A stretch of DNA of 41,733 nt from a virus. The stretch spans positions 1 through 41,733 of the IMG/VR virus record IMGVR_UViG_3300046007_006577; one strand, given 5' to 3'. The notes under the pieces are model-generated. The model saw nothing but the letters and a program-made list of their open reading frames with translations. It did not search any database and was not told where the DNA came from. Below are positions 1 to 41,733 of the stretch, piece by piece. A program made the translations under genes and the position numbers. Numbering within the stretch: position 1 is the stretch's first letter; the number at the start of each line of letters is the position of its first letter.

Positions 1-1
1 G

Positions 2-454
2 TTTGAGTTTGAGTCCACGCATGTCTTGGTCGGGGACTCAGGCAAGGCTTCCGTCAAGTACTACTTCAGCGACCCGAGCCTCCTCACCAAGGAGGACAGG
101 AAGATCGTGATGCCGAAGGTCTCGGTGTCCTTCCAACTGACCAAGGACGATCTCGGCTCCCTGATGAAGGCTGCGTCCGTCCTACAGGCTCCCGACATGT
201 GCGTCGAGGCTTGCGGTGAAGGCATCTGCCTCCGTGTCTGCGACAAGAAGGACCCGACTGCGCACAGTTGGTCCCTCGGGATCGACAGCACCGAACACAA
301 CGGTTCGTTCCGCTCTTGGTTCAAGGTGGAGAACCTCAAGATGATCCCCGCAGACTACTCGGTGGAAATCGGCGAGAAGCGTGTCGCCAAGTTCACGGGT
401 GCGGCGGTCTCCTATTGGGTCGCCATGGAATCCGACAGCAGCAACAAGGCTTGA
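2..454 (+). CDS. 45: Sliding clamp, gp45-like (5' end missing)
   Basis: This is the C-terminal part (about 150 residues) of a DNA polymerase processivity clamp. The frame is open from base 2 with no start in the window, so the N-terminus lies upstream; T4 gp45 is 228 aa. The assignment leans on context: it is followed after one base by clamp loader gp44 and then by gp62 and RegA, the canonical T4 order 45-44-62-regA. The sequence itself is divergent but has alternating beta-type segments and a small acidic/polar C-terminus. In T4 the trimeric clamp tethers the polymerase to DNA and also activates late transcription through gp33/gp55, which fits the late-promoter-like motifs seen here. The TGA stop at 452-454 is followed by the gp44 ATG at 456. 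Confidence 0.75.
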   Translation, partial: FEFESTHVLVGDSGKASVKYYFSDPSLLTKEDRKIVMPKVSVSFQLTKDDLGSLMKAASVLQAPDMCVEACGEGICLRVCDKKDPTAHSWSLGIDSTEHNGSFRSWFKVENLKMIPADYSVEIGEKRVAKFTGAAVSYWVAMESDSSNKA

Positions 455-455
455 C

Positions 456-1388
456 ATGAAAGACCTCCTCGTAGAGAAGTACCGACCGAAGAAGGTCTCG
501 GACTGCGTCCTCCCAAAGGGACTGTCCGAGACCTTCTCGGATATCGTGAAGTCGGGAGACATCCCGAACATGATCCTGTGCGGCGGCGCAGGGTGCGGCA
601 AGACCACGGTCGCCCGAGCCATATGCGACGAGTTGGGGAGGGACCTCCTCTTCATCAACGCATCGGAGGACGGCGGCATCGACACCCTGCGGACACGGAT
701 CAGGCAGTTCGCCTCTTCCGTCTCCCTCAACGGGGGTGTCAAGGTTGTCGTGCTTGACGAAGCCGACTATCTGAACCCGCAGTCCACCCAACCCGCCCTC
801 CGTGGATTCATGGAGGAGTTCGGGTCGAACTGCCGATTCATCCTCACCTGCAACTTCAAGAACAGGATCATCGAACCCCTGCACAGCCGATGCACGGTCA
901 TCGACTTCAGGATCCCTGCCAAGGAAAAGACCCACATGGGTCAGGAGTTCTTTGAGCGGCTCAAGGGGATCCTCAAGGCAGAGGGCATCGAATACGACGC
1001 TCCCGTCTTGGCTCAACTCATCATCAAGCACTTCCCCGATTTCCGCCGTGTCCTCAACGAGGTGCAGCGGTACTCGGTGTCGGGCTCGGTCGATGCGGGG
1101 ATCCTCGTCACATCGGACATCGCCATGGATTCGCTCGTCAAGGCACTCAAGGCGAAGTCCTTTGGAGACATCCGCAAGTGGGTCGTGGAGAACTCGGACA
1201 AGGACATGGCGCATGTCTTCCGCAGGATCTACGAGACCATGCTCGACTCGTTGCAGCCCTCGTCGGTCCCACAGGCTGTCATCACCCTGTCGGAGTACCA
1301 ATACAAGTCTGCCTTCGCCGCCGATCAGGAACTCAACCTCGCCGCCTGTTGCGTGGTGCTTGCCTCGGAATGCACCTTCAAAGCCTAA
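456..1388 (+). CDS. 44: Clamp loader large subunit, gp44 (AAA+ ATPase)
   Basis: A 310-aa RFC/DnaX-type AAA+ ATPase, near the length of T4 gp44 (319 aa). It loads the sliding clamp onto primer-template junctions using ATP, together with gp62. Visible motifs are the N-terminal EKYRPK box at residues 7-12, Walker A GGAGCGKT at 43-50, Walker B VVLDEAD around residue 100, and the arginine-finger SRC motif (HSRC) around residue 145. I chose the ATG at 456 because it sits one base after the clamp stop and gives the conserved MKDLLVEKYRP start; the longer open frame from 381 only overlaps the clamp gene. The stop TAA (1386-1388) lies inside a CTAAATA motif serving the next gene. Confidence 0.95.
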   Translation: MKDLLVEKYRPKKVSDCVLPKGLSETFSDIVKSGDIPNMILCGGAGCGKTTVARAICDELGRDLLFINASEDGGIDTLRTRIRQFASSVSLNGGVKVVVLDEADYLNPQSTQPALRGFMEEFGSNCRFILTCNFKNRIIEPLHSRCTVIDFRIPAKEKTHMGQEFFERLKGILKAEGIEYDAPVLAQLIIKHFPDFRRVLNEVQRYSVSGSVDAGILVTSDIAMDSLVKALKAKSFGDIRKWVVENSDKDMAHVFRRIYETMLDSLQPSSVPQAVITLSEYQYKSAFAADQELNLAACCVVLASECTFKA

Positions 1389-1391
1389 ATA
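1385..1391 (+). promoter_or_regulatory. CTAAATA late-promoter-like motif
   Basis: CTAAATA followed by C, overlapping the TAA stop of gp44 and lying 23 nt before the next ATG. It matches the 3' six bases of the T4 late-promoter core TATAAATA. The same heptamer recurs upstream of several other genes in the window. No -35 element would be expected for gp55-type late promoters. Confidence 0.55.
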
Positions 1392-1414
1392 CGGGCGACG
1401 AAGGGGGGCATCCG

Positions 1415-2146
1415 ATGGTCGTGAAGAGCCTCAATGATCTGTCGATTTCGATCCATGAGATCGGTCAGCGGTATCAGATCCAATCCTACATCGAAGAGTT
1501 TCGGCAGTCGCTCGGCGAGGAGGTCGGGGACAGGTTTTGGGATGACTTCGACTCCACGGTCAGGACCGTCTCCGTTGGCGAGGTGGTCAATCCTTTGGAG
1601 AAGATCATGCTGCTGTCGAGCATGATCACCGACGATCAGTTGGAGAAGGTTTCCAAGATCAACCAACGCCTTGAGAGGAAGTACTCGTACAGCGGCTTCA
1701 TCAAGGAATGCAGCAACGCCCGACAGACATTCCTGCGTGAGCGGCACAACTACTTCTCCACCAAGGTCGCCAAGAAGCACTCCGACGAAAGCGGCAACGG
1801 AGGTCTCGGGACCTATTTCGATGTCACGGGGATGACCGATGTCATGCTCGCCGAGTGGCTCGACGCAGCCCTGTCTGCGGTGTACCCGAACCACATCGAC
1901 ATCGAATACGAGGACATGGGTGGGAAGCGCATCAAGACCAAGATCGCCCACCGAGTGTGTGTGGTCGGTAGGGATTATGTCGAAGCCCCCCTGATCGACC
2001 GATACCACGGGTCGAACGCCTACGACCAATTCCTCCTGCACAGCGTCTACGACATCAAGAAGCACAAGTGGATCTATGTCCCCATGCGGCTGATCGTCAG
2101 CCTCAAGTCGGATGACATCGACCTAGACGGCGTGAATATCCCATGA
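1415..2146 (+). CDS. Unknown 243-aa protein between gp44 and gp62
   Basis: I do not recognise this protein. It is 243 aa, soluble by eye, with a helical charged N-terminal half (EKIMLLSSMI, QRLERKYSYSGF around residues 65-105) and a C-terminal half with a tyrosine- and basic-rich patch (KKHKWIYVP). No enzyme motif, signal peptide or membrane segment is visible. The start ATG at 1415 follows the purine stretch GAAGGGGGG and the CTAAATA motif, and its stop overlaps the gp62 ATG in an ATGA (2143-2146), implying translational coupling with the clamp loader. T4 itself has gp44 and gp62 adjacent, so this is an extra gene inserted in the clamp-loader operon. A replication-associated role is only an inference from position. 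Confidence 0.7.
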   Translation: MVVKSLNDLSISIHEIGQRYQIQSYIEEFRQSLGEEVGDRFWDDFDSTVRTVSVGEVVNPLEKIMLLSSMITDDQLEKVSKINQRLERKYSYSGFIKECSNARQTFLRERHNYFSTKVAKKHSDESGNGGLGTYFDVTGMTDVMLAEWLDAALSAVYPNHIDIEYEDMGGKRIKTKIAHRVCVVGRDYVEAPLIDRYHGSNAYDQFLLHSVYDIKKHKWIYVPMRLIVSLKSDDIDLDGVNIP

Positions 2147-2535
2147 GCCAACGACTCTCCCCCTTCGATTTCATCAAGAGCATCAACGAGAAGTCGGGCA
2201 ACCTCATGGAGGTCAGCCCCGATGTCGAGCGGGACTACATCCCGTTCATGGTCAACAGGGGGCTGTCGTTCAGCCCCGACACGGTCCTGTATGCCAACGA
2301 GATGAATCGTCTCCCCTTCACCGAAAGGCGCATGCAGTACGACTACCTCTACGCCTCGGTCAGGCGCAGGAAGCGTTTCGACAAGTGGGTCAAGCCCGAG
2401 GAGAAGGACGAGGAACTCGTACAGTCGGTGATGGCTCGGTACGGGATTGGTAGGAAACGGGCTGACGAATACATCTCGCTCCTAGACCAAGAGGCACGGG
2501 AGAAGATCCTCAAGGCTAGGGGAGGATCACGCTAA
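2143..2535 (+). CDS. 62: Clamp loader small subunit, gp62-like
   Basis: A 130-aa protein placed before RegA, as gp62 is in T4-like phages. The diagnostic stretch PFMVNRGLSFSPDTVLYANEMN (quoted in part: PDTVLYANEMN, about residues 45-58) followed by RRKRFDKWVK matches the pattern I recall for short gp62 proteins of marine T4-like phages. T4 gp62 is longer (187 aa) and shares the same core, including a GKR-(Y/F)-KW motif. The subunit forms the clamp loader with gp44 (4:1 in T4) and has no ATPase motif, as expected. Its ATG overlaps the preceding stop, and its TAA stop lies in another CTAAATA motif ahead of regA. Confidence 0.85.
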   Translation: MSQRLSPFDFIKSINEKSGNLMEVSPDVERDYIPFMVNRGLSFSPDTVLYANEMNRLPFTERRMQYDYLYASVRRRKRFDKWVKPEEKDEELVQSVMARYGIGRKRADEYISLLDQEAREKILKARGGSR

Positions 2536-2538
2536 ATA
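2532..2538 (+). promoter_or_regulatory. CTAAATA late-promoter-like motif before regA
   Basis: CTAAATA followed by C; the TAA is the stop codon of gp62 and the GTG start of regA lies 21 nt downstream. This is the second copy in which promoter core and stop codon are fused. Confidence 0.55.
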
Positions 2539-2559
2539 CTCCAAACAGAGTTATGACCC

Positions 2560-2994
2560 GTGAATGAGATCGTGGACAAACTAGTCGAGGTCACCCTACC
2601 GAGCCCCGATGCCTTCCTCAAAGTCAGAGAGACCCTCACTCGGATAGGCATCTCGGCGAAGGAGGGGAAAAAACTGTGGCAGTCCTGCCATATTTTGCAC
2701 AAGAGAGGTCGATATTACATCGTCCACTTCAAGGAACTGTTCCTATTGGACGGTCTCTCCACCGACTTCTCCGAGTCTGACAGGGCTCGTCGCAACACGA
2801 TCACAGGTCTGCTAGAGCAATGGGGTCTCATCAAGGTCGTTGATCCGACCCGCATCAAGGAGCCGACCTGCTCCATCGGGCACTTCAAGATCCTGCCTCA
2901 CTCGCAGAAAGCCGAGTGGGAACTCATACCCAAGTACAGGATCGGTCTCCGCAAAAAGCGTGAGGGATCCGATCCACCCTCCGAACCCGACTGA
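2560..2994 (+). CDS. regA: RegA translational repressor
   Basis: A 144-aa homologue of T4 RegA (122 aa), the RNA-binding repressor of early mRNAs that competes with ribosomes at start sites, including those of the gp44, gp45 and regA genes. Clear family blocks are VRETLTRIGIS (about residues 22-32), LWQSCHILHKRGRYYIVHFKE (about residues 40-60, quoted here by its ends) and the C-terminal KAEWELIPKYRIG. It carries an extra charged tail of about 15 residues. The start is GTG at 2560; an in-frame GTG at 2572 would give a terminus closer to T4 RegA. An AUG in another frame occurs at 2564. RegA targets here are probably U/A-rich start regions, which are scarce in this GC-rich genome. Confidence 0.95.
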   Translation: MNEIVDKLVEVTLPSPDAFLKVRETLTRIGISAKEGKKLWQSCHILHKRGRYYIVHFKELFLLDGLSTDFSESDRARRNTITGLLEQWGLIKVVDPTRIKEPTCSIGHFKILPHSQKAEWELIPKYRIGLRKKREGSDPPSEPD

Positions 2995-3008
2995 ATCGAT
3001 TCTTTATT

Positions 3009-3542
3009 ATGAACTGCGTGATCCTCGGCTACAAGAAACTGCATCCCGAAGCCTTCGCTCCCGTCTATGCGACGGAGGACTCGGCGTGTTTCGACATCCG
3101 TCTCTGTCTACCCGCAGGTTACAGGGATGTCGATGTTTGGACACAGTCGAACATGCCGTCGAAGGCGTGGGCTTGGTTGGAGCAGCCCGACCAACCTCCC
3201 ACGCTGACCGTCCAACCTGGCGACAGGGTCCTGTTGCCGACCAAACTGATCCTCGACATCCCCAAGGGCTACTCCGTGCGGCTGCACATGCGCTCGGGAC
3301 TCGCCCTCAAGAGCGGTCTGATGCTCTCCAACTGCGAGGGTGTCATCGACTCCGACTACACGCAGGAACTGATGGTTCCCGTAACGAACACAAGCAAGGC
3401 AACTCTTGCGCTTCGGCACGGTGATCGCATCTGCCAAGGCGAAATTGTGGAGAAGATCTCAACGGTCTTCTGCCAAGTGGACGATGTGATTGACAGAGGG
3501 ACCACCCGCAACGGGGGCTTCGGCTCGACAGGAAAGGCATGA
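3009..3542 (+). CDS. dut: dUTP diphosphatase (dUTPase)
   Basis: A 177-aa trimeric-type dUTPase that hydrolyses dUTP to dUMP and pyrophosphate, keeping uracil out of phage DNA and feeding thymidylate synthesis. All five motifs are visible: I ATEDSACFDIR (21-31), II MRSGLAL (94-100), III GVIDSDYTQE (111-120) with the catalytic Asp, IV RICQGEIV, and V RGTTRNGGFGSTGK (163-176). A loop of about 30 residues (38-68, Trp-rich) between motif I and the next strand is longer than in bacterial enzymes. The ATG at 3009 follows regA by 14 nt. With ThyX at 32191 it forms a dTMP supply route (dUTP to dUMP to dTMP). Confidence 0.95.
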   Translation: MNCVILGYKKLHPEAFAPVYATEDSACFDIRLCLPAGYRDVDVWTQSNMPSKAWAWLEQPDQPPTLTVQPGDRVLLPTKLILDIPKGYSVRLHMRSGLALKSGLMLSNCEGVIDSDYTQELMVPVTNTSKATLALRHGDRICQGEIVEKISTVFCQVDDVIDRGTTRNGGFGSTGKA

Positions 3543-3546
3543 CGAG

Positions 3547-3990
3547 ATGAACAGAGAAGAACTCCTAAAGAACCACGAACGCCTCTGCGGGATGGCACTT
3601 GACCTGATGAAGAGGAAAAACCACGACTACGCAGGTCGTGGAGGCGAGTCGCCGTTCGCTAACTTCACCCGATGCGAGGCTATGGGCATCTGCTCCACCG
3701 AGCAGGGTTTCCTCGTCCGTCTCACGGACAAGATGTCACGCCTGTCATCCTTCATCGAAGCGGGTACCCTACAGGTCAAGGACGAGTCCGTCGAGGACAC
3801 GATCCTTGATGTCATCAACTACGCCGTCCTGTTCCAATCCTACCTCCAAGAAAAGAAGGAGAAGATCCATGAGAGTCCCGTCAACGCTTCTCACAACGGT
3901 GTTCATCTCAACGATCATCATCGGAACGGCAGGGTTCAGCGAACCCTCAGCGTGGGGTACATCTCCCACCACGGTCTCGGCTCGGATTGA
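3547..3990 (+). CDS. MazG/DUF1599-like nucleotide-metabolism protein
   Basis: A 147-aa all-helical protein. The block KNHDYAG (about residues 24-30), then FANFTRCE, followed by RLTDKMSRL and a helix ending DTILDVINYAVLF, resembles the DUF1599 (nucleotide modification associated domain 1) group of MazG-like NTP pyrophosphatases, where the acidic residues of the last helices bind metal. Its substrate cannot be told; a dNTP-cleaning role next to dUTPase is likely. The ATG at 3547 is preceded by GAC GAG after the dUTPase stop. Its last 40 or so codons (from 3869) overlap the start of the lysozyme gene in another frame, so the true domain probably ends near residue 108 and the rest is a tail constrained by the neighbour. 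Confidence 0.7.
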   Translation: MNREELLKNHERLCGMALDLMKRKNHDYAGRGGESPFANFTRCEAMGICSTEQGFLVRLTDKMSRLSSFIEAGTLQVKDESVEDTILDVINYAVLFQSYLQEKKEKIHESPVNASHNGVHLNDHHRNGRVQRTLSVGYISHHGLGSD

Positions 3991-4360
3991 CAGCAATGTC
4001 GATCTGATCCTCCCTGCATTGGCGAAGGTCGAGTCGAGCAACAACCCCAACGCCGTGGGCGATGGCGGAAAGGCAATCGGGATCTATCAGATCCATTGGG
4101 CGTATTGGAAGGACGCAACGGACCACGACAAGTCCATCGGCGGCTCCTATCGGGATTGCTTCGATCCCGTCTACGCAGAGAAGATCGTTCGTGCCTACCT
4201 CGCACGGTACGCACCGAAGAATGCGACTCTTGAACAACTCGCCCGTATCCACAACGGAGGCGGGATGATCCTCAAGAAGCAGCATTCGACCAAGGAGAAG
4301 GACAAGAAGGCGTGGAAGAACACCACCGCCTATTGGAACAAGGTGAAGAAGGAACTGTGA
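3869..4360 (+). CDS. Exported lysozyme, i-type/SLT-like endolysin
   Basis: A 163-aa muramidase-like protein. Residues 1-30 form a signal sequence or signal-anchor: MR, then a weakly hydrophobic run rich in Thr, Ile, Gly and Ala. The domain starts near residue 46 with ALAKVESSNNPNAVG (candidate catalytic Glu) and GIYQIHWAYWKDA, then YAEKIVRAYLARYA and ARIHNGG. The trio of YQIH..YWKDA, AYLARYA and ARIHNGG is what I associate with destabilase/i-type lysozymes, although most of their cysteines are absent. It should cleave peptidoglycan after Sec export, so a signal-arrest-release endolysin of a Gram-negative host is plausible. The ATG at 3869 has GGAG nearby and lies 122 nt inside the preceding gene; no other in-frame start would keep the signal. 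Its stop shares a base with the next ATG. Confidence 0.8.
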   Translation: MRVPSTLLTTVFISTIIIGTAGFSEPSAWGTSPTTVSARIDSNVDLILPALAKVESSNNPNAVGDGGKAIGIYQIHWAYWKDATDHDKSIGGSYRDCFDPVYAEKIVRAYLARYAPKNATLEQLARIHNGGGMILKKQHSTKEKDKKAWKNTTAYWNKVKKEL

Positions 4361-4788
4361 TGCCGAAGATCGTGTTGGTGACGGGAGGGTTCGATCCCCT
4401 CCACTCGGGACATCTCTCGTACCTCAAGGCTGCGAGTGAGTTGGGTGACCGCCTCGTAGTGGGAGTGAACTCGGACGCATGGCTCACCCGAAAGAAGGGC
4501 AAGCCGTTCCTCCCGTTCTCGGAGAGGGCGCAGATCGTGGAGGCGATCAGATGGGTCTGCCACACGATCCCGTTCAACGACGATGACGGCAGCGCAAAGG
4601 CAGCGATCCTCGCCACCCGAAGGATGTATCCCGATTGGCACATCGTATTCGCCAACGGAGGCGACAGGACCCAAGAGAACATCCCCGAGATGAATGTGGA
4701 CGATGCGAACATCTCCTTCATCTTCGGTGTCGGCGGCGAGGACAAGCGGAACTCCTCAAGTTGGATCCTCAAGACATGGCAAGGATGA
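4360..4788 (+). CDS. Cytidylyltransferase-like nucleotidyltransferase (HxGH)
   Basis: A 142-aa single-domain nucleotidyltransferase. It opens with GGFDPLHSGH (residues 9-18), the phosphate-binding HxGH motif, followed by GVNSDAWL and RAQIVEAI, and has FANGGDRTQENIPE near residue 95. The second block recalls the adenylyltransferase half of HldE/RfaE (ADP-heptose synthesis) and the glycerol-3-phosphate cytidylyltransferases. It would couple a small phosphorylated sugar or alcohol to a nucleotide. It might supply the glycan island downstream, but no heptose kinase or isomerase is seen here. The start ATG overlaps the lysozyme stop by one base, indicating coupling. Confidence 0.8.
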   Translation: MPKIVLVTGGFDPLHSGHLSYLKAASELGDRLVVGVNSDAWLTRKKGKPFLPFSERAQIVEAIRWVCHTIPFNDDDGSAKAAILATRRMYPDWHIVFANGGDRTQENIPEMNVDDANISFIFGVGGEDKRNSSSWILKTWQG

Positions 4789-4792
4789 CTGC

Positions 4793-5539
4793 GTGACCTC
4801 GGAGATCCACCACAACGAGGCTCTCATATTCCTTGAAGCCGAGCCATCCGAGAAGTACGACTTCGTCTATCTCGACCCACCGTACTACTGTCAGAGGGAC
4901 TTCTCGGAGTTCAACGACAGGTGGTCGGGTATTGACGAGTACATGGGCATGCTCTCGCCTGTGTTCAGCGAGGTGCGCCGTGTCCTCAAGCCGCACGGCA
5001 ACATCTGCATCCATGTGGATTGGCATGCCGCCCATCATGTGCGCCTCTGCCTAGACCGAGCGTTCGGTGAGGGCAACTTCCGCAACGAGATCATTTGGTG
5101 CTACGCCTCGGGTGGGGCATCGAAGCGTCACTTCTCACGGAAGCACGACAACCTGTTCGTCTATGCCAAGGATGCCGACCTCTGCCGTTTCAACCTGATC
5201 CGTGAGCCGTATCCCCGTGACTACGGCGACAGGGAGGGCTTCCACCCTGACGGTCGAATAATGAACGATTGGTGGCAGATCGGGATCCTGTCCACGACCG
5301 CCAAGGAGCGGAACGGGTATCCGACGCAGAAACCATTGGAACTTCTTGAGCGTCTGATGAAAGCCTACACGAATGGAGGCGATCTAGTCCTTGACCCCAT
5401 GTGCGGCTCGGGCACCACTTTAGAGGCGGCGTTGCGTCTCGGCAGAAGTTCAGTCGGAGTGGATAAGAACCCTGCGGCGGTTTCGACCGCCAAGGCAAGG
5501 GTCGAGCGGTGCGTGGGTCTGAACGGACTCATGGAATGA
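4793..5539 (+). CDS. DNA methyltransferase, beta class, DPPY type
   Basis: A 248-aa amino-methyltransferase. Catalytic motif IV DPPYY (28-32) comes before the SAM-binding motif I DPMCGSGTT (201-209), the order of beta-class enzymes; DPPY favours N6-adenine over N4-cytosine as target. The TRD region between holds WCYASGGASKRHF and HDNLFVYAKD, typical of the Type III/orphan N6A group. No ATG is in frame; the GTG at 4793 sits 4 nt after the previous stop. The stop overlaps the ATG of a second methyltransferase, so the two are co-translated. No restriction enzyme is present, so this is probably for protecting phage DNA from host restriction or for marking it. Confidence 0.9.
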   Translation: MTSEIHHNEALIFLEAEPSEKYDFVYLDPPYYCQRDFSEFNDRWSGIDEYMGMLSPVFSEVRRVLKPHGNICIHVDWHAAHHVRLCLDRAFGEGNFRNEIIWCYASGGASKRHFSRKHDNLFVYAKDADLCRFNLIREPYPRDYGDREGFHPDGRIMNDWWQIGILSTTAKERNGYPTQKPLELLERLMKAYTNGGDLVLDPMCGSGTTLEAALRLGRSSVGVDKNPAAVSTAKARVERCVGLNGLME

Positions 5540-6603
5540 CCGAAGACTCCCGCTACCGCATCATCGAAGGCGACTGCATCAAGGGAATGAAGACGCTGCC
5601 TGACTGCTGCGTTCACACCTGCATCACCTCGCCGCCGTACTTCGGACTTCGTGACTACGGCAAGGAAGATCAGATCGGTCTTGAGGAGACTCCCGATCAA
5701 TATGTCGCCAAGATGGTCGAGGTGTTTCGTGAGGTTCGGAGGGTTCTCCGTGACGATGGAACCGTGTGGCTGAACTTGGGTGACTCGTACTCCGCAGGAG
5801 GCAGGGGCAAGGGACAGGATGGAAGCATCCAACAGGGAAACAAGGGTTCCATGACGGGAGCCGTGTTCAACTCATGGAAGGTCGAAGGCTTCAAGAACAA
5901 GAACCTCTTGGGCATTCCTTGGCGTGTAGCCTTTGGTTTACAGGCTGACGGTTGGTACTTGAGGCAGGACATCATTTGGTCGAAGCCAAACCCGATGCCC
6001 GAGTCTGTGACCGACCGTTGCACCAAGTCACATGAGTACATATTCCTCCTCACCAAGTCGCAGAAGTACTACTACGACTATGAGGCGATCAAGGAGCCAC
6101 TTGCTGAAGCATCGTTCGGTGGTATTGGCGGCAAACGCAACAAGCGTTCCGTTTGGACTGTGACCACCAAGCCGTTCCGTGGAGCGCACTTCGCCACCTT
6201 CCCGAAGGACTTGATCGAACCTTGTGTCCTTGCAGGTACGAGCGCACATGGGTGTTGCTCCAAGTGCGGTCAACCATACGAGCGTGTGATGGAGAAGACG
6301 GGCGAGTTCCAACGCCGTTGGTCAACCAACAACGCAGAAGGCTCTCCCTACGAGACTCAGTCGAGCATGCAGAAAACCTACAGGACTGCGGGATGGTCTG
6401 TCGATTGTCCCTGTGGATGCAGCGCACCCGTAGTCCCCTGCACGGTGCTTGATCCGTTCACGGGCAGCGGAACCACCTGTGTCGTGGCGTTGAACCACGG
6501 CAGGAAGTTCATCGGCACCGAGTTGAACCCCGAGTACATCAAGATCGCAACCGACAGGATCGCCGACGAGGCACCGATGAACCTCATGGATGTGATGGTG
6601 TGA
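5536..6603 (+). CDS. DNA methyltransferase, SPPY type with Cys cluster
   Basis: A 355-aa site-specific DNA methyltransferase, also beta-class in order. Motif IV is TSPPYFGLRDYG (31-42), which favours N4-cytosine (SPPY) although N6-adenine members exist; motif I is DPFTGSGTT (306-314). Between them a pair of cysteine clusters (GCCSKCG near 240 and CPCGC near 297) looks like a zinc ribbon inserted in or near the target-recognition region. It differs from its upstream neighbour in both catalytic tetrad and size, so the pair is not a duplication and probably modifies two different sites. Its ATG overlaps the upstream stop, and its own stop overlaps the GTG of DNA polymerase. Confidence 0.9.
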   Translation: MTEDSRYRIIEGDCIKGMKTLPDCCVHTCITSPPYFGLRDYGKEDQIGLEETPDQYVAKMVEVFREVRRVLRDDGTVWLNLGDSYSAGGRGKGQDGSIQQGNKGSMTGAVFNSWKVEGFKNKNLLGIPWRVAFGLQADGWYLRQDIIWSKPNPMPESVTDRCTKSHEYIFLLTKSQKYYYDYEAIKEPLAEASFGGIGGKRNKRSVWTVTTKPFRGAHFATFPKDLIEPCVLAGTSAHGCCSKCGQPYERVMEKTGEFQRRWSTNNAEGSPYETQSSMQKTYRTAGWSVDCPCGCSAPVVPCTVLDPFTGSGTTCVVALNHGRKFIGTELNPEYIKIATDRIADEAPMNLMDVMV

Positions 6604-9134
6604 AGCCTTTCTACACCGCCGTCAACACCAAGGGCAGCAGGATCCTCCACAGAGGGTACGACGAGAGCGGTCGGAGGCTCCATGAGTCGCTGACATTTCG
6701 ACCCACGCTCTTCGTGACCACGGGCAAGCCGAAGCCCTCGTCGTGGAGGACAATCGACGGCAAGGCTGTCGATCCCGTGGACTTCGACACCATGTACGAG
6801 GCTAGGCAGTTCTCCTCGGAGTACCGTGGTGTCGGCGGTCTCGGGGTCTACGGCGACATCGACTCGGAGTTTCAGTTCATCGCAGACAGGTACGGCAGCG
6901 AGGGGGAGATGCCATACGATCCCTCGGTGATCCGTGTCCTGTCCCTCGATATTGAGGTCGAGAGCGAGGATGGATTCCCATCCGTTGACGATCCCCGAGA
7001 GAGGGTGAACGCCATCACGCTCATCCAAGGGAGCAAGGTCCACGCTCTCGGGCTCGGCGACTTCTCCGTCGATGGAGTGACATGCCACTCGTTCAACGAC
7101 GAGGCAAGTCTCCTCCACCGATTCCTCGACCTGTGGGAGGAACTCGACCCTGACATCATCACGGGATGGAACGCCCAATTCTACGACATCCCGTACCTGT
7201 ACAACAGGATCAGCAGGGTGCTTGGGAGCAAGGCGGTGAAGCGATTGTCCCCGTGGGGCGAGATCCGCACCCGCAAGGTGGTCGTGATGGACAGGGAGAA
7301 TCAGGTCTACGACCTCGCAGGTATCTCCATACTCGACTACTACGACCTCTACAGGAAGTTCACCTTCGTGACCCGTGAGTCGTACAAGTTGCAGCACATC
7401 GCAATGATCGAACTCGGCGAGGGCAAGATCGACTACTCGGATGTGGGAACCCTCTCGGACCTGTACAAGCAGGACTTTCAGAGGTTCATGGAGTACAACA
7501 TCAAGGACACCAGACTTGTCATCCAACTAGAGGACAAGTTGAGGCTGATCGAACTCGCCCAAGCCCTTGCGTACAGCGCACGGACGAACCTTGACGATGT
7601 CTTCTCGCAGGTGCGGATGTGGGACAGCATCATCTACCACTACCTGCGGACGAAGAGGATCGCCATCCCCCCGAAGCCATCGGTCGAGAAGCGTGAGCAG
7701 TTCGCAGGGGCGTATGTCAAGGAGCCGAAGCCGAACACCTACGAATGGGTGGCATCCTTCGACCTCGACAGCCTCTATCCGCACCTCATCATGCAGTACA
7801 ACCTGTCCCCCGAGACCCTTGTCGAGGAGAGGATCCCCGACATGACTGCGGACACCCTCCTCGCCGAACCCGAGAGGTTCACGGGCGCACTCGCACGGGC
7901 GCACGGGGAGAACCTCTCCGTGGCGGGGAACGGAACCATGTACCGCAGGGACATCCATGGATTCCTGCCCGAACTCATGGAGACGATGTACAGGCAGCGC
8001 AAGGAATACAAGAGGCTCTCGGTGGATGCCAAGGGGTGGCTCAAGAAGAACGCCGACACCGCCTCGCCGCAGCAGGTCCTTGAGAAGAAGAAGGAAGTCA
8101 GCAAGTACCACAACTTCCAACTCGTCCGCAAGGTTCAGTTGAACAGCGCATTCGGTGCGATGGGGAACCAGTACTTCCGCTACTACGACCTTCGCATCGC
8201 AGAAGCGATCACATGGTCGGGCAAGTTGTCGATCAAGTGGATCGAACAGAAGTTGAACCGCTTCCTCAACAAGACATGTGGCACCGAGTCCCACGACTAT
8301 GTGATCGCATCGGACACCGACTCGGTCTACCTCCATCTCGGTCCATTGGTCTCCAAGGTGGTGGGCGACAAGCCCCCGAAGGAGACCGTGCAGTTCCTCA
8401 ACAAGTCCTGCAACGAGATCATCCTGCCCCGCATCTCCAAGTGGTACGGGGAACTGTCGGACACGATGAACGCCTATGCGAACCGCATGAGCATGAAGCG
8501 GGAGAACATCGCCATGCGTGGTCTGTGGGCGGCGAAGAAGCGGTACTGCCTCGCCGTACACATGGGAGAGGACGATGTGTACATGGAGGAGCCCGACATC
8601 AAGGTGACGGGGCTTGAGGTCGTTCGCTCATCGACACCGCAGGTGGTTCGCAGCAGTCTCCATGAGGCTATCAGGCTGATCCTCACCTCCGACGAAGGTG
8701 CGCTGCGCTCGTTCGTGGACCGATTCCACGACGAGTTCATGTCGCTGTCGGTGCATCAGATCTCGTTCCCCCGAGGCTGCAACAACCTTGACGAGTACGC
8801 CGATGCCGCCGCCATCTACAAGAAGTCAACCCCCATCGCAGTCAAGGGCGGTCTCCTGTACAACCACCTCGTCAAGACGAAGAGGCTCACGAAGTCCTAT
8901 CCTCTGATCAGGGAGGGCGACAAGATCAAGTTCTGCTACCTCAAGGAGCCGAACCCGATCCGTGAGCATGTCATCTCCTTCGTGACCGCCCTTCCCGACG
9001 AGTTCGGCTTGGAGCAGTACATCGACAGGGAGACGCAGTTCGACAAGGCTTTCCTTGAGCCGCTCAAGAAACTGCTCGACATCGTCGGGTGGAGCGTGGA
9101 AGACAAGGCTAGCCTCGACACCCTCTTCGGCTGA
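6600..9134 (+). CDS. 43: Family B DNA polymerase, gp43
   Basis: An 844-aa replicative polymerase with proofreading, complete in one frame (T4 gp43 is 898 aa). Exonuclease motifs: Exo I LSLDIEVE with D117 and E119, Exo II GWNAQFYDIPYL, Exo III YNIKDTRLV. Polymerase motifs: A FDLDSLYPHL with D388 and D390, B KVQLNSAFGAMGN, C ASDTDSVYL with D572 and D574. The GTG start at 6600 overlaps the preceding stop. Residues 428-436 (bases 7881-7908) are encoded by tandem ACGGGCGCAC units in a region before RRDIHGFLPE that varies in length among relatives. They resemble the repeats in the helicase and primase genes. The C-terminus ends in LDTLFG, which could be the clamp-binding tail. Confidence 0.97.
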   Translation: MKPFYTAVNTKGSRILHRGYDESGRRLHESLTFRPTLFVTTGKPKPSSWRTIDGKAVDPVDFDTMYEARQFSSEYRGVGGLGVYGDIDSEFQFIADRYGSEGEMPYDPSVIRVLSLDIEVESEDGFPSVDDPRERVNAITLIQGSKVHALGLGDFSVDGVTCHSFNDEASLLHRFLDLWEELDPDIITGWNAQFYDIPYLYNRISRVLGSKAVKRLSPWGEIRTRKVVVMDRENQVYDLAGISILDYYDLYRKFTFVTRESYKLQHIAMIELGEGKIDYSDVGTLSDLYKQDFQRFMEYNIKDTRLVIQLEDKLRLIELAQALAYSARTNLDDVFSQVRMWDSIIYHYLRTKRIAIPPKPSVEKREQFAGAYVKEPKPNTYEWVASFDLDSLYPHLIMQYNLSPETLVEERIPDMTADTLLAEPERFTGALARAHGENLSVAGNGTMYRRDIHGFLPELMETMYRQRKEYKRLSVDAKGWLKKNADTASPQQVLEKKKEVSKYHNFQLVRKVQLNSAFGAMGNQYFRYYDLRIAEAITWSGKLSIKWIEQKLNRFLNKTCGTESHDYVIASDTDSVYLHLGPLVSKVVGDKPPKETVQFLNKSCNEIILPRISKWYGELSDTMNAYANRMSMKRENIAMRGLWAAKKRYCLAVHMGEDDVYMEEPDIKVTGLEVVRSSTPQVVRSSLHEAIRLILTSDEGALRSFVDRFHDEFMSLSVHQISFPRGCNNLDEYADAAAIYKKSTPIAVKGGLLYNHLVKTKRLTKSYPLIREGDKIKFCYLKEPNPIREHVISFVTALPDEFGLEQYIDRETQFDKAFLEPLKKLLDIVGWSVEDKASLDTLFG
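7881..7908 (+). repeat. GGGCGCAC repeat patch inside polymerase gene
   Basis: ACGGGCGCAC, two bases, GCACGGGCGCACGGGG: a tandem of the same unit that builds the larger inserts at 9748, 21881 and 31060. This copy is short and lacks the inverted half, so chance use of Thr-Gly/Ala codons cannot be excluded. Confidence 0.4.
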
Positions 9135-9139
9135 CCGTC

Positions 9140-9146
9140 CTAAATA
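9140..9146 (+). promoter_or_regulatory. CTAAATA late-promoter-like motif before deacetylase
   Basis: CTAAATA followed by C, in the 17-nt gap after gp43. The ATG at 9152 is only five bases beyond it. If transcription starts 5-7 bases after the core, as in T4, the mRNA would begin at or inside the start codon. Confidence 0.5.
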
Positions 9147-9151
9147 CGGTC

Positions 9152-9901
9152 ATGCAGCCCATCGGCAAGTTCCTGACTAAGGATGTCCGACATCCCCATG
9201 TCCACCTGTGCTTCGATGACCACTCGGTCTCGCATTGGCACGGGACGAGGGGAATCTTGAAGCGGCACAGGGCTAGGGCGGTCTTCTATGTCGATGGATT
9301 CCATCTCCTCGGCGAGGAGGAGATCGACATGCTCCATGACCTCCGCTCCGATGGTCATGTCATAGGTTGCCACGGAAAGATGCACCGTGACGCTCTCTCC
9401 TACAGCAAGCGGTATGGGATCGACAGGTACATCGATGACGAGGTGATCCCTGCCATGGAGGAGATGGTGGAGGCGGGATTCGACCCCACCCACTTCGCCT
9501 TCCCCTACACCAAGTTCGATGATGCCCTGTTTGCGGAGGTGGATCGGCTGTTCTGCTTCGTCCGCTCGGGAAACGAAGGGACGATTCTCTCAGGTGGCAG
9601 GACCCTGCCTCTGATGTCGATGATGGATACGCAGCGCAAACCCACGGAATCTAGGATTCGTGGCGGGGATCTGAATGGGGCGATTGAAACAATCAGGGCA
9701 GGGGTCGAAGAAGGGGTGAGTCCTGTCATCATTTTCCACGATGTCCGACCCGTGGGCGCACCTGCGCACACGGGTACCCACGCACGGGCGCATGTGACCC
9801 CCGAGGAGTTGGACACCGTGTTGGAGGCGATCACGGACTCGGGGTACTCATACGAGACATTCGACGGTTTGTGTGAGAGTTCCCCTGACATGGACGAGTG
9901 A
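9152..9901 (+). CDS. Polysaccharide deacetylase (NodB/CE4-like)
   Basis: A 249-aa NodB-fold protein. CE4 landmarks: FDD at 21-23 (catalytic base and metal Asp), CHGKMH at 73-78 (the two metal-binding His of the H-x3-H motif), FAFPY near 115 (usual Arg of FPxR/FPYG not evident) and FHDV at 195-198. It would remove N-acetyl groups from an amino-sugar polymer, such as host peptidoglycan, capsule or the phage's own glycan; no signal peptide is visible, so a cytoplasmic or virion role is likelier. Between FHDV and VTPEELD, where relatives are short, residues 199-214 (rich in His, Ala, Thr, Gly) come from a GC-rich hairpin repeat. The arrangement looks like an in-frame insertion. A later in-frame start is possible if the upstream promoter is used. 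Confidence 0.85.
   Translation: MQPIGKFLTKDVRHPHVHLCFDDHSVSHWHGTRGILKRHRARAVFYVDGFHLLGEEEIDMLHDLRSDGHVIGCHGKMHRDALSYSKRYGIDRYIDDEVIPAMEEMVEAGFDPTHFAFPYTKFDDALFAEVDRLFCFVRSGNEGTILSGGRTLPLMSMMDTQRKPTESRIRGGDLNGAIETIRAGVEEGVSPVIIFHDVRPVGAPAHTGTHARAHVTPEELDTVLEAITDSGYSYETFDGLCESSPDMDE
9748..9795 (+). repeat. GC-rich hairpin repeat inserted in deacetylase gene
   Basis: Contains GGGCGCAC, GCGCACACGGG and GCACGGGCGCA units. ACCCGTG (9748-9754) pairs with CACGGGT (9769-9775), and CGTGGG (9751-9756) could instead pair with CCCACG (9777-9782). It encodes residues 198-214 in frame and sits exactly between two conserved blocks of the NodB fold. It belongs to the family also seen in the helicase and primase genes. 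Confidence 0.7.
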
Positions 9902-9904
9902 ACG

Positions 9905-9912
9905 CCTAAATC
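9905..9912 (+). promoter_or_regulatory. Degenerate late-promoter-like motif before uvsX
   Basis: CCTAAATC, one base off the CTAAATA heptamer, 19 nt ahead of the uvsX ATG with a GCGAGG purine patch between. The position fits the other copies, but the last base breaks the core. Confidence 0.3.
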
Positions 9913-9931
9913 ATTCTGCGAGGTCTACAAC

Positions 9932-10966
9932 ATGAACTTTCTGAAGTCTCTCGTCAAGAGCAGCGGCAACGAGTACGCAGCCATCGCCAACGAAGGTCTT
10001 GAGTCCGATGTGTCGGGCTTCATCGACACGGGTTCCTACGCATTCAACGCACTCGTCTCGGGAAGCCTCAAGGGAGGCATCCCGAACAACAAGATCCTCG
10101 GCATCGCAGGTGAGTCCGCAACGGGCAAGACCTACTTCGCCCTCGGAGTCGCAGCGCAGTTCCTCAACGACAATCCCGAGGGCGTGATCCTCTACTTCGA
10201 CAGCGAACAGGCTGTGACGAGCGAGATGATCATCAGCCGTGGGCTCGACAAGAACCGTGTGGCTGTGTTTCCCATCGCCACGGTCGAGCAGTTCCGCCAT
10301 CAGGTCCTTCAGATCCTCGACAACTACGGCAAGTTGGAGAAGTCGGAGCAGAGGGCGACCATGATCGTCCTCGACTCGCTCGGCATGTTGTCCACCTCAA
10401 AGGAGATGAACGACTCGGCGGAAGGCAAGGAGGTCCGTGACATGACCCGCAGTCAGGTCATCAAGTCCGTGTTCCGCACGGTGACCCTCAAGTTGGGCAA
10501 GTACAACATTCCCTTGATCGTGACGAACCACACCTACGATGTCGTGGGTGCCTATGTCCCCACCAAGGAAATGGGCGGCGGAAGCGGTCTCAAGTACGCA
10601 GCCACCACCATCGTCTACCTGTCGAAGAAGAAGCACAAGGTCGATGACGAGGTGGTCGGCAACATCATCCATTGCAAGACGCAGAAGAGCCGCCTGACGA
10701 AGGAGAACCGCTCCATCGATGTCCTGCTGAACTACGACAGCGGTCTCGACCGCTACTACGGACTGATCAATCTCGGAATCGATCACGGCATCCTCAAGAA
10801 GGTGTCGAACAAGATTCAGTTCCCTGACGGCAGGTCAGACTTTGAGTCGAGGATCAACAAGGATCCGCAGAAGTGGTTCACCGACGATGTCATCAAGGCG
10901 TTGGACGAAGCCGCTGCCAAGGAGTTCAAGTACGGTCAACAGGAAGCGGGGGATGATGTCGAATAA
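9932..10966 (+). CDS. uvsX: UvsX RecA-like recombinase
   Basis: A 344-aa strand-exchange ATPase of the RecA/UvsX family (T4 UvsX about 390 aa). Walker A is GESATGKT (60-67), the catalytic-Glu region YFDSEQAV (88-95), and Walker B MIVLDS (144-149). Loop L1/L2 region includes the motif VTNHTYDVVGAYVP and KEMGGGSGLKYA around 190-220, typical of UvsX. It forms filaments on ssDNA for recombination-dependent replication and repair. The acidic C-terminus (EAGDDVE) matches RecA-type regulatory tails. It lies between polymerase/deacetylase and the glycan island, and its 3' end overlaps the next gene by 11 nt. Confidence 0.95.
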   Translation: MNFLKSLVKSSGNEYAAIANEGLESDVSGFIDTGSYAFNALVSGSLKGGIPNNKILGIAGESATGKTYFALGVAAQFLNDNPEGVILYFDSEQAVTSEMIISRGLDKNRVAVFPIATVEQFRHQVLQILDNYGKLEKSEQRATMIVLDSLGMLSTSKEMNDSAEGKEVRDMTRSQVIKSVFRTVTLKLGKYNIPLIVTNHTYDVVGAYVPTKEMGGGSGLKYAATTIVYLSKKKHKVDDEVVGNIIHCKTQKSRLTKENRSIDVLLNYDSGLDRYYGLINLGIDHGILKKVSNKIQFPDGRSDFESRINKDPQKWFTDDVIKALDEAAAKEFKYGQQEAGDDVE

Positions 10967-11489
10967 GAAACAGGACAAGACCTTTCTCATAGACGGGTTC
11001 GATGGTGCCTTCGTGGGAGGACTCCGCAAGTTCGGTCAGACATTGCCCATCGCAGTCTACGACTACGACAAGGTGATGGAGATCGTGATGTCGAGTGGAA
11101 TCTCCGACGAGGACGATGCCGCAGAATACATTGAGTTCAACATCCTCGGTGGGTATCTCGGCGAAGGCACCCCCTGCATGATCTTCCCTTGCTCCCTGCG
11201 TGAGTTTACGGAGGAGTGTGGTGATGACCTCGACCCGTCCGTGATGGAGCGTGACTTCGGCGACGAGGATCCGAACGCATACCCCGACGAAGACAACATG
11301 ACGGAGAGGGAGCGCATGTTGTACCGTCAGGCGATCAGCGACTTCTGCCTGAACTTCATCCGCTATGTAAAGGAAACGAACCCCAAGGTGTACTCCCTCG
11401 CCAAGGACTACGCCAAGGACTACTCGGGCAACTCCGTGGTCGAGTTCGTTGACATCGAAGAAGAAGAGGATGGGAAGAAGCAGCCATGA
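10956..11489 (+). CDS. Small acidic conserved phage protein
   Basis: A 177-aa acidic protein downstream of uvsX. It has a compact N-terminal region (PIAVYDYDKVMEIV, then AAEYIEFNILGGYLGEGTP around 50-75) of a type I recall as 'hypothetical' in T4-like marine phages, and a highly acidic, Asp/Glu-rich C-terminus (DIEEEED). No catalytic motif is seen. Two adjacent ATGs (10953, 10956) are possible; I chose the second because GGGGG at 10947-10951 gives better spacing. The stop overlaps the first glycosyltransferase start, so this gene couples uvsX to the glycan island. Function unknown. Confidence 0.75.
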   Translation: MSNKKQDKTFLIDGFDGAFVGGLRKFGQTLPIAVYDYDKVMEIVMSSGISDEDDAAEYIEFNILGGYLGEGTPCMIFPCSLREFTEECGDDLDPSVMERDFGDEDPNAYPDEDNMTERERMLYRQAISDFCLNFIRYVKETNPKVYSLAKDYAKDYSGNSVVEFVDIEEEEDGKKQP

Positions 11490-12277
11490 GGATGGTCATC
11501 AAGTTCCCTACGAGGGGGCGACCCGAAAAGTTCATCTCTGTACTGAACAGGTACATCAACTTCCTTTCGGGCATGCACGAAGTCAAGTTCGTCATCTCGT
11601 TCGATCACGACGATCCGACGATGAACAACGACAACATGTGGTCCGTCTTCAACCGACTGAACGCTCAGTTGGAAGGCAAGATCCTCCCTGTGTGCGGGAA
11701 GTCCACGGGCAAGATCTCCGCTATCAACGCCGACCTAGACAGGGTCGTGTCCTTCAGACCCGATGTGATCCTTCTCGCATCGGATGACATGATCCCCGTC
11801 CACGGCGGCTACGACGATGTCATCGCCAAGGCTATGGCGAAGTTCTTCCCCGACACGGACGGGGTCCTCCACTTCAACGACGGATTCTCGGGGCAGAACA
11901 GGCTGATCACCCTGTCGATCCTCGGTCGCAAGTACCTCGACAGGTTCGGGTACCTCTACTACCCAGGCTACAAGTCGGTGTTCTGCGACAACGAGTTCAC
12001 CGATGTTGCGAGGATGCTCGGCAAGGTCGTGTACATCGACCATGTCATCATCCAACACCAATGGGTCGGTGCGGTCAATCCCAACGATGCCCTCCACCGC
12101 CGCAACGAGTCGGTGGAGATGTACGAGCATGATAAGGCGGTCTATCTCGACCGAGCCTACAACAATTTTCATCTGAAGCCTGAGGAGATCGTGAATGCCT
12201 TGGTCATATCGCCACAAGTTGTCGATTCTCATCCCGACCCTAATCGAACGGAAGGACTCCCTTCAGTCGCTCCGTGA
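11486..12277 (+). CDS. Glycosyltransferase-like protein (GT-A, GT2-type)
   Basis: A 263-aa protein that opens the glycan island. The start IKFPTRGRPEKF (residues 5-16) is the first strand and nucleotide loop of GT2-type glycosyltransferases, and ILLASDDMIPV near 95 supplies a DD motif in place of DxD for metal and nucleotide sugar. It ends with a region GAVNPNDALHRRN. It is cytoplasmic with no membrane segment. The last 27 residues (from 12195) overlap the next glycosyltransferase in another frame, so the functional domain probably ends near residue 235. Sugar donor and acceptor cannot be read from sequence. Confidence 0.75.
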   Translation: MRMVIKFPTRGRPEKFISVLNRYINFLSGMHEVKFVISFDHDDPTMNNDNMWSVFNRLNAQLEGKILPVCGKSTGKISAINADLDRVVSFRPDVILLASDDMIPVHGGYDDVIAKAMAKFFPDTDGVLHFNDGFSGQNRLITLSILGRKYLDRFGYLYYPGYKSVFCDNEFTDVARMLGKVVYIDHVIIQHQWVGAVNPNDALHRRNESVEMYEHDKAVYLDRAYNNFHLKPEEIVNALVISPQVVDSHPDPNRTEGLPSVAP

Positions 12278-12791
12278 GGAACTCGACCGTCAGGTCGGGA
12301 AGCGCAATGTCGAGGTCCTCCATTGCGCCGACAATCGACAGATGACCATCGGTCAGAAGAGAACCATGCTCCTCACGCAGTCCTCGGGGGAGTATGTCGC
12401 CTTCATCGATGACGATGACCTGCCGAGCCAAGACTACATCGACAAGGTTCTGAACGCCCTGTCCAAGAACCCCGACTGCTCGTCCCTCACGGGAGAGATC
12501 GTGTTCTCTGACGGGTACAGCCGTCCGTTCATCCATTCCCTCCGCTACGACAGGTGGATCGATGACCATGAGGGCAGGGTCTACTACCGACCCCCGAACC
12601 ACCTCAACGCCGTGCGGAGGTCCATCGCCGTGCAGGTGGGGTTCCCGCCGTGGAACAGCGGCGAGGACAGGTCGTTCAGCATGGGGATCCGCCACCACCT
12701 CAAGACCGAGGAATGGATCGACGGAGTGATCTACAACTACAAGTGTCGCAAGACTTTTGAAGAGACCCACAACCATCAGGTGACACGATGA
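12195..12791 (+). CDS. GT2 family glycosyltransferase
   Basis: A 198-aa GT-A fold glycosyltransferase. LSILIPT (about residues 9-15) is the first strand, GQKRTMLL (around 52-59) the usual helix after it, and FIDDDDLPS (70-78) the DxD metal and nucleotide-sugar site. WNSGEDRSFS near 155 is the ED(-like) catalytic-base region of GT2 enzymes. The ATG at 12195 is preceded by GAGGAG at about 8 nt and overlaps the upstream gene by 83 nt, longer than the usual 4-nt overlaps here. Such an overlap suggests fusion of a cassette onto the 3' end of its neighbour. The stop overlaps the next ATG. Confidence 0.85.
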   Translation: MPWSYRHKLSILIPTLIERKDSLQSLREELDRQVGKRNVEVLHCADNRQMTIGQKRTMLLTQSSGEYVAFIDDDDLPSQDYIDKVLNALSKNPDCSSLTGEIVFSDGYSRPFIHSLRYDRWIDDHEGRVYYRPPNHLNAVRRSIAVQVGFPPWNSGEDRSFSMGIRHHLKTEEWIDGVIYNYKCRKTFEETHNHQVTR

Positions 12792-13432
12792 ATGTGGTGT
12801 CCTTCAGTCTTTGGGGCGACAAACCCAAGTACACCATCGGTGCGATCCGCAACGCCGAACTTGCCTCCTCTTGGTATAGGGGCTGGACCTGCCGTTTCTA
12901 TTGCGACGAGGAGACGGTGCCCGAGAAGATCCTCGACACCCTCGACAGCATGCCCAACTGTGAAGTGGTGAGGATGGGTGTGTCGGTCGAGCCGCATTGG
13001 TCGATGTTCTGGAGGTTCTACGCAGCCGAGGATCCCTCCATCGACTGCGTCGTGTTCCGTGACACCGATTCCAGGATCGGACAGCGTGAAGTGATGGCTG
13101 TGCAGGAATGGATCTCCTCGGGCAAGGGATTCCATGCGATGCGAGACCATCCTCAGCACGGAACTCCCTTGTGCGGCGGAATGTGGGGTGTCCGTGGCGG
13201 GAAACTCAAGGAGATCCGATCCATGATTTCCAACTACTACGCCAAGGGACTTACCAAGACAGCCCTCTTCGGCATCGACCAAGACTTCCTCACGCACAGC
13301 GTGTGGTCCTTGGCTAAGGAGGATGTCGTGCAGCATGACGAGTTCTTCGCCAAGGTTCCTTTCCCGCTCCCCCGTGATTCCAAGCACTTCGTCGGACAGG
13401 TGTACGACGAGAACGACAATCCACAGTACTGA
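12788..13432 (+). CDS. Glycosyltransferase-like protein (sugar-nucleotide fold)
   Basis: A 214-aa protein with a GT-A-like plan. VVFRDTDSRIG (about 80-90) gives a DTD (DxD) motif; the flanking WSMFWRFYAAED and GFHAMRDHPQHG, with CGGMWGVRGG around 137-146, resemble small glycosyltransferases and 'hypothetical' proteins in phage and bacterial glycan clusters. It ends with FGIDQDFL and a short beta tail. No membrane segment. Start and stop are tightly coupled to the neighbours (ATGA overlap upstream, 2-nt gap downstream). The substrate is unknown; the fold call rests on the DxD context alone. Confidence 0.65.
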   Translation: MNVVSFSLWGDKPKYTIGAIRNAELASSWYRGWTCRFYCDEETVPEKILDTLDSMPNCEVVRMGVSVEPHWSMFWRFYAAEDPSIDCVVFRDTDSRIGQREVMAVQEWISSGKGFHAMRDHPQHGTPLCGGMWGVRGGKLKEIRSMISNYYAKGLTKTALFGIDQDFLTHSVWSLAKEDVVQHDEFFAKVPFPLPRDSKHFVGQVYDENDNPQY

Positions 13433-13434
13433 CC

Positions 13435-14319
13435 ATGAACATCCTCATCATCCAAGAGCGTGGACACCACGAACAAAACCGTGACTTCAGGGAGTCGTGC
13501 TGCCTGAAGAGATCATTCGATTCCATGGGTCATGGCTGCGTCGTGTGGGGAAAGGGTCACGAAGGCTTCCCGACCCTCCCCGACTTCGACTCATACGACC
13601 TGATCATCAACCTTGAGAACTACGGCGACGAGTGGATGCCCAACCTCTCCTCGACACGGAAGCCGATCAAGATGGTGTGGTGCATCGATGCCCATGTGCG
13701 TGGCACCGCACCATACGAGAGGATCTTCTCCGAGGGCAAATACGACATCCTCGCCCATGCGACGAGGGATTTCGTGAGGCTCCCTCATCACCGATGGCTC
13801 CCCAACTGCACCGACCACAGGATGATCTTCCCGCTACCCGATGTGGCGAAGACTCATGCCATGGGCTTCTGCGGCAATCATGTCACCCCCGAGCGCAAAA
13901 GGGCTGTGGATACCCTGACGAGCGTGTTCGGTCTGAAGCAGGACATCTTCGTGATCGGCAACGACATGGTGCGGACGATCAATTCGTACCGTATCCACTT
14001 CAACATGAACATCGCCAACGACATCAACTACAGGTCGTTTGAAACCCTCGCATGTGGAACGGTGCTTCTCACAGACAGGAATCCGCAGTACAAGGACCTC
14101 GGGTTTGAGGACGGTGTCAACTGCCTCATGTACGACAGGGGCGAGTACTCGGGCGACATCCGTTCGTTGATATCGAAGGTCACTTCCGCAATGGGCATGC
14201 GTCCCGAGACCCTCGCTGCCATTGGAAATGCAGGAAGGGAACTCTTCCTGTCGAAGCACACCTATGACCACAGGGCAGAGAAAATTTTGTGGTGGTTGGA
14301 TATGGGAGGTAGGGTATGA
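13435..14319 (+). CDS. Glycosyltransferase, GT-B, CgeB-like
   Basis: A 294-aa protein of the CgeB/glycosyl-transferases-group-1-like type. The N-terminal half has a Rossmann-like start (MNILIIQERG), and the C-terminal half carries HFNMNIANDINYRSFETLACGTVLLT (quoted in part: NYRSFETLACGT, about residues 200-211), which matches the NxRxFE..A(C/G)G donor-binding block of CgeB-type GT-B enzymes. It then has CLMYDRGEY. It should transfer a sugar from a nucleotide donor, acceptor unknown. It overlaps the next gene by ATGA. Confidence 0.8.
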   Translation: MNILIIQERGHHEQNRDFRESCCLKRSFDSMGHGCVVWGKGHEGFPTLPDFDSYDLIINLENYGDEWMPNLSSTRKPIKMVWCIDAHVRGTAPYERIFSEGKYDILAHATRDFVRLPHHRWLPNCTDHRMIFPLPDVAKTHAMGFCGNHVTPERKRAVDTLTSVFGLKQDIFVIGNDMVRTINSYRIHFNMNIANDINYRSFETLACGTVLLTDRNPQYKDLGFEDGVNCLMYDRGEYSGDIRSLISKVTSAMGMRPETLAAIGNAGRELFLSKHTYDHRAEKILWWLDMGGRV

Positions 14320-15017
14320 GTAATTCGACACTCTACATCCATCACCATCTAGGGATGGGTGATCACATCATTTGCAACGGTCTTGTTCGCAGTTTGGTGG
14401 GCAACAAGGCTGACAATGTCACCCTGTTTGTGAGGACGAACAACTTTCCCCGTGTACAGAGGATGTATGACGATGACCCGAGGATTGACTACGCAATCGT
14501 TCCTGCGGAGGGGAACGAGTGTGGTTTCGTTGACGAGTACACCCGTCACCGTCAGGGCACCCTTCTCCGTTTGGGGTTCGACCAACTCCACAAGAGTCCC
14601 ACGCTGAACTTCGATCAGGTCTTCTACATCTACGCTGGTGTACCTTTCAGTAATCGATGGGACAAGTTCTTCGTCAAGAGGGATCCTGATGGGGAGTCGA
14701 AGGCGATTGCAAAGTTGAATCCCACAGGAGAGCCCTACATGTTCGTCCATGACGATTCATCCCGAGGGTTTCTGATCAATCCACCGAATCCGAGAGGACT
14801 GAAGGTGATCAAGAACGATGTTTCCGTGGGTATATTCGACATGATTGGAGTGCTTGAGGGTGCGGAGGAAATCCATTGCATGGAGAGTTCGTTCCGATGC
14901 CTCATTGAGAGCGTTCCCTCCATTACATGCCCCCTGTTCCTTCACAAGATGGTGAGGTTCGCCAACCAACCCAATCCCGCCCTGTCATTGGGAAGGAAGA
15001 GGTGGGTCGAGGTATGA
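14316..15017 (+). CDS. Heptosyltransferase/GT9-like protein
   Basis: A 233-aa protein starting LYIHHHLGMGDHIICNG (about residues 6-22), which recalls the G-x-GD-x-(I/V)-x-x-x-P start of GT9 heptosyltransferases and ADP-heptose-type GT-B proteins. The second half has PYMFVHDDSSRGF and GAEEIHCMESSFRCLIE near 186-202, resembling the C-terminal donor-binding block (HxxxSxxxH/ES-type) of these enzymes. It is shorter than GT9 enzymes (about 320-350 aa), so it may be a minimal or degraded form. Base composition is slightly AT-richer than its neighbours. The assignment is from motifs only. Confidence 0.6.
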   Translation: MSNSTLYIHHHLGMGDHIICNGLVRSLVGNKADNVTLFVRTNNFPRVQRMYDDDPRIDYAIVPAEGNECGFVDEYTRHRQGTLLRLGFDQLHKSPTLNFDQVFYIYAGVPFSNRWDKFFVKRDPDGESKAIAKLNPTGEPYMFVHDDSSRGFLINPPNPRGLKVIKNDVSVGIFDMIGVLEGAEEIHCMESSFRCLIESVPSITCPLFLHKMVRFANQPNPALSLGRKRWVEV

Positions 15018-15913
15018 GTCGGTCATACAGCAGGATCCTCTTCTTCAACGACTGCAACAACGGCGACAACCACTACAGCCGACAGTTCTTGCGCCACATC
15101 TCTTCCTTGGTGGGGGTGGATTGTGCATACTCGCACTTTCGTTGCGACCGAATACTCGCCGACCTTCCGATGCGTCTCATCAGGGTTGACACCCGACCTC
15201 TTCATCAGGAGTCCTTTCATCTCAACGCTGACGGCACTCTCTTTATGAACACATGGGTGGGTCATCAAAACTTCAAGTGGTTCACCCCGAACGGCTGCAC
15301 CCTCCACAACAACTACAGGATGTTCTCCGACAACTGCAAGGCGATAGGGGTGACCCTACCTCCCGAGGTCGAGTGCATCCCCACCATCGACTACGCAAGG
15401 TTGGGCATCCTCGGCTCGGTGCAGGTTGACAGGAACATACTCGTATCCAACGGACCCTGCGCTTCGGGACAGGCTTACAACTTCGACATGAACCCCGTTG
15501 TCGAGGCACTTGCGGATAAGCATCCGTCATGTCGTTTCTTCGTCACCGACCCTTTCACCACGAACAGGGTCAACATTTTTGATGCGAACAAGACTGTCTC
15601 CGCTCCGATGGGGAAGTCCAACTTGGTCGAACTTTCACACTTCTCCCTGTCCTGTCCGATCATTGTCGGGAGAGGCAGCGGTCCATTTTGCTTCTCCCAT
15701 GTGCGTGAGAATCTCATGGATCCCGAGAAGACTTTCATTGTGTTTGGCAACGGTGCCCCTGAAGGTCATTGGGTGACGATGGCAGACTACAACCTTCCTC
15801 AACATGCAAAGCAGTTGTGGGGCGAGTGTCATGTCAACGGCACGGGAGACTGTTTTTCCCTCGCATTCGACATGATCGACGGAGAGATCAATGCCAAGTT
15901 TGGTAGTCGGTAG
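15014..15913 (+). CDS. Unknown protein of the glycan island
   Basis: I do not recognise this 299-aa protein with certainty. It starts RILFFNDCNNGDNHYSRQF (residues 7-25) and contains WVGHQNFKW and PTIDYARLGIL, then ILVSNGPCASGQA near 140 and VGRGSGPFCFSH near 216. The alternating hydrophobic strand pattern (ILVSNG, CRFFVTDPF, CPIIVGRGSG) suggests a GT-B-like two-Rossmann architecture. Its place among glycosyltransferases and ATGA coupling to the previous gene suggest a glycosyltransferase or transfer-related role, which is inference. TAG stop; it overlaps the next start by 23 nt. Confidence 0.65.
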   Translation: MSRSYSRILFFNDCNNGDNHYSRQFLRHISSLVGVDCAYSHFRCDRILADLPMRLIRVDTRPLHQESFHLNADGTLFMNTWVGHQNFKWFTPNGCTLHNNYRMFSDNCKAIGVTLPPEVECIPTIDYARLGILGSVQVDRNILVSNGPCASGQAYNFDMNPVVEALADKHPSCRFFVTDPFTTNRVNIFDANKTVSAPMGKSNLVELSHFSLSCPIIVGRGSGPFCFSHVRENLMDPEKTFIVFGNGAPEGHWVTMADYNLPQHAKQLWGECHVNGTGDCFSLAFDMIDGEINAKFGSR

Positions 15914-16727
15914 TACCTCCCAACTCGCACGGTACTTCCCTCGGGATTTCGTCCGCATTTCCTCTAGGGACATGGACCTCGACTCGCTCTCCGAACAGGA
16001 GTGGGACGAAGTCTACATCTGCTTCGCCGAACAGAGGACCTACCTAGCCAACAGCGACTCCCCTGATGTCGAGCGCATCTTCCACGACACGAATGTCGTG
16101 AGGACGATGGAGGTCATTGATGCCCTGCATCCTGTTTGTCGGAGGATCGTGTACTACTCCACGGCTGAACTTTGGAATGCAACTTCGGGTCCCGTCGCCC
16201 CATCGGACCCATACACATTCCATGAAAACCACTACACGAAATCCAAGAGCAGCGTCTCGCTCCTGTTGCGTGACAAGGTCAAGTATCCGAAGGTGACGGT
16301 AGCCCATCCGTTCAACTTCAACAGCGTTCACCGAGGGGGCGAGTATCTGTTCGGCAAGATCTTCCGATCAATAGTGACCGAGTCCCCCGTCGCCATCGGC
16401 GATGTCGATTACTACAGGGAGATCCTGCATCCCACCATGGTGGTCAAGGCGACATTGGACTCCACGGAGAACGACCCTTTGGGTACGGACATCGTCATCG
16501 GCTCGGGCAGACTCGTCCATGTCGGGGACTTCATACGAAAACTCTACCTTCGATTTGGGATGGACATGGACAAAATGGCGATCAGGGACCCACAGAATCC
16601 TCCCCGACCGTCGATATACCGCAAGTGCCTTTTCTATTCGCACAGGCACGATCCCCGATTTTCGGAGGAAGCCGTGATCAACCTCCTTACCTACGAACTA
16701 TCTACTGTGAAGGAATTTTCGACATGA
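15891..16727 (+). CDS. NAD(P)-dependent epimerase/dehydratase (SDR)
   Basis: A 278-aa extended SDR. The N-terminal VVGSTSQLARYFP is a degenerate dinucleotide loop; VYYSTAELW (about 88-96) holds the catalytic Thr/Ser, and HYTKSK gives the YxxxK pair Y115/K119. PFNFNSVHRGGEY follows as substrate region. It acts on a nucleotide-activated sugar (epimerase, reductase or dehydratase); specificity is not evident. The loop differs from the canonical GxxGxxG (GSTSQLA), which may alter NAD(P) choice. It sits before the DegT/ColD-like gene and could reduce or epimerise its keto-sugar product, but that is inference. Confidence 0.8.
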   Translation: MPSLVVGSTSQLARYFPRDFVRISSRDMDLDSLSEQEWDEVYICFAEQRTYLANSDSPDVERIFHDTNVVRTMEVIDALHPVCRRIVYYSTAELWNATSGPVAPSDPYTFHENHYTKSKSSVSLLLRDKVKYPKVTVAHPFNFNSVHRGGEYLFGKIFRSIVTESPVAIGDVDYYREILHPTMVVKATLDSTENDPLGTDIVIGSGRLVHVGDFIRKLYLRFGMDMDKMAIRDPQNPPRPSIYRKCLFYSHRHDPRFSEEAVINLLTYELSTVKEFST

Positions 16728-17080
16728 GCAACGACATCGCCCTGACAATCGAAGATGCCATCAGGCATAAGGTCCATGAGACGCTTCGTCTTTCGGGATC
16801 CAATCCTCCCGAACTTCCCGACAATCTCGTCGCTACCGACAACCTCGGTGAAGTGATTGAGAAACTCTGCATCCTCCACATCCGTACATGGTTCCTTGAG
16901 GACATGGTAGGTGTCGCAAAGACGGACGAAGAGGTCGCCTCCTTGAAGAGGAAGATCGACATCTGCTTCAAGCAGAAGAGACCGCAGTACATCCAAGCGA
17001 TCAACCGCATGGTTGACGATGCGGTGATCAACCAAAGGCGCATCACGGAAGACTCCGTGAAGATCTACAAGGGGAACTGA
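16724..17080 (+). CDS. Small helical DUF4254-like protein
   Basis: A 118-aa, mostly helical protein. The segment EKLCILHIRTWFLEDM (about 47-62) followed by EEVASLKRKIDICFKQKRPQYI resembles the small DUF4254 proteins found in bacterial polysaccharide loci, though I cannot confirm it by search. There is no catalytic motif, signal or membrane segment. Its start overlaps the SDR stop (ATGA) and its stop shares one base with the aminotransferase-like start. A role as a partner or regulator of glycan enzymes is plausible from position alone. Confidence 0.6.
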   Translation: MSNDIALTIEDAIRHKVHETLRLSGSNPPELPDNLVATDNLGEVIEKLCILHIRTWFLEDMVGVAKTDEEVASLKRKIDICFKQKRPQYIQAINRMVDDAVINQRRITEDSVKIYKGN

Positions 17081-18249
17081 TGATTCACCCAATTACCTTG
17101 GTGCGTGACACCATCGATCAGGATGACATCGGTTCCTTGATCGAATGGCTCAAAACCAACCCACGCCTCACCAAGGGGGTGAAGACGGTTGAGTTTGAAC
17201 AGGCGTGGAGCGGTTGGCTCGGCTGCAAGTACTCCGTGTTCGTGAACTCGGGCTCATCTGCGAACCTTGCCATCCTGTACGCCCTCATCATCTCGGGTAG
17301 GCTTAGGAACAAGAAGGTGGTGTTCCCCTGCCTCTCTTGGGTCACCACCGTGGCACCTGCCATCCAACTCGGGCTTGAACCGATCCTTTGCGAGACGGAC
17401 AGCCGCAACCTCGGGATCGATGTCGCAGAGTTTGAGAAGATCTGCGAGCGGGAGAGTCCCGCTGCCGTGATGATCGTGCATGCACTTGCCTTCCCCAACG
17501 ACATGCGGGGCATCAGGGAGGTGTGCGAGAAGTACGGTGTGATCCTGCTTGAGGACTCATGCGAGAGCGTGGGTACCTTGGTGGATGGAAAGAAGACAGG
17601 CACTTTCGGTCTTGCCTCTTCGTTCAGCACATACTACGGTCACCACTTCTCGACCATCGAAGGCGGCTTCGTCTGCACCGATGACTACGAGTTCTACAAC
17701 ATCGTCAAGAGCATCCGATCCCATGGATGGTCTAGGGACCTTGACGAGGTGACCCGTAGAGATCTCCAACTGAAGTACGGGATCGATGACTTCAGGAACC
17801 TCTACACCTTCTACCATGCGGGATTCAACCTGCGCTCGACGGACCTACAGGCGTTCATCGGGATCAGTCAGTTGGAGAAACTCGACCGCTTCTGCGAGAT
17901 GCGCTACGAGAACCTGCTGACATACGACAGGCTGATCCGAAACCCGTATTGGAAGATCGACATCTCGCAGTTCGACTTCGTGTCCAACTTCGCATACCCC
18001 GTGATCCATCCCCTGTCTGCGACGATGGTCGAGAAACTGACGGCAGCGCATGTCGAATGCCGACCGTTGATAGCAGGAAGCATCTCAAGGCAACCGTTCT
18101 TCTACGAGAGGTATGGAAAGAAGGCGTATCCGTTCTCGGATCGCATCCACGACCACGGCATCTACCTACCGAACAACCCGACGATGACAGAGGACGAAAT
18201 CAACATGGTGTCCAACATCATCAACGGAGTCACATCACATCCGAGTTGA
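17080..18249 (+). CDS. DegT-fold sugar enzyme, ColD-like 3-dehydratase
   Basis: A 389-aa protein of the DegT/DnrJ/EryC1/StrS fold. Features in order: FVNSGSSANLAILYAL (about 49-64, cofactor phosphate loop), FPCLSWVTTVAPAI, ILLEDSCESVGT (Asp that binds the pyridine N), SSFSTYYGHHFSTIEGG around residue 188, then HDHGIYLPNNP. At the position where aminotransferases have the Schiff-base Lys, this protein has His (H188, H189). Histidine there is the hallmark of GDP-4-keto-6-deoxymannose-3-dehydratase ColD, which uses PLP/PMP for C3 deoxygenation in the colitose pathway. The length also fits ColD. The exact nucleotide and sugar are inferred; the neighbours contain no GDP-mannose dehydratase, so the substrate would come from the host or elsewhere in the genome. 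Confidence 0.85.
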   Translation: MIHPITLVRDTIDQDDIGSLIEWLKTNPRLTKGVKTVEFEQAWSGWLGCKYSVFVNSGSSANLAILYALIISGRLRNKKVVFPCLSWVTTVAPAIQLGLEPILCETDSRNLGIDVAEFEKICERESPAAVMIVHALAFPNDMRGIREVCEKYGVILLEDSCESVGTLVDGKKTGTFGLASSFSTYYGHHFSTIEGGFVCTDDYEFYNIVKSIRSHGWSRDLDEVTRRDLQLKYGIDDFRNLYTFYHAGFNLRSTDLQAFIGISQLEKLDRFCEMRYENLLTYDRLIRNPYWKIDISQFDFVSNFAYPVIHPLSATMVEKLTAAHVECRPLIAGSISRQPFFYERYGKKAYPFSDRIHDHGIYLPNNPTMTEDEINMVSNIINGVTSHPS

Positions 18250-18264
18250 AAGAGGAAAAGCAGC

Positions 18265-18951
18265 ATGTCGCTTATTGACCTGAATCAAAAACCTCTACCT
18301 CTGTCGATACACATCCTCACCACATCTCTGAACAGGGATAGGCATCAGTCTATTCTGAACACATGGCTCAAAGATTTCTACGACTATGTGTTCTACACCG
18401 ATTTCACTTCTGAAATAGGAAATCAAGTAGAACTTACCACGAACACGGAGTACCACTCCAATGGGGAAAAGCACATTCTTGAAGTGAATAGAATCGTGAG
18501 GGAGAAGATCCACAACGATTACCAATGGTTCTATTTCTGCGATGATGATACGGTCCCCAACATATCAAGGATCTTGGACTACTGTCGTACCGCAGACCGA
18601 AGTAAGGTTCATGCTTGGACGGACACCTGTTGGGCAGAGGATCCGACTTTACTATCCGTTTCGGGTGGTGCTGGATATCTCGTTCCTTCTGAAGTATTCC
18701 AAGGAAGGACACCCCCAAGGCTGAAACGGATCGTGTGGTCCGATGTTCAATTTGCTCTGTGGCTGCGAGAGAACGGCATACCGTTGCAACACAATTCCGA
18801 GTTCAAGCACAACATCCCATCTCAGTTCGGAATCGACATTTCCACGGTGGAGGGCAGGAACTTGGTGAGGGAACACATGTCTTTCCACTATGTCAAGAAC
18901 CACGAACTGCGATCTGCGATATGGGAAATCTACAACACACCCAAGGAATGA
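18265..18951 (+). CDS. Fringe/GT31-like glycosyltransferase
   Basis: A 228-aa glycosyltransferase resembling Fringe-type/beta-1,3 transferases (GT31). WFYFCDDDT (residues 88-96; D93-D95) is the metal-binding DDD motif, and SGGAGYLVP (133-141) is the typical GGAG(Y/F) block. WSDVQFALWLRENG (about 160) matches the (E/W)DV..G acceptor/catalytic region, and EHMSFHYVK supplies the late histidine. It is noticeably AT-richer than its neighbours. The start ATG at 18265 has AGAGGA about 10 nt upstream. Known members add sugars to glycans; the donor is unknown here. Its different base use suggests recent transfer into the island. Confidence 0.8.
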   Translation: MSLIDLNQKPLPLSIHILTTSLNRDRHQSILNTWLKDFYDYVFYTDFTSEIGNQVELTTNTEYHSNGEKHILEVNRIVREKIHNDYQWFYFCDDDTVPNISRILDYCRTADRSKVHAWTDTCWAEDPTLLSVSGGAGYLVPSEVFQGRTPPRLKRIVWSDVQFALWLRENGIPLQHNSEFKHNIPSQFGIDISTVEGRNLVREHMSFHYVKNHELRSAIWEIYNTPKE

Positions 18952-18970
18952 AGATATGGGATTGCAATCC

Positions 18971-19061
18971 ATGAAGACTCTCGTCACAGGCGCAGCAGGA
19001 TTCAAAGGACGAGATCGGCATGGTTTCAGACATCGTCAACAGCGTCACATTGGAGAAATGA
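18971..19061 (+). pseudogene. Scar: epimerase 5' head joined to DegT-type 3' tail
   Basis: From ATG 18971 the reading MKTLVTGAAGF is the N-terminus of an SDR epimerase, matching the start of the intact gene at 19634 (VTGAAGF). The frame is lost after about 12 codons. From 19008, in another frame, DEIGMVSDIVNSVTLEK then TGA (19059-19061) matches the C-terminus of the DegT-like gene (DEINMVSNIINGVT). The two DNA tails differ at roughly a quarter of positions, so the donor was a diverged paralogue, not the neighbour itself. The remnant is best explained by a deletion that fused the head of one sugar gene to the tail of another. Confidence 0.75.
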
Positions 19062-19628
19062 ATGGACCACATTTACACACAGCCGCAGTTTGGAGAGAAT
19101 TGGTTTACCTATCCGAACCTCTACTCACAATTTGTCCGTGAACTGCCAAGCGGTTCCAAGATGGTGGAGGTTGGTTGTTGGAAGGGAAAGAGCATCGCCT
19201 ACCTCGGGGTCGAGATCATCAACTCAGGGAAGGACATCCATGTCCATGCCATCGACACTTGGGAGGGATCGCCAAACGAACCTCCACATCAGCAGGATGT
19301 CTATGTCCGAACGGGGAAACTCTATCAGTTGTTCCTGTCGAACATCTCCCCCGTCTCTTCCGTGGTGTTTCCCGTGAAGGTCGCTTCGGTCGAGGGCGCA
19401 AAGAGGTATGCCGATGAGTCCTTGGATGTCGTGTTCATCGACGCATGCCACACCTATGAGTGCGTCAAGGAGGACATTGCAGCATGGCTTCCGAAGGTGA
19501 AGAAAGGCGGCTACCTTGCGGGACATGATTACCCTTGGAGCCATGAGGATGCCGTAAAGAGAGCGGTGGATGAGAGCGTTTCTCCAATCCAAGTCACCGA
19601 GGGATGTTGGGTCTATAAGAAAAGGTAA
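19062..19628 (+). CDS. Class I SAM methyltransferase (Methyltransf_24-like)
   Basis: A 188-aa Rossmann methyltransferase. Motif I is MVEVGCWKGKS (about 34-44), the post-I acidic region AIDTWEG, motif IV-like VVFIDACHTYECV (about 123-135) with DA-HxYE, and GGYLAGHDY. This pattern is typical of the TylF/Methyltransf_24 group of O-methyltransferases acting on sugars and small metabolites. In this context it may methylate a sugar of the phage-made glycan. The ATG at 19062 immediately follows the TGA of the gene scar, so the upstream tail supplies its ribosome context. Confidence 0.85.
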   Translation: MDHIYTQPQFGENWFTYPNLYSQFVRELPSGSKMVEVGCWKGKSIAYLGVEIINSGKDIHVHAIDTWEGSPNEPPHQQDVYVRTGKLYQLFLSNISPVSSVVFPVKVASVEGAKRYADESLDVVFIDACHTYECVKEDIAAWLPKVKKGGYLAGHDYPWSHEDAVKRAVDESVSPIQVTEGCWVYKKR

Positions 19629-19633
19629 TCAAG

Positions 19634-20539
19634 ATGAATGCCATGGTCACAGGTGCGGCGGGCTTCATCGGCTCGCATATGGTCGATCTCCTACTGAACC
19701 ACAGGCACTCGGTTGTCGCCGTAGACAACGAGAGTTCAGAGTCGCATGCCAAGTTTCATTGGAACCCGCTTTGTGATAACAGATTGTCTGATGTTTGCGA
19801 CCTCACGCCACTCGACTTCGACGGTGTGGATGTGGTGTTCCATATGGCGGCTGAAGTCAGCATCCCGAAGTGCATGGCACACCGTGATCAGGCTTTCAGC
19901 ACCAATGTGATCGGAACATGGAATGTCCTCGACTGCGCACAGAAGGCGGGAGTGCGTCGGCTCGTCTTCTCGTCCACCTCGGCGATCTACGGAGTCAGGG
20001 CAAGCGGTTTCTCTCCTCCTGTGAAGGAGACTGATTCCATCGACTGCCCGAACAACTACGCAACGAGCAAGTTCATCGGGGAGCAGTTGTGCAAGCAGTA
20101 CTCTCTTCTCCACGGACTCGACACGGTGTGCCTCAGGTACTTCAATGTCTTCGGCGAGAGACAGGCTGACAGGGGGTCATATAGCCCCGTCATCGCATCG
20201 TTCCTGCGGATGCGAAGGGAAGGCAAGCCCCTCCTCATATTTGGAGATGGTCATCAGTCGAGGGACTATGTCCATGTCTCGGATGTGGTCAGGGCGAACC
20301 TCATGGCGGCTGACCATCCCCACGCCCTCCACGGTGAGGCAGTCAACATCGGAAGTTGGCGGTCTTCGTCGGTACTAGAGATCGCCCGTGTAATATCCCC
20401 CGACGAAAGGTCGATATGCTTCATGCCGAAGCGTGAGGGTGAGGTCAGGCATTCGTTGGCTGACTGTGGCAAGGCTGCTTCCCTGTTCGGTTGGAAGGCA
20501 AAGACGGATGTGATGGATTGGATACGGAATGCAACCTAA
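19634..20539 (+). CDS. UDP-glucose 4-epimerase-like SDR
   Basis: A 301-aa extended SDR of the GalE/nucleotide-sugar epimerase type. TGAAGFIGSH at 6-15 is the canonical NAD loop, DVVFHMAAEVS near 70-80 the substrate-side strand, FSSTSAIYG with the catalytic Ser/Thr, NYATSKF gives the YxxxK pair (Y142, K146), and RYFNVFGERQ is the sugar-nucleotide block. It likely epimerises a UDP- or GDP-sugar for the island's glycosyltransferases. It is the last gene of the island; it overlaps the helicase start by 11 nt, so the island's end is joined exactly onto the replication gene. Confidence 0.9.
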   Translation: MNAMVTGAAGFIGSHMVDLLLNHRHSVVAVDNESSESHAKFHWNPLCDNRLSDVCDLTPLDFDGVDVVFHMAAEVSIPKCMAHRDQAFSTNVIGTWNVLDCAQKAGVRRLVFSSTSAIYGVRASGFSPPVKETDSIDCPNNYATSKFIGEQLCKQYSLLHGLDTVCLRYFNVFGERQADRGSYSPVIASFLRMRREGKPLLIFGDGHQSRDYVHVSDVVRANLMAADHPHALHGEAVNIGSWRSSSVLEIARVISPDERSICFMPKREGEVRHSLADCGKAASLFGWKAKTDVMDWIRNAT

Positions 20540-22004
20540 CACGGACAAGATCGAAGTCGCCATCCTCAGAAGCCTCCTGCACCTGTCGGAGTTCACTCGA
20601 CGGGTGCTTCCCTTTTTGAAGGAAGCCTACTTCCACGATCCCTGCGAGAAGAGGCTGTTCCTCACGATCTCGGAGTTCACCTCCAAGTACAACGCACCGC
20701 CGACCGAGGAGGCACTCAGCATCATCCTCGGTCAGCAGGACGGGATGTCCCAAGGCGAGTACGACGAATGCGTTCGACTTCTGCCTCTCCTTGGCGAGCC
20801 TCAAGAGCATCCCGACCTCCAATGGCTCATCGATCAGACGGAGAAGTTCTGCAAGGACAAGGCGGTCTACAACGCTCTCATGGAGTCCGTCGAACTCCTT
20901 GACGAGAAGCGGTCGAAGGGGAGGTCCAAGGCTGCTATCCCCGAGATCCTCAAGGAAGCCCTCAGTATCTCATTCGATGAACACATCGGTCACGACTTCA
21001 TTGAGGATGCCGAGCGGCGGTACGAGTTCTACCACAAGGTGGAGAAGAAGACACCGTTCGACCTCGACATGTTCAACAAGATCACCAACGGCGGGGTGCC
21101 CGACAAGACCCTCAATGTGATCCTTGCGGGAACTGGTGTAGGCAAGTCCCTGTTCATGTGCCACCACGCCGCCAACTGCCTCTCGCAGAGCAAGAATGTC
21201 CTCTACATCACCTGCGAGATGGCTGAGGAGAGGATCGCCGAGCGCATCGATGCGAACCTCATGGACATCACATTGGATGACCTCAAGAAGTTGCCGATGG
21301 ATGTGTACGCCAAGCGGCTCTCCAAGGTCACGGCGGGGATCACGGGCAAGTTGTTGATCAAGGAGTACCCCACGGCATCGGCGAACGCAGGGCACTTCCG
21401 ACACCTCCTTGACGAACTGCGGCTGAAGAAGGACTTCAAGCCCGACATCATCTTCATCGACTACCTCAACATCTGCGCCTCGGTGAGGTTCAAGCCTGGA
21501 GCGAATGTCAACTCCTACACCTACATCAAGGCGATTGCGGAGGAACTCCGAGGTCTCGCCGTGGAGATGGCGGTGCCGATCTTCACGGCAACACAGACCA
21601 ACCGCTCGGGGTTCGGCAACACGGATGTTGACCTGACCGACACATCCGAGTCGTTCGGACTTCCCGCCACCGCCGACTTCATGTTCGCACTCATCGCCAC
21701 CGAGCAGTTGGACGAACTCGGTCAGGTCATGGTGAAGCAACTCAAGAACCGCTACAACGATGTCGCCACGAACCGAAAGTTCGTGGTCGGAATCGACCGT
21801 GCCAAGATGAAGTTGTTCGATGTCAGCGATCCAACGGCGAACCTCGTCAACGCAGCCGTGAACGACGATGACGATCCCGCCCCCGTGCGCCCACGCCCCC
21901 ACGCACACGGGCGCACGGGCGTGAACGCATGCGCACCCACACGGGCGCACGGGCGCACGGGCGCACGGAAACCACCCATCGATGATGACGATGGATGGAC
22001 CTGA
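20529..22004 (+). CDS. 41: Replicative DNA helicase, gp41 (DnaB-like)
   Basis: A 491-aa hexameric helicase of the DnaB/gp41 family (T4 gp41 475 aa). Walker A is AGTGVGKS (200-207), then YITCEMAEERIAERI (switch/acidic), Walker B IIFIDYLNIC near 310, and TQTNRSGFGN (H3 motif) near 355. It unwinds DNA at the fork 5' to 3' and works with gp61. The C-terminus is unusual: the acidic run DDDD (446-449) is followed by a 34-residue low-complexity insert (450-483, rich in Pro, His, Arg, Thr, Gly) and then a second acidic run DDDDGW. The insert is made of GC-rich tandem repeats with an 11-bp hairpin. The acidic tail was therefore probably contiguous before insertion. Confidence 0.95.
   Translation: MQPNTDKIEVAILRSLLHLSEFTRRVLPFLKEAYFHDPCEKRLFLTISEFTSKYNAPPTEEALSIILGQQDGMSQGEYDECVRLLPLLGEPQEHPDLQWLIDQTEKFCKDKAVYNALMESVELLDEKRSKGRSKAAIPEILKEALSISFDEHIGHDFIEDAERRYEFYHKVEKKTPFDLDMFNKITNGGVPDKTLNVILAGTGVGKSLFMCHHAANCLSQSKNVLYITCEMAEERIAERIDANLMDITLDDLKKLPMDVYAKRLSKVTAGITGKLLIKEYPTASANAGHFRHLLDELRLKKDFKPDIIFIDYLNICASVRFKPGANVNSYTYIKAIAEELRGLAVEMAVPIFTATQTNRSGFGNTDVDLTDTSESFGLPATADFMFALIATEQLDELGQVMVKQLKNRYNDVATNRKFVVGIDRAKMKLFDVSDPTANLVNAAVNDDDDPAPVRPRPHAHGRTGVNACAPTRAHGRTGARKPPIDDDDGWT
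21881..21968 (+). repeat. GC-rich hairpin/tandem repeat inserted in helicase gene
   Basis: The longest copy of the repeat family. CCCGTGCGCCC (21882-21892) and GGGCGCACGGG (21909-21919) form a perfect 11-bp inverted repeat with a 16-nt loop; from 21941 to 21967 follows near-perfect tandem ACGGGCGC/GGGCGCAC. It stays open in the helicase frame and encodes motifs such as AHGRTG twice. It sits between two Asp runs near the protein's C-terminus, where an insertion would be tolerated. Confidence 0.8.
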
Positions 22005-22013
22005 CCTGCACAT

Positions 22014-22087
22014 GGACGGGTGCCTGAATCGGAAAAAGGTGGTCGCTTATAACGGCCCTCATGTGGGTTCGATCCCCACCCCGTCTA
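22014..22087 (+). tRNA. tRNA-Ile (anticodon UAU)
   Basis: A complete cloverleaf. Acceptor stem 22014-22020 (GGACGGG) pairs with 22080-22086 (CCCGTCT, one G-U at the end); U8 is 22021; D stem CCT/AGG with GG in the loop (22031-22032); anticodon stem 22041-22045 with 22053-22057; loop CTTATAA with U33 and anticodon TAT (22048-22050); five-base variable loop; T stem GTGGG/CCCAC with loop TTCGATC (22068-22074). Discriminator A at 22087; CCA is not encoded. The UAU anticodon reads AUA, a codon that appears rare in the GC-rich genes but common in the AT-rich end of the window. Confidence 0.93.
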
Positions 22088-22089
22088 CT

Positions 22090-22097
22090 CATAGATA
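22090..22097 (+). promoter_or_regulatory. CATAGATA promoter-like motif
   Basis: CATAGATA followed by C, three bases after the tRNA and 11 nt before the next ATG. The same octamer occurs at 31803 and 34506, each before a start codon. It differs from T4 TATAAATA at two positions and may be a variant late promoter. Confidence 0.45.
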
Positions 22098-22108
22098 CGG
22101 AAAATACC

Positions 22109-23266
22109 ATGCTCACATTCAAGGAAGTCGGCACCACAGAGATCACCCGCAACAAGCACCTCCCCCATGTCGAGGACCTCATGTTCCTTGAGGGAAAGGG
22201 AGGTCTCGCCTCCTCGCTCCACATCCTCGCCGAGGTGATGCGTCAGTCCGATGGCATCAGGATGTCGGTGAAGTGGGATGGTCGCCCCGCCATCGTGTGT
22301 GGGATCAATCCCGAGAACTCCAAGTTTTTCGTCGGCACGAAGGCGGCGTTCAACAAGGATGTCCGTGCGTTCGACACCAAGGATGGGATCATGGCGGGGG
22401 TGGAGAACCCCGACCTCGCCGAGAAGTTGGTCGAGTGCCTCGCATGGCTCCCTAGCCTCGGCATCCGAGGTGTCGTGCAAGGCGACCTCCTGTTCACCTC
22501 CGATTCCATCACGGTCACCGAGGAGGAGGTGGCGTTCCAACCCAACGCCATCAGGTACTCGGTCGGAAGGAACACCGCCGTGGGCAAGGCGATCAGCAAC
22601 GCCAAGTTGGGTGTCGCCTTCCATACGGTCTACGAGGGCAAGACCATGGGATCGCTCACGGTCTCCTCGTTTGGATTCGACCCTTCCATGGTCGCACAGG
22701 ATTCCCCCGTTTGGTTCCCGAGCATCTCCGTACACACCCTCACGGAAAGCACTCCACTTGAGAACGCCACCAATGAGGCGAGGCTCCACTACTGCGAGGA
22801 GCAGTCGGAGAAGGTCGGGCAGTTCCTCGGGACCATGCTCTCAAACAAGGAACTCGTCCCCTTCCTCTCCCCCTACATCAACGCCACGGTCATGGCGAAC
22901 ATCTCGGAGTGTTCGGCACGGGGTCTTGCCCTCTACATCGAAACCAAGGTGGGCAAGGAGATCCTCAAGTTGAAGACCGACAAGGGCAGGTCGGACAAGA
23001 AGGCACTAGCAGACCGCCTGATCAACTTCACCGAGGTCTACGCCAAGCAGTTCGATACGGCGTTTCTCCTACATAGGAAGATGGCTCTCGTAAAGGAATC
23101 TCTCCTCCAAAGGGTGCCTCTTACCGAGTTCCGCCATCACTTTGTCGATGCCGAGGGCATGCGACCGACCGAGCCCGAGGGAATCGTCGTGAGTGAGTCC
23201 AAGAGAGCCGTGAAGTTCGTGACACGGTCACGGTTCTCGGCGCAGAACAGGAAGGTAAACGGGTGA
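22109..23266 (+). CDS. KWDG-motif phage protein (DUF6267-like)
   Basis: A 385-aa protein of a type I recall as DUF6267 in T4-like marine phages. The motif SVKWDGRPAIVCG (about 52-64) resembles the lysine-containing motif I (KxDG) of covalent nucleotidyltransferases such as DNA/RNA ligases and capping enzymes. It continues with GVVQGDLLFT (a D-rich strand as in ligase motif III) and EGIVVSESKRAVKFVTR at the C-terminus, which resembles ligase motifs IV and V (EGxV and KxK). A ligase-like adenylation fold is therefore plausible, but no nick-sealing OB domain is visible. Its GTG-overlapping stop couples it to the giant gene. The ATG at 22109 follows the tRNA and CATAGATA motif. Confidence 0.75.
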   Translation: MLTFKEVGTTEITRNKHLPHVEDLMFLEGKGGLASSLHILAEVMRQSDGIRMSVKWDGRPAIVCGINPENSKFFVGTKAAFNKDVRAFDTKDGIMAGVENPDLAEKLVECLAWLPSLGIRGVVQGDLLFTSDSITVTEEEVAFQPNAIRYSVGRNTAVGKAISNAKLGVAFHTVYEGKTMGSLTVSSFGFDPSMVAQDSPVWFPSISVHTLTESTPLENATNEARLHYCEEQSEKVGQFLGTMLSNKELVPFLSPYINATVMANISECSARGLALYIETKVGKEILKLKTDKGRSDKKALADRLINFTEVYAKQFDTAFLLHRKMALVKESLLQRVPLTEFRHHFVDAEGMRPTEPEGIVVSESKRAVKFVTRSRFSAQNRKVNG

Positions 23267-26200
23267 AAGGTTTCTCCACACACATCAGCGAGCGTGGTCC
23301 GAGGGACACCGCAGTCTTCTCGTTCGGGCGCATGAATCCTCCGACAACGGGACATGGTGTGGTGGTGGACACGGTCGTTGAGGAGGCTAGGGCTCTTGAT
23401 GCCGATCACTTCGTCTTCCTCTCCCGCACACAGGATGCAAAGGTGAACCCCCTCTCGACCGAGAAGAAGGTCGAGTACATGAAGGCGTTCTTCCCGAATA
23501 CAAACATCTCCACCGAGGCTACGAACCCCTTCGATGCCGTCCTGCATCTCTGCGACATGGGATACAAGAACATCGTCCTCGTCACGGGAGATGATCAACA
23601 GGCTGACTACGAGCGCATCCTGAAGTACAAGGGAACGGTCGCCGCCAAGGATCCAAAGGGAAGGTCCTACTCGTTTGAGTCGTTCCGAGTCCGTGTGGCG
23701 GGGGAGCCCCGCTCCAAGGATTCGACGGGACTCGCAGCCGTGGGTGCGACCGATGCCCGTGAGGCGGCTTTCAGAGGCGACTTCGCCGCATTCTCCGCAC
23801 TCATCCCCACCGAGGACGGTCTCCTCAAGGAGCGGCTCTACAACGATGTCCGCAAGGGTCTCGGTCTCAACGAGGAGTATGTCGAGGAGGCTCGGGAGAA
23901 CGGAGACAAGGTCACCATCCTCGCCCTGACATCCTCGGACAAGGATCTCTCGGACACGATTGAGAAGATGGGGGAGATCTGCAAGAAGCGCAAGATCCCC
24001 TTCTATGCCGTCAAGACGAAGAAGGCGCAGATCGACCTGTCGAGCGTCGTGGCGAAGAAGATCACCATCAAGAACTATGACGGCGAAGGCAAGGATGTGA
24101 CCATCGTTCCGAGCGACACGATAGCAATCGTCCGTGGCGGGGTTATGAACAGCGAGGTCGGGGTTGCGATCCTCACCATCCTTCAGAACAACGGCGTGTT
24201 CATGGTGAACGAGAAGGGGGGTATGGAACTCTGCGCCAACAAGTTGGAGACCGCCATCGCCCTCAAGAAGCACGGTCTGCCCCACCCAAAGACCGCCTAT
24301 GTCTCTAGCGAGGCGAACATCGAAGCCGCAGTCAAGGAGATCGGGGGCAAGTTTCCCGTCATCTGCAAGACCCTGACGGGTGCCGAGGGCATCGGTGTCT
24401 CCAAGATCGAAAGCATGGAGAGCCTCAAGAGCGTCCTACAGACGCTTTGGAAGTTCGGTGCCGAGATCATCATCCAAGAGTTCCTCCCCGACTTCAAGAA
24501 CGATGTCCGCAGCATCGTCCTCAACGGCAAGATCTTCGCCTGTGCCAAGCGTGACAAGGCACCGAAGGACTTCCGCACGAACATCGCCCGTGGATCGAAG
24601 GGCGGCTCGTTCCAACTCTCCGACGAGGAGATCAAGTTGGTCGAGCAAGCCGCTCGGGTGAGCAAGTGCTACTATGTCGGAATCGACCATGTCATCAACG
24701 ATGGCAAGCCGTACATCATTGAGATGAACGCAAGCCCTGGCAGCGGCAACATCTACTACCGCTACTACGAGGACGGCAAGGGCAAGGACAATGTCAAGGG
24801 CGAGGAGTTGGTCGAGGACTTCCTTGACCACATCCTTGTCAAGGCAAATTGGAAGTTGTTCTCAAACCTCGCAGTCCGTGAGACGGTGAAGGTCGATGGC
24901 GTGGAGTACCAAGCCAAGATCGACACGGGGAACAGCGGCTACAACATGATCCATGCCACGGAGATCAAGGACAACGGCGACCACACCGTCACCTTTAGGC
25001 TCCCGAGCGGCAAGAAGGTGACGAAGAAGATCATCAGCCGCATCAGCGTGAAAAGCGGGATCGGGGAGAAGAAGCGTCTCGTCGTGCTGATGGACATCGA
25101 CTTCCACGGGAAGCACTATCCGAACATCAAGTTCTCCCTCGGCGACCGAAGCCACATGTCGAGCAAGGTCCTCGTCGGTCTCCGATTCCTCGGACAGACG
25201 GGCAGCGTGGTTGACCCCGCCGATGCCATCTATCCTCAACCCGACCCCAAGAAGAAGGGGGTGACCGAGGAGGAGGAAGAGGAGGAGGAGATCTCGGAGA
25301 TGTCTGCGGTCGAGGTGAAGGACGCAGCCAAGGAGATCATCACAAGCCCGTTGGTGGCGACCAAGGTATTCGCTCTCGCCAACAAGAAGAAAGTGCTGAC
25401 TCCCGAGGCTTTCAAGAAGGAAGTTGAGACAACGAAGCAGGAAATCCTCGCCCACGCATACAAGGTCACGGGCGCATCCGTGACCTTGAACATGTTCCTA
25501 CAGAAGACCATGTTGGGCAAGTTCTTGGTGAAGATCCTCGACAAGGTCCTCATCCAAGGAACCATCGACCCCGTGATTGTGGGGAAGGCTCTCCACTCGG
25601 CTATTCCGTATCTCGGCATGGGCGACGATGTCGATGGCAATCCCCTCGTCGAAGCCGATGTCACCAAGGGCAAGAAATTCAAGACCAAGTCGGGCAAGAC
25701 GAGGAAGTCGCCCGAGGACAAGACCTCGGGTCTCCCGAAGAAGTATGTCTCGGGATTGAGCAAGGGCGAGGCGAAGACCCGAAGCAGGGAACTCGCCAAG
25801 CGGAAGGACATGCCCGATGACGATCCCAAGACTTGGGAGTTCGTGAATCCACGGGAGAAAAAGATGAAGACGAAGCCGTCGAAGTACACGACGCTGTTCA
25901 AGAAACTCGCCAAGAAGGGCAAGGTCAAGGCTATCAAGAGCGGCTACGAGCATGACGAGGCTTTGGAGCGGCTGTGGTCCATTGACGAGTCCCAAGAGAC
26001 GAACTCGTCCAAGTTGAGGCTAGCCATCGCCTACGAGGACCGATGCCGTGAGCGAGGCATGTCGGAGGCTACCGAACTCGTCAGGGCGTACATCGAACAA
26101 CTCAAGGAAGTCCGCAACGAAGAGATCGGCACGGACGAGCCCACCACCATTGACGAGGACTTCGACTACCTGCTGATGGAGGTGAGTCCTCCTAGCGGAC

Positions 26201-26865
26201 CCGCCCGTCGATTCTCCAAGAAGGAGAAGGTCAAGGCTCAGTTCAAGAAGAGGTACGGCAAAGATTGGAAGCAGGTCTTCTACGCCACGGCATGGAAGAT
26301 GCACGGCAAGTCCGAGTCGGTCGTGGTCGCCGACGAATGGCTTGCCGAGGCTGACAGGATCCACGGCGTGATGAAGTGGACCTCCTTGAGCAAGCGTGGT
26401 CCCCTTGAGATAGGCAGCGACGAGATCGTCAAGACCTACAAGCGTGACACTCCAGGTGAGCGTGAGCGTCTCAAGGAGGAGGGCGGCGAGGAGATCGATG
26501 ACGAGAAGAGGCGGCTCTACAAGGAGTGGCAGAAACTCGTCAACATGTCGGGCAAGGAGATCCAATCGTTCCTCGACTCCGATGGTGGCGAGGAGGCGGG
26601 ATTGAGCCGCAAGGAGGCGGGTAAGGCGGGAGCGGGTGGCAAGAAGATCACCAGCGGTCGTGACTCTGCCCGTGCGATCATCCGAATGCTCGACACCCCG
26701 ATGGTGAAGTGGAGTGCCAACGATTGGAAGTGGGCGGGTAAGCAAGTCAACTTCATCTCCCGCATGAAGGGTGCGAAGGGCGGCATGCGTGACGAGAAGG
26801 GTCGCCCCACCCGCAAACTCCTAGCACTCAAGGTTTGGGGTCACAACCCCGAGAAGAAAGGCTGA
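23263..26865 (+). CDS. 1200-aa fusion: NTase, ATP-grasp, retropepsin-like, phage tail domains
   Basis: A very long multidomain protein. Residues 1-190: nucleotidyltransferase with FGRMNPPTTGHG (21-32), the NMNAT/cytidylyltransferase-type HxGH-like site, as in many T4-like marine phages. Residues 290-520: RimK-like ATP-grasp, with NKLETAIALKKHGLPHPKT, PVICKTLTGAEGIGV (nucleotide loop) and EMNASPGSGN (metal site, about 487-496). Residues 540-650: retropepsin-like domain with AKIDTGNSG (D554-T-G) and RFLGQTG, which accompanies RimK-type proteins. Then a Glu-rich linker (about 669-676), a basic low-complexity region, an AQFKKRYGKDWKQVFYATA block (about 990-1010), and a C-terminal domain ending WGHNPEKKG. 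GTG start overlaps the upstream stop. Substrate and role unknown; modification of proteins by amino-acid ligation is inference. Confidence 0.8.
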   Translation: MKGFSTHISERGPRDTAVFSFGRMNPPTTGHGVVVDTVVEEARALDADHFVFLSRTQDAKVNPLSTEKKVEYMKAFFPNTNISTEATNPFDAVLHLCDMGYKNIVLVTGDDQQADYERILKYKGTVAAKDPKGRSYSFESFRVRVAGEPRSKDSTGLAAVGATDAREAAFRGDFAAFSALIPTEDGLLKERLYNDVRKGLGLNEEYVEEARENGDKVTILALTSSDKDLSDTIEKMGEICKKRKIPFYAVKTKKAQIDLSSVVAKKITIKNYDGEGKDVTIVPSDTIAIVRGGVMNSEVGVAILTILQNNGVFMVNEKGGMELCANKLETAIALKKHGLPHPKTAYVSSEANIEAAVKEIGGKFPVICKTLTGAEGIGVSKIESMESLKSVLQTLWKFGAEIIIQEFLPDFKNDVRSIVLNGKIFACAKRDKAPKDFRTNIARGSKGGSFQLSDEEIKLVEQAARVSKCYYVGIDHVINDGKPYIIEMNASPGSGNIYYRYYEDGKGKDNVKGEELVEDFLDHILVKANWKLFSNLAVRETVKVDGVEYQAKIDTGNSGYNMIHATEIKDNGDHTVTFRLPSGKKVTKKIISRISVKSGIGEKKRLVVLMDIDFHGKHYPNIKFSLGDRSHMSSKVLVGLRFLGQTGSVVDPADAIYPQPDPKKKGVTEEEEEEEEISEMSAVEVKDAAKEIITSPLVATKVFALANKKKVLTPEAFKKEVETTKQEILAHAYKVTGASVTLNMFLQKTMLGKFLVKILDKVLIQGTIDPVIVGKALHSAIPYLGMGDDVDGNPLVEADVTKGKKFKTKSGKTRKSPEDKTSGLPKKYVSGLSKGEAKTRSRELAKRKDMPDDDPKTWEFVNPREKKMKTKPSKYTTLFKKLAKKGKVKAIKSGYEHDEALERLWSIDESQETNSSKLRLAIAYEDRCRERGMSEATELVRAYIEQLKEVRNEEIGTDEPTTIDEDFDYLLMEVSPPSGPARRFSKKEKVKAQFKKRYGKDWKQVFYATAWKMHGKSESVVVADEWLAEADRIHGVMKWTSLSKRGPLEIGSDEIVKTYKRDTPGERERLKEEGGEEIDDEKRRLYKEWQKLVNMSGKEIQSFLDSDGGEEAGLSRKEAGKAGAGGKKITSGRDSARAIIRMLDTPMVKWSANDWKWAGKQVNFISRMKGAKGGMRDEKGRPTRKLLALKVWGHNPEKKG

Positions 26866-26868
26866 CCG

Positions 26869-27129
26869 ATGAAGAACTTTGGGGGAATCAAGAAGGACAT
26901 CATGGAAGCCCGCATCGCCGCCTTGGAGAAGAAGGCGAAGAAGAGCGGCATCCCATACGGCATCCTAAAGAAGGTCTACGACAGGGGAATGGCTGCATGG
27001 AAGGGGGGTCACCGTCCAGGTGCCACCTCACACCAATGGGCATTTGCCCGTGTCAACTCGTTCATCGTGGGCGGGAAGACCCGCAAGACCGCCGATGCCG
27101 ACCTTTGGAAGAAAGCCAAGGGCGGTTGA
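26869..27129 (+). CDS. Small conserved phage protein (KKVYDRGMAAW motif)
   Basis: An 86-aa basic protein. The central block GILKKVYDRGMAAWKGGHRPG (quoted in part: KKVYDRGMAAW, about residues 34-44), then QWAFARVNSFIVGGKTRKTADADLW, is a domain I recall as widely conserved in marine phage genomes, often fused to larger proteins such as the gene just upstream. It has no catalytic signature. The start ATG at 26869 is 3 nt after the giant gene's stop. It may be a separated piece of the same functional set; function unknown. Confidence 0.8.
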   Translation: MKNFGGIKKDIMEARIAALEKKAKKSGIPYGILKKVYDRGMAAWKGGHRPGATSHQWAFARVNSFIVGGKTRKTADADLWKKAKGG

Positions 27130-27132
27130 TCG

Positions 27133-27139
27133 CTAAATA
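27133..27139 (+). promoter_or_regulatory. CTAAATA late-promoter-like motif
   Basis: CTAAATA followed by G, 21 nt before the ATG at 27161 with AGGAGAG between. It lies 3 nt after the preceding stop, in the 31-nt gap before the probable structural gene block. Confidence 0.55.
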
Positions 27140-27160
27140 GAAAGCACTAGGAGAGTCAGT

Positions 27161-28039
27161 ATGTCCATGTTTCACAATCCATTCAACTCCAAGGTCGTAG
27201 CCGACATCACCAAGTTCCTCAACGAGCATCGCAACGATGTGAGGATCAATCCTTGCCTTGACGAGGCTGCGAAGGAGGCTGCGGGGGGCATCGACCTCGA
27301 CGGAATGCTGATTGAGGAGAAGAGGGCGGTCCTCCGACTCGCCTTCAACGAGGCTGTCGGTAAGTGCGGCTGCAAGGGCACGAACCAAGAAGCAAACGAG
27401 TTCACGGCTGCGTTTGAGAGGCATGTCGAGGAAGGCAAGAAGTTGCCGCCCGAGTTCCTAAAGAACATCGAAAAGAAGAAGAAGGAAGCGAAGGCGAAGA
27501 AGGAGTCGGTCGAGGAGGGTGAGCATCGCCGCCCTTTTGACCGCTTGGACGAGGCATACGCCCTAGAGGGCTTTGCCCAACCGACTGAGAAGGAACTCAG
27601 GAAGTTGGTGAAGTATTTTCAAACGATACTCAAAGACCCGAAGAAACTGAAGGCGAGCGGATTCGACAAGAAAGAGGCAGAGGAAAACCTTGAGGATGCG
27701 CTTCACATGATCAAAACCATGGAAGAGTTCGCCAAGGACTTTGCAGCAACCAAGGCTAAGGTCAAGGAATCCTTCGATGTGACCGAGTTGGGCGAGGCGA
27801 AGGCTTCGTCCACTATCGAATTCTCTCTCATGTCGAAGGACTTCGATGGAATGGAATCCGCCCACGACTCCCTCCCTAGGAGGTTGAAGTCGATGCAGAC
27901 GGGATCGGGCATGGCGTTGGGGAGCGGGATGCGTGACCACGGCTACGAGTGCAAGTCGAAGTCCGACATGGATGCCATCGTCGCCCACTACAAGAAGAAG
28001 GTAAAGAGCCTGACCGTCAAGAAGCACTCTGCGGAGTAG
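27161..28039 (+). CDS. Unknown 292-aa charged helical protein
   Basis: Not recognised. It is Lys/Glu-rich and mostly helical. A first region has AAKEAAGGIDLDGMLIEEKRA (residues about 36-56, quoted by its ends) with a Cys pair (KCGCKG), followed by a lysine-rich linker (NIEKKKKEAKAKKE) and helical segments EKELRKLVKYFQTIL and EENLEDALHMIKTMEEF. The C-terminus has a region starting STIEFSLMSKDFDGMESAHDSL and ending HYKKKVKSLTVKKHSAE. The AGGAG before the ATG is a good ribosome site. Position after a late motif and before structural-type genes suggests a virion or assembly protein; that is inference. TAG stop. Confidence 0.7.
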   Translation: MSMFHNPFNSKVVADITKFLNEHRNDVRINPCLDEAAKEAAGGIDLDGMLIEEKRAVLRLAFNEAVGKCGCKGTNQEANEFTAAFERHVEEGKKLPPEFLKNIEKKKKEAKAKKESVEEGEHRRPFDRLDEAYALEGFAQPTEKELRKLVKYFQTILKDPKKLKASGFDKKEAEENLEDALHMIKTMEEFAKDFAATKAKVKESFDVTELGEAKASSTIEFSLMSKDFDGMESAHDSLPRRLKSMQTGSGMALGSGMRDHGYECKSKSDMDAIVAHYKKKVKSLTVKKHSAE

Positions 28040-28045
28040 GTCGGG

Positions 28046-28273
28046 GTGACCGAGGCTGCGAAGAAGCAGTCTTTCTCTGACCTCTTGATGAAAAAGGCAA
28101 CGAGGAAGAAGGAGCCTTGGGAAGAGGCTTACTACAAGTGGTTCGATGGCGTGTCGATTGGAATCTTTGACATGGGTAAGGTTGCCAAGGAGATTCAGGC
28201 TCTTATCGCAGCGAAGGCGAACCTTGATGTCGAGATGCCGAAACTTGTGAAGAAGTACGGCAAGAACAACTAG
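28046..28273 (+). CDS. Small basic helical protein, unknown
   Basis: A 75-aa, Lys-rich, predicted helical protein with the segment EEAYYKWFDGVSIGIFDMGKVAKEIQALI (quoted in part: YYKWFDG). No known motif. GTG at 28046 is 6 nt after the previous stop; an internal ATG at 28088 is the alternative start and would remove 14 residues. TAG stop. Followed by a promoter-like gap before the next gene. Confidence 0.55.
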   Translation: MTEAAKKQSFSDLLMKKATRKKEPWEEAYYKWFDGVSIGIFDMGKVAKEIQALIAAKANLDVEMPKLVKKYGKNN

Positions 28274-28287
28274 GATTCGGACGGCTG

Positions 28288-28294
28288 CTAAATA
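28288..28294 (+). promoter_or_regulatory. CTAAATA late-promoter-like motif
   Basis: CTAAATA followed by C, 18 nt upstream of the ATG at 28313, with GGGAG as ribosome site. It is the clearest copy in an intergenic gap without overlapping a stop codon. Confidence 0.6.
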
Positions 28295-28312
28295 CCGCAA
28301 AGGGAGAAACAG

Positions 28313-29083
28313 ATGGCACTTTGGAACAAGTTTGACAGGGAAGAGTCCAAGCCGACTTGGCTGAACGCAGCACAGAAGATCAACTGTGTTCGCACCATCA
28401 AGGGATGGGAACTTCCGCTCGACGGCACCTCGCTTGGCGGTCAACTTCAGGGCAAGTTGGGCACGACGGCATCGGTTCCGAACATGGAACTCCTTGTCGC
28501 CATTCCGCTCGACTTTTCCACCACGGGCGTGACCGACGCTTACTACGCCAACCGCAGCATCACCGCCGCAGGTGCGACCTACGGCACCGATGTGCCGAAC
28601 TACCGTCCCTACTTCACCTGCCCCTTCAGCGGGGATGGTCCGACCGAGGGTGGTTTCAACAGCGCAGGTCTGTCCTTCACCACCTCGGTGGCGGGTTCGG
28701 GCACCACGGGCGCAGGAAACTACGCCGTCAACGGCTACGGTGTCTCCACTCTGAACTTCCCCGCCTCGGCGACGGCTTACATCAAGATCGTCGCCAACGA
28801 TGTGAACTTCACCCACAACCTCACCTTCAGCGAGGTCACCGATCCGTTCGGTGCGCAGGGCAACATCGTGCAGGGATCTGCGCTGTTGGTCGCAAACAAT
28901 GTCCCGACCGCAGTCTACGAGACCTTCTTCGGACCCACCTCGGCGTTCAACAACAATGTCGCCGTGTTCAAGGTCAACAGGGCGGGTGCCACCGCTGCCA
29001 ACCGCTCGGTCACCCTCCGTGTGACCGATGCGGGATCGGGAAGCCTTACCGCCGACACCACCTTCAAGGTGTCCTTCGTCTGA
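28313..29083 (+). CDS. Probable virion structural protein
   Basis: A 256-aa beta-rich protein. The N-terminus MALWNKFDREESKPTWLN and the phrase IKGWELPLDG match small virion proteins common in T4-like marine phages ('MALWG...' group), which I recall as structural. The rest is Gly/Ser/Thr/Asn-rich with tandem beta-like stretches (SVTLRVTDAGSGSL near 235) suggestive of an Ig-like or coat decoration protein. It has no catalytic motif. High-quality ribosome site and dedicated promoter-like motif fit a strongly expressed late gene. Exact position in the virion is unknown. Confidence 0.65.
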   Translation: MALWNKFDREESKPTWLNAAQKINCVRTIKGWELPLDGTSLGGQLQGKLGTTASVPNMELLVAIPLDFSTTGVTDAYYANRSITAAGATYGTDVPNYRPYFTCPFSGDGPTEGGFNSAGLSFTTSVAGSGTTGAGNYAVNGYGVSTLNFPASATAYIKIVANDVNFTHNLTFSEVTDPFGAQGNIVQGSALLVANNVPTAVYETFFGPTSAFNNNVAVFKVNRAGATAANRSVTLRVTDAGSGSLTADTTFKVSFV

Positions 29084-29094
29084 TAGGAGTCACC

Positions 29095-29586
29095 ATGAAG
29101 TCGTTCAAGGAACTGCGCAAGACCATCAACGAGAGTTCGTATCCTTCGGCGTTCGACGCTGCGGGAACTAGGGGTCGTGTCGGTCCTCAGGACAGCGACA
29201 ACTCGTTGGAGTTCGGTCGGAACCTCGCCGACCTGTCGAGGCAGTCCATCGCTAGGATCAATACCTACCTCGGAGCCCTCGGAGCCAAGCCGTACATCAA
29301 TCCGATGGAGGCTTTGAAGCAAGCGCAGGGTCGCCTTCAGATGGTCGGTCTCGACTTCCACATCCCCAAGGACTTCTGCACCACGGTCGAGGAGTCCGAG
29401 ACCACCAACACCTTCCCCCTGACCCGATTCGGGGGAACCCTTAGGTCGGATGGCACCACCTACGGATACGAAATGGATGACGGGATCACCCCTGTCCTCG
29501 GTCATGGCTTGATGATGCAGGTCGAGACCCAACGGCTCACGAACGGTCTCATCCAAGTGCAAGCCATGGTGGTCCCCTCCACCTAA
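29095..29586 (+). CDS. Conserved unknown phage protein, 163 aa
   Basis: A 163-aa protein starting MKSFKELRKTINESSYPSA. It contains LADLSRQSIARINTYLGALGAKPY (about 42-65, quoted by its ends) and a beta-rich C-terminal part (GHGLMMQVETQRLTNGLIQVQAMVV, quoted in part). The N-terminal helix resembles the 'FKEF..E' leaders of small T4-like phage proteins, possibly processed by the prohead protease, but I cannot assign it. The ATG at 29095 has TAGGAG upstream. It ends TAA within CTAAAGA, near-miss of the promoter motif. Confidence 0.6.
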   Translation: MKSFKELRKTINESSYPSAFDAAGTRGRVGPQDSDNSLEFGRNLADLSRQSIARINTYLGALGAKPYINPMEALKQAQGRLQMVGLDFHIPKDFCTTVEESETTNTFPLTRFGGTLRSDGTTYGYEMDDGITPVLGHGLMMQVETQRLTNGLIQVQAMVVPST

Positions 29587-29604
29587 AGAACTCTTGAGTA
29601 TGGG

Positions 29605-29991
29605 ATGTATGAGCCGCTGACGGAAGACAACTACATCCGTTTCGCCATGAAGCACTACGATAATCCCCTCTGCAAGGGGGTTGCGGAGTTTGAAGATGAC
29701 ATGGCGAGGCTCGTCTACCTCAAGAGGCTGTTCAGGCGGTACAGGAAAACGGGAGTCCTTCGGGAACGCCTGATCCTCAACCACATCATCGTCTTCTGCA
29801 ATGTGTTCGGGGTCGAGGCGGGATGCCGCCTCCTCTTCCATCGCATCGAATCCGACCTCCACTACATACTGAAGACCTTCCTCGTATACCTCGGGTATCT
29901 GCCCGAAGGACAGCCGAAGTTTAGGCTTGAGGTCGATGTCCTAGCCATGGTGATGGACATGGGAATCATCCAACGGCTGAGGGGAATCTGA
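29605..29991 (+). CDS. Conserved T4-like marine phage protein, 128 aa
   Basis: A 128-aa helical protein recalling a DUF7207-type family of marine T4-like phages. The N-terminal block PLTEDNYIRFAMKHYDNPLC (quoted in part: NYIRFAMKHYDNP, about residues 9-21), then DMARLVYLKRLFRRY and ERLILNHIIVFCNVFG near 60-75, followed by LKTFLVYLGYLPEG. No catalytic residues stand out. It overlaps the next gene (ATG at 29991) by one base. In relatives it lies near primase/structural genes; function unknown. Confidence 0.75.
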   Translation: MYEPLTEDNYIRFAMKHYDNPLCKGVAEFEDDMARLVYLKRLFRRYRKTGVLRERLILNHIIVFCNVFGVEAGCRLLFHRIESDLHYILKTFLVYLGYLPEGQPKFRLEVDVLAMVMDMGIIQRLRGI

Positions 29992-30656
29992 TGTCATCCG
30001 TCGTAGACCTACTGATCTCATACAAGTTCGCACAGATCCTTGCCACTCCATGGAATCAGATGGAGGCTTACAGGTTGGGGATCATCGATGCGGGGGGCAA
30101 GATCCTCAAGCCTCGGGCTAGCCTCAAGACAGCCGAGGAAAAGAAAGCGTATCCCTCGGTCTTCTACACCTTGGCTTGGAACATCAAGCGATTGCTTGAG
30201 TTCAACTCGCCGTGTCTCCTCGGAAAGGGCATCAACCTAGCCAACCGCAGCGAGTTCGCAGTCAGGACGATCCTCCTCAAGGAGTACTGCGAGAGGCAGG
30301 GAGCCGATCCAAATCTGATCGAAAGGTTGGTTTCGGAGGAACTCGACCGAAAAGGTCTGCTCCTATGGACGATGAATGAAGAGACGCAGCCCGTGGCAAT
30401 CGAAGCGGGGTCCTATCGCATCCGTGGTCGAAGGGTCGCCCTCGACAGCCAACTGCTACCCACAGACGAGTTCTTCGGGTTCCCGATCTACAGGCTCGGG
30501 AGCCTGATCTTCACGATCAACGATGTCCAAGAGGACGCTCCTGCGAATGCGGTCGGACATGGCAACATCGCAGGTACATCACCAGGTCAGGAACCACCAG
30601 GTCGCCGAGGTCTGCTCTTCAAGCGGAAGATCAGGCGACAGGCTTCTTCTGGCTGA
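29991..30656 (+). CDS. Conserved T4-like phage protein, 221 aa
   Basis: A 221-aa protein resembling a conserved unknown of cyanophage-type T4-like phages: the start VVDLLISYKFAQILATPWNQ, then AYRLGIIDAGGKIL (25-38), and LAWNIKRLLEF. The C-terminal 40 residues (DAPANAVGHGNIAGTSPG...) are flexible, Gly/Pro/Arg-rich and basic. No catalytic motif. It is followed by a 120-nt AT-richer gap before primase. Pairing with the preceding 128-aa gene (shared stop/start) is also what I recall in relatives. Function unknown. Confidence 0.7.
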   Translation: MSSVVDLLISYKFAQILATPWNQMEAYRLGIIDAGGKILKPRASLKTAEEKKAYPSVFYTLAWNIKRLLEFNSPCLLGKGINLANRSEFAVRTILLKEYCERQGADPNLIERLVSEELDRKGLLLWTMNEETQPVAIEAGSYRIRGRRVALDSQLLPTDEFFGFPIYRLGSLIFTINDVQEDAPANAVGHGNIAGTSPGQEPPGRRGLLFKRKIRRQASSG

Positions 30657-30776
30657 ACCGCTATGTATGCGGCTGTTTAGCCGTAAAAGTCGTAAAATCA
30701 AGAATCCCATAAGATTGTATTCAGCAAGTCCTTGTGGGGCTTAGTTCTCATACACTTATGGTTTGATCCTATAACT
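30657..30776 (+). promoter_or_regulatory. AT-rich 120-nt gap, candidate early/middle promoter region
   Basis: The longest gene-free stretch in the window and clearly AT-richer than flanks. It contains a short hairpin CGGCT-GTTT-AGCCG (30670-30683) without a T-tract, and TATAAC (30770-30775) just before the primase ATG. No convincing -35/-10 pair with 16-18 nt spacing was found, and there is no CTAAATA. An early or middle promoter or an RNA leader for the primase gene is possible but not shown. Confidence 0.3.
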
Positions 30777-31811
30777 ATGCCTCTGTTTCTCGACACCAAG
30801 TACATCAACATGCTCTCGCCGAAGTTGGAACGCTTCGCATGGAAGAAGCCGAACCATCTCGCCGTATGCAGGTGTCCCATCTGCGGGGACTCCAAGAAGA
30901 ACGGCAACATCTGTAGGTTTTACTTCTACGAGAAGAAGGGGTCGTTCTCCGTCAAGTGCCACAACTGCGACTACGGAGCCTCCCTCGGGTGGTTCCTCAA
31001 AGGGTTCGATGGAAACCTTCACAGGCAGTACACCTTTGAGGTTCTAAAGGAGACGGGGTCGCACACGCACGGACGCACGGGCGCACACACGCCCACGCAC
31101 GGACCCGCACACCCGCATGCCCGTGCGGGGGAGAGCCCGATCCTCAAGGAGATACCGAGGCTCTGCGATATGTCCGATACCCACGAAGCGGTTGTGTGGG
31201 CTAGGAAGAGACGCATACCCACCGAGGCGATGTGCCGCCTCTACTACGCCGATGACTACTCGGAATGGGCGAAGGGCATCGATCCCGAGATCAAGATCCC
31301 ATCCGAGGGCAGGGTTGTCATCCCGATCCTCGACCCCGAGGGGAGGTTGGTGGGTGCCCAAGGCAGAACACTCGTCAAGACGAGCGGCATCCGATACATC
31401 ACCGTCAAGGCTGATAAGGACTCGGACAAGATGTGGTATGGGATGGACAGGGTCGATCCACGAAAGCCCGTGACGGTGGTCGAAGGTCCAATCGACAGCC
31501 TGTTCCTTGACAACGCCGTGGCGATGATCGGTCTGTCGAACGCCCTCAACATACCCGAGAGGCTGAAGGATGCCGAACTCAGGTACGCCATCGACAACGA
31601 GCCCCGAAACCGTCAGGTGGTCGCTGCGATGGAGATGATCGCCGAGAGCAGCCATTCCATCTGCGTTTGGTCGGACAGGGTTGCGGGGTACAAGGACATC
31701 AACGACATGGTCCTCTCGGGCATGACGAGATCCATGATCGAAGCCGAGATCGCAAGAAATTCCCATCGTGGGATCGCTGCACATGTTGCGATCAAGAAGT
31801 GGCATAGATAG
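30777..31811 (+). CDS. 61: DnaG-type primase, gp61
   Basis: A 344-aa primase (T4 gp61 342 aa). The zinc-binding domain has CPIC (C33, C36) and CHNC (C61, C64); the TOPRIM-type catalytic core has VVEGPIDSLFL with E236 (motif IV) and later acidic residues in YAIDNEPRN and CVWSDR-AGYKDINDM. It synthesises RNA primers with the gp41 helicase. Between zinc and catalytic domains, residues 95-118 are a His/Thr/Gly/Ala-rich insert encoded by the GC-rich repeat. I started at ATG 30777 (MPLFLDTKYINML); an upstream in-frame start at 30732 would lack support. The stop TAG lies inside CATAGATA. Confidence 0.93.
   Translation: MPLFLDTKYINMLSPKLERFAWKKPNHLAVCRCPICGDSKKNGNICRFYFYEKKGSFSVKCHNCDYGASLGWFLKGFDGNLHRQYTFEVLKETGSHTHGRTGAHTPTHGPAHPHARAGESPILKEIPRLCDMSDTHEAVVWARKRRIPTEAMCRLYYADDYSEWAKGIDPEIKIPSEGRVVIPILDPEGRLVGAQGRTLVKTSGIRYITVKADKDSDKMWYGMDRVDPRKPVTVVEGPIDSLFLDNAVAMIGLSNALNIPERLKDAELRYAIDNEPRNRQVVAAMEMIAESSHSICVWSDRVAGYKDINDMVLSGMTRSMIEAEIARNSHRGIAAHVAIKKWHR
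31060..31131 (+). repeat. GC-rich hairpin repeat inserted in primase gene
   Basis: Units GCACGGACGCACGGGCGCAC and CCCACGCACGG, with inverted repeat CCCGCAC (31104-31110) / GTGCGGG (31123-31129). It encodes residues 95-118 (including HGRTGAH) in the linker between zinc and TOPRIM domains. Same family as the helicase and deacetylase inserts, but the GGGCGCAC core is read in another frame relative to the protein than in the deacetylase. Confidence 0.8.
31803..31810 (+). promoter_or_regulatory. CATAGATA promoter-like motif
   Basis: CATAGATA overlapping the TAG stop (31809-31811) of primase, 17 nt before the next ATG with CGGAGGA as ribosome site. Second exact copy of the octamer. Confidence 0.45.
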
Positions 31812-31827
31812 CACGGAGGACTGCACC

Positions 31828-32184
31828 ATGAACCCCGATGAAACCCCCGAAGACCTTGACGAGACCGAGTGGAGCCCGAGCGATGATCCCACGGACTACC
31901 CCGAGTTTTGGCAAGGACACGATTCCGACATCACTCCCGCAGCCGACATCATCGACAAGGTCCTCGGCGGCGAGGCGAGCGATGCGAAGGATGCGATCTA
32001 CGCCGCCCTCTACAACAAGGTGGGGGAGCGGATCGACGGTCTTCGCTCGGAGTTGAGGGACGAACCCAACGACATCTCCTCCGAGGTCGGCGACATGGGA
32101 CTAGATGACAACGACATCGGCGACGATGTCGATGGCTCGGCGTGGGAAGAGACCGTTTCCGACGAATCCGACACCGAGGAGTGA
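31828..32184 (+). CDS. Small acidic phage protein
   Basis: A 118-aa, strongly acidic protein. The middle segment IIDKVLGGEASDAKDAIYAALYNKVGERIDGL (quoted in part: AIYAALYNKVGERI, about residues 58-71) is the only structured region; both ends are Asp/Glu-rich and likely disordered. Similar 'L(Y/F)xKVxERI' helices occur in small prohead-core-like proteins of T4-like marine phages, so an assembly or core role is possible. No catalytic motif. ATG at 31828 has a good GGAGG. TGA stop precedes the ThyX TTG by 6 nt. Confidence 0.65.
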   Translation: MNPDETPEDLDETEWSPSDDPTDYPEFWQGHDSDITPAADIIDKVLGGEASDAKDAIYAALYNKVGERIDGLRSELRDEPNDISSEVGDMGLDDNDIGDDVDGSAWEETVSDESDTEE

Positions 32185-32190
32185 TCCACC

Positions 32191-32913
32191 TTGGAAGATC
32201 AGCCCCTGAAGATCCCTGTCCTCGACAAGGGATTCGTGCAGTATGTGTCGCACATGGGAGACGATCTCACGGTGGTCAACGCCGCCCGTGTGTCGTTTCA
32301 CAAGGAGAGCGAGTGGGACACCGAGCGTGATTGGCGTGGGGTGGCGTTGAGCGAGACGCTCCTTGAGCGTGACCGCAAACTCATCGAATACCTCGCCAAG
32401 CACCGCCATTGGACCCCGTTCGCCCATCCGCAGATCACCCTGCGGATCAAGGCACCGATCTCCATCCGTACACAACTGTTCAAGCACAAGCAGGGATTCG
32501 TGGAGAACGAGGTGTCACGCCGTTATGTGAACGAGACACCCGAGGTCTACATCCCCGATTGGCGCACGGCTCCCGTCGATGGGACGAAGCAGGGTTCGGG
32601 TGGATTCGTGGAGCAGACCGACAGCCGTCGTGGAGCAGCAGACTACCTCTATCGGGATTCGGTGGAGAAGTGCATGGATGTCTACGAGTCGTTGATCGCC
32701 CAAGGCATCGCTCCCGAACAGGCTCGGTTCGTGCTGCCTCAAGGAACCTATACGGAATGGTGGTGGACGGGATCGCTGTCAGCCTATGCAAGGGTGTACA
32801 CCCAACGCTCGGACTCCCACGCACAATGGGAGGTGCGGGAGTACGCCGCTGCGATGGGCAAGATTATCTCTCCCCTGTTTCCCGTGTCATGGAACGCCCT
32901 GACAACCCTCTGA
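32191..32913 (+). CDS. thyX: FAD-dependent thymidylate synthase ThyX
   Basis: A 240-aa flavoprotein that makes dTMP from dUMP using methylene-THF and NADPH. The ThyX signature is present in a phage variant: FKHKQGFVENEVSRRYV (97-113), with KHK replacing the classical RHR while the N-E-x-S-x-RY half is conserved. HWTPFAHPQITLRIKAPI precedes it (the H..T.F.H block), and QARFVLPQGTYTEWWWTGS follows as the C-terminal R..LP..xxxT motif. The start is TTG at 32191 with GAGGAG about 8 nt upstream; no suitable ATG is in frame. Together with dUTPase it gives the phage thymidine supply. Confidence 0.93.
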   Translation: MEDQPLKIPVLDKGFVQYVSHMGDDLTVVNAARVSFHKESEWDTERDWRGVALSETLLERDRKLIEYLAKHRHWTPFAHPQITLRIKAPISIRTQLFKHKQGFVENEVSRRYVNETPEVYIPDWRTAPVDGTKQGSGGFVEQTDSRRGAADYLYRDSVEKCMDVYESLIAQGIAPEQARFVLPQGTYTEWWWTGSLSAYARVYTQRSDSHAQWEVREYAAAMGKIISPLFPVSWNALTTL

Positions 32914-32920
32914 CCTGTTC

Positions 32921-32927
32921 CTAAATA
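32921..32927 (+). promoter_or_regulatory. CTAAATA late-promoter-like motif before collagen-like fibre
   Basis: CTAAATA followed by T; only 9 nt before the fibre ATG at 32937, so the transcript would have almost no leader if transcription starts 5-7 nt after the core. Confidence 0.5.
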
Positions 32928-32936
32928 TCCAAACGG

Positions 32937-34505
32937 ATGTCGGGTCGATTTCGCTACATCAAGGACTACCGAGAGGATGAAGATCCTCAGAAGAAGCACC
33001 CGATCAACGAGGAGCCCGATGTTCCGTCAACCCCGAGCAAGGGAGAGGACGGACTCCCAGGCATTCGTGGTCCCCGAGGTCCCAAGGGCGACAAAGGCGA
33101 ACAAGGTCCGCAAGGACTTGTAGGCGAACGAGGCGAACGAGGCGAACGAGGTCTCCAAGGTCTGCATGGACTGAGGGGAGAGCGAGGTGAGCGTGGAGAG
33201 CAAGGTTCCCAAGGTCCGCAAGGTGAGAAGGGAGCCACGGGTTCCCAAGGAGTCCAAGGCGAAAGAGGACTTCAAGGATTGGCAGGGGAAAAGGGAGCGC
33301 AGGGCGAGAGGGGAGATATCGGGGCGCAGGGACCCGAAGGTCCGCAGGGACCTGTTGGCGAACGAGGAGAACGAGGCGAACGGGGAGAGCAAGGTCCCCA
33401 AGGAGCCGAAGGTCCCCAAGGTTTCCAAGGTCCGCAAGGAAACGAAGGTCCCCAAGGTCCCCGTGGAGAGCGTGGGGAAAAGGGAGAGCAAGGCGATCAA
33501 GGAGAGCGAGGCTCTCAAGGCGTTCAAGGAGTTGCAGGACAGGCTGGGCCTATAGGTCCACAAGGTCCGCAAGGCGAGAGAGGTGCCACGGGAGACTCGG
33601 GCGTTCTCTCGGTTCAGTATCCGCTGAAACTCGACCCCGACCGCAAGCATCTCACAATCGATCTGTCGAAGATCAAGCCGACCACGCCGATCCTCTACGA
33701 CGGCGGCGGCGGTCTTGGCGAAGCATTCAAGTTCATCTCCGTGTCGGGTCAGTCGGGTCTGACTGCCGTTCAGTACGACAAGGAGACCCTGACCCTCGTT
33801 GCGGGTAACAACATTACCCTCACGACAGATCCCAACAGCAACTCCATCACGATCAATGGTTCAGGTGGCGGCGGTACAGGTTCGGTTGGCGGCATAACTG
33901 GAGACTATGTCTCGGGAATCAATGGTCTCACGGGCGCACTCGGGCTCACAGTCGGGGGCAACATCACCCTGACCATGACGGGAGCGAACAACAAGACATT
34001 CCGCCTGTATGTCAAGCCCCCCGCCACAGTCAAGGGACAAGCGGGTGCCCTCGCCTTCACCGATACGAACGCTCCATTTGAGGGGGACGGGTCGGATCTC
34101 GGAGCAGACAACGCCCTCAAGTACAACTACCTGTCCGATCTCTCGTTTGAGGCTCCAGGTTCGATCAAGTTCGGCACCACCTTGGCGGGGTCCTATTTGG
34201 AGTTCCCCGATGGCACCACACAGGACACGGCAGCAAAGTGCTGCCCGATTCCAATAGCGACAACGGGATCGACGGGTGTCGCTTCCTTCGATGGGGAGCA
34301 GTTCAATGTCTCCACGACGGGACATGTCACGATAAGGACGGGGATCAAGGCGGGAAACCTCATCGTCTTGGGGTCGAGTCTTATCTTCGGTGTGGGAGGG
34401 ACAGGAGCCTTGCCTGCCCTCGACGGTTCCGCATTGACGGGAGTCGATGCCAAATACCTTCAAGGCAAGACCCCTCGGCAGATCACCGATGGTGGCACAT
34501 TCTGA
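32937..34505 (+). CDS. Collagen-like tail fibre protein
   Basis: A 522-aa fibre. Residues 1-35 are a charged non-collagenous head; 36 to about 222 are some 62 uninterrupted Gly-X-Y triplets rich in GER, GPQ and GEQ, expected to form a triple helix; the rest is a Gly/Thr/Ser-rich beta domain with a 'TGSTGVASFDGEQFNVSTTGHV'-type repeat (quoted in part: TGVASFDGEQF) shared with the next fibres. It ends with LQGKTPRQITDGGTF, a C-terminal motif common in marine T4-like fibres. The collagen DNA includes a (GGCGAACGA)x3 tandem at 33123-33149. Trimeric, external location; likely host attachment or a spacer. Confidence 0.9.
   Translation: MSGRFRYIKDYREDEDPQKKHPINEEPDVPSTPSKGEDGLPGIRGPRGPKGDKGEQGPQGLVGERGERGERGLQGLHGLRGERGERGEQGSQGPQGEKGATGSQGVQGERGLQGLAGEKGAQGERGDIGAQGPEGPQGPVGERGERGERGEQGPQGAEGPQGFQGPQGNEGPQGPRGERGEKGEQGDQGERGSQGVQGVAGQAGPIGPQGPQGERGATGDSGVLSVQYPLKLDPDRKHLTIDLSKIKPTTPILYDGGGGLGEAFKFISVSGQSGLTAVQYDKETLTLVAGNNITLTTDPNSNSITINGSGGGGTGSVGGITGDYVSGINGLTGALGLTVGGNITLTMTGANNKTFRLYVKPPATVKGQAGALAFTDTNAPFEGDGSDLGADNALKYNYLSDLSFEAPGSIKFGTTLAGSYLEFPDGTTQDTAAKCCPIPIATTGSTGVASFDGEQFNVSTTGHVTIRTGIKAGNLIVLGSSLIFGVGGTGALPALDGSALTGVDAKYLQGKTPRQITDGGTF
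33040..33600 (+). repeat. Collagen Gly-X-Y coding repeats
   Basis: Irregular 9-nt periodic DNA (GGNGANCGA, GGTCCNCAAGG units) encoding the Gly-X-Y run. Perfect local tandems such as (GGCGAACGA)x3 at 33123-33149 make length change by slippage in multiples of 9 nt likely; the frame is maintained. Confidence 0.85.
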
Positions 34506-34513
34506 CATAGATA
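34506..34513 (+). promoter_or_regulatory. CATAGATA promoter-like motif before fibre gene
   Basis: CATAGATA followed by C, immediately after the preceding TGA (34503-34505) and 21 nt before the ATG; GGAAAAAAAC lies between as a weak ribosome site. Third exact copy. Confidence 0.45.
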
Positions 34514-34534
34514 CCCCAAAGGAAAAAAACAACC

Positions 34535-36409
34535 ATGCCCCGTGAAAGCACGATAACAGTACTGCGGTCCACCACCACCGATGTCCCAACAGGACTGACC
34601 TTCGGTGAAATTGCGTATTCCGATCTGAACGGTAAGTTCCACATTGGTAAGGGTGATGGAACTAGCCTGTGGATCGGCGCACAGATCACAGCAGGAGACA
34701 TCACCACCAACAGTCAGTACATCGTGCCGACGCAATCGGCGGTCAAGTCCTATGTTGACGGTGTTGTCGGCGGCGGTGGTGCGGTTGTCAACACGGTCAA
34801 CGGCACGGGCGGCAACATCGTTGTCACGGGCGACAACGGTGCCGTGATCAAGGTCACATCGGGAGCGACGAACACCATATCGGCTCGTCTTGCGACCACA
34901 AGCGTCACGGGTGTCGCCTCATTCACTAGCGCAGACTTCACGGTTTCCGCTGTGGGTGCGGTAGGTCTGAAGGATGTTGTCCGCAGCGTCAACGGTCTCA
35001 CAGGCACAGTAACGATCACAGGTGACGGCGGGTCTCTGATCGGTCGCACCAACAACAGTTTCACGAACAGGCTTGCCGACGCATCGGCAACGGGTGTCGC
35101 CTCTTTCAGTTCGACCTACTTCTCGGTTTCCTCGGGCGCAGTAAGCCTTGCCTCGGCATACCAAGCCACGGGTGACACGGTCATCACGGTTGTGGGATCG
35201 GGAATCGCCATCTCGACCTCGGGTAAGACGGACACCCTTTTCAACATCGGTGTCACGGGCTTCAACGGTCTCACGGGAAGCATCACGGTCACAGGTGACG
35301 GCGGCTCGTTGATCGGTCTTGACAACAACAAGTTCACGAACAGGCTTGCGACCACGGGTGTGACAGGTGTCGCCTCGTTCAACGCCACTAGGTTCTCGGT
35401 GACGAACGGTGCCGTTGATCTTGCTGCCGCCTATCAAGCCACAGGCGACACGGTCCAAGCGGGATCGGGAATTGCCATTGGATCGGGCAAGACGATCACA
35501 AACATCGGTGTCACGGGCTTCAACGGTCTCACAGGCAACATCACGGTCACGGGAGATGGTGGATCTCTCGTCGGTCGTGACAACAACAAGTTCACCAACA
35601 GGCTAGCAGACACCTCGGTCACAGGTGTCGCCTCGTTCAACTCGACCTACTTCACGGTTTCTAGCGGTGCGGTGAGCCTCGCATCGGCATACCAAGCCAC
35701 GGGCGACACGGTCATCACTACGGCGGGATCGGGAATTGCCATCTCGACCTCGGGCAAGACGGACACGCTTTTCAACATCGGTGTCACGGGCTTCAATGGA
35801 CTGACAGGCAACATCACGGTCACAGGTGACGGCGGCTCGTTGATCGGTCTTGACAACAACAAGTTCACGAACAGGCTTGCGACAACGGGTGTGACGGGTG
35901 TAGCCTCGTTCAACTCGACTCACTTCTCGGTGTCGAGTGGTGCCGTGTCCTCGACGGGTATCACCGTCAAGGCAAGCACAAGCGACACAGGAACCACGCT
36001 GAATCTCGGTGGAACCCTCACCATCACGGGAACTGCGTCTCAGGTCTCGGTGAGCAGGTCGAACACAGAGTTCACTATCGGTCTTCCGAACGACATCACG
36101 ATCCCTGGCAACCTCACCGTCAATGGAACGGTGGTCACGGCGAATGTCGATTCGTTCGTTGTCGAGGACCCGCTCATCATGCTTGGTACAGGCAACGCAG
36201 CGGACAGCGTTGACCTCGGATTCTACGGTCAGTACACAAGCAGCGGAAAGCGATTCGCAGGAATCTTCAGGGACGCTTCCGACAGCGGCAAGTTCAAGTT
36301 CTTCACGGGACTCTCGGGTGGAGTCGAACCCACCACATTCGTGAACGATTCGGGATCTGGATACACGATGGCAACGGTGGTTGCGAGGATCGACGGCGGA
36401 ACTTTCTGA
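34535..36409 (+). CDS. Repeat-built tail fibre protein 1
   Basis: A 624-aa fibre. The N-terminal 45 residues (MPRESTITVLRSTT...LTFGEIAY...FHIGKGDG) are paralogous to those of the next two fibre genes, consistent with a common attachment or trimerisation head. The middle is a series of about 86-91-residue repeats with FNGLTGSITVTGDGGSLIG, NKFTNRLATTGVTGVASF and AYQATGDTV blocks. The C-terminus has a beta domain (NLTVNGTVVTANVDSFVVEDPLIMLG, quoted in part) resembling T4-like fibre ends, finishing RIDGGTF. Likely a trimeric beta-helical distal or proximal fibre. Repeat DNA is near-identical, so recombination with the next gene is expected. Confidence 0.85.
   Translation: MPRESTITVLRSTTTDVPTGLTFGEIAYSDLNGKFHIGKGDGTSLWIGAQITAGDITTNSQYIVPTQSAVKSYVDGVVGGGGAVVNTVNGTGGNIVVTGDNGAVIKVTSGATNTISARLATTSVTGVASFTSADFTVSAVGAVGLKDVVRSVNGLTGTVTITGDGGSLIGRTNNSFTNRLADASATGVASFSSTYFSVSSGAVSLASAYQATGDTVITVVGSGIAISTSGKTDTLFNIGVTGFNGLTGSITVTGDGGSLIGLDNNKFTNRLATTGVTGVASFNATRFSVTNGAVDLAAAYQATGDTVQAGSGIAIGSGKTITNIGVTGFNGLTGNITVTGDGGSLVGRDNNKFTNRLADTSVTGVASFNSTYFTVSSGAVSLASAYQATGDTVITTAGSGIAISTSGKTDTLFNIGVTGFNGLTGNITVTGDGGSLIGLDNNKFTNRLATTGVTGVASFNSTHFSVSSGAVSSTGITVKASTSDTGTTLNLGGTLTITGTASQVSVSRSNTEFTIGLPNDITIPGNLTVNGTVVTANVDSFVVEDPLIMLGTGNAADSVDLGFYGQYTSSGKRFAGIFRDASDSGKFKFFTGLSGGVEPTTFVNDSGSGYTMATVVARIDGGTF
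34980..35945 (+). repeat. Tandem fibre-coding repeats, about 258-273 nt
   Basis: The anchor GGTGTCACGGGCTTCAA occurs at 35249, 35507 and 35780, giving periods of 258 and 273 nt (86 and 91 codons), with a partial earlier unit from about 34980. Units are close to identical over long blocks and match those in the next gene. Confidence 0.85.
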
Positions 36410-36441
36410 TTCCGTGACGAGAAGGGGATTTTCGTTTCGAT

Positions 36442-39294
36442 ATGGCTCGACAAGAGACAATCAAGATACTTCGATCCGAGGTCCCCTCGGCGACTCCTTC
36501 CCTCACAGCAGGTGAGATCGCCGTCAACATCGCAGACCGCAGACTTTTCGTGGGAGGTACGGGAGGTACCTCCGACAGGGTCACCTTCAGGGACGAACGC
36601 TCGACCGTTTGGTCGGTCAACAGCCTCACGGGCTCGGTGACTCTTGGTGTGGGTCAACTCTCGGATGTGAATCTTGAGGATCCACCCGAGCAATATCAGT
36701 TCCTGCAATGGAACGGAGTTGACGAGTGGAGACCCGCATACGCAGTCACCTCCCTCAACACCCTGATTGGTTCCGTCACGCTCACAGGTGACGGTGGGTC
36801 CCTGATCGGTCGTACTAACAACAGTTTCACCAACAGGACTGCGACCACGGGTGTGACGGGTGTGGCATCGTTCCTGTCAGACCACTTTACGGTGAGTGGA
36901 ACGGGACATGTCAGCAGCAAGGGTGTCATCACGATCAACAACACGGCACCCGATGCGAACGGCAACTTCAATGTTGCGGCTGCGACCGTGGTGACGGGTG
37001 ACGGTGGATCCCTTATCGGAGACGGTGTCGCAATCCGAGCAAGGGTTGCCACTACAGGAATCACGGGTGTCGCTTCCTTCGATTCAGGCGACTTCGCTGT
37101 GAGCCTAGAAGGAGTTGTCACAGTCAAGAATGGCGGAATCGGCAACGCTCAACTTGCGAACTCCTCAATCACCTTCCGTGATTCTGTTCAAACCACAGAA
37201 GTGGCTTCTTTAGGAGATACCTTTACCCTTACAGGTGGACCTGGAATTTCTGTTCGGGAAGTTACTACTGACACATTCGCATTCCAAGGAATAACTGCAA
37301 CAGATAGCGTTCTCGGTGTCGCCTCGTTCAACTCGACCTACTTCACGGTTTCTAATGGTGCCGTTGATCTTGCTGCCGCCTACCAAGCCACAGGTGACAC
37401 GGTCATCACAGTCGCAGGATCAGGCATCGCCATCTCGACCTCGGGCAAAACGGACACCCTTTTCAACATCGGTGTCACGGGAATCGGATTTGGCTCCGAT
37501 GTTGGACTGACGGGCAAGGTCAACATCACGGCAGGATCGAATATCACGATCACCCAATCGGGGAACCTCATCACATTCAGCGGCGTGGCTCAACAGGTAA
37601 CAGCCGTTACGGGTGATGGTGCATCTATTGTCGGCAAGGACAACTCCAACATTACCGCAAGGCTTGCAACCGCAAGTCTGACAGGTGTCGCCTCATTCAA
37701 CTCGACATACTTCTCGGTCGCTAGCACGGGTCATGTGACCCTCGCCTCGGCATACCAAGCCACGGGCGACACGGTCATCACGGTCGCAGGGTCAGGTATT
37801 TCCCTTGCCACCTCGGGTAGGACTGACACCATCTTCAACATCGGTGTCACGGGCTTCAATGGACTGACGGGCAACATCACGGTCACGGGTGATGGTCAAT
37901 CCCTGATCGGTTTTGACAACAACAAGTTCACGAACAGGCTTGCGACCACAAGTCTGACAGGTGTCGCCTCGTTCAACAACACTAGGTTCTCGGTGTCGAA
38001 TGGTGCTGTCGATCTTGCTGCCGCCTACCAAGCCACGGGTGACACAGTCATCACGGTTGCGGGATCAGGCATCGCCATCTCGACCTCGGGCAAGACGGAC
38101 ACCATCTTCAACATCGGTGTCACGGGCTTCAACGGTCTCACGGGCAACATCACGGTCACGGGTGATGGTCAATCCCTGATCGGTTTTGACAACAACAAGT
38201 TCACGAACAGGCTTGCGACCACAAGTCTGACAGGTGTCGCCTCATTCAACTCGACCTACTTCACGGTTTCTAGCGGTGCGGTGAGCCTCGCATCGGCATA
38301 CCAAGCCACGGGCGACACGGTCATCACGGTCGCAGGGTCAGGTATTTCCCTTGCCACCTCGGGTAGGACTGACACCATCTTCAACATCGGTGTCACGGGG
38401 TTCAACGGTCTCACGGGCAACATCACGGTCACGGGTGATGGTCAATCCCTGATCGGTCGTACCAACGACAGATTCACGAACAGGCTTGCGGACACCTCGG
38501 TGACGGGTGTAGCCTCGTTCGATACGAATGCTTTTGTTGTAACCAACGGTCATGTGAGCCTACGAGGTGGTAGTCAGGGCACACTCTGTAGTTCTTACAC
38601 AAATGAGGTTGACTGTGAAAACGATCCCAATCCTTGTTTTTGGTGTAACATAACAAACACATGCTCAAGTACAAATAGTTGTAGTCTGTTTAGTGCCACT
38701 TACAGCGGAGTGGGTGCTTCGGCAAATGCGGACGGCTCGCTCGCCTACCTTTACTTTGATCCAGGAAATCTGACAACAGGTTCATCCACAACGATAGACA
38801 AAGATAGTGACTTTGTTCTTTTCTACGATGCAAGTGAACCTGGGTTGGTAAAGACGAAGAGAGTCAGTCCAAAGCAATTCATCCTTGATAGCGATGCTCT
38901 GTTTGCTAGTAAGACCACGGACTACCTACAGAAAACGAAGAGTGCAACCACTATTGACTACGAGATTGTCACCTCTGCAATTGAGCAGAGTGGAGTCGGT
39001 CTTGTGGTTGCGGCAGAGGCATTCGACTACATCAGCCTCAACACCGTAAAAAGTCTGAACGGTCTGACGGGAGATGTGACCGTCGTTGGAAGCATCAACG
39101 GCTGCACGGGTGCGTTCACGATCACGGGCACGGTGAACGAGGTGGTCGTGTCCGCAGGCATCAACTGCCGAAACATCATCATCGGTCTGCCCGACAATGT
39201 GACCATCCCCTACATCAGCGGCACGGGTGCCACCTTCACAGGAACTGTGAATGCGAACCTGTTCATCGGCTCCGTTGACGGAGGAACCTTCTAA
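36442..39294 (+). CDS. Repeat-built tail fibre protein 2 with Cys-rich insert
   Basis: A 950-aa fibre, longest of the set. The head (MARQETIKILRSEV..LTAGEIAVN..RRLFVGGTGG) is paralogous to neighbouring fibres. Residues about 295-695 hold repeats shared with the previous gene, two of them exactly 273 nt apart. From about residue 712 a cysteine-rich patch (LCSSYTNEVDCENDPNPCFWC, quoted in part: CENDPNPCFWC) resembles a PSI/plexin-like module. Residues 740-850 are a unique AT-richer domain, then a standard end, INGCTGAFTITG..., finishing SVDGGTF. Two AT-rich stretches (around 37170-37310 and 38520-39000) suggest mosaic acquisition. Probably the adhesive distal fibre; host contact is inference. 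Stop TAA in CTAAATA. Confidence 0.85.
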   Translation: MARQETIKILRSEVPSATPSLTAGEIAVNIADRRLFVGGTGGTSDRVTFRDERSTVWSVNSLTGSVTLGVGQLSDVNLEDPPEQYQFLQWNGVDEWRPAYAVTSLNTLIGSVTLTGDGGSLIGRTNNSFTNRTATTGVTGVASFLSDHFTVSGTGHVSSKGVITINNTAPDANGNFNVAAATVVTGDGGSLIGDGVAIRARVATTGITGVASFDSGDFAVSLEGVVTVKNGGIGNAQLANSSITFRDSVQTTEVASLGDTFTLTGGPGISVREVTTDTFAFQGITATDSVLGVASFNSTYFTVSNGAVDLAAAYQATGDTVITVAGSGIAISTSGKTDTLFNIGVTGIGFGSDVGLTGKVNITAGSNITITQSGNLITFSGVAQQVTAVTGDGASIVGKDNSNITARLATASLTGVASFNSTYFSVASTGHVTLASAYQATGDTVITVAGSGISLATSGRTDTIFNIGVTGFNGLTGNITVTGDGQSLIGFDNNKFTNRLATTSLTGVASFNNTRFSVSNGAVDLAAAYQATGDTVITVAGSGIAISTSGKTDTIFNIGVTGFNGLTGNITVTGDGQSLIGFDNNKFTNRLATTSLTGVASFNSTYFTVSSGAVSLASAYQATGDTVITVAGSGISLATSGRTDTIFNIGVTGFNGLTGNITVTGDGQSLIGRTNDRFTNRLADTSVTGVASFDTNAFVVTNGHVSLRGGSQGTLCSSYTNEVDCENDPNPCFWCNITNTCSSTNSCSLFSATYSGVGASANADGSLAYLYFDPGNLTTGSSTTIDKDSDFVLFYDASEPGLVKTKRVSPKQFILDSDALFASKTTDYLQKTKSATTIDYEIVTSAIEQSGVGLVVAAEAFDYISLNTVKSLNGLTGDVTVVGSINGCTGAFTITGTVNEVVVSAGINCRNIIIGLPDNVTIPYISGTGATFTGTVNANLFIGSVDGGTF
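37310..38520 (+). repeat. 273-nt tandem fibre-coding repeats
   Basis: GGTGTCACGGG anchors at 37471, 37843, 38116 and 38389; the last three are spaced exactly 273 nt (91 codons). Long blocks are identical between units (for example around 37890 and 38160) and to the preceding gene, implying recent duplication or gene conversion. Confidence 0.9.
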
Positions 39295-39297
39295 ATA
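39291..39297 (+). promoter_or_regulatory. CTAAATA late-promoter-like motif
   Basis: CTAAATA followed by G, containing the TAA stop of the previous fibre, 13 nt before the ATG of the next. Third copy fused to a stop codon. Confidence 0.55.
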
Positions 39298-39310
39298 GAG
39301 GTACTTCGAT

Positions 39311-40960
39311 ATGCCCAAGGAAAGCACGATCCAACTGTACAACTCGTCGGTCACGGGAAACTCCCCTTCCTCGGGAGACCTGTCGCTCGGCGAACTCGCC
39401 ATCAACACATCCGACGAGAAGGTGTTCTTCAAGAACCTCGGCGGAACGGTCCTGTCGCTGTCACAGAGCAAGGACCTTTCAGGTGCGTTTGCGCACAACA
39501 ACGAAGTCGTATCGTCAATCAACGGTGCCACGGGAGCAGTCACCGATGTAGCCAAGACGAACACGACACAGACCTTCACAGGATTGCAGAGGTTCTCCAA
39601 CGGCATCTCGGCTGCGGGTGCCACCTTCGATGCGGGAAGCACGGTGAGGCTCTCCACGCTAGCCTCGCACCCGCAGGTGGACATCGGAGGAGGCTTCTAC
39701 TCGGGAGGAAACATCTCGGGTGAGGCGGTCAACAATGTCTACTTCGTGGCGGGACAGGGAGGAAGCGGCGACTTCCCCACCAAGCCCTACATCGCCTTTA
39801 GCAATAACAGCACCGACCTTGGTGCAGACATCACATTTCAGACTCTCGGCGGCGACATCAAGTTCACGGCGAACACCGACATCGACATCGTCGCATCGGA
39901 CGGCAATGTGAACATCTCAAGTGCGAGTGGCGGCATCGTCATCGATCCCGTGACCTTCGTCAACATTGCGGGTGGTGTCCTCTATGTCGATGACACGAAC
40001 AACAGGGTCGGCATCAACGACACGACTCCGAGCATGGCTCTCTGCGTCAACGGAGGCATCTCGGGCAACTCCGTGATCATCGCCGCAGGTGCCACCTTCA
40101 ACTCCCGTGCAAACTTTGCAGCGGGACTGACCACGGCGAACCTGTTCGTCTCGGGTGGAGCAACCTTCGGTGCTGCGGTCAGCATCACGGGTGCCCTCGC
40201 CGCAACAGGAGCGACATTCACTTACAACATGAGCCTCGGAACGGACAAGAATTTGCTGAAGGATGCCACCTTCAAGGACTTCGGCGAGGTGTTCGGGTAT
40301 CAGGTCCGCAAGGAGATCAACGATGGCAAGACCAGCACCAGATATTATGTCGATCTGTCGAGGGGCAACACCTTCTACCTAAACCTATATGGAAGCGACA
40401 ACTCGGGAATACTCGGGGGATATGCGCCTAGCGATAATCTGCCTTCCATCAAAGTTCCATCGACCGCATGGGCGACGGTCACCACGACCGTGGGTCTGAC
40501 GGGTGCCACGGCATCGACTTTCAACCAAGGCGGAACCATTGCGGCGGGACAGTTCCTCTTCGGACCTGGCATCACTAGCACGGGATGCACCGCCGTCTCA
40601 TACAACTCGGGCACGGGGGCCATCGTACTCAGCAAGGCTGCACAAGCCACGGTCACCAGCGCATACACCGCCTTCGTGCGGAACAACGGCGAGGGATTCG
40701 GCATGGATGCGAGTCCAAAGACCTCGGTGGCATCAACATTCCCTCCCGCTCGGGTTCACTCGTTCACTCTCATCGTGGGTGCAACCGCATCGGCATCGAT
40801 CACATGGCAGACGGGAGCAACCCACTACGGTCAGATCAAATGGCCTTCGGGAACGGCACCGACGCTCACCACGACGAGTGGAAAGTTCGATGTCTTCTCA
40901 TTCCTCTCCTACGACTATGGTACGACTTGGCTCGCCTTCAACGCAGGACAAAACTTCTAA
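39311..40960 (+). CDS. Tail fibre protein 3
   Basis: A 549-aa fibre without the 273-nt repeats. The head MPKESTIQLYNSSV..LSLGELAINTSDEKVFFKN is paralogous to the two preceding fibres. The middle shows beta-helix-like ATFDAGSTVRLSTL, GATFNSRANFAAGLTT, GATFGAAVSITGAL periodic segments typical of phage shafts; the C-terminal 60 residues (ITWQTGATHYGQIKWPSGTAPTLTTTSGKFDVFSF, quoted in part: IKWPSGTAPTLTTTSG) match a common terminal block of T4-like structural proteins. It ends GQNF rather than GGTF. Start ATG at 39311 follows the CTAAATA motif. Its TAA stop shares a base with the next ATG. Confidence 0.85.
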   Translation: MPKESTIQLYNSSVTGNSPSSGDLSLGELAINTSDEKVFFKNLGGTVLSLSQSKDLSGAFAHNNEVVSSINGATGAVTDVAKTNTTQTFTGLQRFSNGISAAGATFDAGSTVRLSTLASHPQVDIGGGFYSGGNISGEAVNNVYFVAGQGGSGDFPTKPYIAFSNNSTDLGADITFQTLGGDIKFTANTDIDIVASDGNVNISSASGGIVIDPVTFVNIAGGVLYVDDTNNRVGINDTTPSMALCVNGGISGNSVIIAAGATFNSRANFAAGLTTANLFVSGGATFGAAVSITGALAATGATFTYNMSLGTDKNLLKDATFKDFGEVFGYQVRKEINDGKTSTRYYVDLSRGNTFYLNLYGSDNSGILGGYAPSDNLPSIKVPSTAWATVTTTVGLTGATASTFNQGGTIAAGQFLFGPGITSTGCTAVSYNSGTGAIVLSKAAQATVTSAYTAFVRNNGEGFGMDASPKTSVASTFPPARVHSFTLIVGATASASITWQTGATHYGQIKWPSGTAPTLTTTSGKFDVFSFLSYDYGTTWLAFNAGQNF

Positions 40961-41475
40961 TGGGAATGCTCGGTGTAACAGGTCGTGTGGCTCTGACGAA
41001 GAACGGTGTCGCCGCAGTAGATGTTACTCCTGCCGCTGTGAATTGGACGGGAACATTGGGTTGTGATGATATTTCTCCATGTGCAGACTATACTGAAGAA
41101 CAAATACTGAGTATCAACCAAGCAATTACCCTAACCTTTACAGTTACATCGACATCAGGAACTCCACCTACTGTTTTTTACAGAAAAGCATCGACACCCA
41201 CATCCTCTACGGGCGAGTATTGCGATAGCAGCAATCAATACGGTGGTACACCTACACCAGAAGGTAGAACTACTGGTGGTTTTTCAACTCTTTACAACGG
41301 ATCTTCTTTGGTCGTTTCTTCTTTGTCTGTGTCTTCAGGAGACTATCTTGCATTCTTTGGATTTGGGAATGCGCCTCCATTTCCGCCTGCTGTACATAGT
41401 GTAACGATAAGAATAAATAATCAAAGTGACTCAAATGCTGTTCTTGACACGATTATTATTCAGCAAATAATGTAA
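40960..41475 (+). CDS. Small beta-rich tip/fibre-associated protein
   Basis: A 171-aa Ser/Thr/Gly-rich, beta-type protein starting MGMLGVTGRVALTKNGVAAVDVTPAAVNW. No catalytic motif; it looks like a small adhesin or capping protein following a fibre. The first 60 codons use the window's GC-rich codons while from about 41080 the gene is markedly AT-rich (many ATA and AAT), as if the 3' half was replaced. ATG overlaps the previous stop; an ATG two codons on is possible. Confidence 0.7.
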   Translation: MGMLGVTGRVALTKNGVAAVDVTPAAVNWTGTLGCDDISPCADYTEEQILSINQAITLTFTVTSTSGTPPTVFYRKASTPTSSTGEYCDSSNQYGGTPTPEGRTTGGFSTLYNGSSLVVSSLSVSSGDYLAFFGFGNAPPFPPAVHSVTIRINNQSDSNAVLDTIIIQQIM

Positions 41476-41487
41476 CAATACAGAAAA

Positions 41488-41733
41488 ATGAAATACGCAG
41501 AAATAAACAACAACACAATAATTAAAATTCATAATGAACTTCCGACAGCATGGAAAAATATATCCAATTTTCATGTTTTGTCTGATTTAGAATTGTCGGA
41601 TCTTTCGTGGTCTGAAAACAATGGATGTAAATTTTATCAAGTAGTCGAAGAATCTCAACCAAGCACAAATAATCGTCTTTATATTGTTTCAACAATACAA
41701 TATACAATTGATGAAGAAAATAAAACTGTTTTG
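41488..41733 (+). CDS. AT-rich fibre-associated protein (3' truncated by window)
   Basis: First 82 codons of a gene cut by the window edge. The opening MKYAEINNNTIIKIHNELP, followed by TAWKNISNFHVLSDLELSDL and NGCKFYQVVEESQP, resembles N-termini of T4-like marine phage proteins located after fibre genes, some with DUF4376-like C-termini, probably fibre-assembly related. Composition is strongly AT-rich (around one-third GC by eye), unlike the rest of the genome. Start ATG at 41488 lies 12 nt after the previous stop with only a weak ribosome site. Function unproven. Confidence 0.65.
   Translation, partial: MKYAEINNNTIIKIHNELPTAWKNISNFHVLSDLELSDLSWSENNGCKFYQVVEESQPSTNNRLYIVSTIQYTIDEENKTVL

Follow-up and report, generated by a model that had tools for sequence, protein, structure and literature searches.

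Here we report that genes of a T4-type phage and of its relatives carry GC-rich, T-poor tracts in which purines alternate with C, and that the third codon bases of these tracts obey a parity of 2 nt and follow neither the codon frame nor the codon usage of the genome. The window, i.e. the whole stretch of DNA that was analysed, is a virus contig of 41.7 kb. Its replication genes are of the T4 type and code for a DnaB-like helicase, a primase and a family-B DNA polymerase; a polysaccharide deacetylase is encoded as well (Table 1). In our judgement the chances are about even that the tracts represent selected alternating purine-pyrimidine DNA, which is tolerated where the protein is disordered.

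Homologues were drawn from IMG/VR, and larger pieces of the relatives (G001–G006, G010, G012, G016–G018, G021 and G022) were then fetched. G001 (3300005805_000092) is nearly identical to the window, and G002 (3300014720_000036) matches it at ~77–87% over most of the length of G002. The contigs of the relatives are partial and represent uncultured phages of the T4-like group; the related genomes are not independent of each other. Among cultured relatives, none was closer than ~61% for the helicase and ~37% for the primase, and there was no match for the deacetylase. Literature searches returned nothing direct on this combination of features. The tracts were first spotted by their composition, and the later tests were made on five protein-anchored sites: the helicase tail, the primase linker, a deacetylase segment after the HD motif, and linkers in two proteins designated 'wndl' and 'msd'. 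Three of these sites are in the window and two are on contigs of relatives. The wndl protein, encoded outside the window, is a weak match to phrog_23027; the same family search gave no match for the msd protein, which is also encoded outside the window.

Table 1. Genes and tracts of the window, with positions in the 41.7-kb contig.
Feature	Position	Strand	Evidence or remark
N4/N6 DNA methyltransferase (MTase2)	5509..6603	+	Link to tract presence is a correlation only
DNA polymerase family B (gp43-like)	6600..9134	+	Pfam search
Short lineage-specific copy in DNA polymerase B	7880..7908	+	Present in window, G001 and L084; absent, at the same length, in G002 and L099
Polysaccharide deacetylase family protein	9152..9901	+	Pfam Polysacc_deac_1, 7.3e-12
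Deacetylase tract encoding the conserved peptide PVGAPAHTGTHARAHV; not an insert	9748..9802	+	RY24e3 9748-9797
DnaB-like replicative helicase (gp41-like)	20529..22004	+	Pfam DnaB_C, 4.9e-18; phrog_19, 3e-122
Tract in C-terminal tail of the DnaB/gp41-like helicase	21876..21977	+	RY24e3 run 21884-21969
DNA primase (gp61-like)	30777..31811	+	phrog_47, 2.7e-64
Tract in primase linker, between N-terminal zinc-binding part and catalytic part	31054..31131	+	RY24e3 31059-31129

The five sites carry tracts throughout a clade of genomes with 39–57% GC. Most tracts are T-poor and have a GC content of 71–88% (the weakest, in the primase of G017, has ~65%), and this range still holds for most tracts of the relatives with 39–48% GC. 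The peptides at most of the five sites differ among the relatives; the DNA pattern persists. The proportion of T at third bases of the tracts is 5% in AT-rich and 7% in GC-rich genomes, with the same codon usage in both, compared with a background of ~22–27% and 15–23%, respectively, in windows of ordinary composition.

The first-pass annotation had described repeats built from two octamers in the deacetylase, helicase, primase and polymerase genes, and the coordinates, identities and clustering of the octamers at these four places were confirmed. The window contains 10 copies of GGGCGCAC (1.46 expected) and 21 copies of CACGGGCG (1.98 expected), and the comparison with shuffles that the annotation had proposed gave clear enrichment of both, with none of 100 shuffles reaching the observed count. 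When the protein is kept fixed, the helicase tract has 9 octamers vs 0.3–1.2 under synonymous models based on codon usage, forbidden words or Markov chains, whereas genes outside the tracts have 10 vs 8.2 expected; the similarity is therefore a DNA-level and tract-specific one. The octamer count of the primase is weak by itself (P 0.03–0.32). Reading of the core in more than one frame was borne out. The supposed absence of stop codons from all forward frames holds for the repeat unit, but one frame of the helicase tract meets a TGA; the description of the hosts as replication genes was not confirmed either, since two further tract sites lie in relatives' proteins of unknown function. Synonymous identity between the window and G002 places the tracts among the best windows; it was dropped as sole evidence because the tracts are not the only high windows.

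Within the tracts, every even lag gives a high autocorrelation and every odd lag a low one, and the highest value is reached at lag 8. The lag-8 signal has a z-score of 6.1 against synonymous re-draws, a null that mis-framed some tracts and to which the parity test is preferable. In the parity test, only codon positions 1 and 2 were used to fix the phase, and the free third base was scored. One parity class consists of A and G (0.34/0.52), the other of C (0.76) with some G (0.16); G and C are favoured beyond the purine/pyrimidine class alone. Purines occupied the third position at 250 of the 283 sites of purine parity and at 37 of the 213 sites of C parity. The 426 parity matches compare with 351±7 after permutation within amino acids (z≈11), and each of the five loci is significant separately (P 0.0002–0.026). 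The effect was also present in genomes mostly outside the first scan (154 matches vs 127±4), with one genome per subclade (z 9.0) and in AT-rich genomes only (z 5.7). Windows rich in the same residues (AGRHTP) elsewhere in the same genomes match at 0.51–0.54, vs 0.50–0.52 after permutation, which is at chance level; the idea that the context of Gly/Ala/Arg/His/Thr/Pro-rich peptides generally produces the effect was therefore rejected. Of the three best of these windows, two are primase tracts of G004 and G005 that had been missed by the anchor. A sixth alternating GC-rich segment (score 23–26) occurs at a shared place in two relatives (G018:25915-25974 and G021:19828-19887).

Substitutions at four-fold sites were counted in three independent genome pairs. 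There were 5 transversions vs 39.3 expected (P 1.5e-14), and 9 transitions vs 17.5 expected (P 0.03), which is a mild suppression; this test used degenerate codons conserved between the members of a pair (n=123 codon pairs), with the genome-wide rate as expectation. Since transversions are lost much more than transitions, the purine/pyrimidine class is conserved much more than base identity. A role at the protein level, which the first-pass annotation had offered as an alternative, is insufficient to account for the third-base parity and the transversion suppression; a purely protein-level linker cannot yield such a parity.

The sites differ in their protein context. The primase is 343–345 aa long in relatives with at least 57% identity, with a linker of 19–24 aa; residues 95–113 have a predicted pLDDT <50, and the primase tract is predicted to fall in a disordered linker. 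Across all 16 homologues, the length of the deacetylase segment is almost constant, and most of them share the core PAHTGTHARAH; the segment follows the 2-nt parity despite its fixed length and conserved peptide (P 0.003). G006 has kept this peptide in AT-rich codons, with a partial alternation that is forced by the peptide, and peptide and DNA pattern are therefore separable. The C-terminal tail of the helicase is variable in length (491 aa for the protein of the window, 472–485 aa in relatives) and contains internal direct repeats that are read in different frames; the structure model (overall pLDDT 61) is too poor to judge the tail. Among near-identical strains, the helicase tract shows no indels, and the only change relative to G002 comprises 6 nt; G001 and G002 differ in the number of PT and CCCACG units. 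One of several breakpoints between the window and G001 lies ~30 nt after the helicase tract, yet at the gene end, and recombination at tracts was rejected as a candidate. A tRNA-Ile(TAT) gene directly follows the helicase gene (22004–22088); G001 has an extra gene of 184 aa between the helicase and this point.

The tracts had been interpreted as inserted hairpins of the REP/MITE type, which is not tenable. Deacetylase and primase have near-equal lengths among homologues, and only the helicase tail is longer; alignment, suggested as a way to see clean absence, instead revealed homologous segments of near-equal length. The annotation had stated that a lack of homologues without the inserts would speak against it, and this partly occurred: the segment is present in homologues at the protein level and frequently also in the form of a tract. 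The homologues define no insertion boundary around which target-site duplications could lie. RNA-fold z-scores against dinucleotide shuffles were −2.8, −1.0 and −0.5 for the tracts of the window and +1.0, −1.9 and −1.5 for those of relatives; because these values are inconsistent, the inverted repeats come largely with the composition, and over this range (−2.8 to +1.0) neither terminal inverted repeats nor a hairpin beyond composition were found. What stood was the more general proposal of a DNA-level feature that coding sequence accommodates at linkers and tails and that is read in more than one frame. Rickettsia palindromic elements are repeats tolerated inside protein genes, and the tracts resemble them in being a family of DNA-level repeats that several unrelated coding sequences tolerate. 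They differ in lacking discrete insertion, defined termini and a consistent palindrome, and in positions that are conserved over deep divergence; they share words and the lattice, but no alignable element with ends. A mobile element of either type would account for the related GC-rich copies that are scattered over several genes and contain inverted repeats, and for the new copy in the polymerase, but the equal lengths of the homologues, the absence of clean insertions and shared termini, and folding that is not consistently stronger than that of shuffled sequences led to the rejection of an inserted mobile hairpin and make such an origin hardly credible.

The gain and loss of tracts can be followed in individual lineages. 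At the polymerase site, G002 and the outgroup L099 have FAPALASARER, then N or D, then LSV, whereas the window, G001 and L084 have FTGALARAHGENLSV of equal length, with two copies each of GGGCGCAC and CACGGGCG. The polymerase copy is recent, and no net insertion accompanied its origin. Its absence from a close relative indicates that not every tract is maintained. G006 and L009 lack the helicase-tail tract, and G006 also lacks the primase tract; both are nested among tract bearers in the helicase tree with moderate support (94/96 for the wider group, 80/77 inside), as is G006 in the polymerase tree (83/95). Upstream of the polymerase, two neighbouring genes for N4/N6 DNA methyltransferases occupy 4694–6603. 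The second of them, MTase2, was found in those tract-bearing genomes whose contig includes the region and was not found in the tract-poor G006; G012, which is outside the clade, has an MTase2 homologue and no tracts. As a correlation based on one event, the association of MTase2 with the tracts is only a lead.

The patterns RY12, RY18e2 and RY24e3 are alternating purine-pyrimidine patterns that promote Z-DNA and are reported to be generally suppressed in prokaryotic genomes (PMC4060949). RY24e3, defined as at least 24 nt of alternating R/Y with at most 3 errors (PMC4060949), is present in all tracts of the window and in most tracts of the relatives. The three longest matches of the window are the three main tracts, and their cover exceeds the mean of the synonymous null (P 0.0003–0.004) in helicase (86 nt vs 15), primase (71 vs 12) and deacetylase (50 vs 16); the polymerase copy has a match of 26 nt (P 0.06). 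Short alternating runs are below codon-shuffled levels genome-wide. The tracts resemble Z-DNA-promoting patterns also in their GC-richness and their CG and CA steps, but are concentrated at fixed coding sites with synonymous positions adjusted to them. Strict alternation is broken at about 30% of the lattice positions (GGG, CCC), and the potential to form Z-DNA is lowered by these breaks. Z-DNA propensity would be the simplest physical reason for the pattern, weakened by these frequent interruptions. DRT3 makes poly-(dCdA)/(dTdG) DNA with Z potential in the context of phage defence (PMC13174585). This is likewise alternating purine-pyrimidine DNA, but it is the product of a host reverse transcriptase system, whereas the tracts are encoded in phage genes.

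The three main features of the window are strand-specific, T-poor, GC-rich segments of alternating purine/C with periods of 2 and 8 nt, kept at fixed places in genes (linkers, tails and one short conserved peptide). The target of selection would be the alternation of purines and pyrimidines in the DNA (or mRNA). The most plausible cause would be DNA that readily leaves the B form (Z-prone) or a protein reader that senses its shape, and the segments, about one per 5–19 kb, may serve as topological or protein-recognition sites. Genes could carry such DNA because T-free coding DNA forms no stop codon in any forward frame, and proteins would tolerate it because peptides of A/G/H/P/R/T are presumably harmless in disordered regions. 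A more specific version, which we regard as rather unlikely, holds that Z-prone or shape-read elements are set in coding DNA by synonymous choice and recognised by a trans-acting reader; it draws on the putative loss of the helicase tract by G006 and L009 and of the primase tract by G006, which also lacks MTase2.

Alternatively, the tracts may be self-renewing simple-sequence DNA without function, in which octamer or dinucleotide units of the GCACGGGC type arise through slippage, short duplications or copying from one tract to another wherever the protein sets no constraint, and T-free units survive because they create neither stops nor forbidden restriction words. We consider this possible, although somewhat improbable. 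Tandem units as in a minisatellite are present (3.6 copies of CACGGGCG at 21940–21968 in the helicase tract, two of a 22-nt unit in the primase tract, weaker ones elsewhere), but copy-number variation of the helicase tract was not found among close strains. The autocorrelation at lag 8 and even lags, the out-of-frame direct repeats of the helicase tail, the differences in unit number between G001 and G002, the new polymerase copy in one lineage, polarised by the outgroup, and arrays of 3–5 copies of GCACGGGC in 23 bacterial contigs and in the AT-rich virus contig L180 all fit this explanation. The array in L180 (330–418; CACGGGCG) is in a 42% GC contig that is probably unrelated, and no long open frame covers it; as a genome scan yielded scattered short arrays in unrelated bacteria, the repeat was rejected as a host marker. 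The tracts also resemble cryptically simple or tandem-repeat linker DNA in their low complexity with periods of 8 and 2, their location in linkers and their changes in unit number, but differ in the conserved purine/pyrimidine class of synonymous sites, a composition independent of genome GC and the fixed length of the deacetylase segment. Slippage accounts for the low complexity, for the octamer and for the new copy, but not for the parity, which even the peptide-conserving deacetylase segment obeys, nor for the persistence of GC-rich tracts in genomes of 39–48% GC, the predominant loss of transversions or the lack of indels between near-identical strains. Selection on alternating DNA (or mRNA) fits parity, GC independence and transversion loss better than slippage does, and homogenising copying between tracts could mimic constraint.

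An element at the RNA level, i.e. nearly U-free mRNA selected for structure, stability or ribosome behaviour, appears improbable: every coding tract is T-poor on the sense strand and folding of the helicase tract is stronger than that of its shuffled versions (z −2.8), but the fold scores are inconsistent among tracts and the alternation has no obvious RNA rationale. We find it very doubtful that the tracts are a by-product of restriction-site avoidance in Gly/Arg/His-rich peptides. The tracts of the window contain none of 24 avoided words, vs ~17 occurrences expected from codon usage, and the tracts of G018 and G021 contain CGCG, of which both genomes keep many sites (measured in G021). However, synonymous helicase tracts that obey the words average 0.46 octamers vs 9 observed, an order-6 Markov model gives 1.2, and similar peptides elsewhere are without parity effect; constrained synonymous sampling based on codon usage and word avoidance failed to reproduce the tracts.

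Restriction-site avoidance is a known strategy (PMC6286503), and the number of words avoided at once in these genomes is striking. ACGT and AGCT are at or near zero (0–3 vs 73–259 expected) in all ten genomes tabulated (the window and relatives), and CCGG, CGCG, GGCC, GTCGAC, CGATCG, CTGCAG, TTCGAA, TCATGA, CACGAG, GACGAC, GACGCC and CACTG are near zero in lineage-specific sets (scope: window, G001–G006, G012, G016–G017, G021 and G022). Other genes of the window (32937–34505 and 34535–40960) code for a collagen-like protein of GxY repeats and for fibre-like proteins that contain internal repeats of 273 bp.

Synonymous sites are usually taken to reflect codon usage, mRNA structure or short motifs. 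In this phage clade, several genes have fixed sites at which a two-base rhythm of the DNA overlies the three-base code and substitutions that change the base class are measurably suppressed. If the rhythm results from a mutational or copying process, this process is an unusually regular one. If it results from selection, the tracts would be a clear and testable case of DNA shape moulding protein linkers, with peptides that are partly a consequence of the DNA; and if a trans-acting reader exists, they would constitute a code of DNA structure within genes that serves phage replication, packaging or defence evasion.

What the first reader, a model, noticed from the sequence alone, without database searches (positions are those of the whole stretch)
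23263..26865. 1200-aa fusion of nucleotidyltransferase, RimK-like ATP-grasp and retropepsin-like domains
One frame combines an HxGH-like nucleotidyltransferase, an ATP-grasp ligase, a DTG retropepsin-like domain and two phage-specific terminal modules with a basic low-complexity linker. ATP-grasp plus protease-like pairs in cells modify proteins (RimK-type). In a phage this could be a virion- or host-protein-modifying system coupled to nucleotide chemistry. I know of no characterised protein with this exact order.
Basis: partly seen in the sequence, partly recalled or inferred. Interest (0 to 1): 0.72.

Follow-up and report, generated by a model that had tools for sequence, protein, structure and literature searches.

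The report
Phage head-packaged ligase–retropepsin fusion enzyme
A freshwater relative of phage T4 makes one giant protein that joins a nucleotidyltransferase, an amino-acid ligase and an HIV-protease-like protease behind a T4-type head-targeting tag, and it carries the very poly-glutamate stretch that bacterial proteases of this kind are known to cut, so it may be a self-cutting enzyme package shipped inside the virus head.

Summary
The 1200-aa frame is real and conserved. In 80 IMG/VR relatives the nucleotidyltransferase–RimK–retropepsin core lies in one frame wherever the contig allows, with conserved catalytic motifs. It is no assembly artefact. (1) The protein begins with a T4 internal-protein-type capsid-targeting sequence (MKGFSTHISE|R). 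Stand-alone marine RimK–retropepsins carry one too, 79 of 79 with complete starts against 0 of 399 other + strand ORFs. Homologues of both halves were found in virions: YerA41 g112 and cyanophage T4-GC190. (2) An encoded Glu8 tract follows the retropepsin. Bacterial RimB, the same kind of protease, cuts six or more contiguous Glu, including an internal Glu8 linker (PMC11957791). (3) In the two long relatives that hold both genes and have this tract, the only other Glu6+ tract sits in the T4 gp22-like head scaffold. Best reading: a head-core enzyme package whose retropepsin may cut itself and the scaffold. Head targeting is well supported. Cleavage is inferred and not universal: one sister clade and all 80 marine stand-alone proteins lack tracts. 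No activity was tested here.

The parts
23263..26865 (+). whole fusion gene, 1200 aa, GTG start; overlaps the end of the upstream gene by 4 nt
   Evidence: conserved in 80 loci
23263..23292 (+). T4 internal-protein-type capsid-targeting sequence, residues 1-10 (F4, H7, I8, E10), predicted prohead-protease cut after E10
   Evidence: motif M..[FYW]...[IL].E: 1 of 103 + strand ORFs >=80 aa of the window, 0 of 116 on the - strand; T4 N-termini read from NC_000866; CTS positions from PMC9026906
23296..23886 (+). HxGH-type nucleotidyltransferase (cytidylyltransferase-like), residues 12-208; NPPTTGH at 25-31
   Evidence: PHROG 3041 E 4.5e-40; motif conservation
23911..24855 (+). RimK-type ATP-grasp ligase, residues 217-531; EMNASPG at 487-493; R291, R416, N489 correspond to RimK R64, R189, N262
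24880..25224 (+). RimB-like retropepsin (Pfam Zn_protease), residues 540-654; catalytic D554 in DTGNS
25267..25290 (+). Glu8 tract, residues 669-676, candidate self-cleavage site between core and C-terminal modules
   Evidence: RimB specificity from PMC11957791
25291..26862 (+). variable C-terminal modules, residues 677-1200 (helical segment, DUF5824-like, DUF3140-like, DUF6321-like); residues 801-1200 have pI 9.7, net +26
22061..23266 (+). DUF6267 gene (PHROG 455), overlapping the fusion start by 4 nt; invariant K71xDG, E373-G374, K385; predicted DNA/RNA ligase-type adenylyltransferase fold. The true start is probably the internal ATG near 22109
26869..27129 (+). 86-aa basic protein with DUF5824, matching the C-terminus of PHROG 3041; starts MKNF...IME|AR

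Best explanation
The gene encodes a head-core 'internal protein' of a T4-like phage. A capsid-targeting sequence of about ten residues directs the chain into the scaffolding core and is cut off by the gp21-like prohead protease. The payload is an enzyme package: a nucleotidyltransferase, a RimK-type glutamate ligase and a RimB-type retropepsin. When crowded and dimerised in the core, the retropepsin cuts contiguous poly-glutamate. In this lineage that means the encoded Glu8 tract in its own chain, which separates the enzymatic core from the basic C-terminal modules, and the Glu7-11 tract in the gp22-like scaffold, helping to clear the core. The enzymes stay in the head and are ejected into the next host, where the RimK part could glutamylate host proteins. 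Shown here: the fusion, its motifs and the RimK fold, the targeting motif, the tracts and the scaffold link. Shown in homologues by others: presence of each half in virions, and poly-Glu cleavage by bacterial RimB. Inferred: catalysis, self-cleavage, scaffold cleavage, ejection, host target. My step probabilities: head-packaged 0.85; catalytically competent ligase and protease 0.7; self-cleavage at Glu8 0.45; scaffold as substrate 0.35. The overall confidence below is for head packaging plus an active RimK/retropepsin payload; the cleavage steps carry their own lower figures.
For: Fusion: 80 relatives; DTG, TxGH, EMNASPG and DFR motifs conserved; 26 of 26 aligned members match Pfam RimK and Zn_protease. 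Head targeting: pattern M.{2,4}[FY]..[FYH][IL].E found in 23 of 76 fusion ORFs, 3 of 1149 other + ORFs and 0 of 1174 - ORFs in the fusion loci; 79 of 79 stand-alone marine RimK-retropepsins against 0 of 399 other + ORFs; in the T4 stretch read it picks only ipII and ipIII, 2 of 47 ORFs. Virion homologues: YerA41 g112 'Ribosomal protein modification protein*' by LC-MS/MS (matched to YerA41_066 by position two genes after RNR alpha), and S-SM1 T4-GC190 cytidylyltransferase (gene identity via P-HM2). Poly-Glu: RimB needs about 6 contiguous Glu and an internal Glu8 linker suffices in vitro and in vivo. Glu>=6 runs in 38 of 78 fusion ORFs against 0 of 1213 other + ORFs >=100 aa; mixed GAA/GAG codons; 0 of 20,000 composition shuffles of P0001 give Glu8. 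In 12 whole records (1.17 Mb) Glu6 codon runs occur only in the fusion (7 records) and in the head scaffold (2 of those 7). 21 of 21 scaffold loci >=63% identical to P0010 carry Glu7-11; 0 of the other 59 carry Glu6 or more.
Against: Only three records hold both fusion and scaffold (G001 Glu6/Glu7, G003 Glu7/Glu8, G004 none/none), and G004 is the sister clade, so the concordance is phylogenetically about one event. Of 74 loci read through the tract region, 28 have no Glu run >=4 and 8 have only Glu4-5, including several sublineages inside the tract clade. All 80 marine stand-alone proteins have no Glu run over 2, and YerA41, Mosig and Melnitz records have no Glu6 codon run, so poly-Glu cannot be the general encoded substrate. 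Scaffolds are acidic (17% Glu), and shuffles reach the observed run in 3 and 13 of 20,000 for two of them. The strict T4 spacing fits only 18 of 77 fusion ORFs. YerA41's RimK-retropepsin and P-HM2's nucleotidyltransferase lack the motif at their annotated starts. The retropepsin fold was not tested alone. RimK residue S68 is Met here.
Confidence: 0.5

Rival explanations
1. A cytoplasmic host-modifying enzyme made during infection: RimK tags ribosomal protein S6 (or another C-terminus) with glutamates and the retropepsin trims or stimulates it, as in Pseudomonas. The Glu tract is only a flexible acidic hinge, and virion detection is incidental.
For: Closest folds and sequences are RimK. RimB tunes RimK in Pseudomonas (PMC11957791). 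The YerA41 homologue is expressed in the middle period, not late. The gene sits in the replication region between the DnaB-like helicase and a primase, not with head genes.
Against: The N-terminal targeting motif is strongly enriched and shared with T4 IPII/IPIII and the marine stand-alone forms. RimK poly-Glu residue S68 is not kept. The tract is Glu-only, sits at one domain boundary and recurs in only one other gene.
Confidence: 0.25
2. A DNA-modification or nucleotide-chemistry accessory: the nucleotidyltransferase, the ligase-fold DUF6267 neighbour and the ATP-grasp act on nucleotides or DNA ends, with the ATP-grasp adding amino acids to a base or linker.
For: Conserved synteny helicase-DUF6267-nucleotidyltransferase from cyanophages to here. 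The window also carries methyltransferases, a glycosyltransferase, an epimerase and an aminotransferase. YerA41 has hypermodified thymidine.
Against: It gives the retropepsin, the Glu tract and the targeting motif no role. YerA41's modification is described as oligosaccharide in character.
Confidence: 0.1
3. A non-catalytic structural protein: the domains are retained as binding modules for head assembly.
For: Particle association of homologues; rapid shuffling of C-terminal modules.
Against: Catalytic motifs of the ligase and retropepsin are conserved across lineages only about 30% identical to each other.
Confidence: 0.1

Closest known systems
RimB retropepsin and RimK ligase of Pseudomonas; RimBK hybrid of Desulfotalea psychrophila (PMC11957791, PMC10092738)
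   Same: ATP-grasp glutamate-ligase fold plus a DTG retropepsin of the Zn_protease family in one chain; poly-Glu of six or more is the known protease substrate and is present in this chain
   Different: Order is RimK then RimB (RimBK has RimB at the N-terminus); fused to a nucleotidyltransferase, a capsid-targeting sequence and shuffling basic modules; encoded by phages; S68 of the RimK poly-Glu site is not conserved
Stand-alone RimK-retropepsin proteins of Pelagibacter phage Mosig and Yersinia phage YerA41
   Same: Same module and order, about 30% identical; YerA41 g112 found in particles; Mosig-type proteins carry a targeting motif
   Different: Not fused to a nucleotidyltransferase, no C-terminal modules, no Glu tract; YerA41's lacks a recognisable targeting motif
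PHROG 3041/395 cytidyltransferase, T4-GC190 of cyanophages, Melnitz 651-codon gene
   Same: N-terminal domain and synteny after DUF6267; T4-GC190 found in the S-SM1 virion
   Different: No RimK-retropepsin insert; Melnitz keeps a RimK as a separate gene without retropepsin
T4 internal proteins IPII/IPIII with capsid-targeting sequence
   Same: N-terminal motif with spacing as in IPIII (residues 4, 8, 10), basic protein
   Different: An enzyme of 1200 aa rather than a small basic protein; packaging not shown for this phage

Membership tests
RimK ATP-grasp (Pfam PF08443) | profile score above the curated cut-off | tested here: met
   104.2 bits against 21; 26 of 26 members at E<=0.01
RimK ATP-grasp (Pfam PF08443) | RimK fold | tested here: met
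   7qys_D Z 26.4, rmsd 3.0, 289 aligned
RimK ATP-grasp (Pfam PF08443) | poly-Glu contact residues R64, R189, N262 | tested here: met
   R291, R416, N489 by the phmmer alignment, invariant in A2; residue list from PMC10092738
RimK ATP-grasp (Pfam PF08443) | poly-Glu contact S68 | tested here: not met
   Met295 at this place
RimK ATP-grasp (Pfam PF08443) | contacts S7, R8, S14 | not tested
   outside the phmmer alignment
RimK ATP-grasp (Pfam PF08443) | glutamate ligation to a protein C-terminus | not testable with these tools
   needs enzyme assay
RimB / Zn_protease retropepsin (PF05618) | profile score above the curated cut-off | tested here: met
   30.9 bits against 27; 26 of 26 members at E<=0.01
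RimB / Zn_protease retropepsin (PF05618) | catalytic DTG | tested here: met
   D554; in the 69-row alignment every row with letters there has DTGNS
RimB / Zn_protease retropepsin (PF05618) | retropepsin fold by structure comparison | tested here: inconclusive
   the model has strands at 538-627 but the RimK domain filled the hit lists
RimB / Zn_protease retropepsin (PF05618) | cleavage of contiguous poly-Glu | not testable with these tools
   needs assay; a fitting Glu8 is present in the chain
RimBK hybrid | RimB domain N-terminal to RimK | tested here: not met
   order here is RimK then retropepsin (hybrid order)
T4-type internal (CTS) head protein | aromatic at 4, I/L at 8, E at 10 | tested here: met
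   window protein F4, I8, E10; only 18 of 77 relatives keep this exact spacing
T4-type internal (CTS) head protein | residue 7 as in IPIII (F) | tested here: not met
   H7 here
T4-type internal (CTS) head protein | phage has a gp21-type prohead protease | tested here: met
   PHROG 207 in relative record G003; the window itself lacks the head region, so this is met in a relative only
T4-type internal (CTS) head protein | presence in the virion | not tested
   only homologues: YerA41 g112, S-SM1 T4-GC190
cytidylyltransferase-like nucleotidyltransferase | T/HxGH motif and profile | tested here: met
   NPPTTGH; PHROG 3041 4.5e-40; Pfam sub-threshold for the window, 15 of 26 members at E<=0.01

The most novel reading that the evidence does not exclude
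A retropepsin (the protease class of HIV) works as a second maturation protease inside a tailed-phage head. It is delivered by a T4-type targeting sequence together with its own glutamate ligase, and it cuts lineage-specific encoded poly-Glu sites in itself and in the head scaffold, so that proteolytic maturation by an aspartic protease would exist in tailed phages as well as retroviruses.
Probability: 0.3. Interest if true: 0.92.

Novelty: new variant of a known kind. Interest (0 to 1): 0.74.

Why it matters
T4-type head maturation is known as the work of the gp21 prohead protease; a retropepsin packaged in the head would be a new player and a striking parallel with retroviruses. It also gives RimB-type proteases a candidate encoded natural substrate beyond S6 tails, a possibility the RimB authors raise. 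The marine stand-alone version is common (221 encoding stretches confirmed), so glutamate-ligase/retropepsin payloads may be widely carried in the heads of marine T4-like viruses. The predictions are sharp: cut sites at named glutamates and one catalytic aspartate.

Tried and rejected
Assembly artefact or frameshift: rejected, 80 relatives keep one frame. Glu tract as a microsatellite: not favoured, codons are mixed GAA/GAG across relatives. General poly-Glu richness of these phages: rejected for the sampled records. Poly-Glu as universal substrate of the family: rejected. Linking more fusions to their scaffolds: the fusion core was sought in 26 scaffold records and the head protein in 13 fusion records; the first found none, and the second added none beyond G001, G003 and G004; the contigs are probably fragments. 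Cellular origin: the genome-contig scan with alignment A1 found no confirmed relative (161 pattern matches, none confirmed), which with only two short patterns shows little. Relatives of YerA41's protein in viral contigs: none. C-terminal modules in named phages: three weak hits. Retropepsin alone in named phages: only YerA41, GN1, Mosig. For DUF6267 the Foldseek search gave no match at E<=0.001 and the ligase reading rests on VIA (best Z 8.9) and on motifs.

Rows dropped: the reference loci L001-L004 were left out of the counts; identical ORFs were collapsed and L001 left out (69 rows, which include the two reference ORFs L002 and L003); L154-L156 are other head proteins sharing a short motif and are not counted as scaffolds, and L149-L153 (scaffolds from the records) are not in the count of 80; ORFs without an upstream stop in the locus were left out.
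Full report
What is there. Window 23263-26865 (+) is one open frame of 1200 aa. The window is an IMG/VR virus record of 41,733 bases with phage replication genes: DNA polymerase, UvsX-like recombinase, DnaB-like helicase, primase. From the N-terminus the protein has a targeting-type peptide, a nucleotidyltransferase (12-208), a RimK-type ATP-grasp (fold 217-531), a RimB-like retropepsin (540-654), a Glu8 tract (669-676) and shuffling, mostly basic modules to 1200.

It is real. A scan of viral contigs gave 85 relatives, 80 kept. In every locus whose contig covers it, nucleotidyltransferase, RimK and retropepsin are in one frame, while the C-terminal part varies in length and module content. Catalytic motifs are conserved. 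All 26 members of a diverse alignment match Pfam RimK and Zn_protease. The RimK domain is also closest to RimK by structure: 7qys_D, Z 26.4, rmsd 3.0, 289 residues. Three of the poly-Glu-contacting RimK residues I could align are kept (R64, R189, N262) and one is not (S68).

Where it came from. In cyanophages and in Methylophilales phage Melnitz the order helicase, DUF6267, nucleotidyltransferase is kept, with small genes between, but the nucleotidyltransferase gene has no RimK-retropepsin. Melnitz has a separate 349-aa RimK and cyanophages S-RIM8 and S-RIM12 have RimK-only genes. Mosig and YerA41 have stand-alone RimK-retropepsins about 30% identical. So the fusion looks like an insertion of an existing phage module between the nucleotidyltransferase and its C-terminal modules (inference).

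Head targeting. T4 internal proteins enter the scaffold core through a ten-residue N-terminal capsid-targeting sequence, with residues 4 and 7 needed for targeting and 8 and 10 for processing (PMC9026906, section 10 read; background in PMC3012670, PMC5694885 and PMC10229621, passages). The window protein starts MKGFSTHISE|R. The pattern with IPIII spacing occurs in 1 of 103 + strand ORFs and 0 of 116 - strand ORFs of the window (ORFs of at least 80 aa), and in 18 of 77 fusions, 0 of 76 DUF6267, 0 of 1072 other + ORFs and 2 of 1174 - ORFs in the 80 loci. A motif shared by T4 IPII and IPIII and the marine proteins occurs in 23 of 76 fusions, 3 of 1149 other + ORFs and 0 of 1174 - ORFs; in 79 of 79 marine stand-alone proteins with a complete start, 0 of 399 other + ORFs and 0 of 77 - ORFs; in 17 of 597 + ORFs of the scaffold loci; and in the T4 stretch only ipII and ipIII, 2 of 47 ORFs. 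That second pattern was drawn after seeing marine and T4 examples, so its exact counts flatter it; the strict one was set from T4 IPIII, but after I had seen the fusion N-termini. Not all fusions fit either form.

Virion evidence in homologues. YerA41's Table 3 marks g112 'Ribosomal protein modification protein' as an LC-MS/MS particle protein (PMC7354516, section 28 part 1). It lies two genes after RNR alpha g110, as YerA41_066 does in the record, where it is annotated 'structural protein'; the equation of the two names is mine. T4-GC190, a putative cytidylyltransferase, was detected in purified S-SM1 virions (PMC3037559, passages and section 26); it corresponds to P-HM2 PHM2_163 right after DUF6267.

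The Glu tract. The 2025 RimB paper (PMC11957791; [quoted passage not shown] It needs about six contiguous Glu, and an internal Glu8 linker between two domains is enough for cleavage in vitro and in E. coli. The window protein has exactly Glu8 some fifteen residues past the end of its retropepsin match. Over 80 loci, 74 are readable there: 38 have Glu6-8, 8 have Glu4-5 and 28 have none (counted from the output). Glu>=6 occurs in 38 of 78 fusion ORFs and 0 of 1213 other + ORFs. Codons are mixed. The tract stays while the sequence just after it changes between modules. In the tree it belongs to one of two clades, with several losses or shortenings.

The scaffold. In 12 whole records (1,165,121 bases) Glu6 codon runs occur in 7 records, always in the fusion, and at one further place in two of them. 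That place is a T4 gp22-like head scaffold (PHROG 237, E 2e-76 and 1.5e-69), in G003 directly between the prohead protease (PHROG 207) and the major head protein (PHROG 138). Of 80 scaffold loci, the 21 at least 63% identical to P0010 all carry Glu7-11 at the same place; of the other 59 none has Glu6. Only three records hold both genes: two have both tracts, one has neither. Shuffling residues reaches the observed run in 0 of 20,000 for the fusion, and in 3, 13 and 0 of 20,000 for three scaffolds, so the scaffold run is partly helped by acidity.

How it most likely works. The fusion is packed into the prohead core by its CTS and trimmed by the gp21-like protease. At high local concentration the retropepsin dimerises and cuts poly-Glu in cis or trans, freeing the enzyme core from basic modules and nicking the scaffold. 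The enzymes remain in the head and are ejected. RimK may glutamylate a host or phage protein, with the retropepsin as editor as in Pseudomonas. Each enzymatic step is inferred. Against it: lineages and marine forms without any encoded tract, the middle-phase expression of the YerA41 homologue, and location of the gene with replication genes. In tract-less lineages the protease would need another substrate, perhaps RimK-made Glu tails.

Neighbour. DUF6267 upstream overlaps by 4 nt and is found in 79 of the 83 ORF-bearing loci examined, reference loci included. It has invariant KxDG, EG and K motifs and a confident model (pLDDT 85.6). Its VIA rows are all DNA/RNA ligases (best Z 8.9, rmsd 3.8, 182 aligned), while Foldseek alone gave no match at E<=0.001, with DNA ligases at the top. 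Recalled, from no call: the naming of KxDG, EG and K as ligase motifs I, IV and V.

Verdict. Observation confirmed; interpretation partly right; a new variant combining known kinds (RimK, RimB, T4 internal protein), with a bold, testable reading.

Noticed in passing
window 22061-23266: DUF6267 / PHROG 455 (T4-GC71 of cyanophages, unknown function) appears to be a ligase-fold covalent nucleotidyltransferase: invariant KxDG/EG/K and only DNA/RNA ligases in the VIA rows.
   Followed up: partly
window 22014-22109: tRNA-Ile (anticodon TAT) overlaps the first start codon of the DUF6267 frame; the real start is probably the ATG near 22109 (MLTFKE...), and MLSF/MLTF-type N-termini recur in its relatives.
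   Followed up: partly
L251-L330: Stand-alone RimK-retropepsins with a CTS-like N-terminus are common in marine viral contigs (221 confirmed stretches, 80 fetched).
   Followed up: partly
L154, L155 (G003, G001): A 180-191 aa ORF a few kilobases from the scaffold gene shares the motif KYxGLYxDGSGKGAxVPxP with the head scaffold.
   Followed up: no
L157-L236 (scaffold loci): Further head-region ORFs of 123-378 aa start with CTS-like peptides (MLSFKQYLREA, MLRFSKYISEQ, MKTYSEFIAEL), candidates for other head-packaged proteins.
   Followed up: no
window 4694-6603, 11486-12277, 15891-20539: Two adjacent DNA methyltransferase-like genes, a glycosyltransferase, two epimerase-like genes, an aminotransferase and a further methyltransferase suggest DNA or surface modification in this phage.
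   Followed up: no
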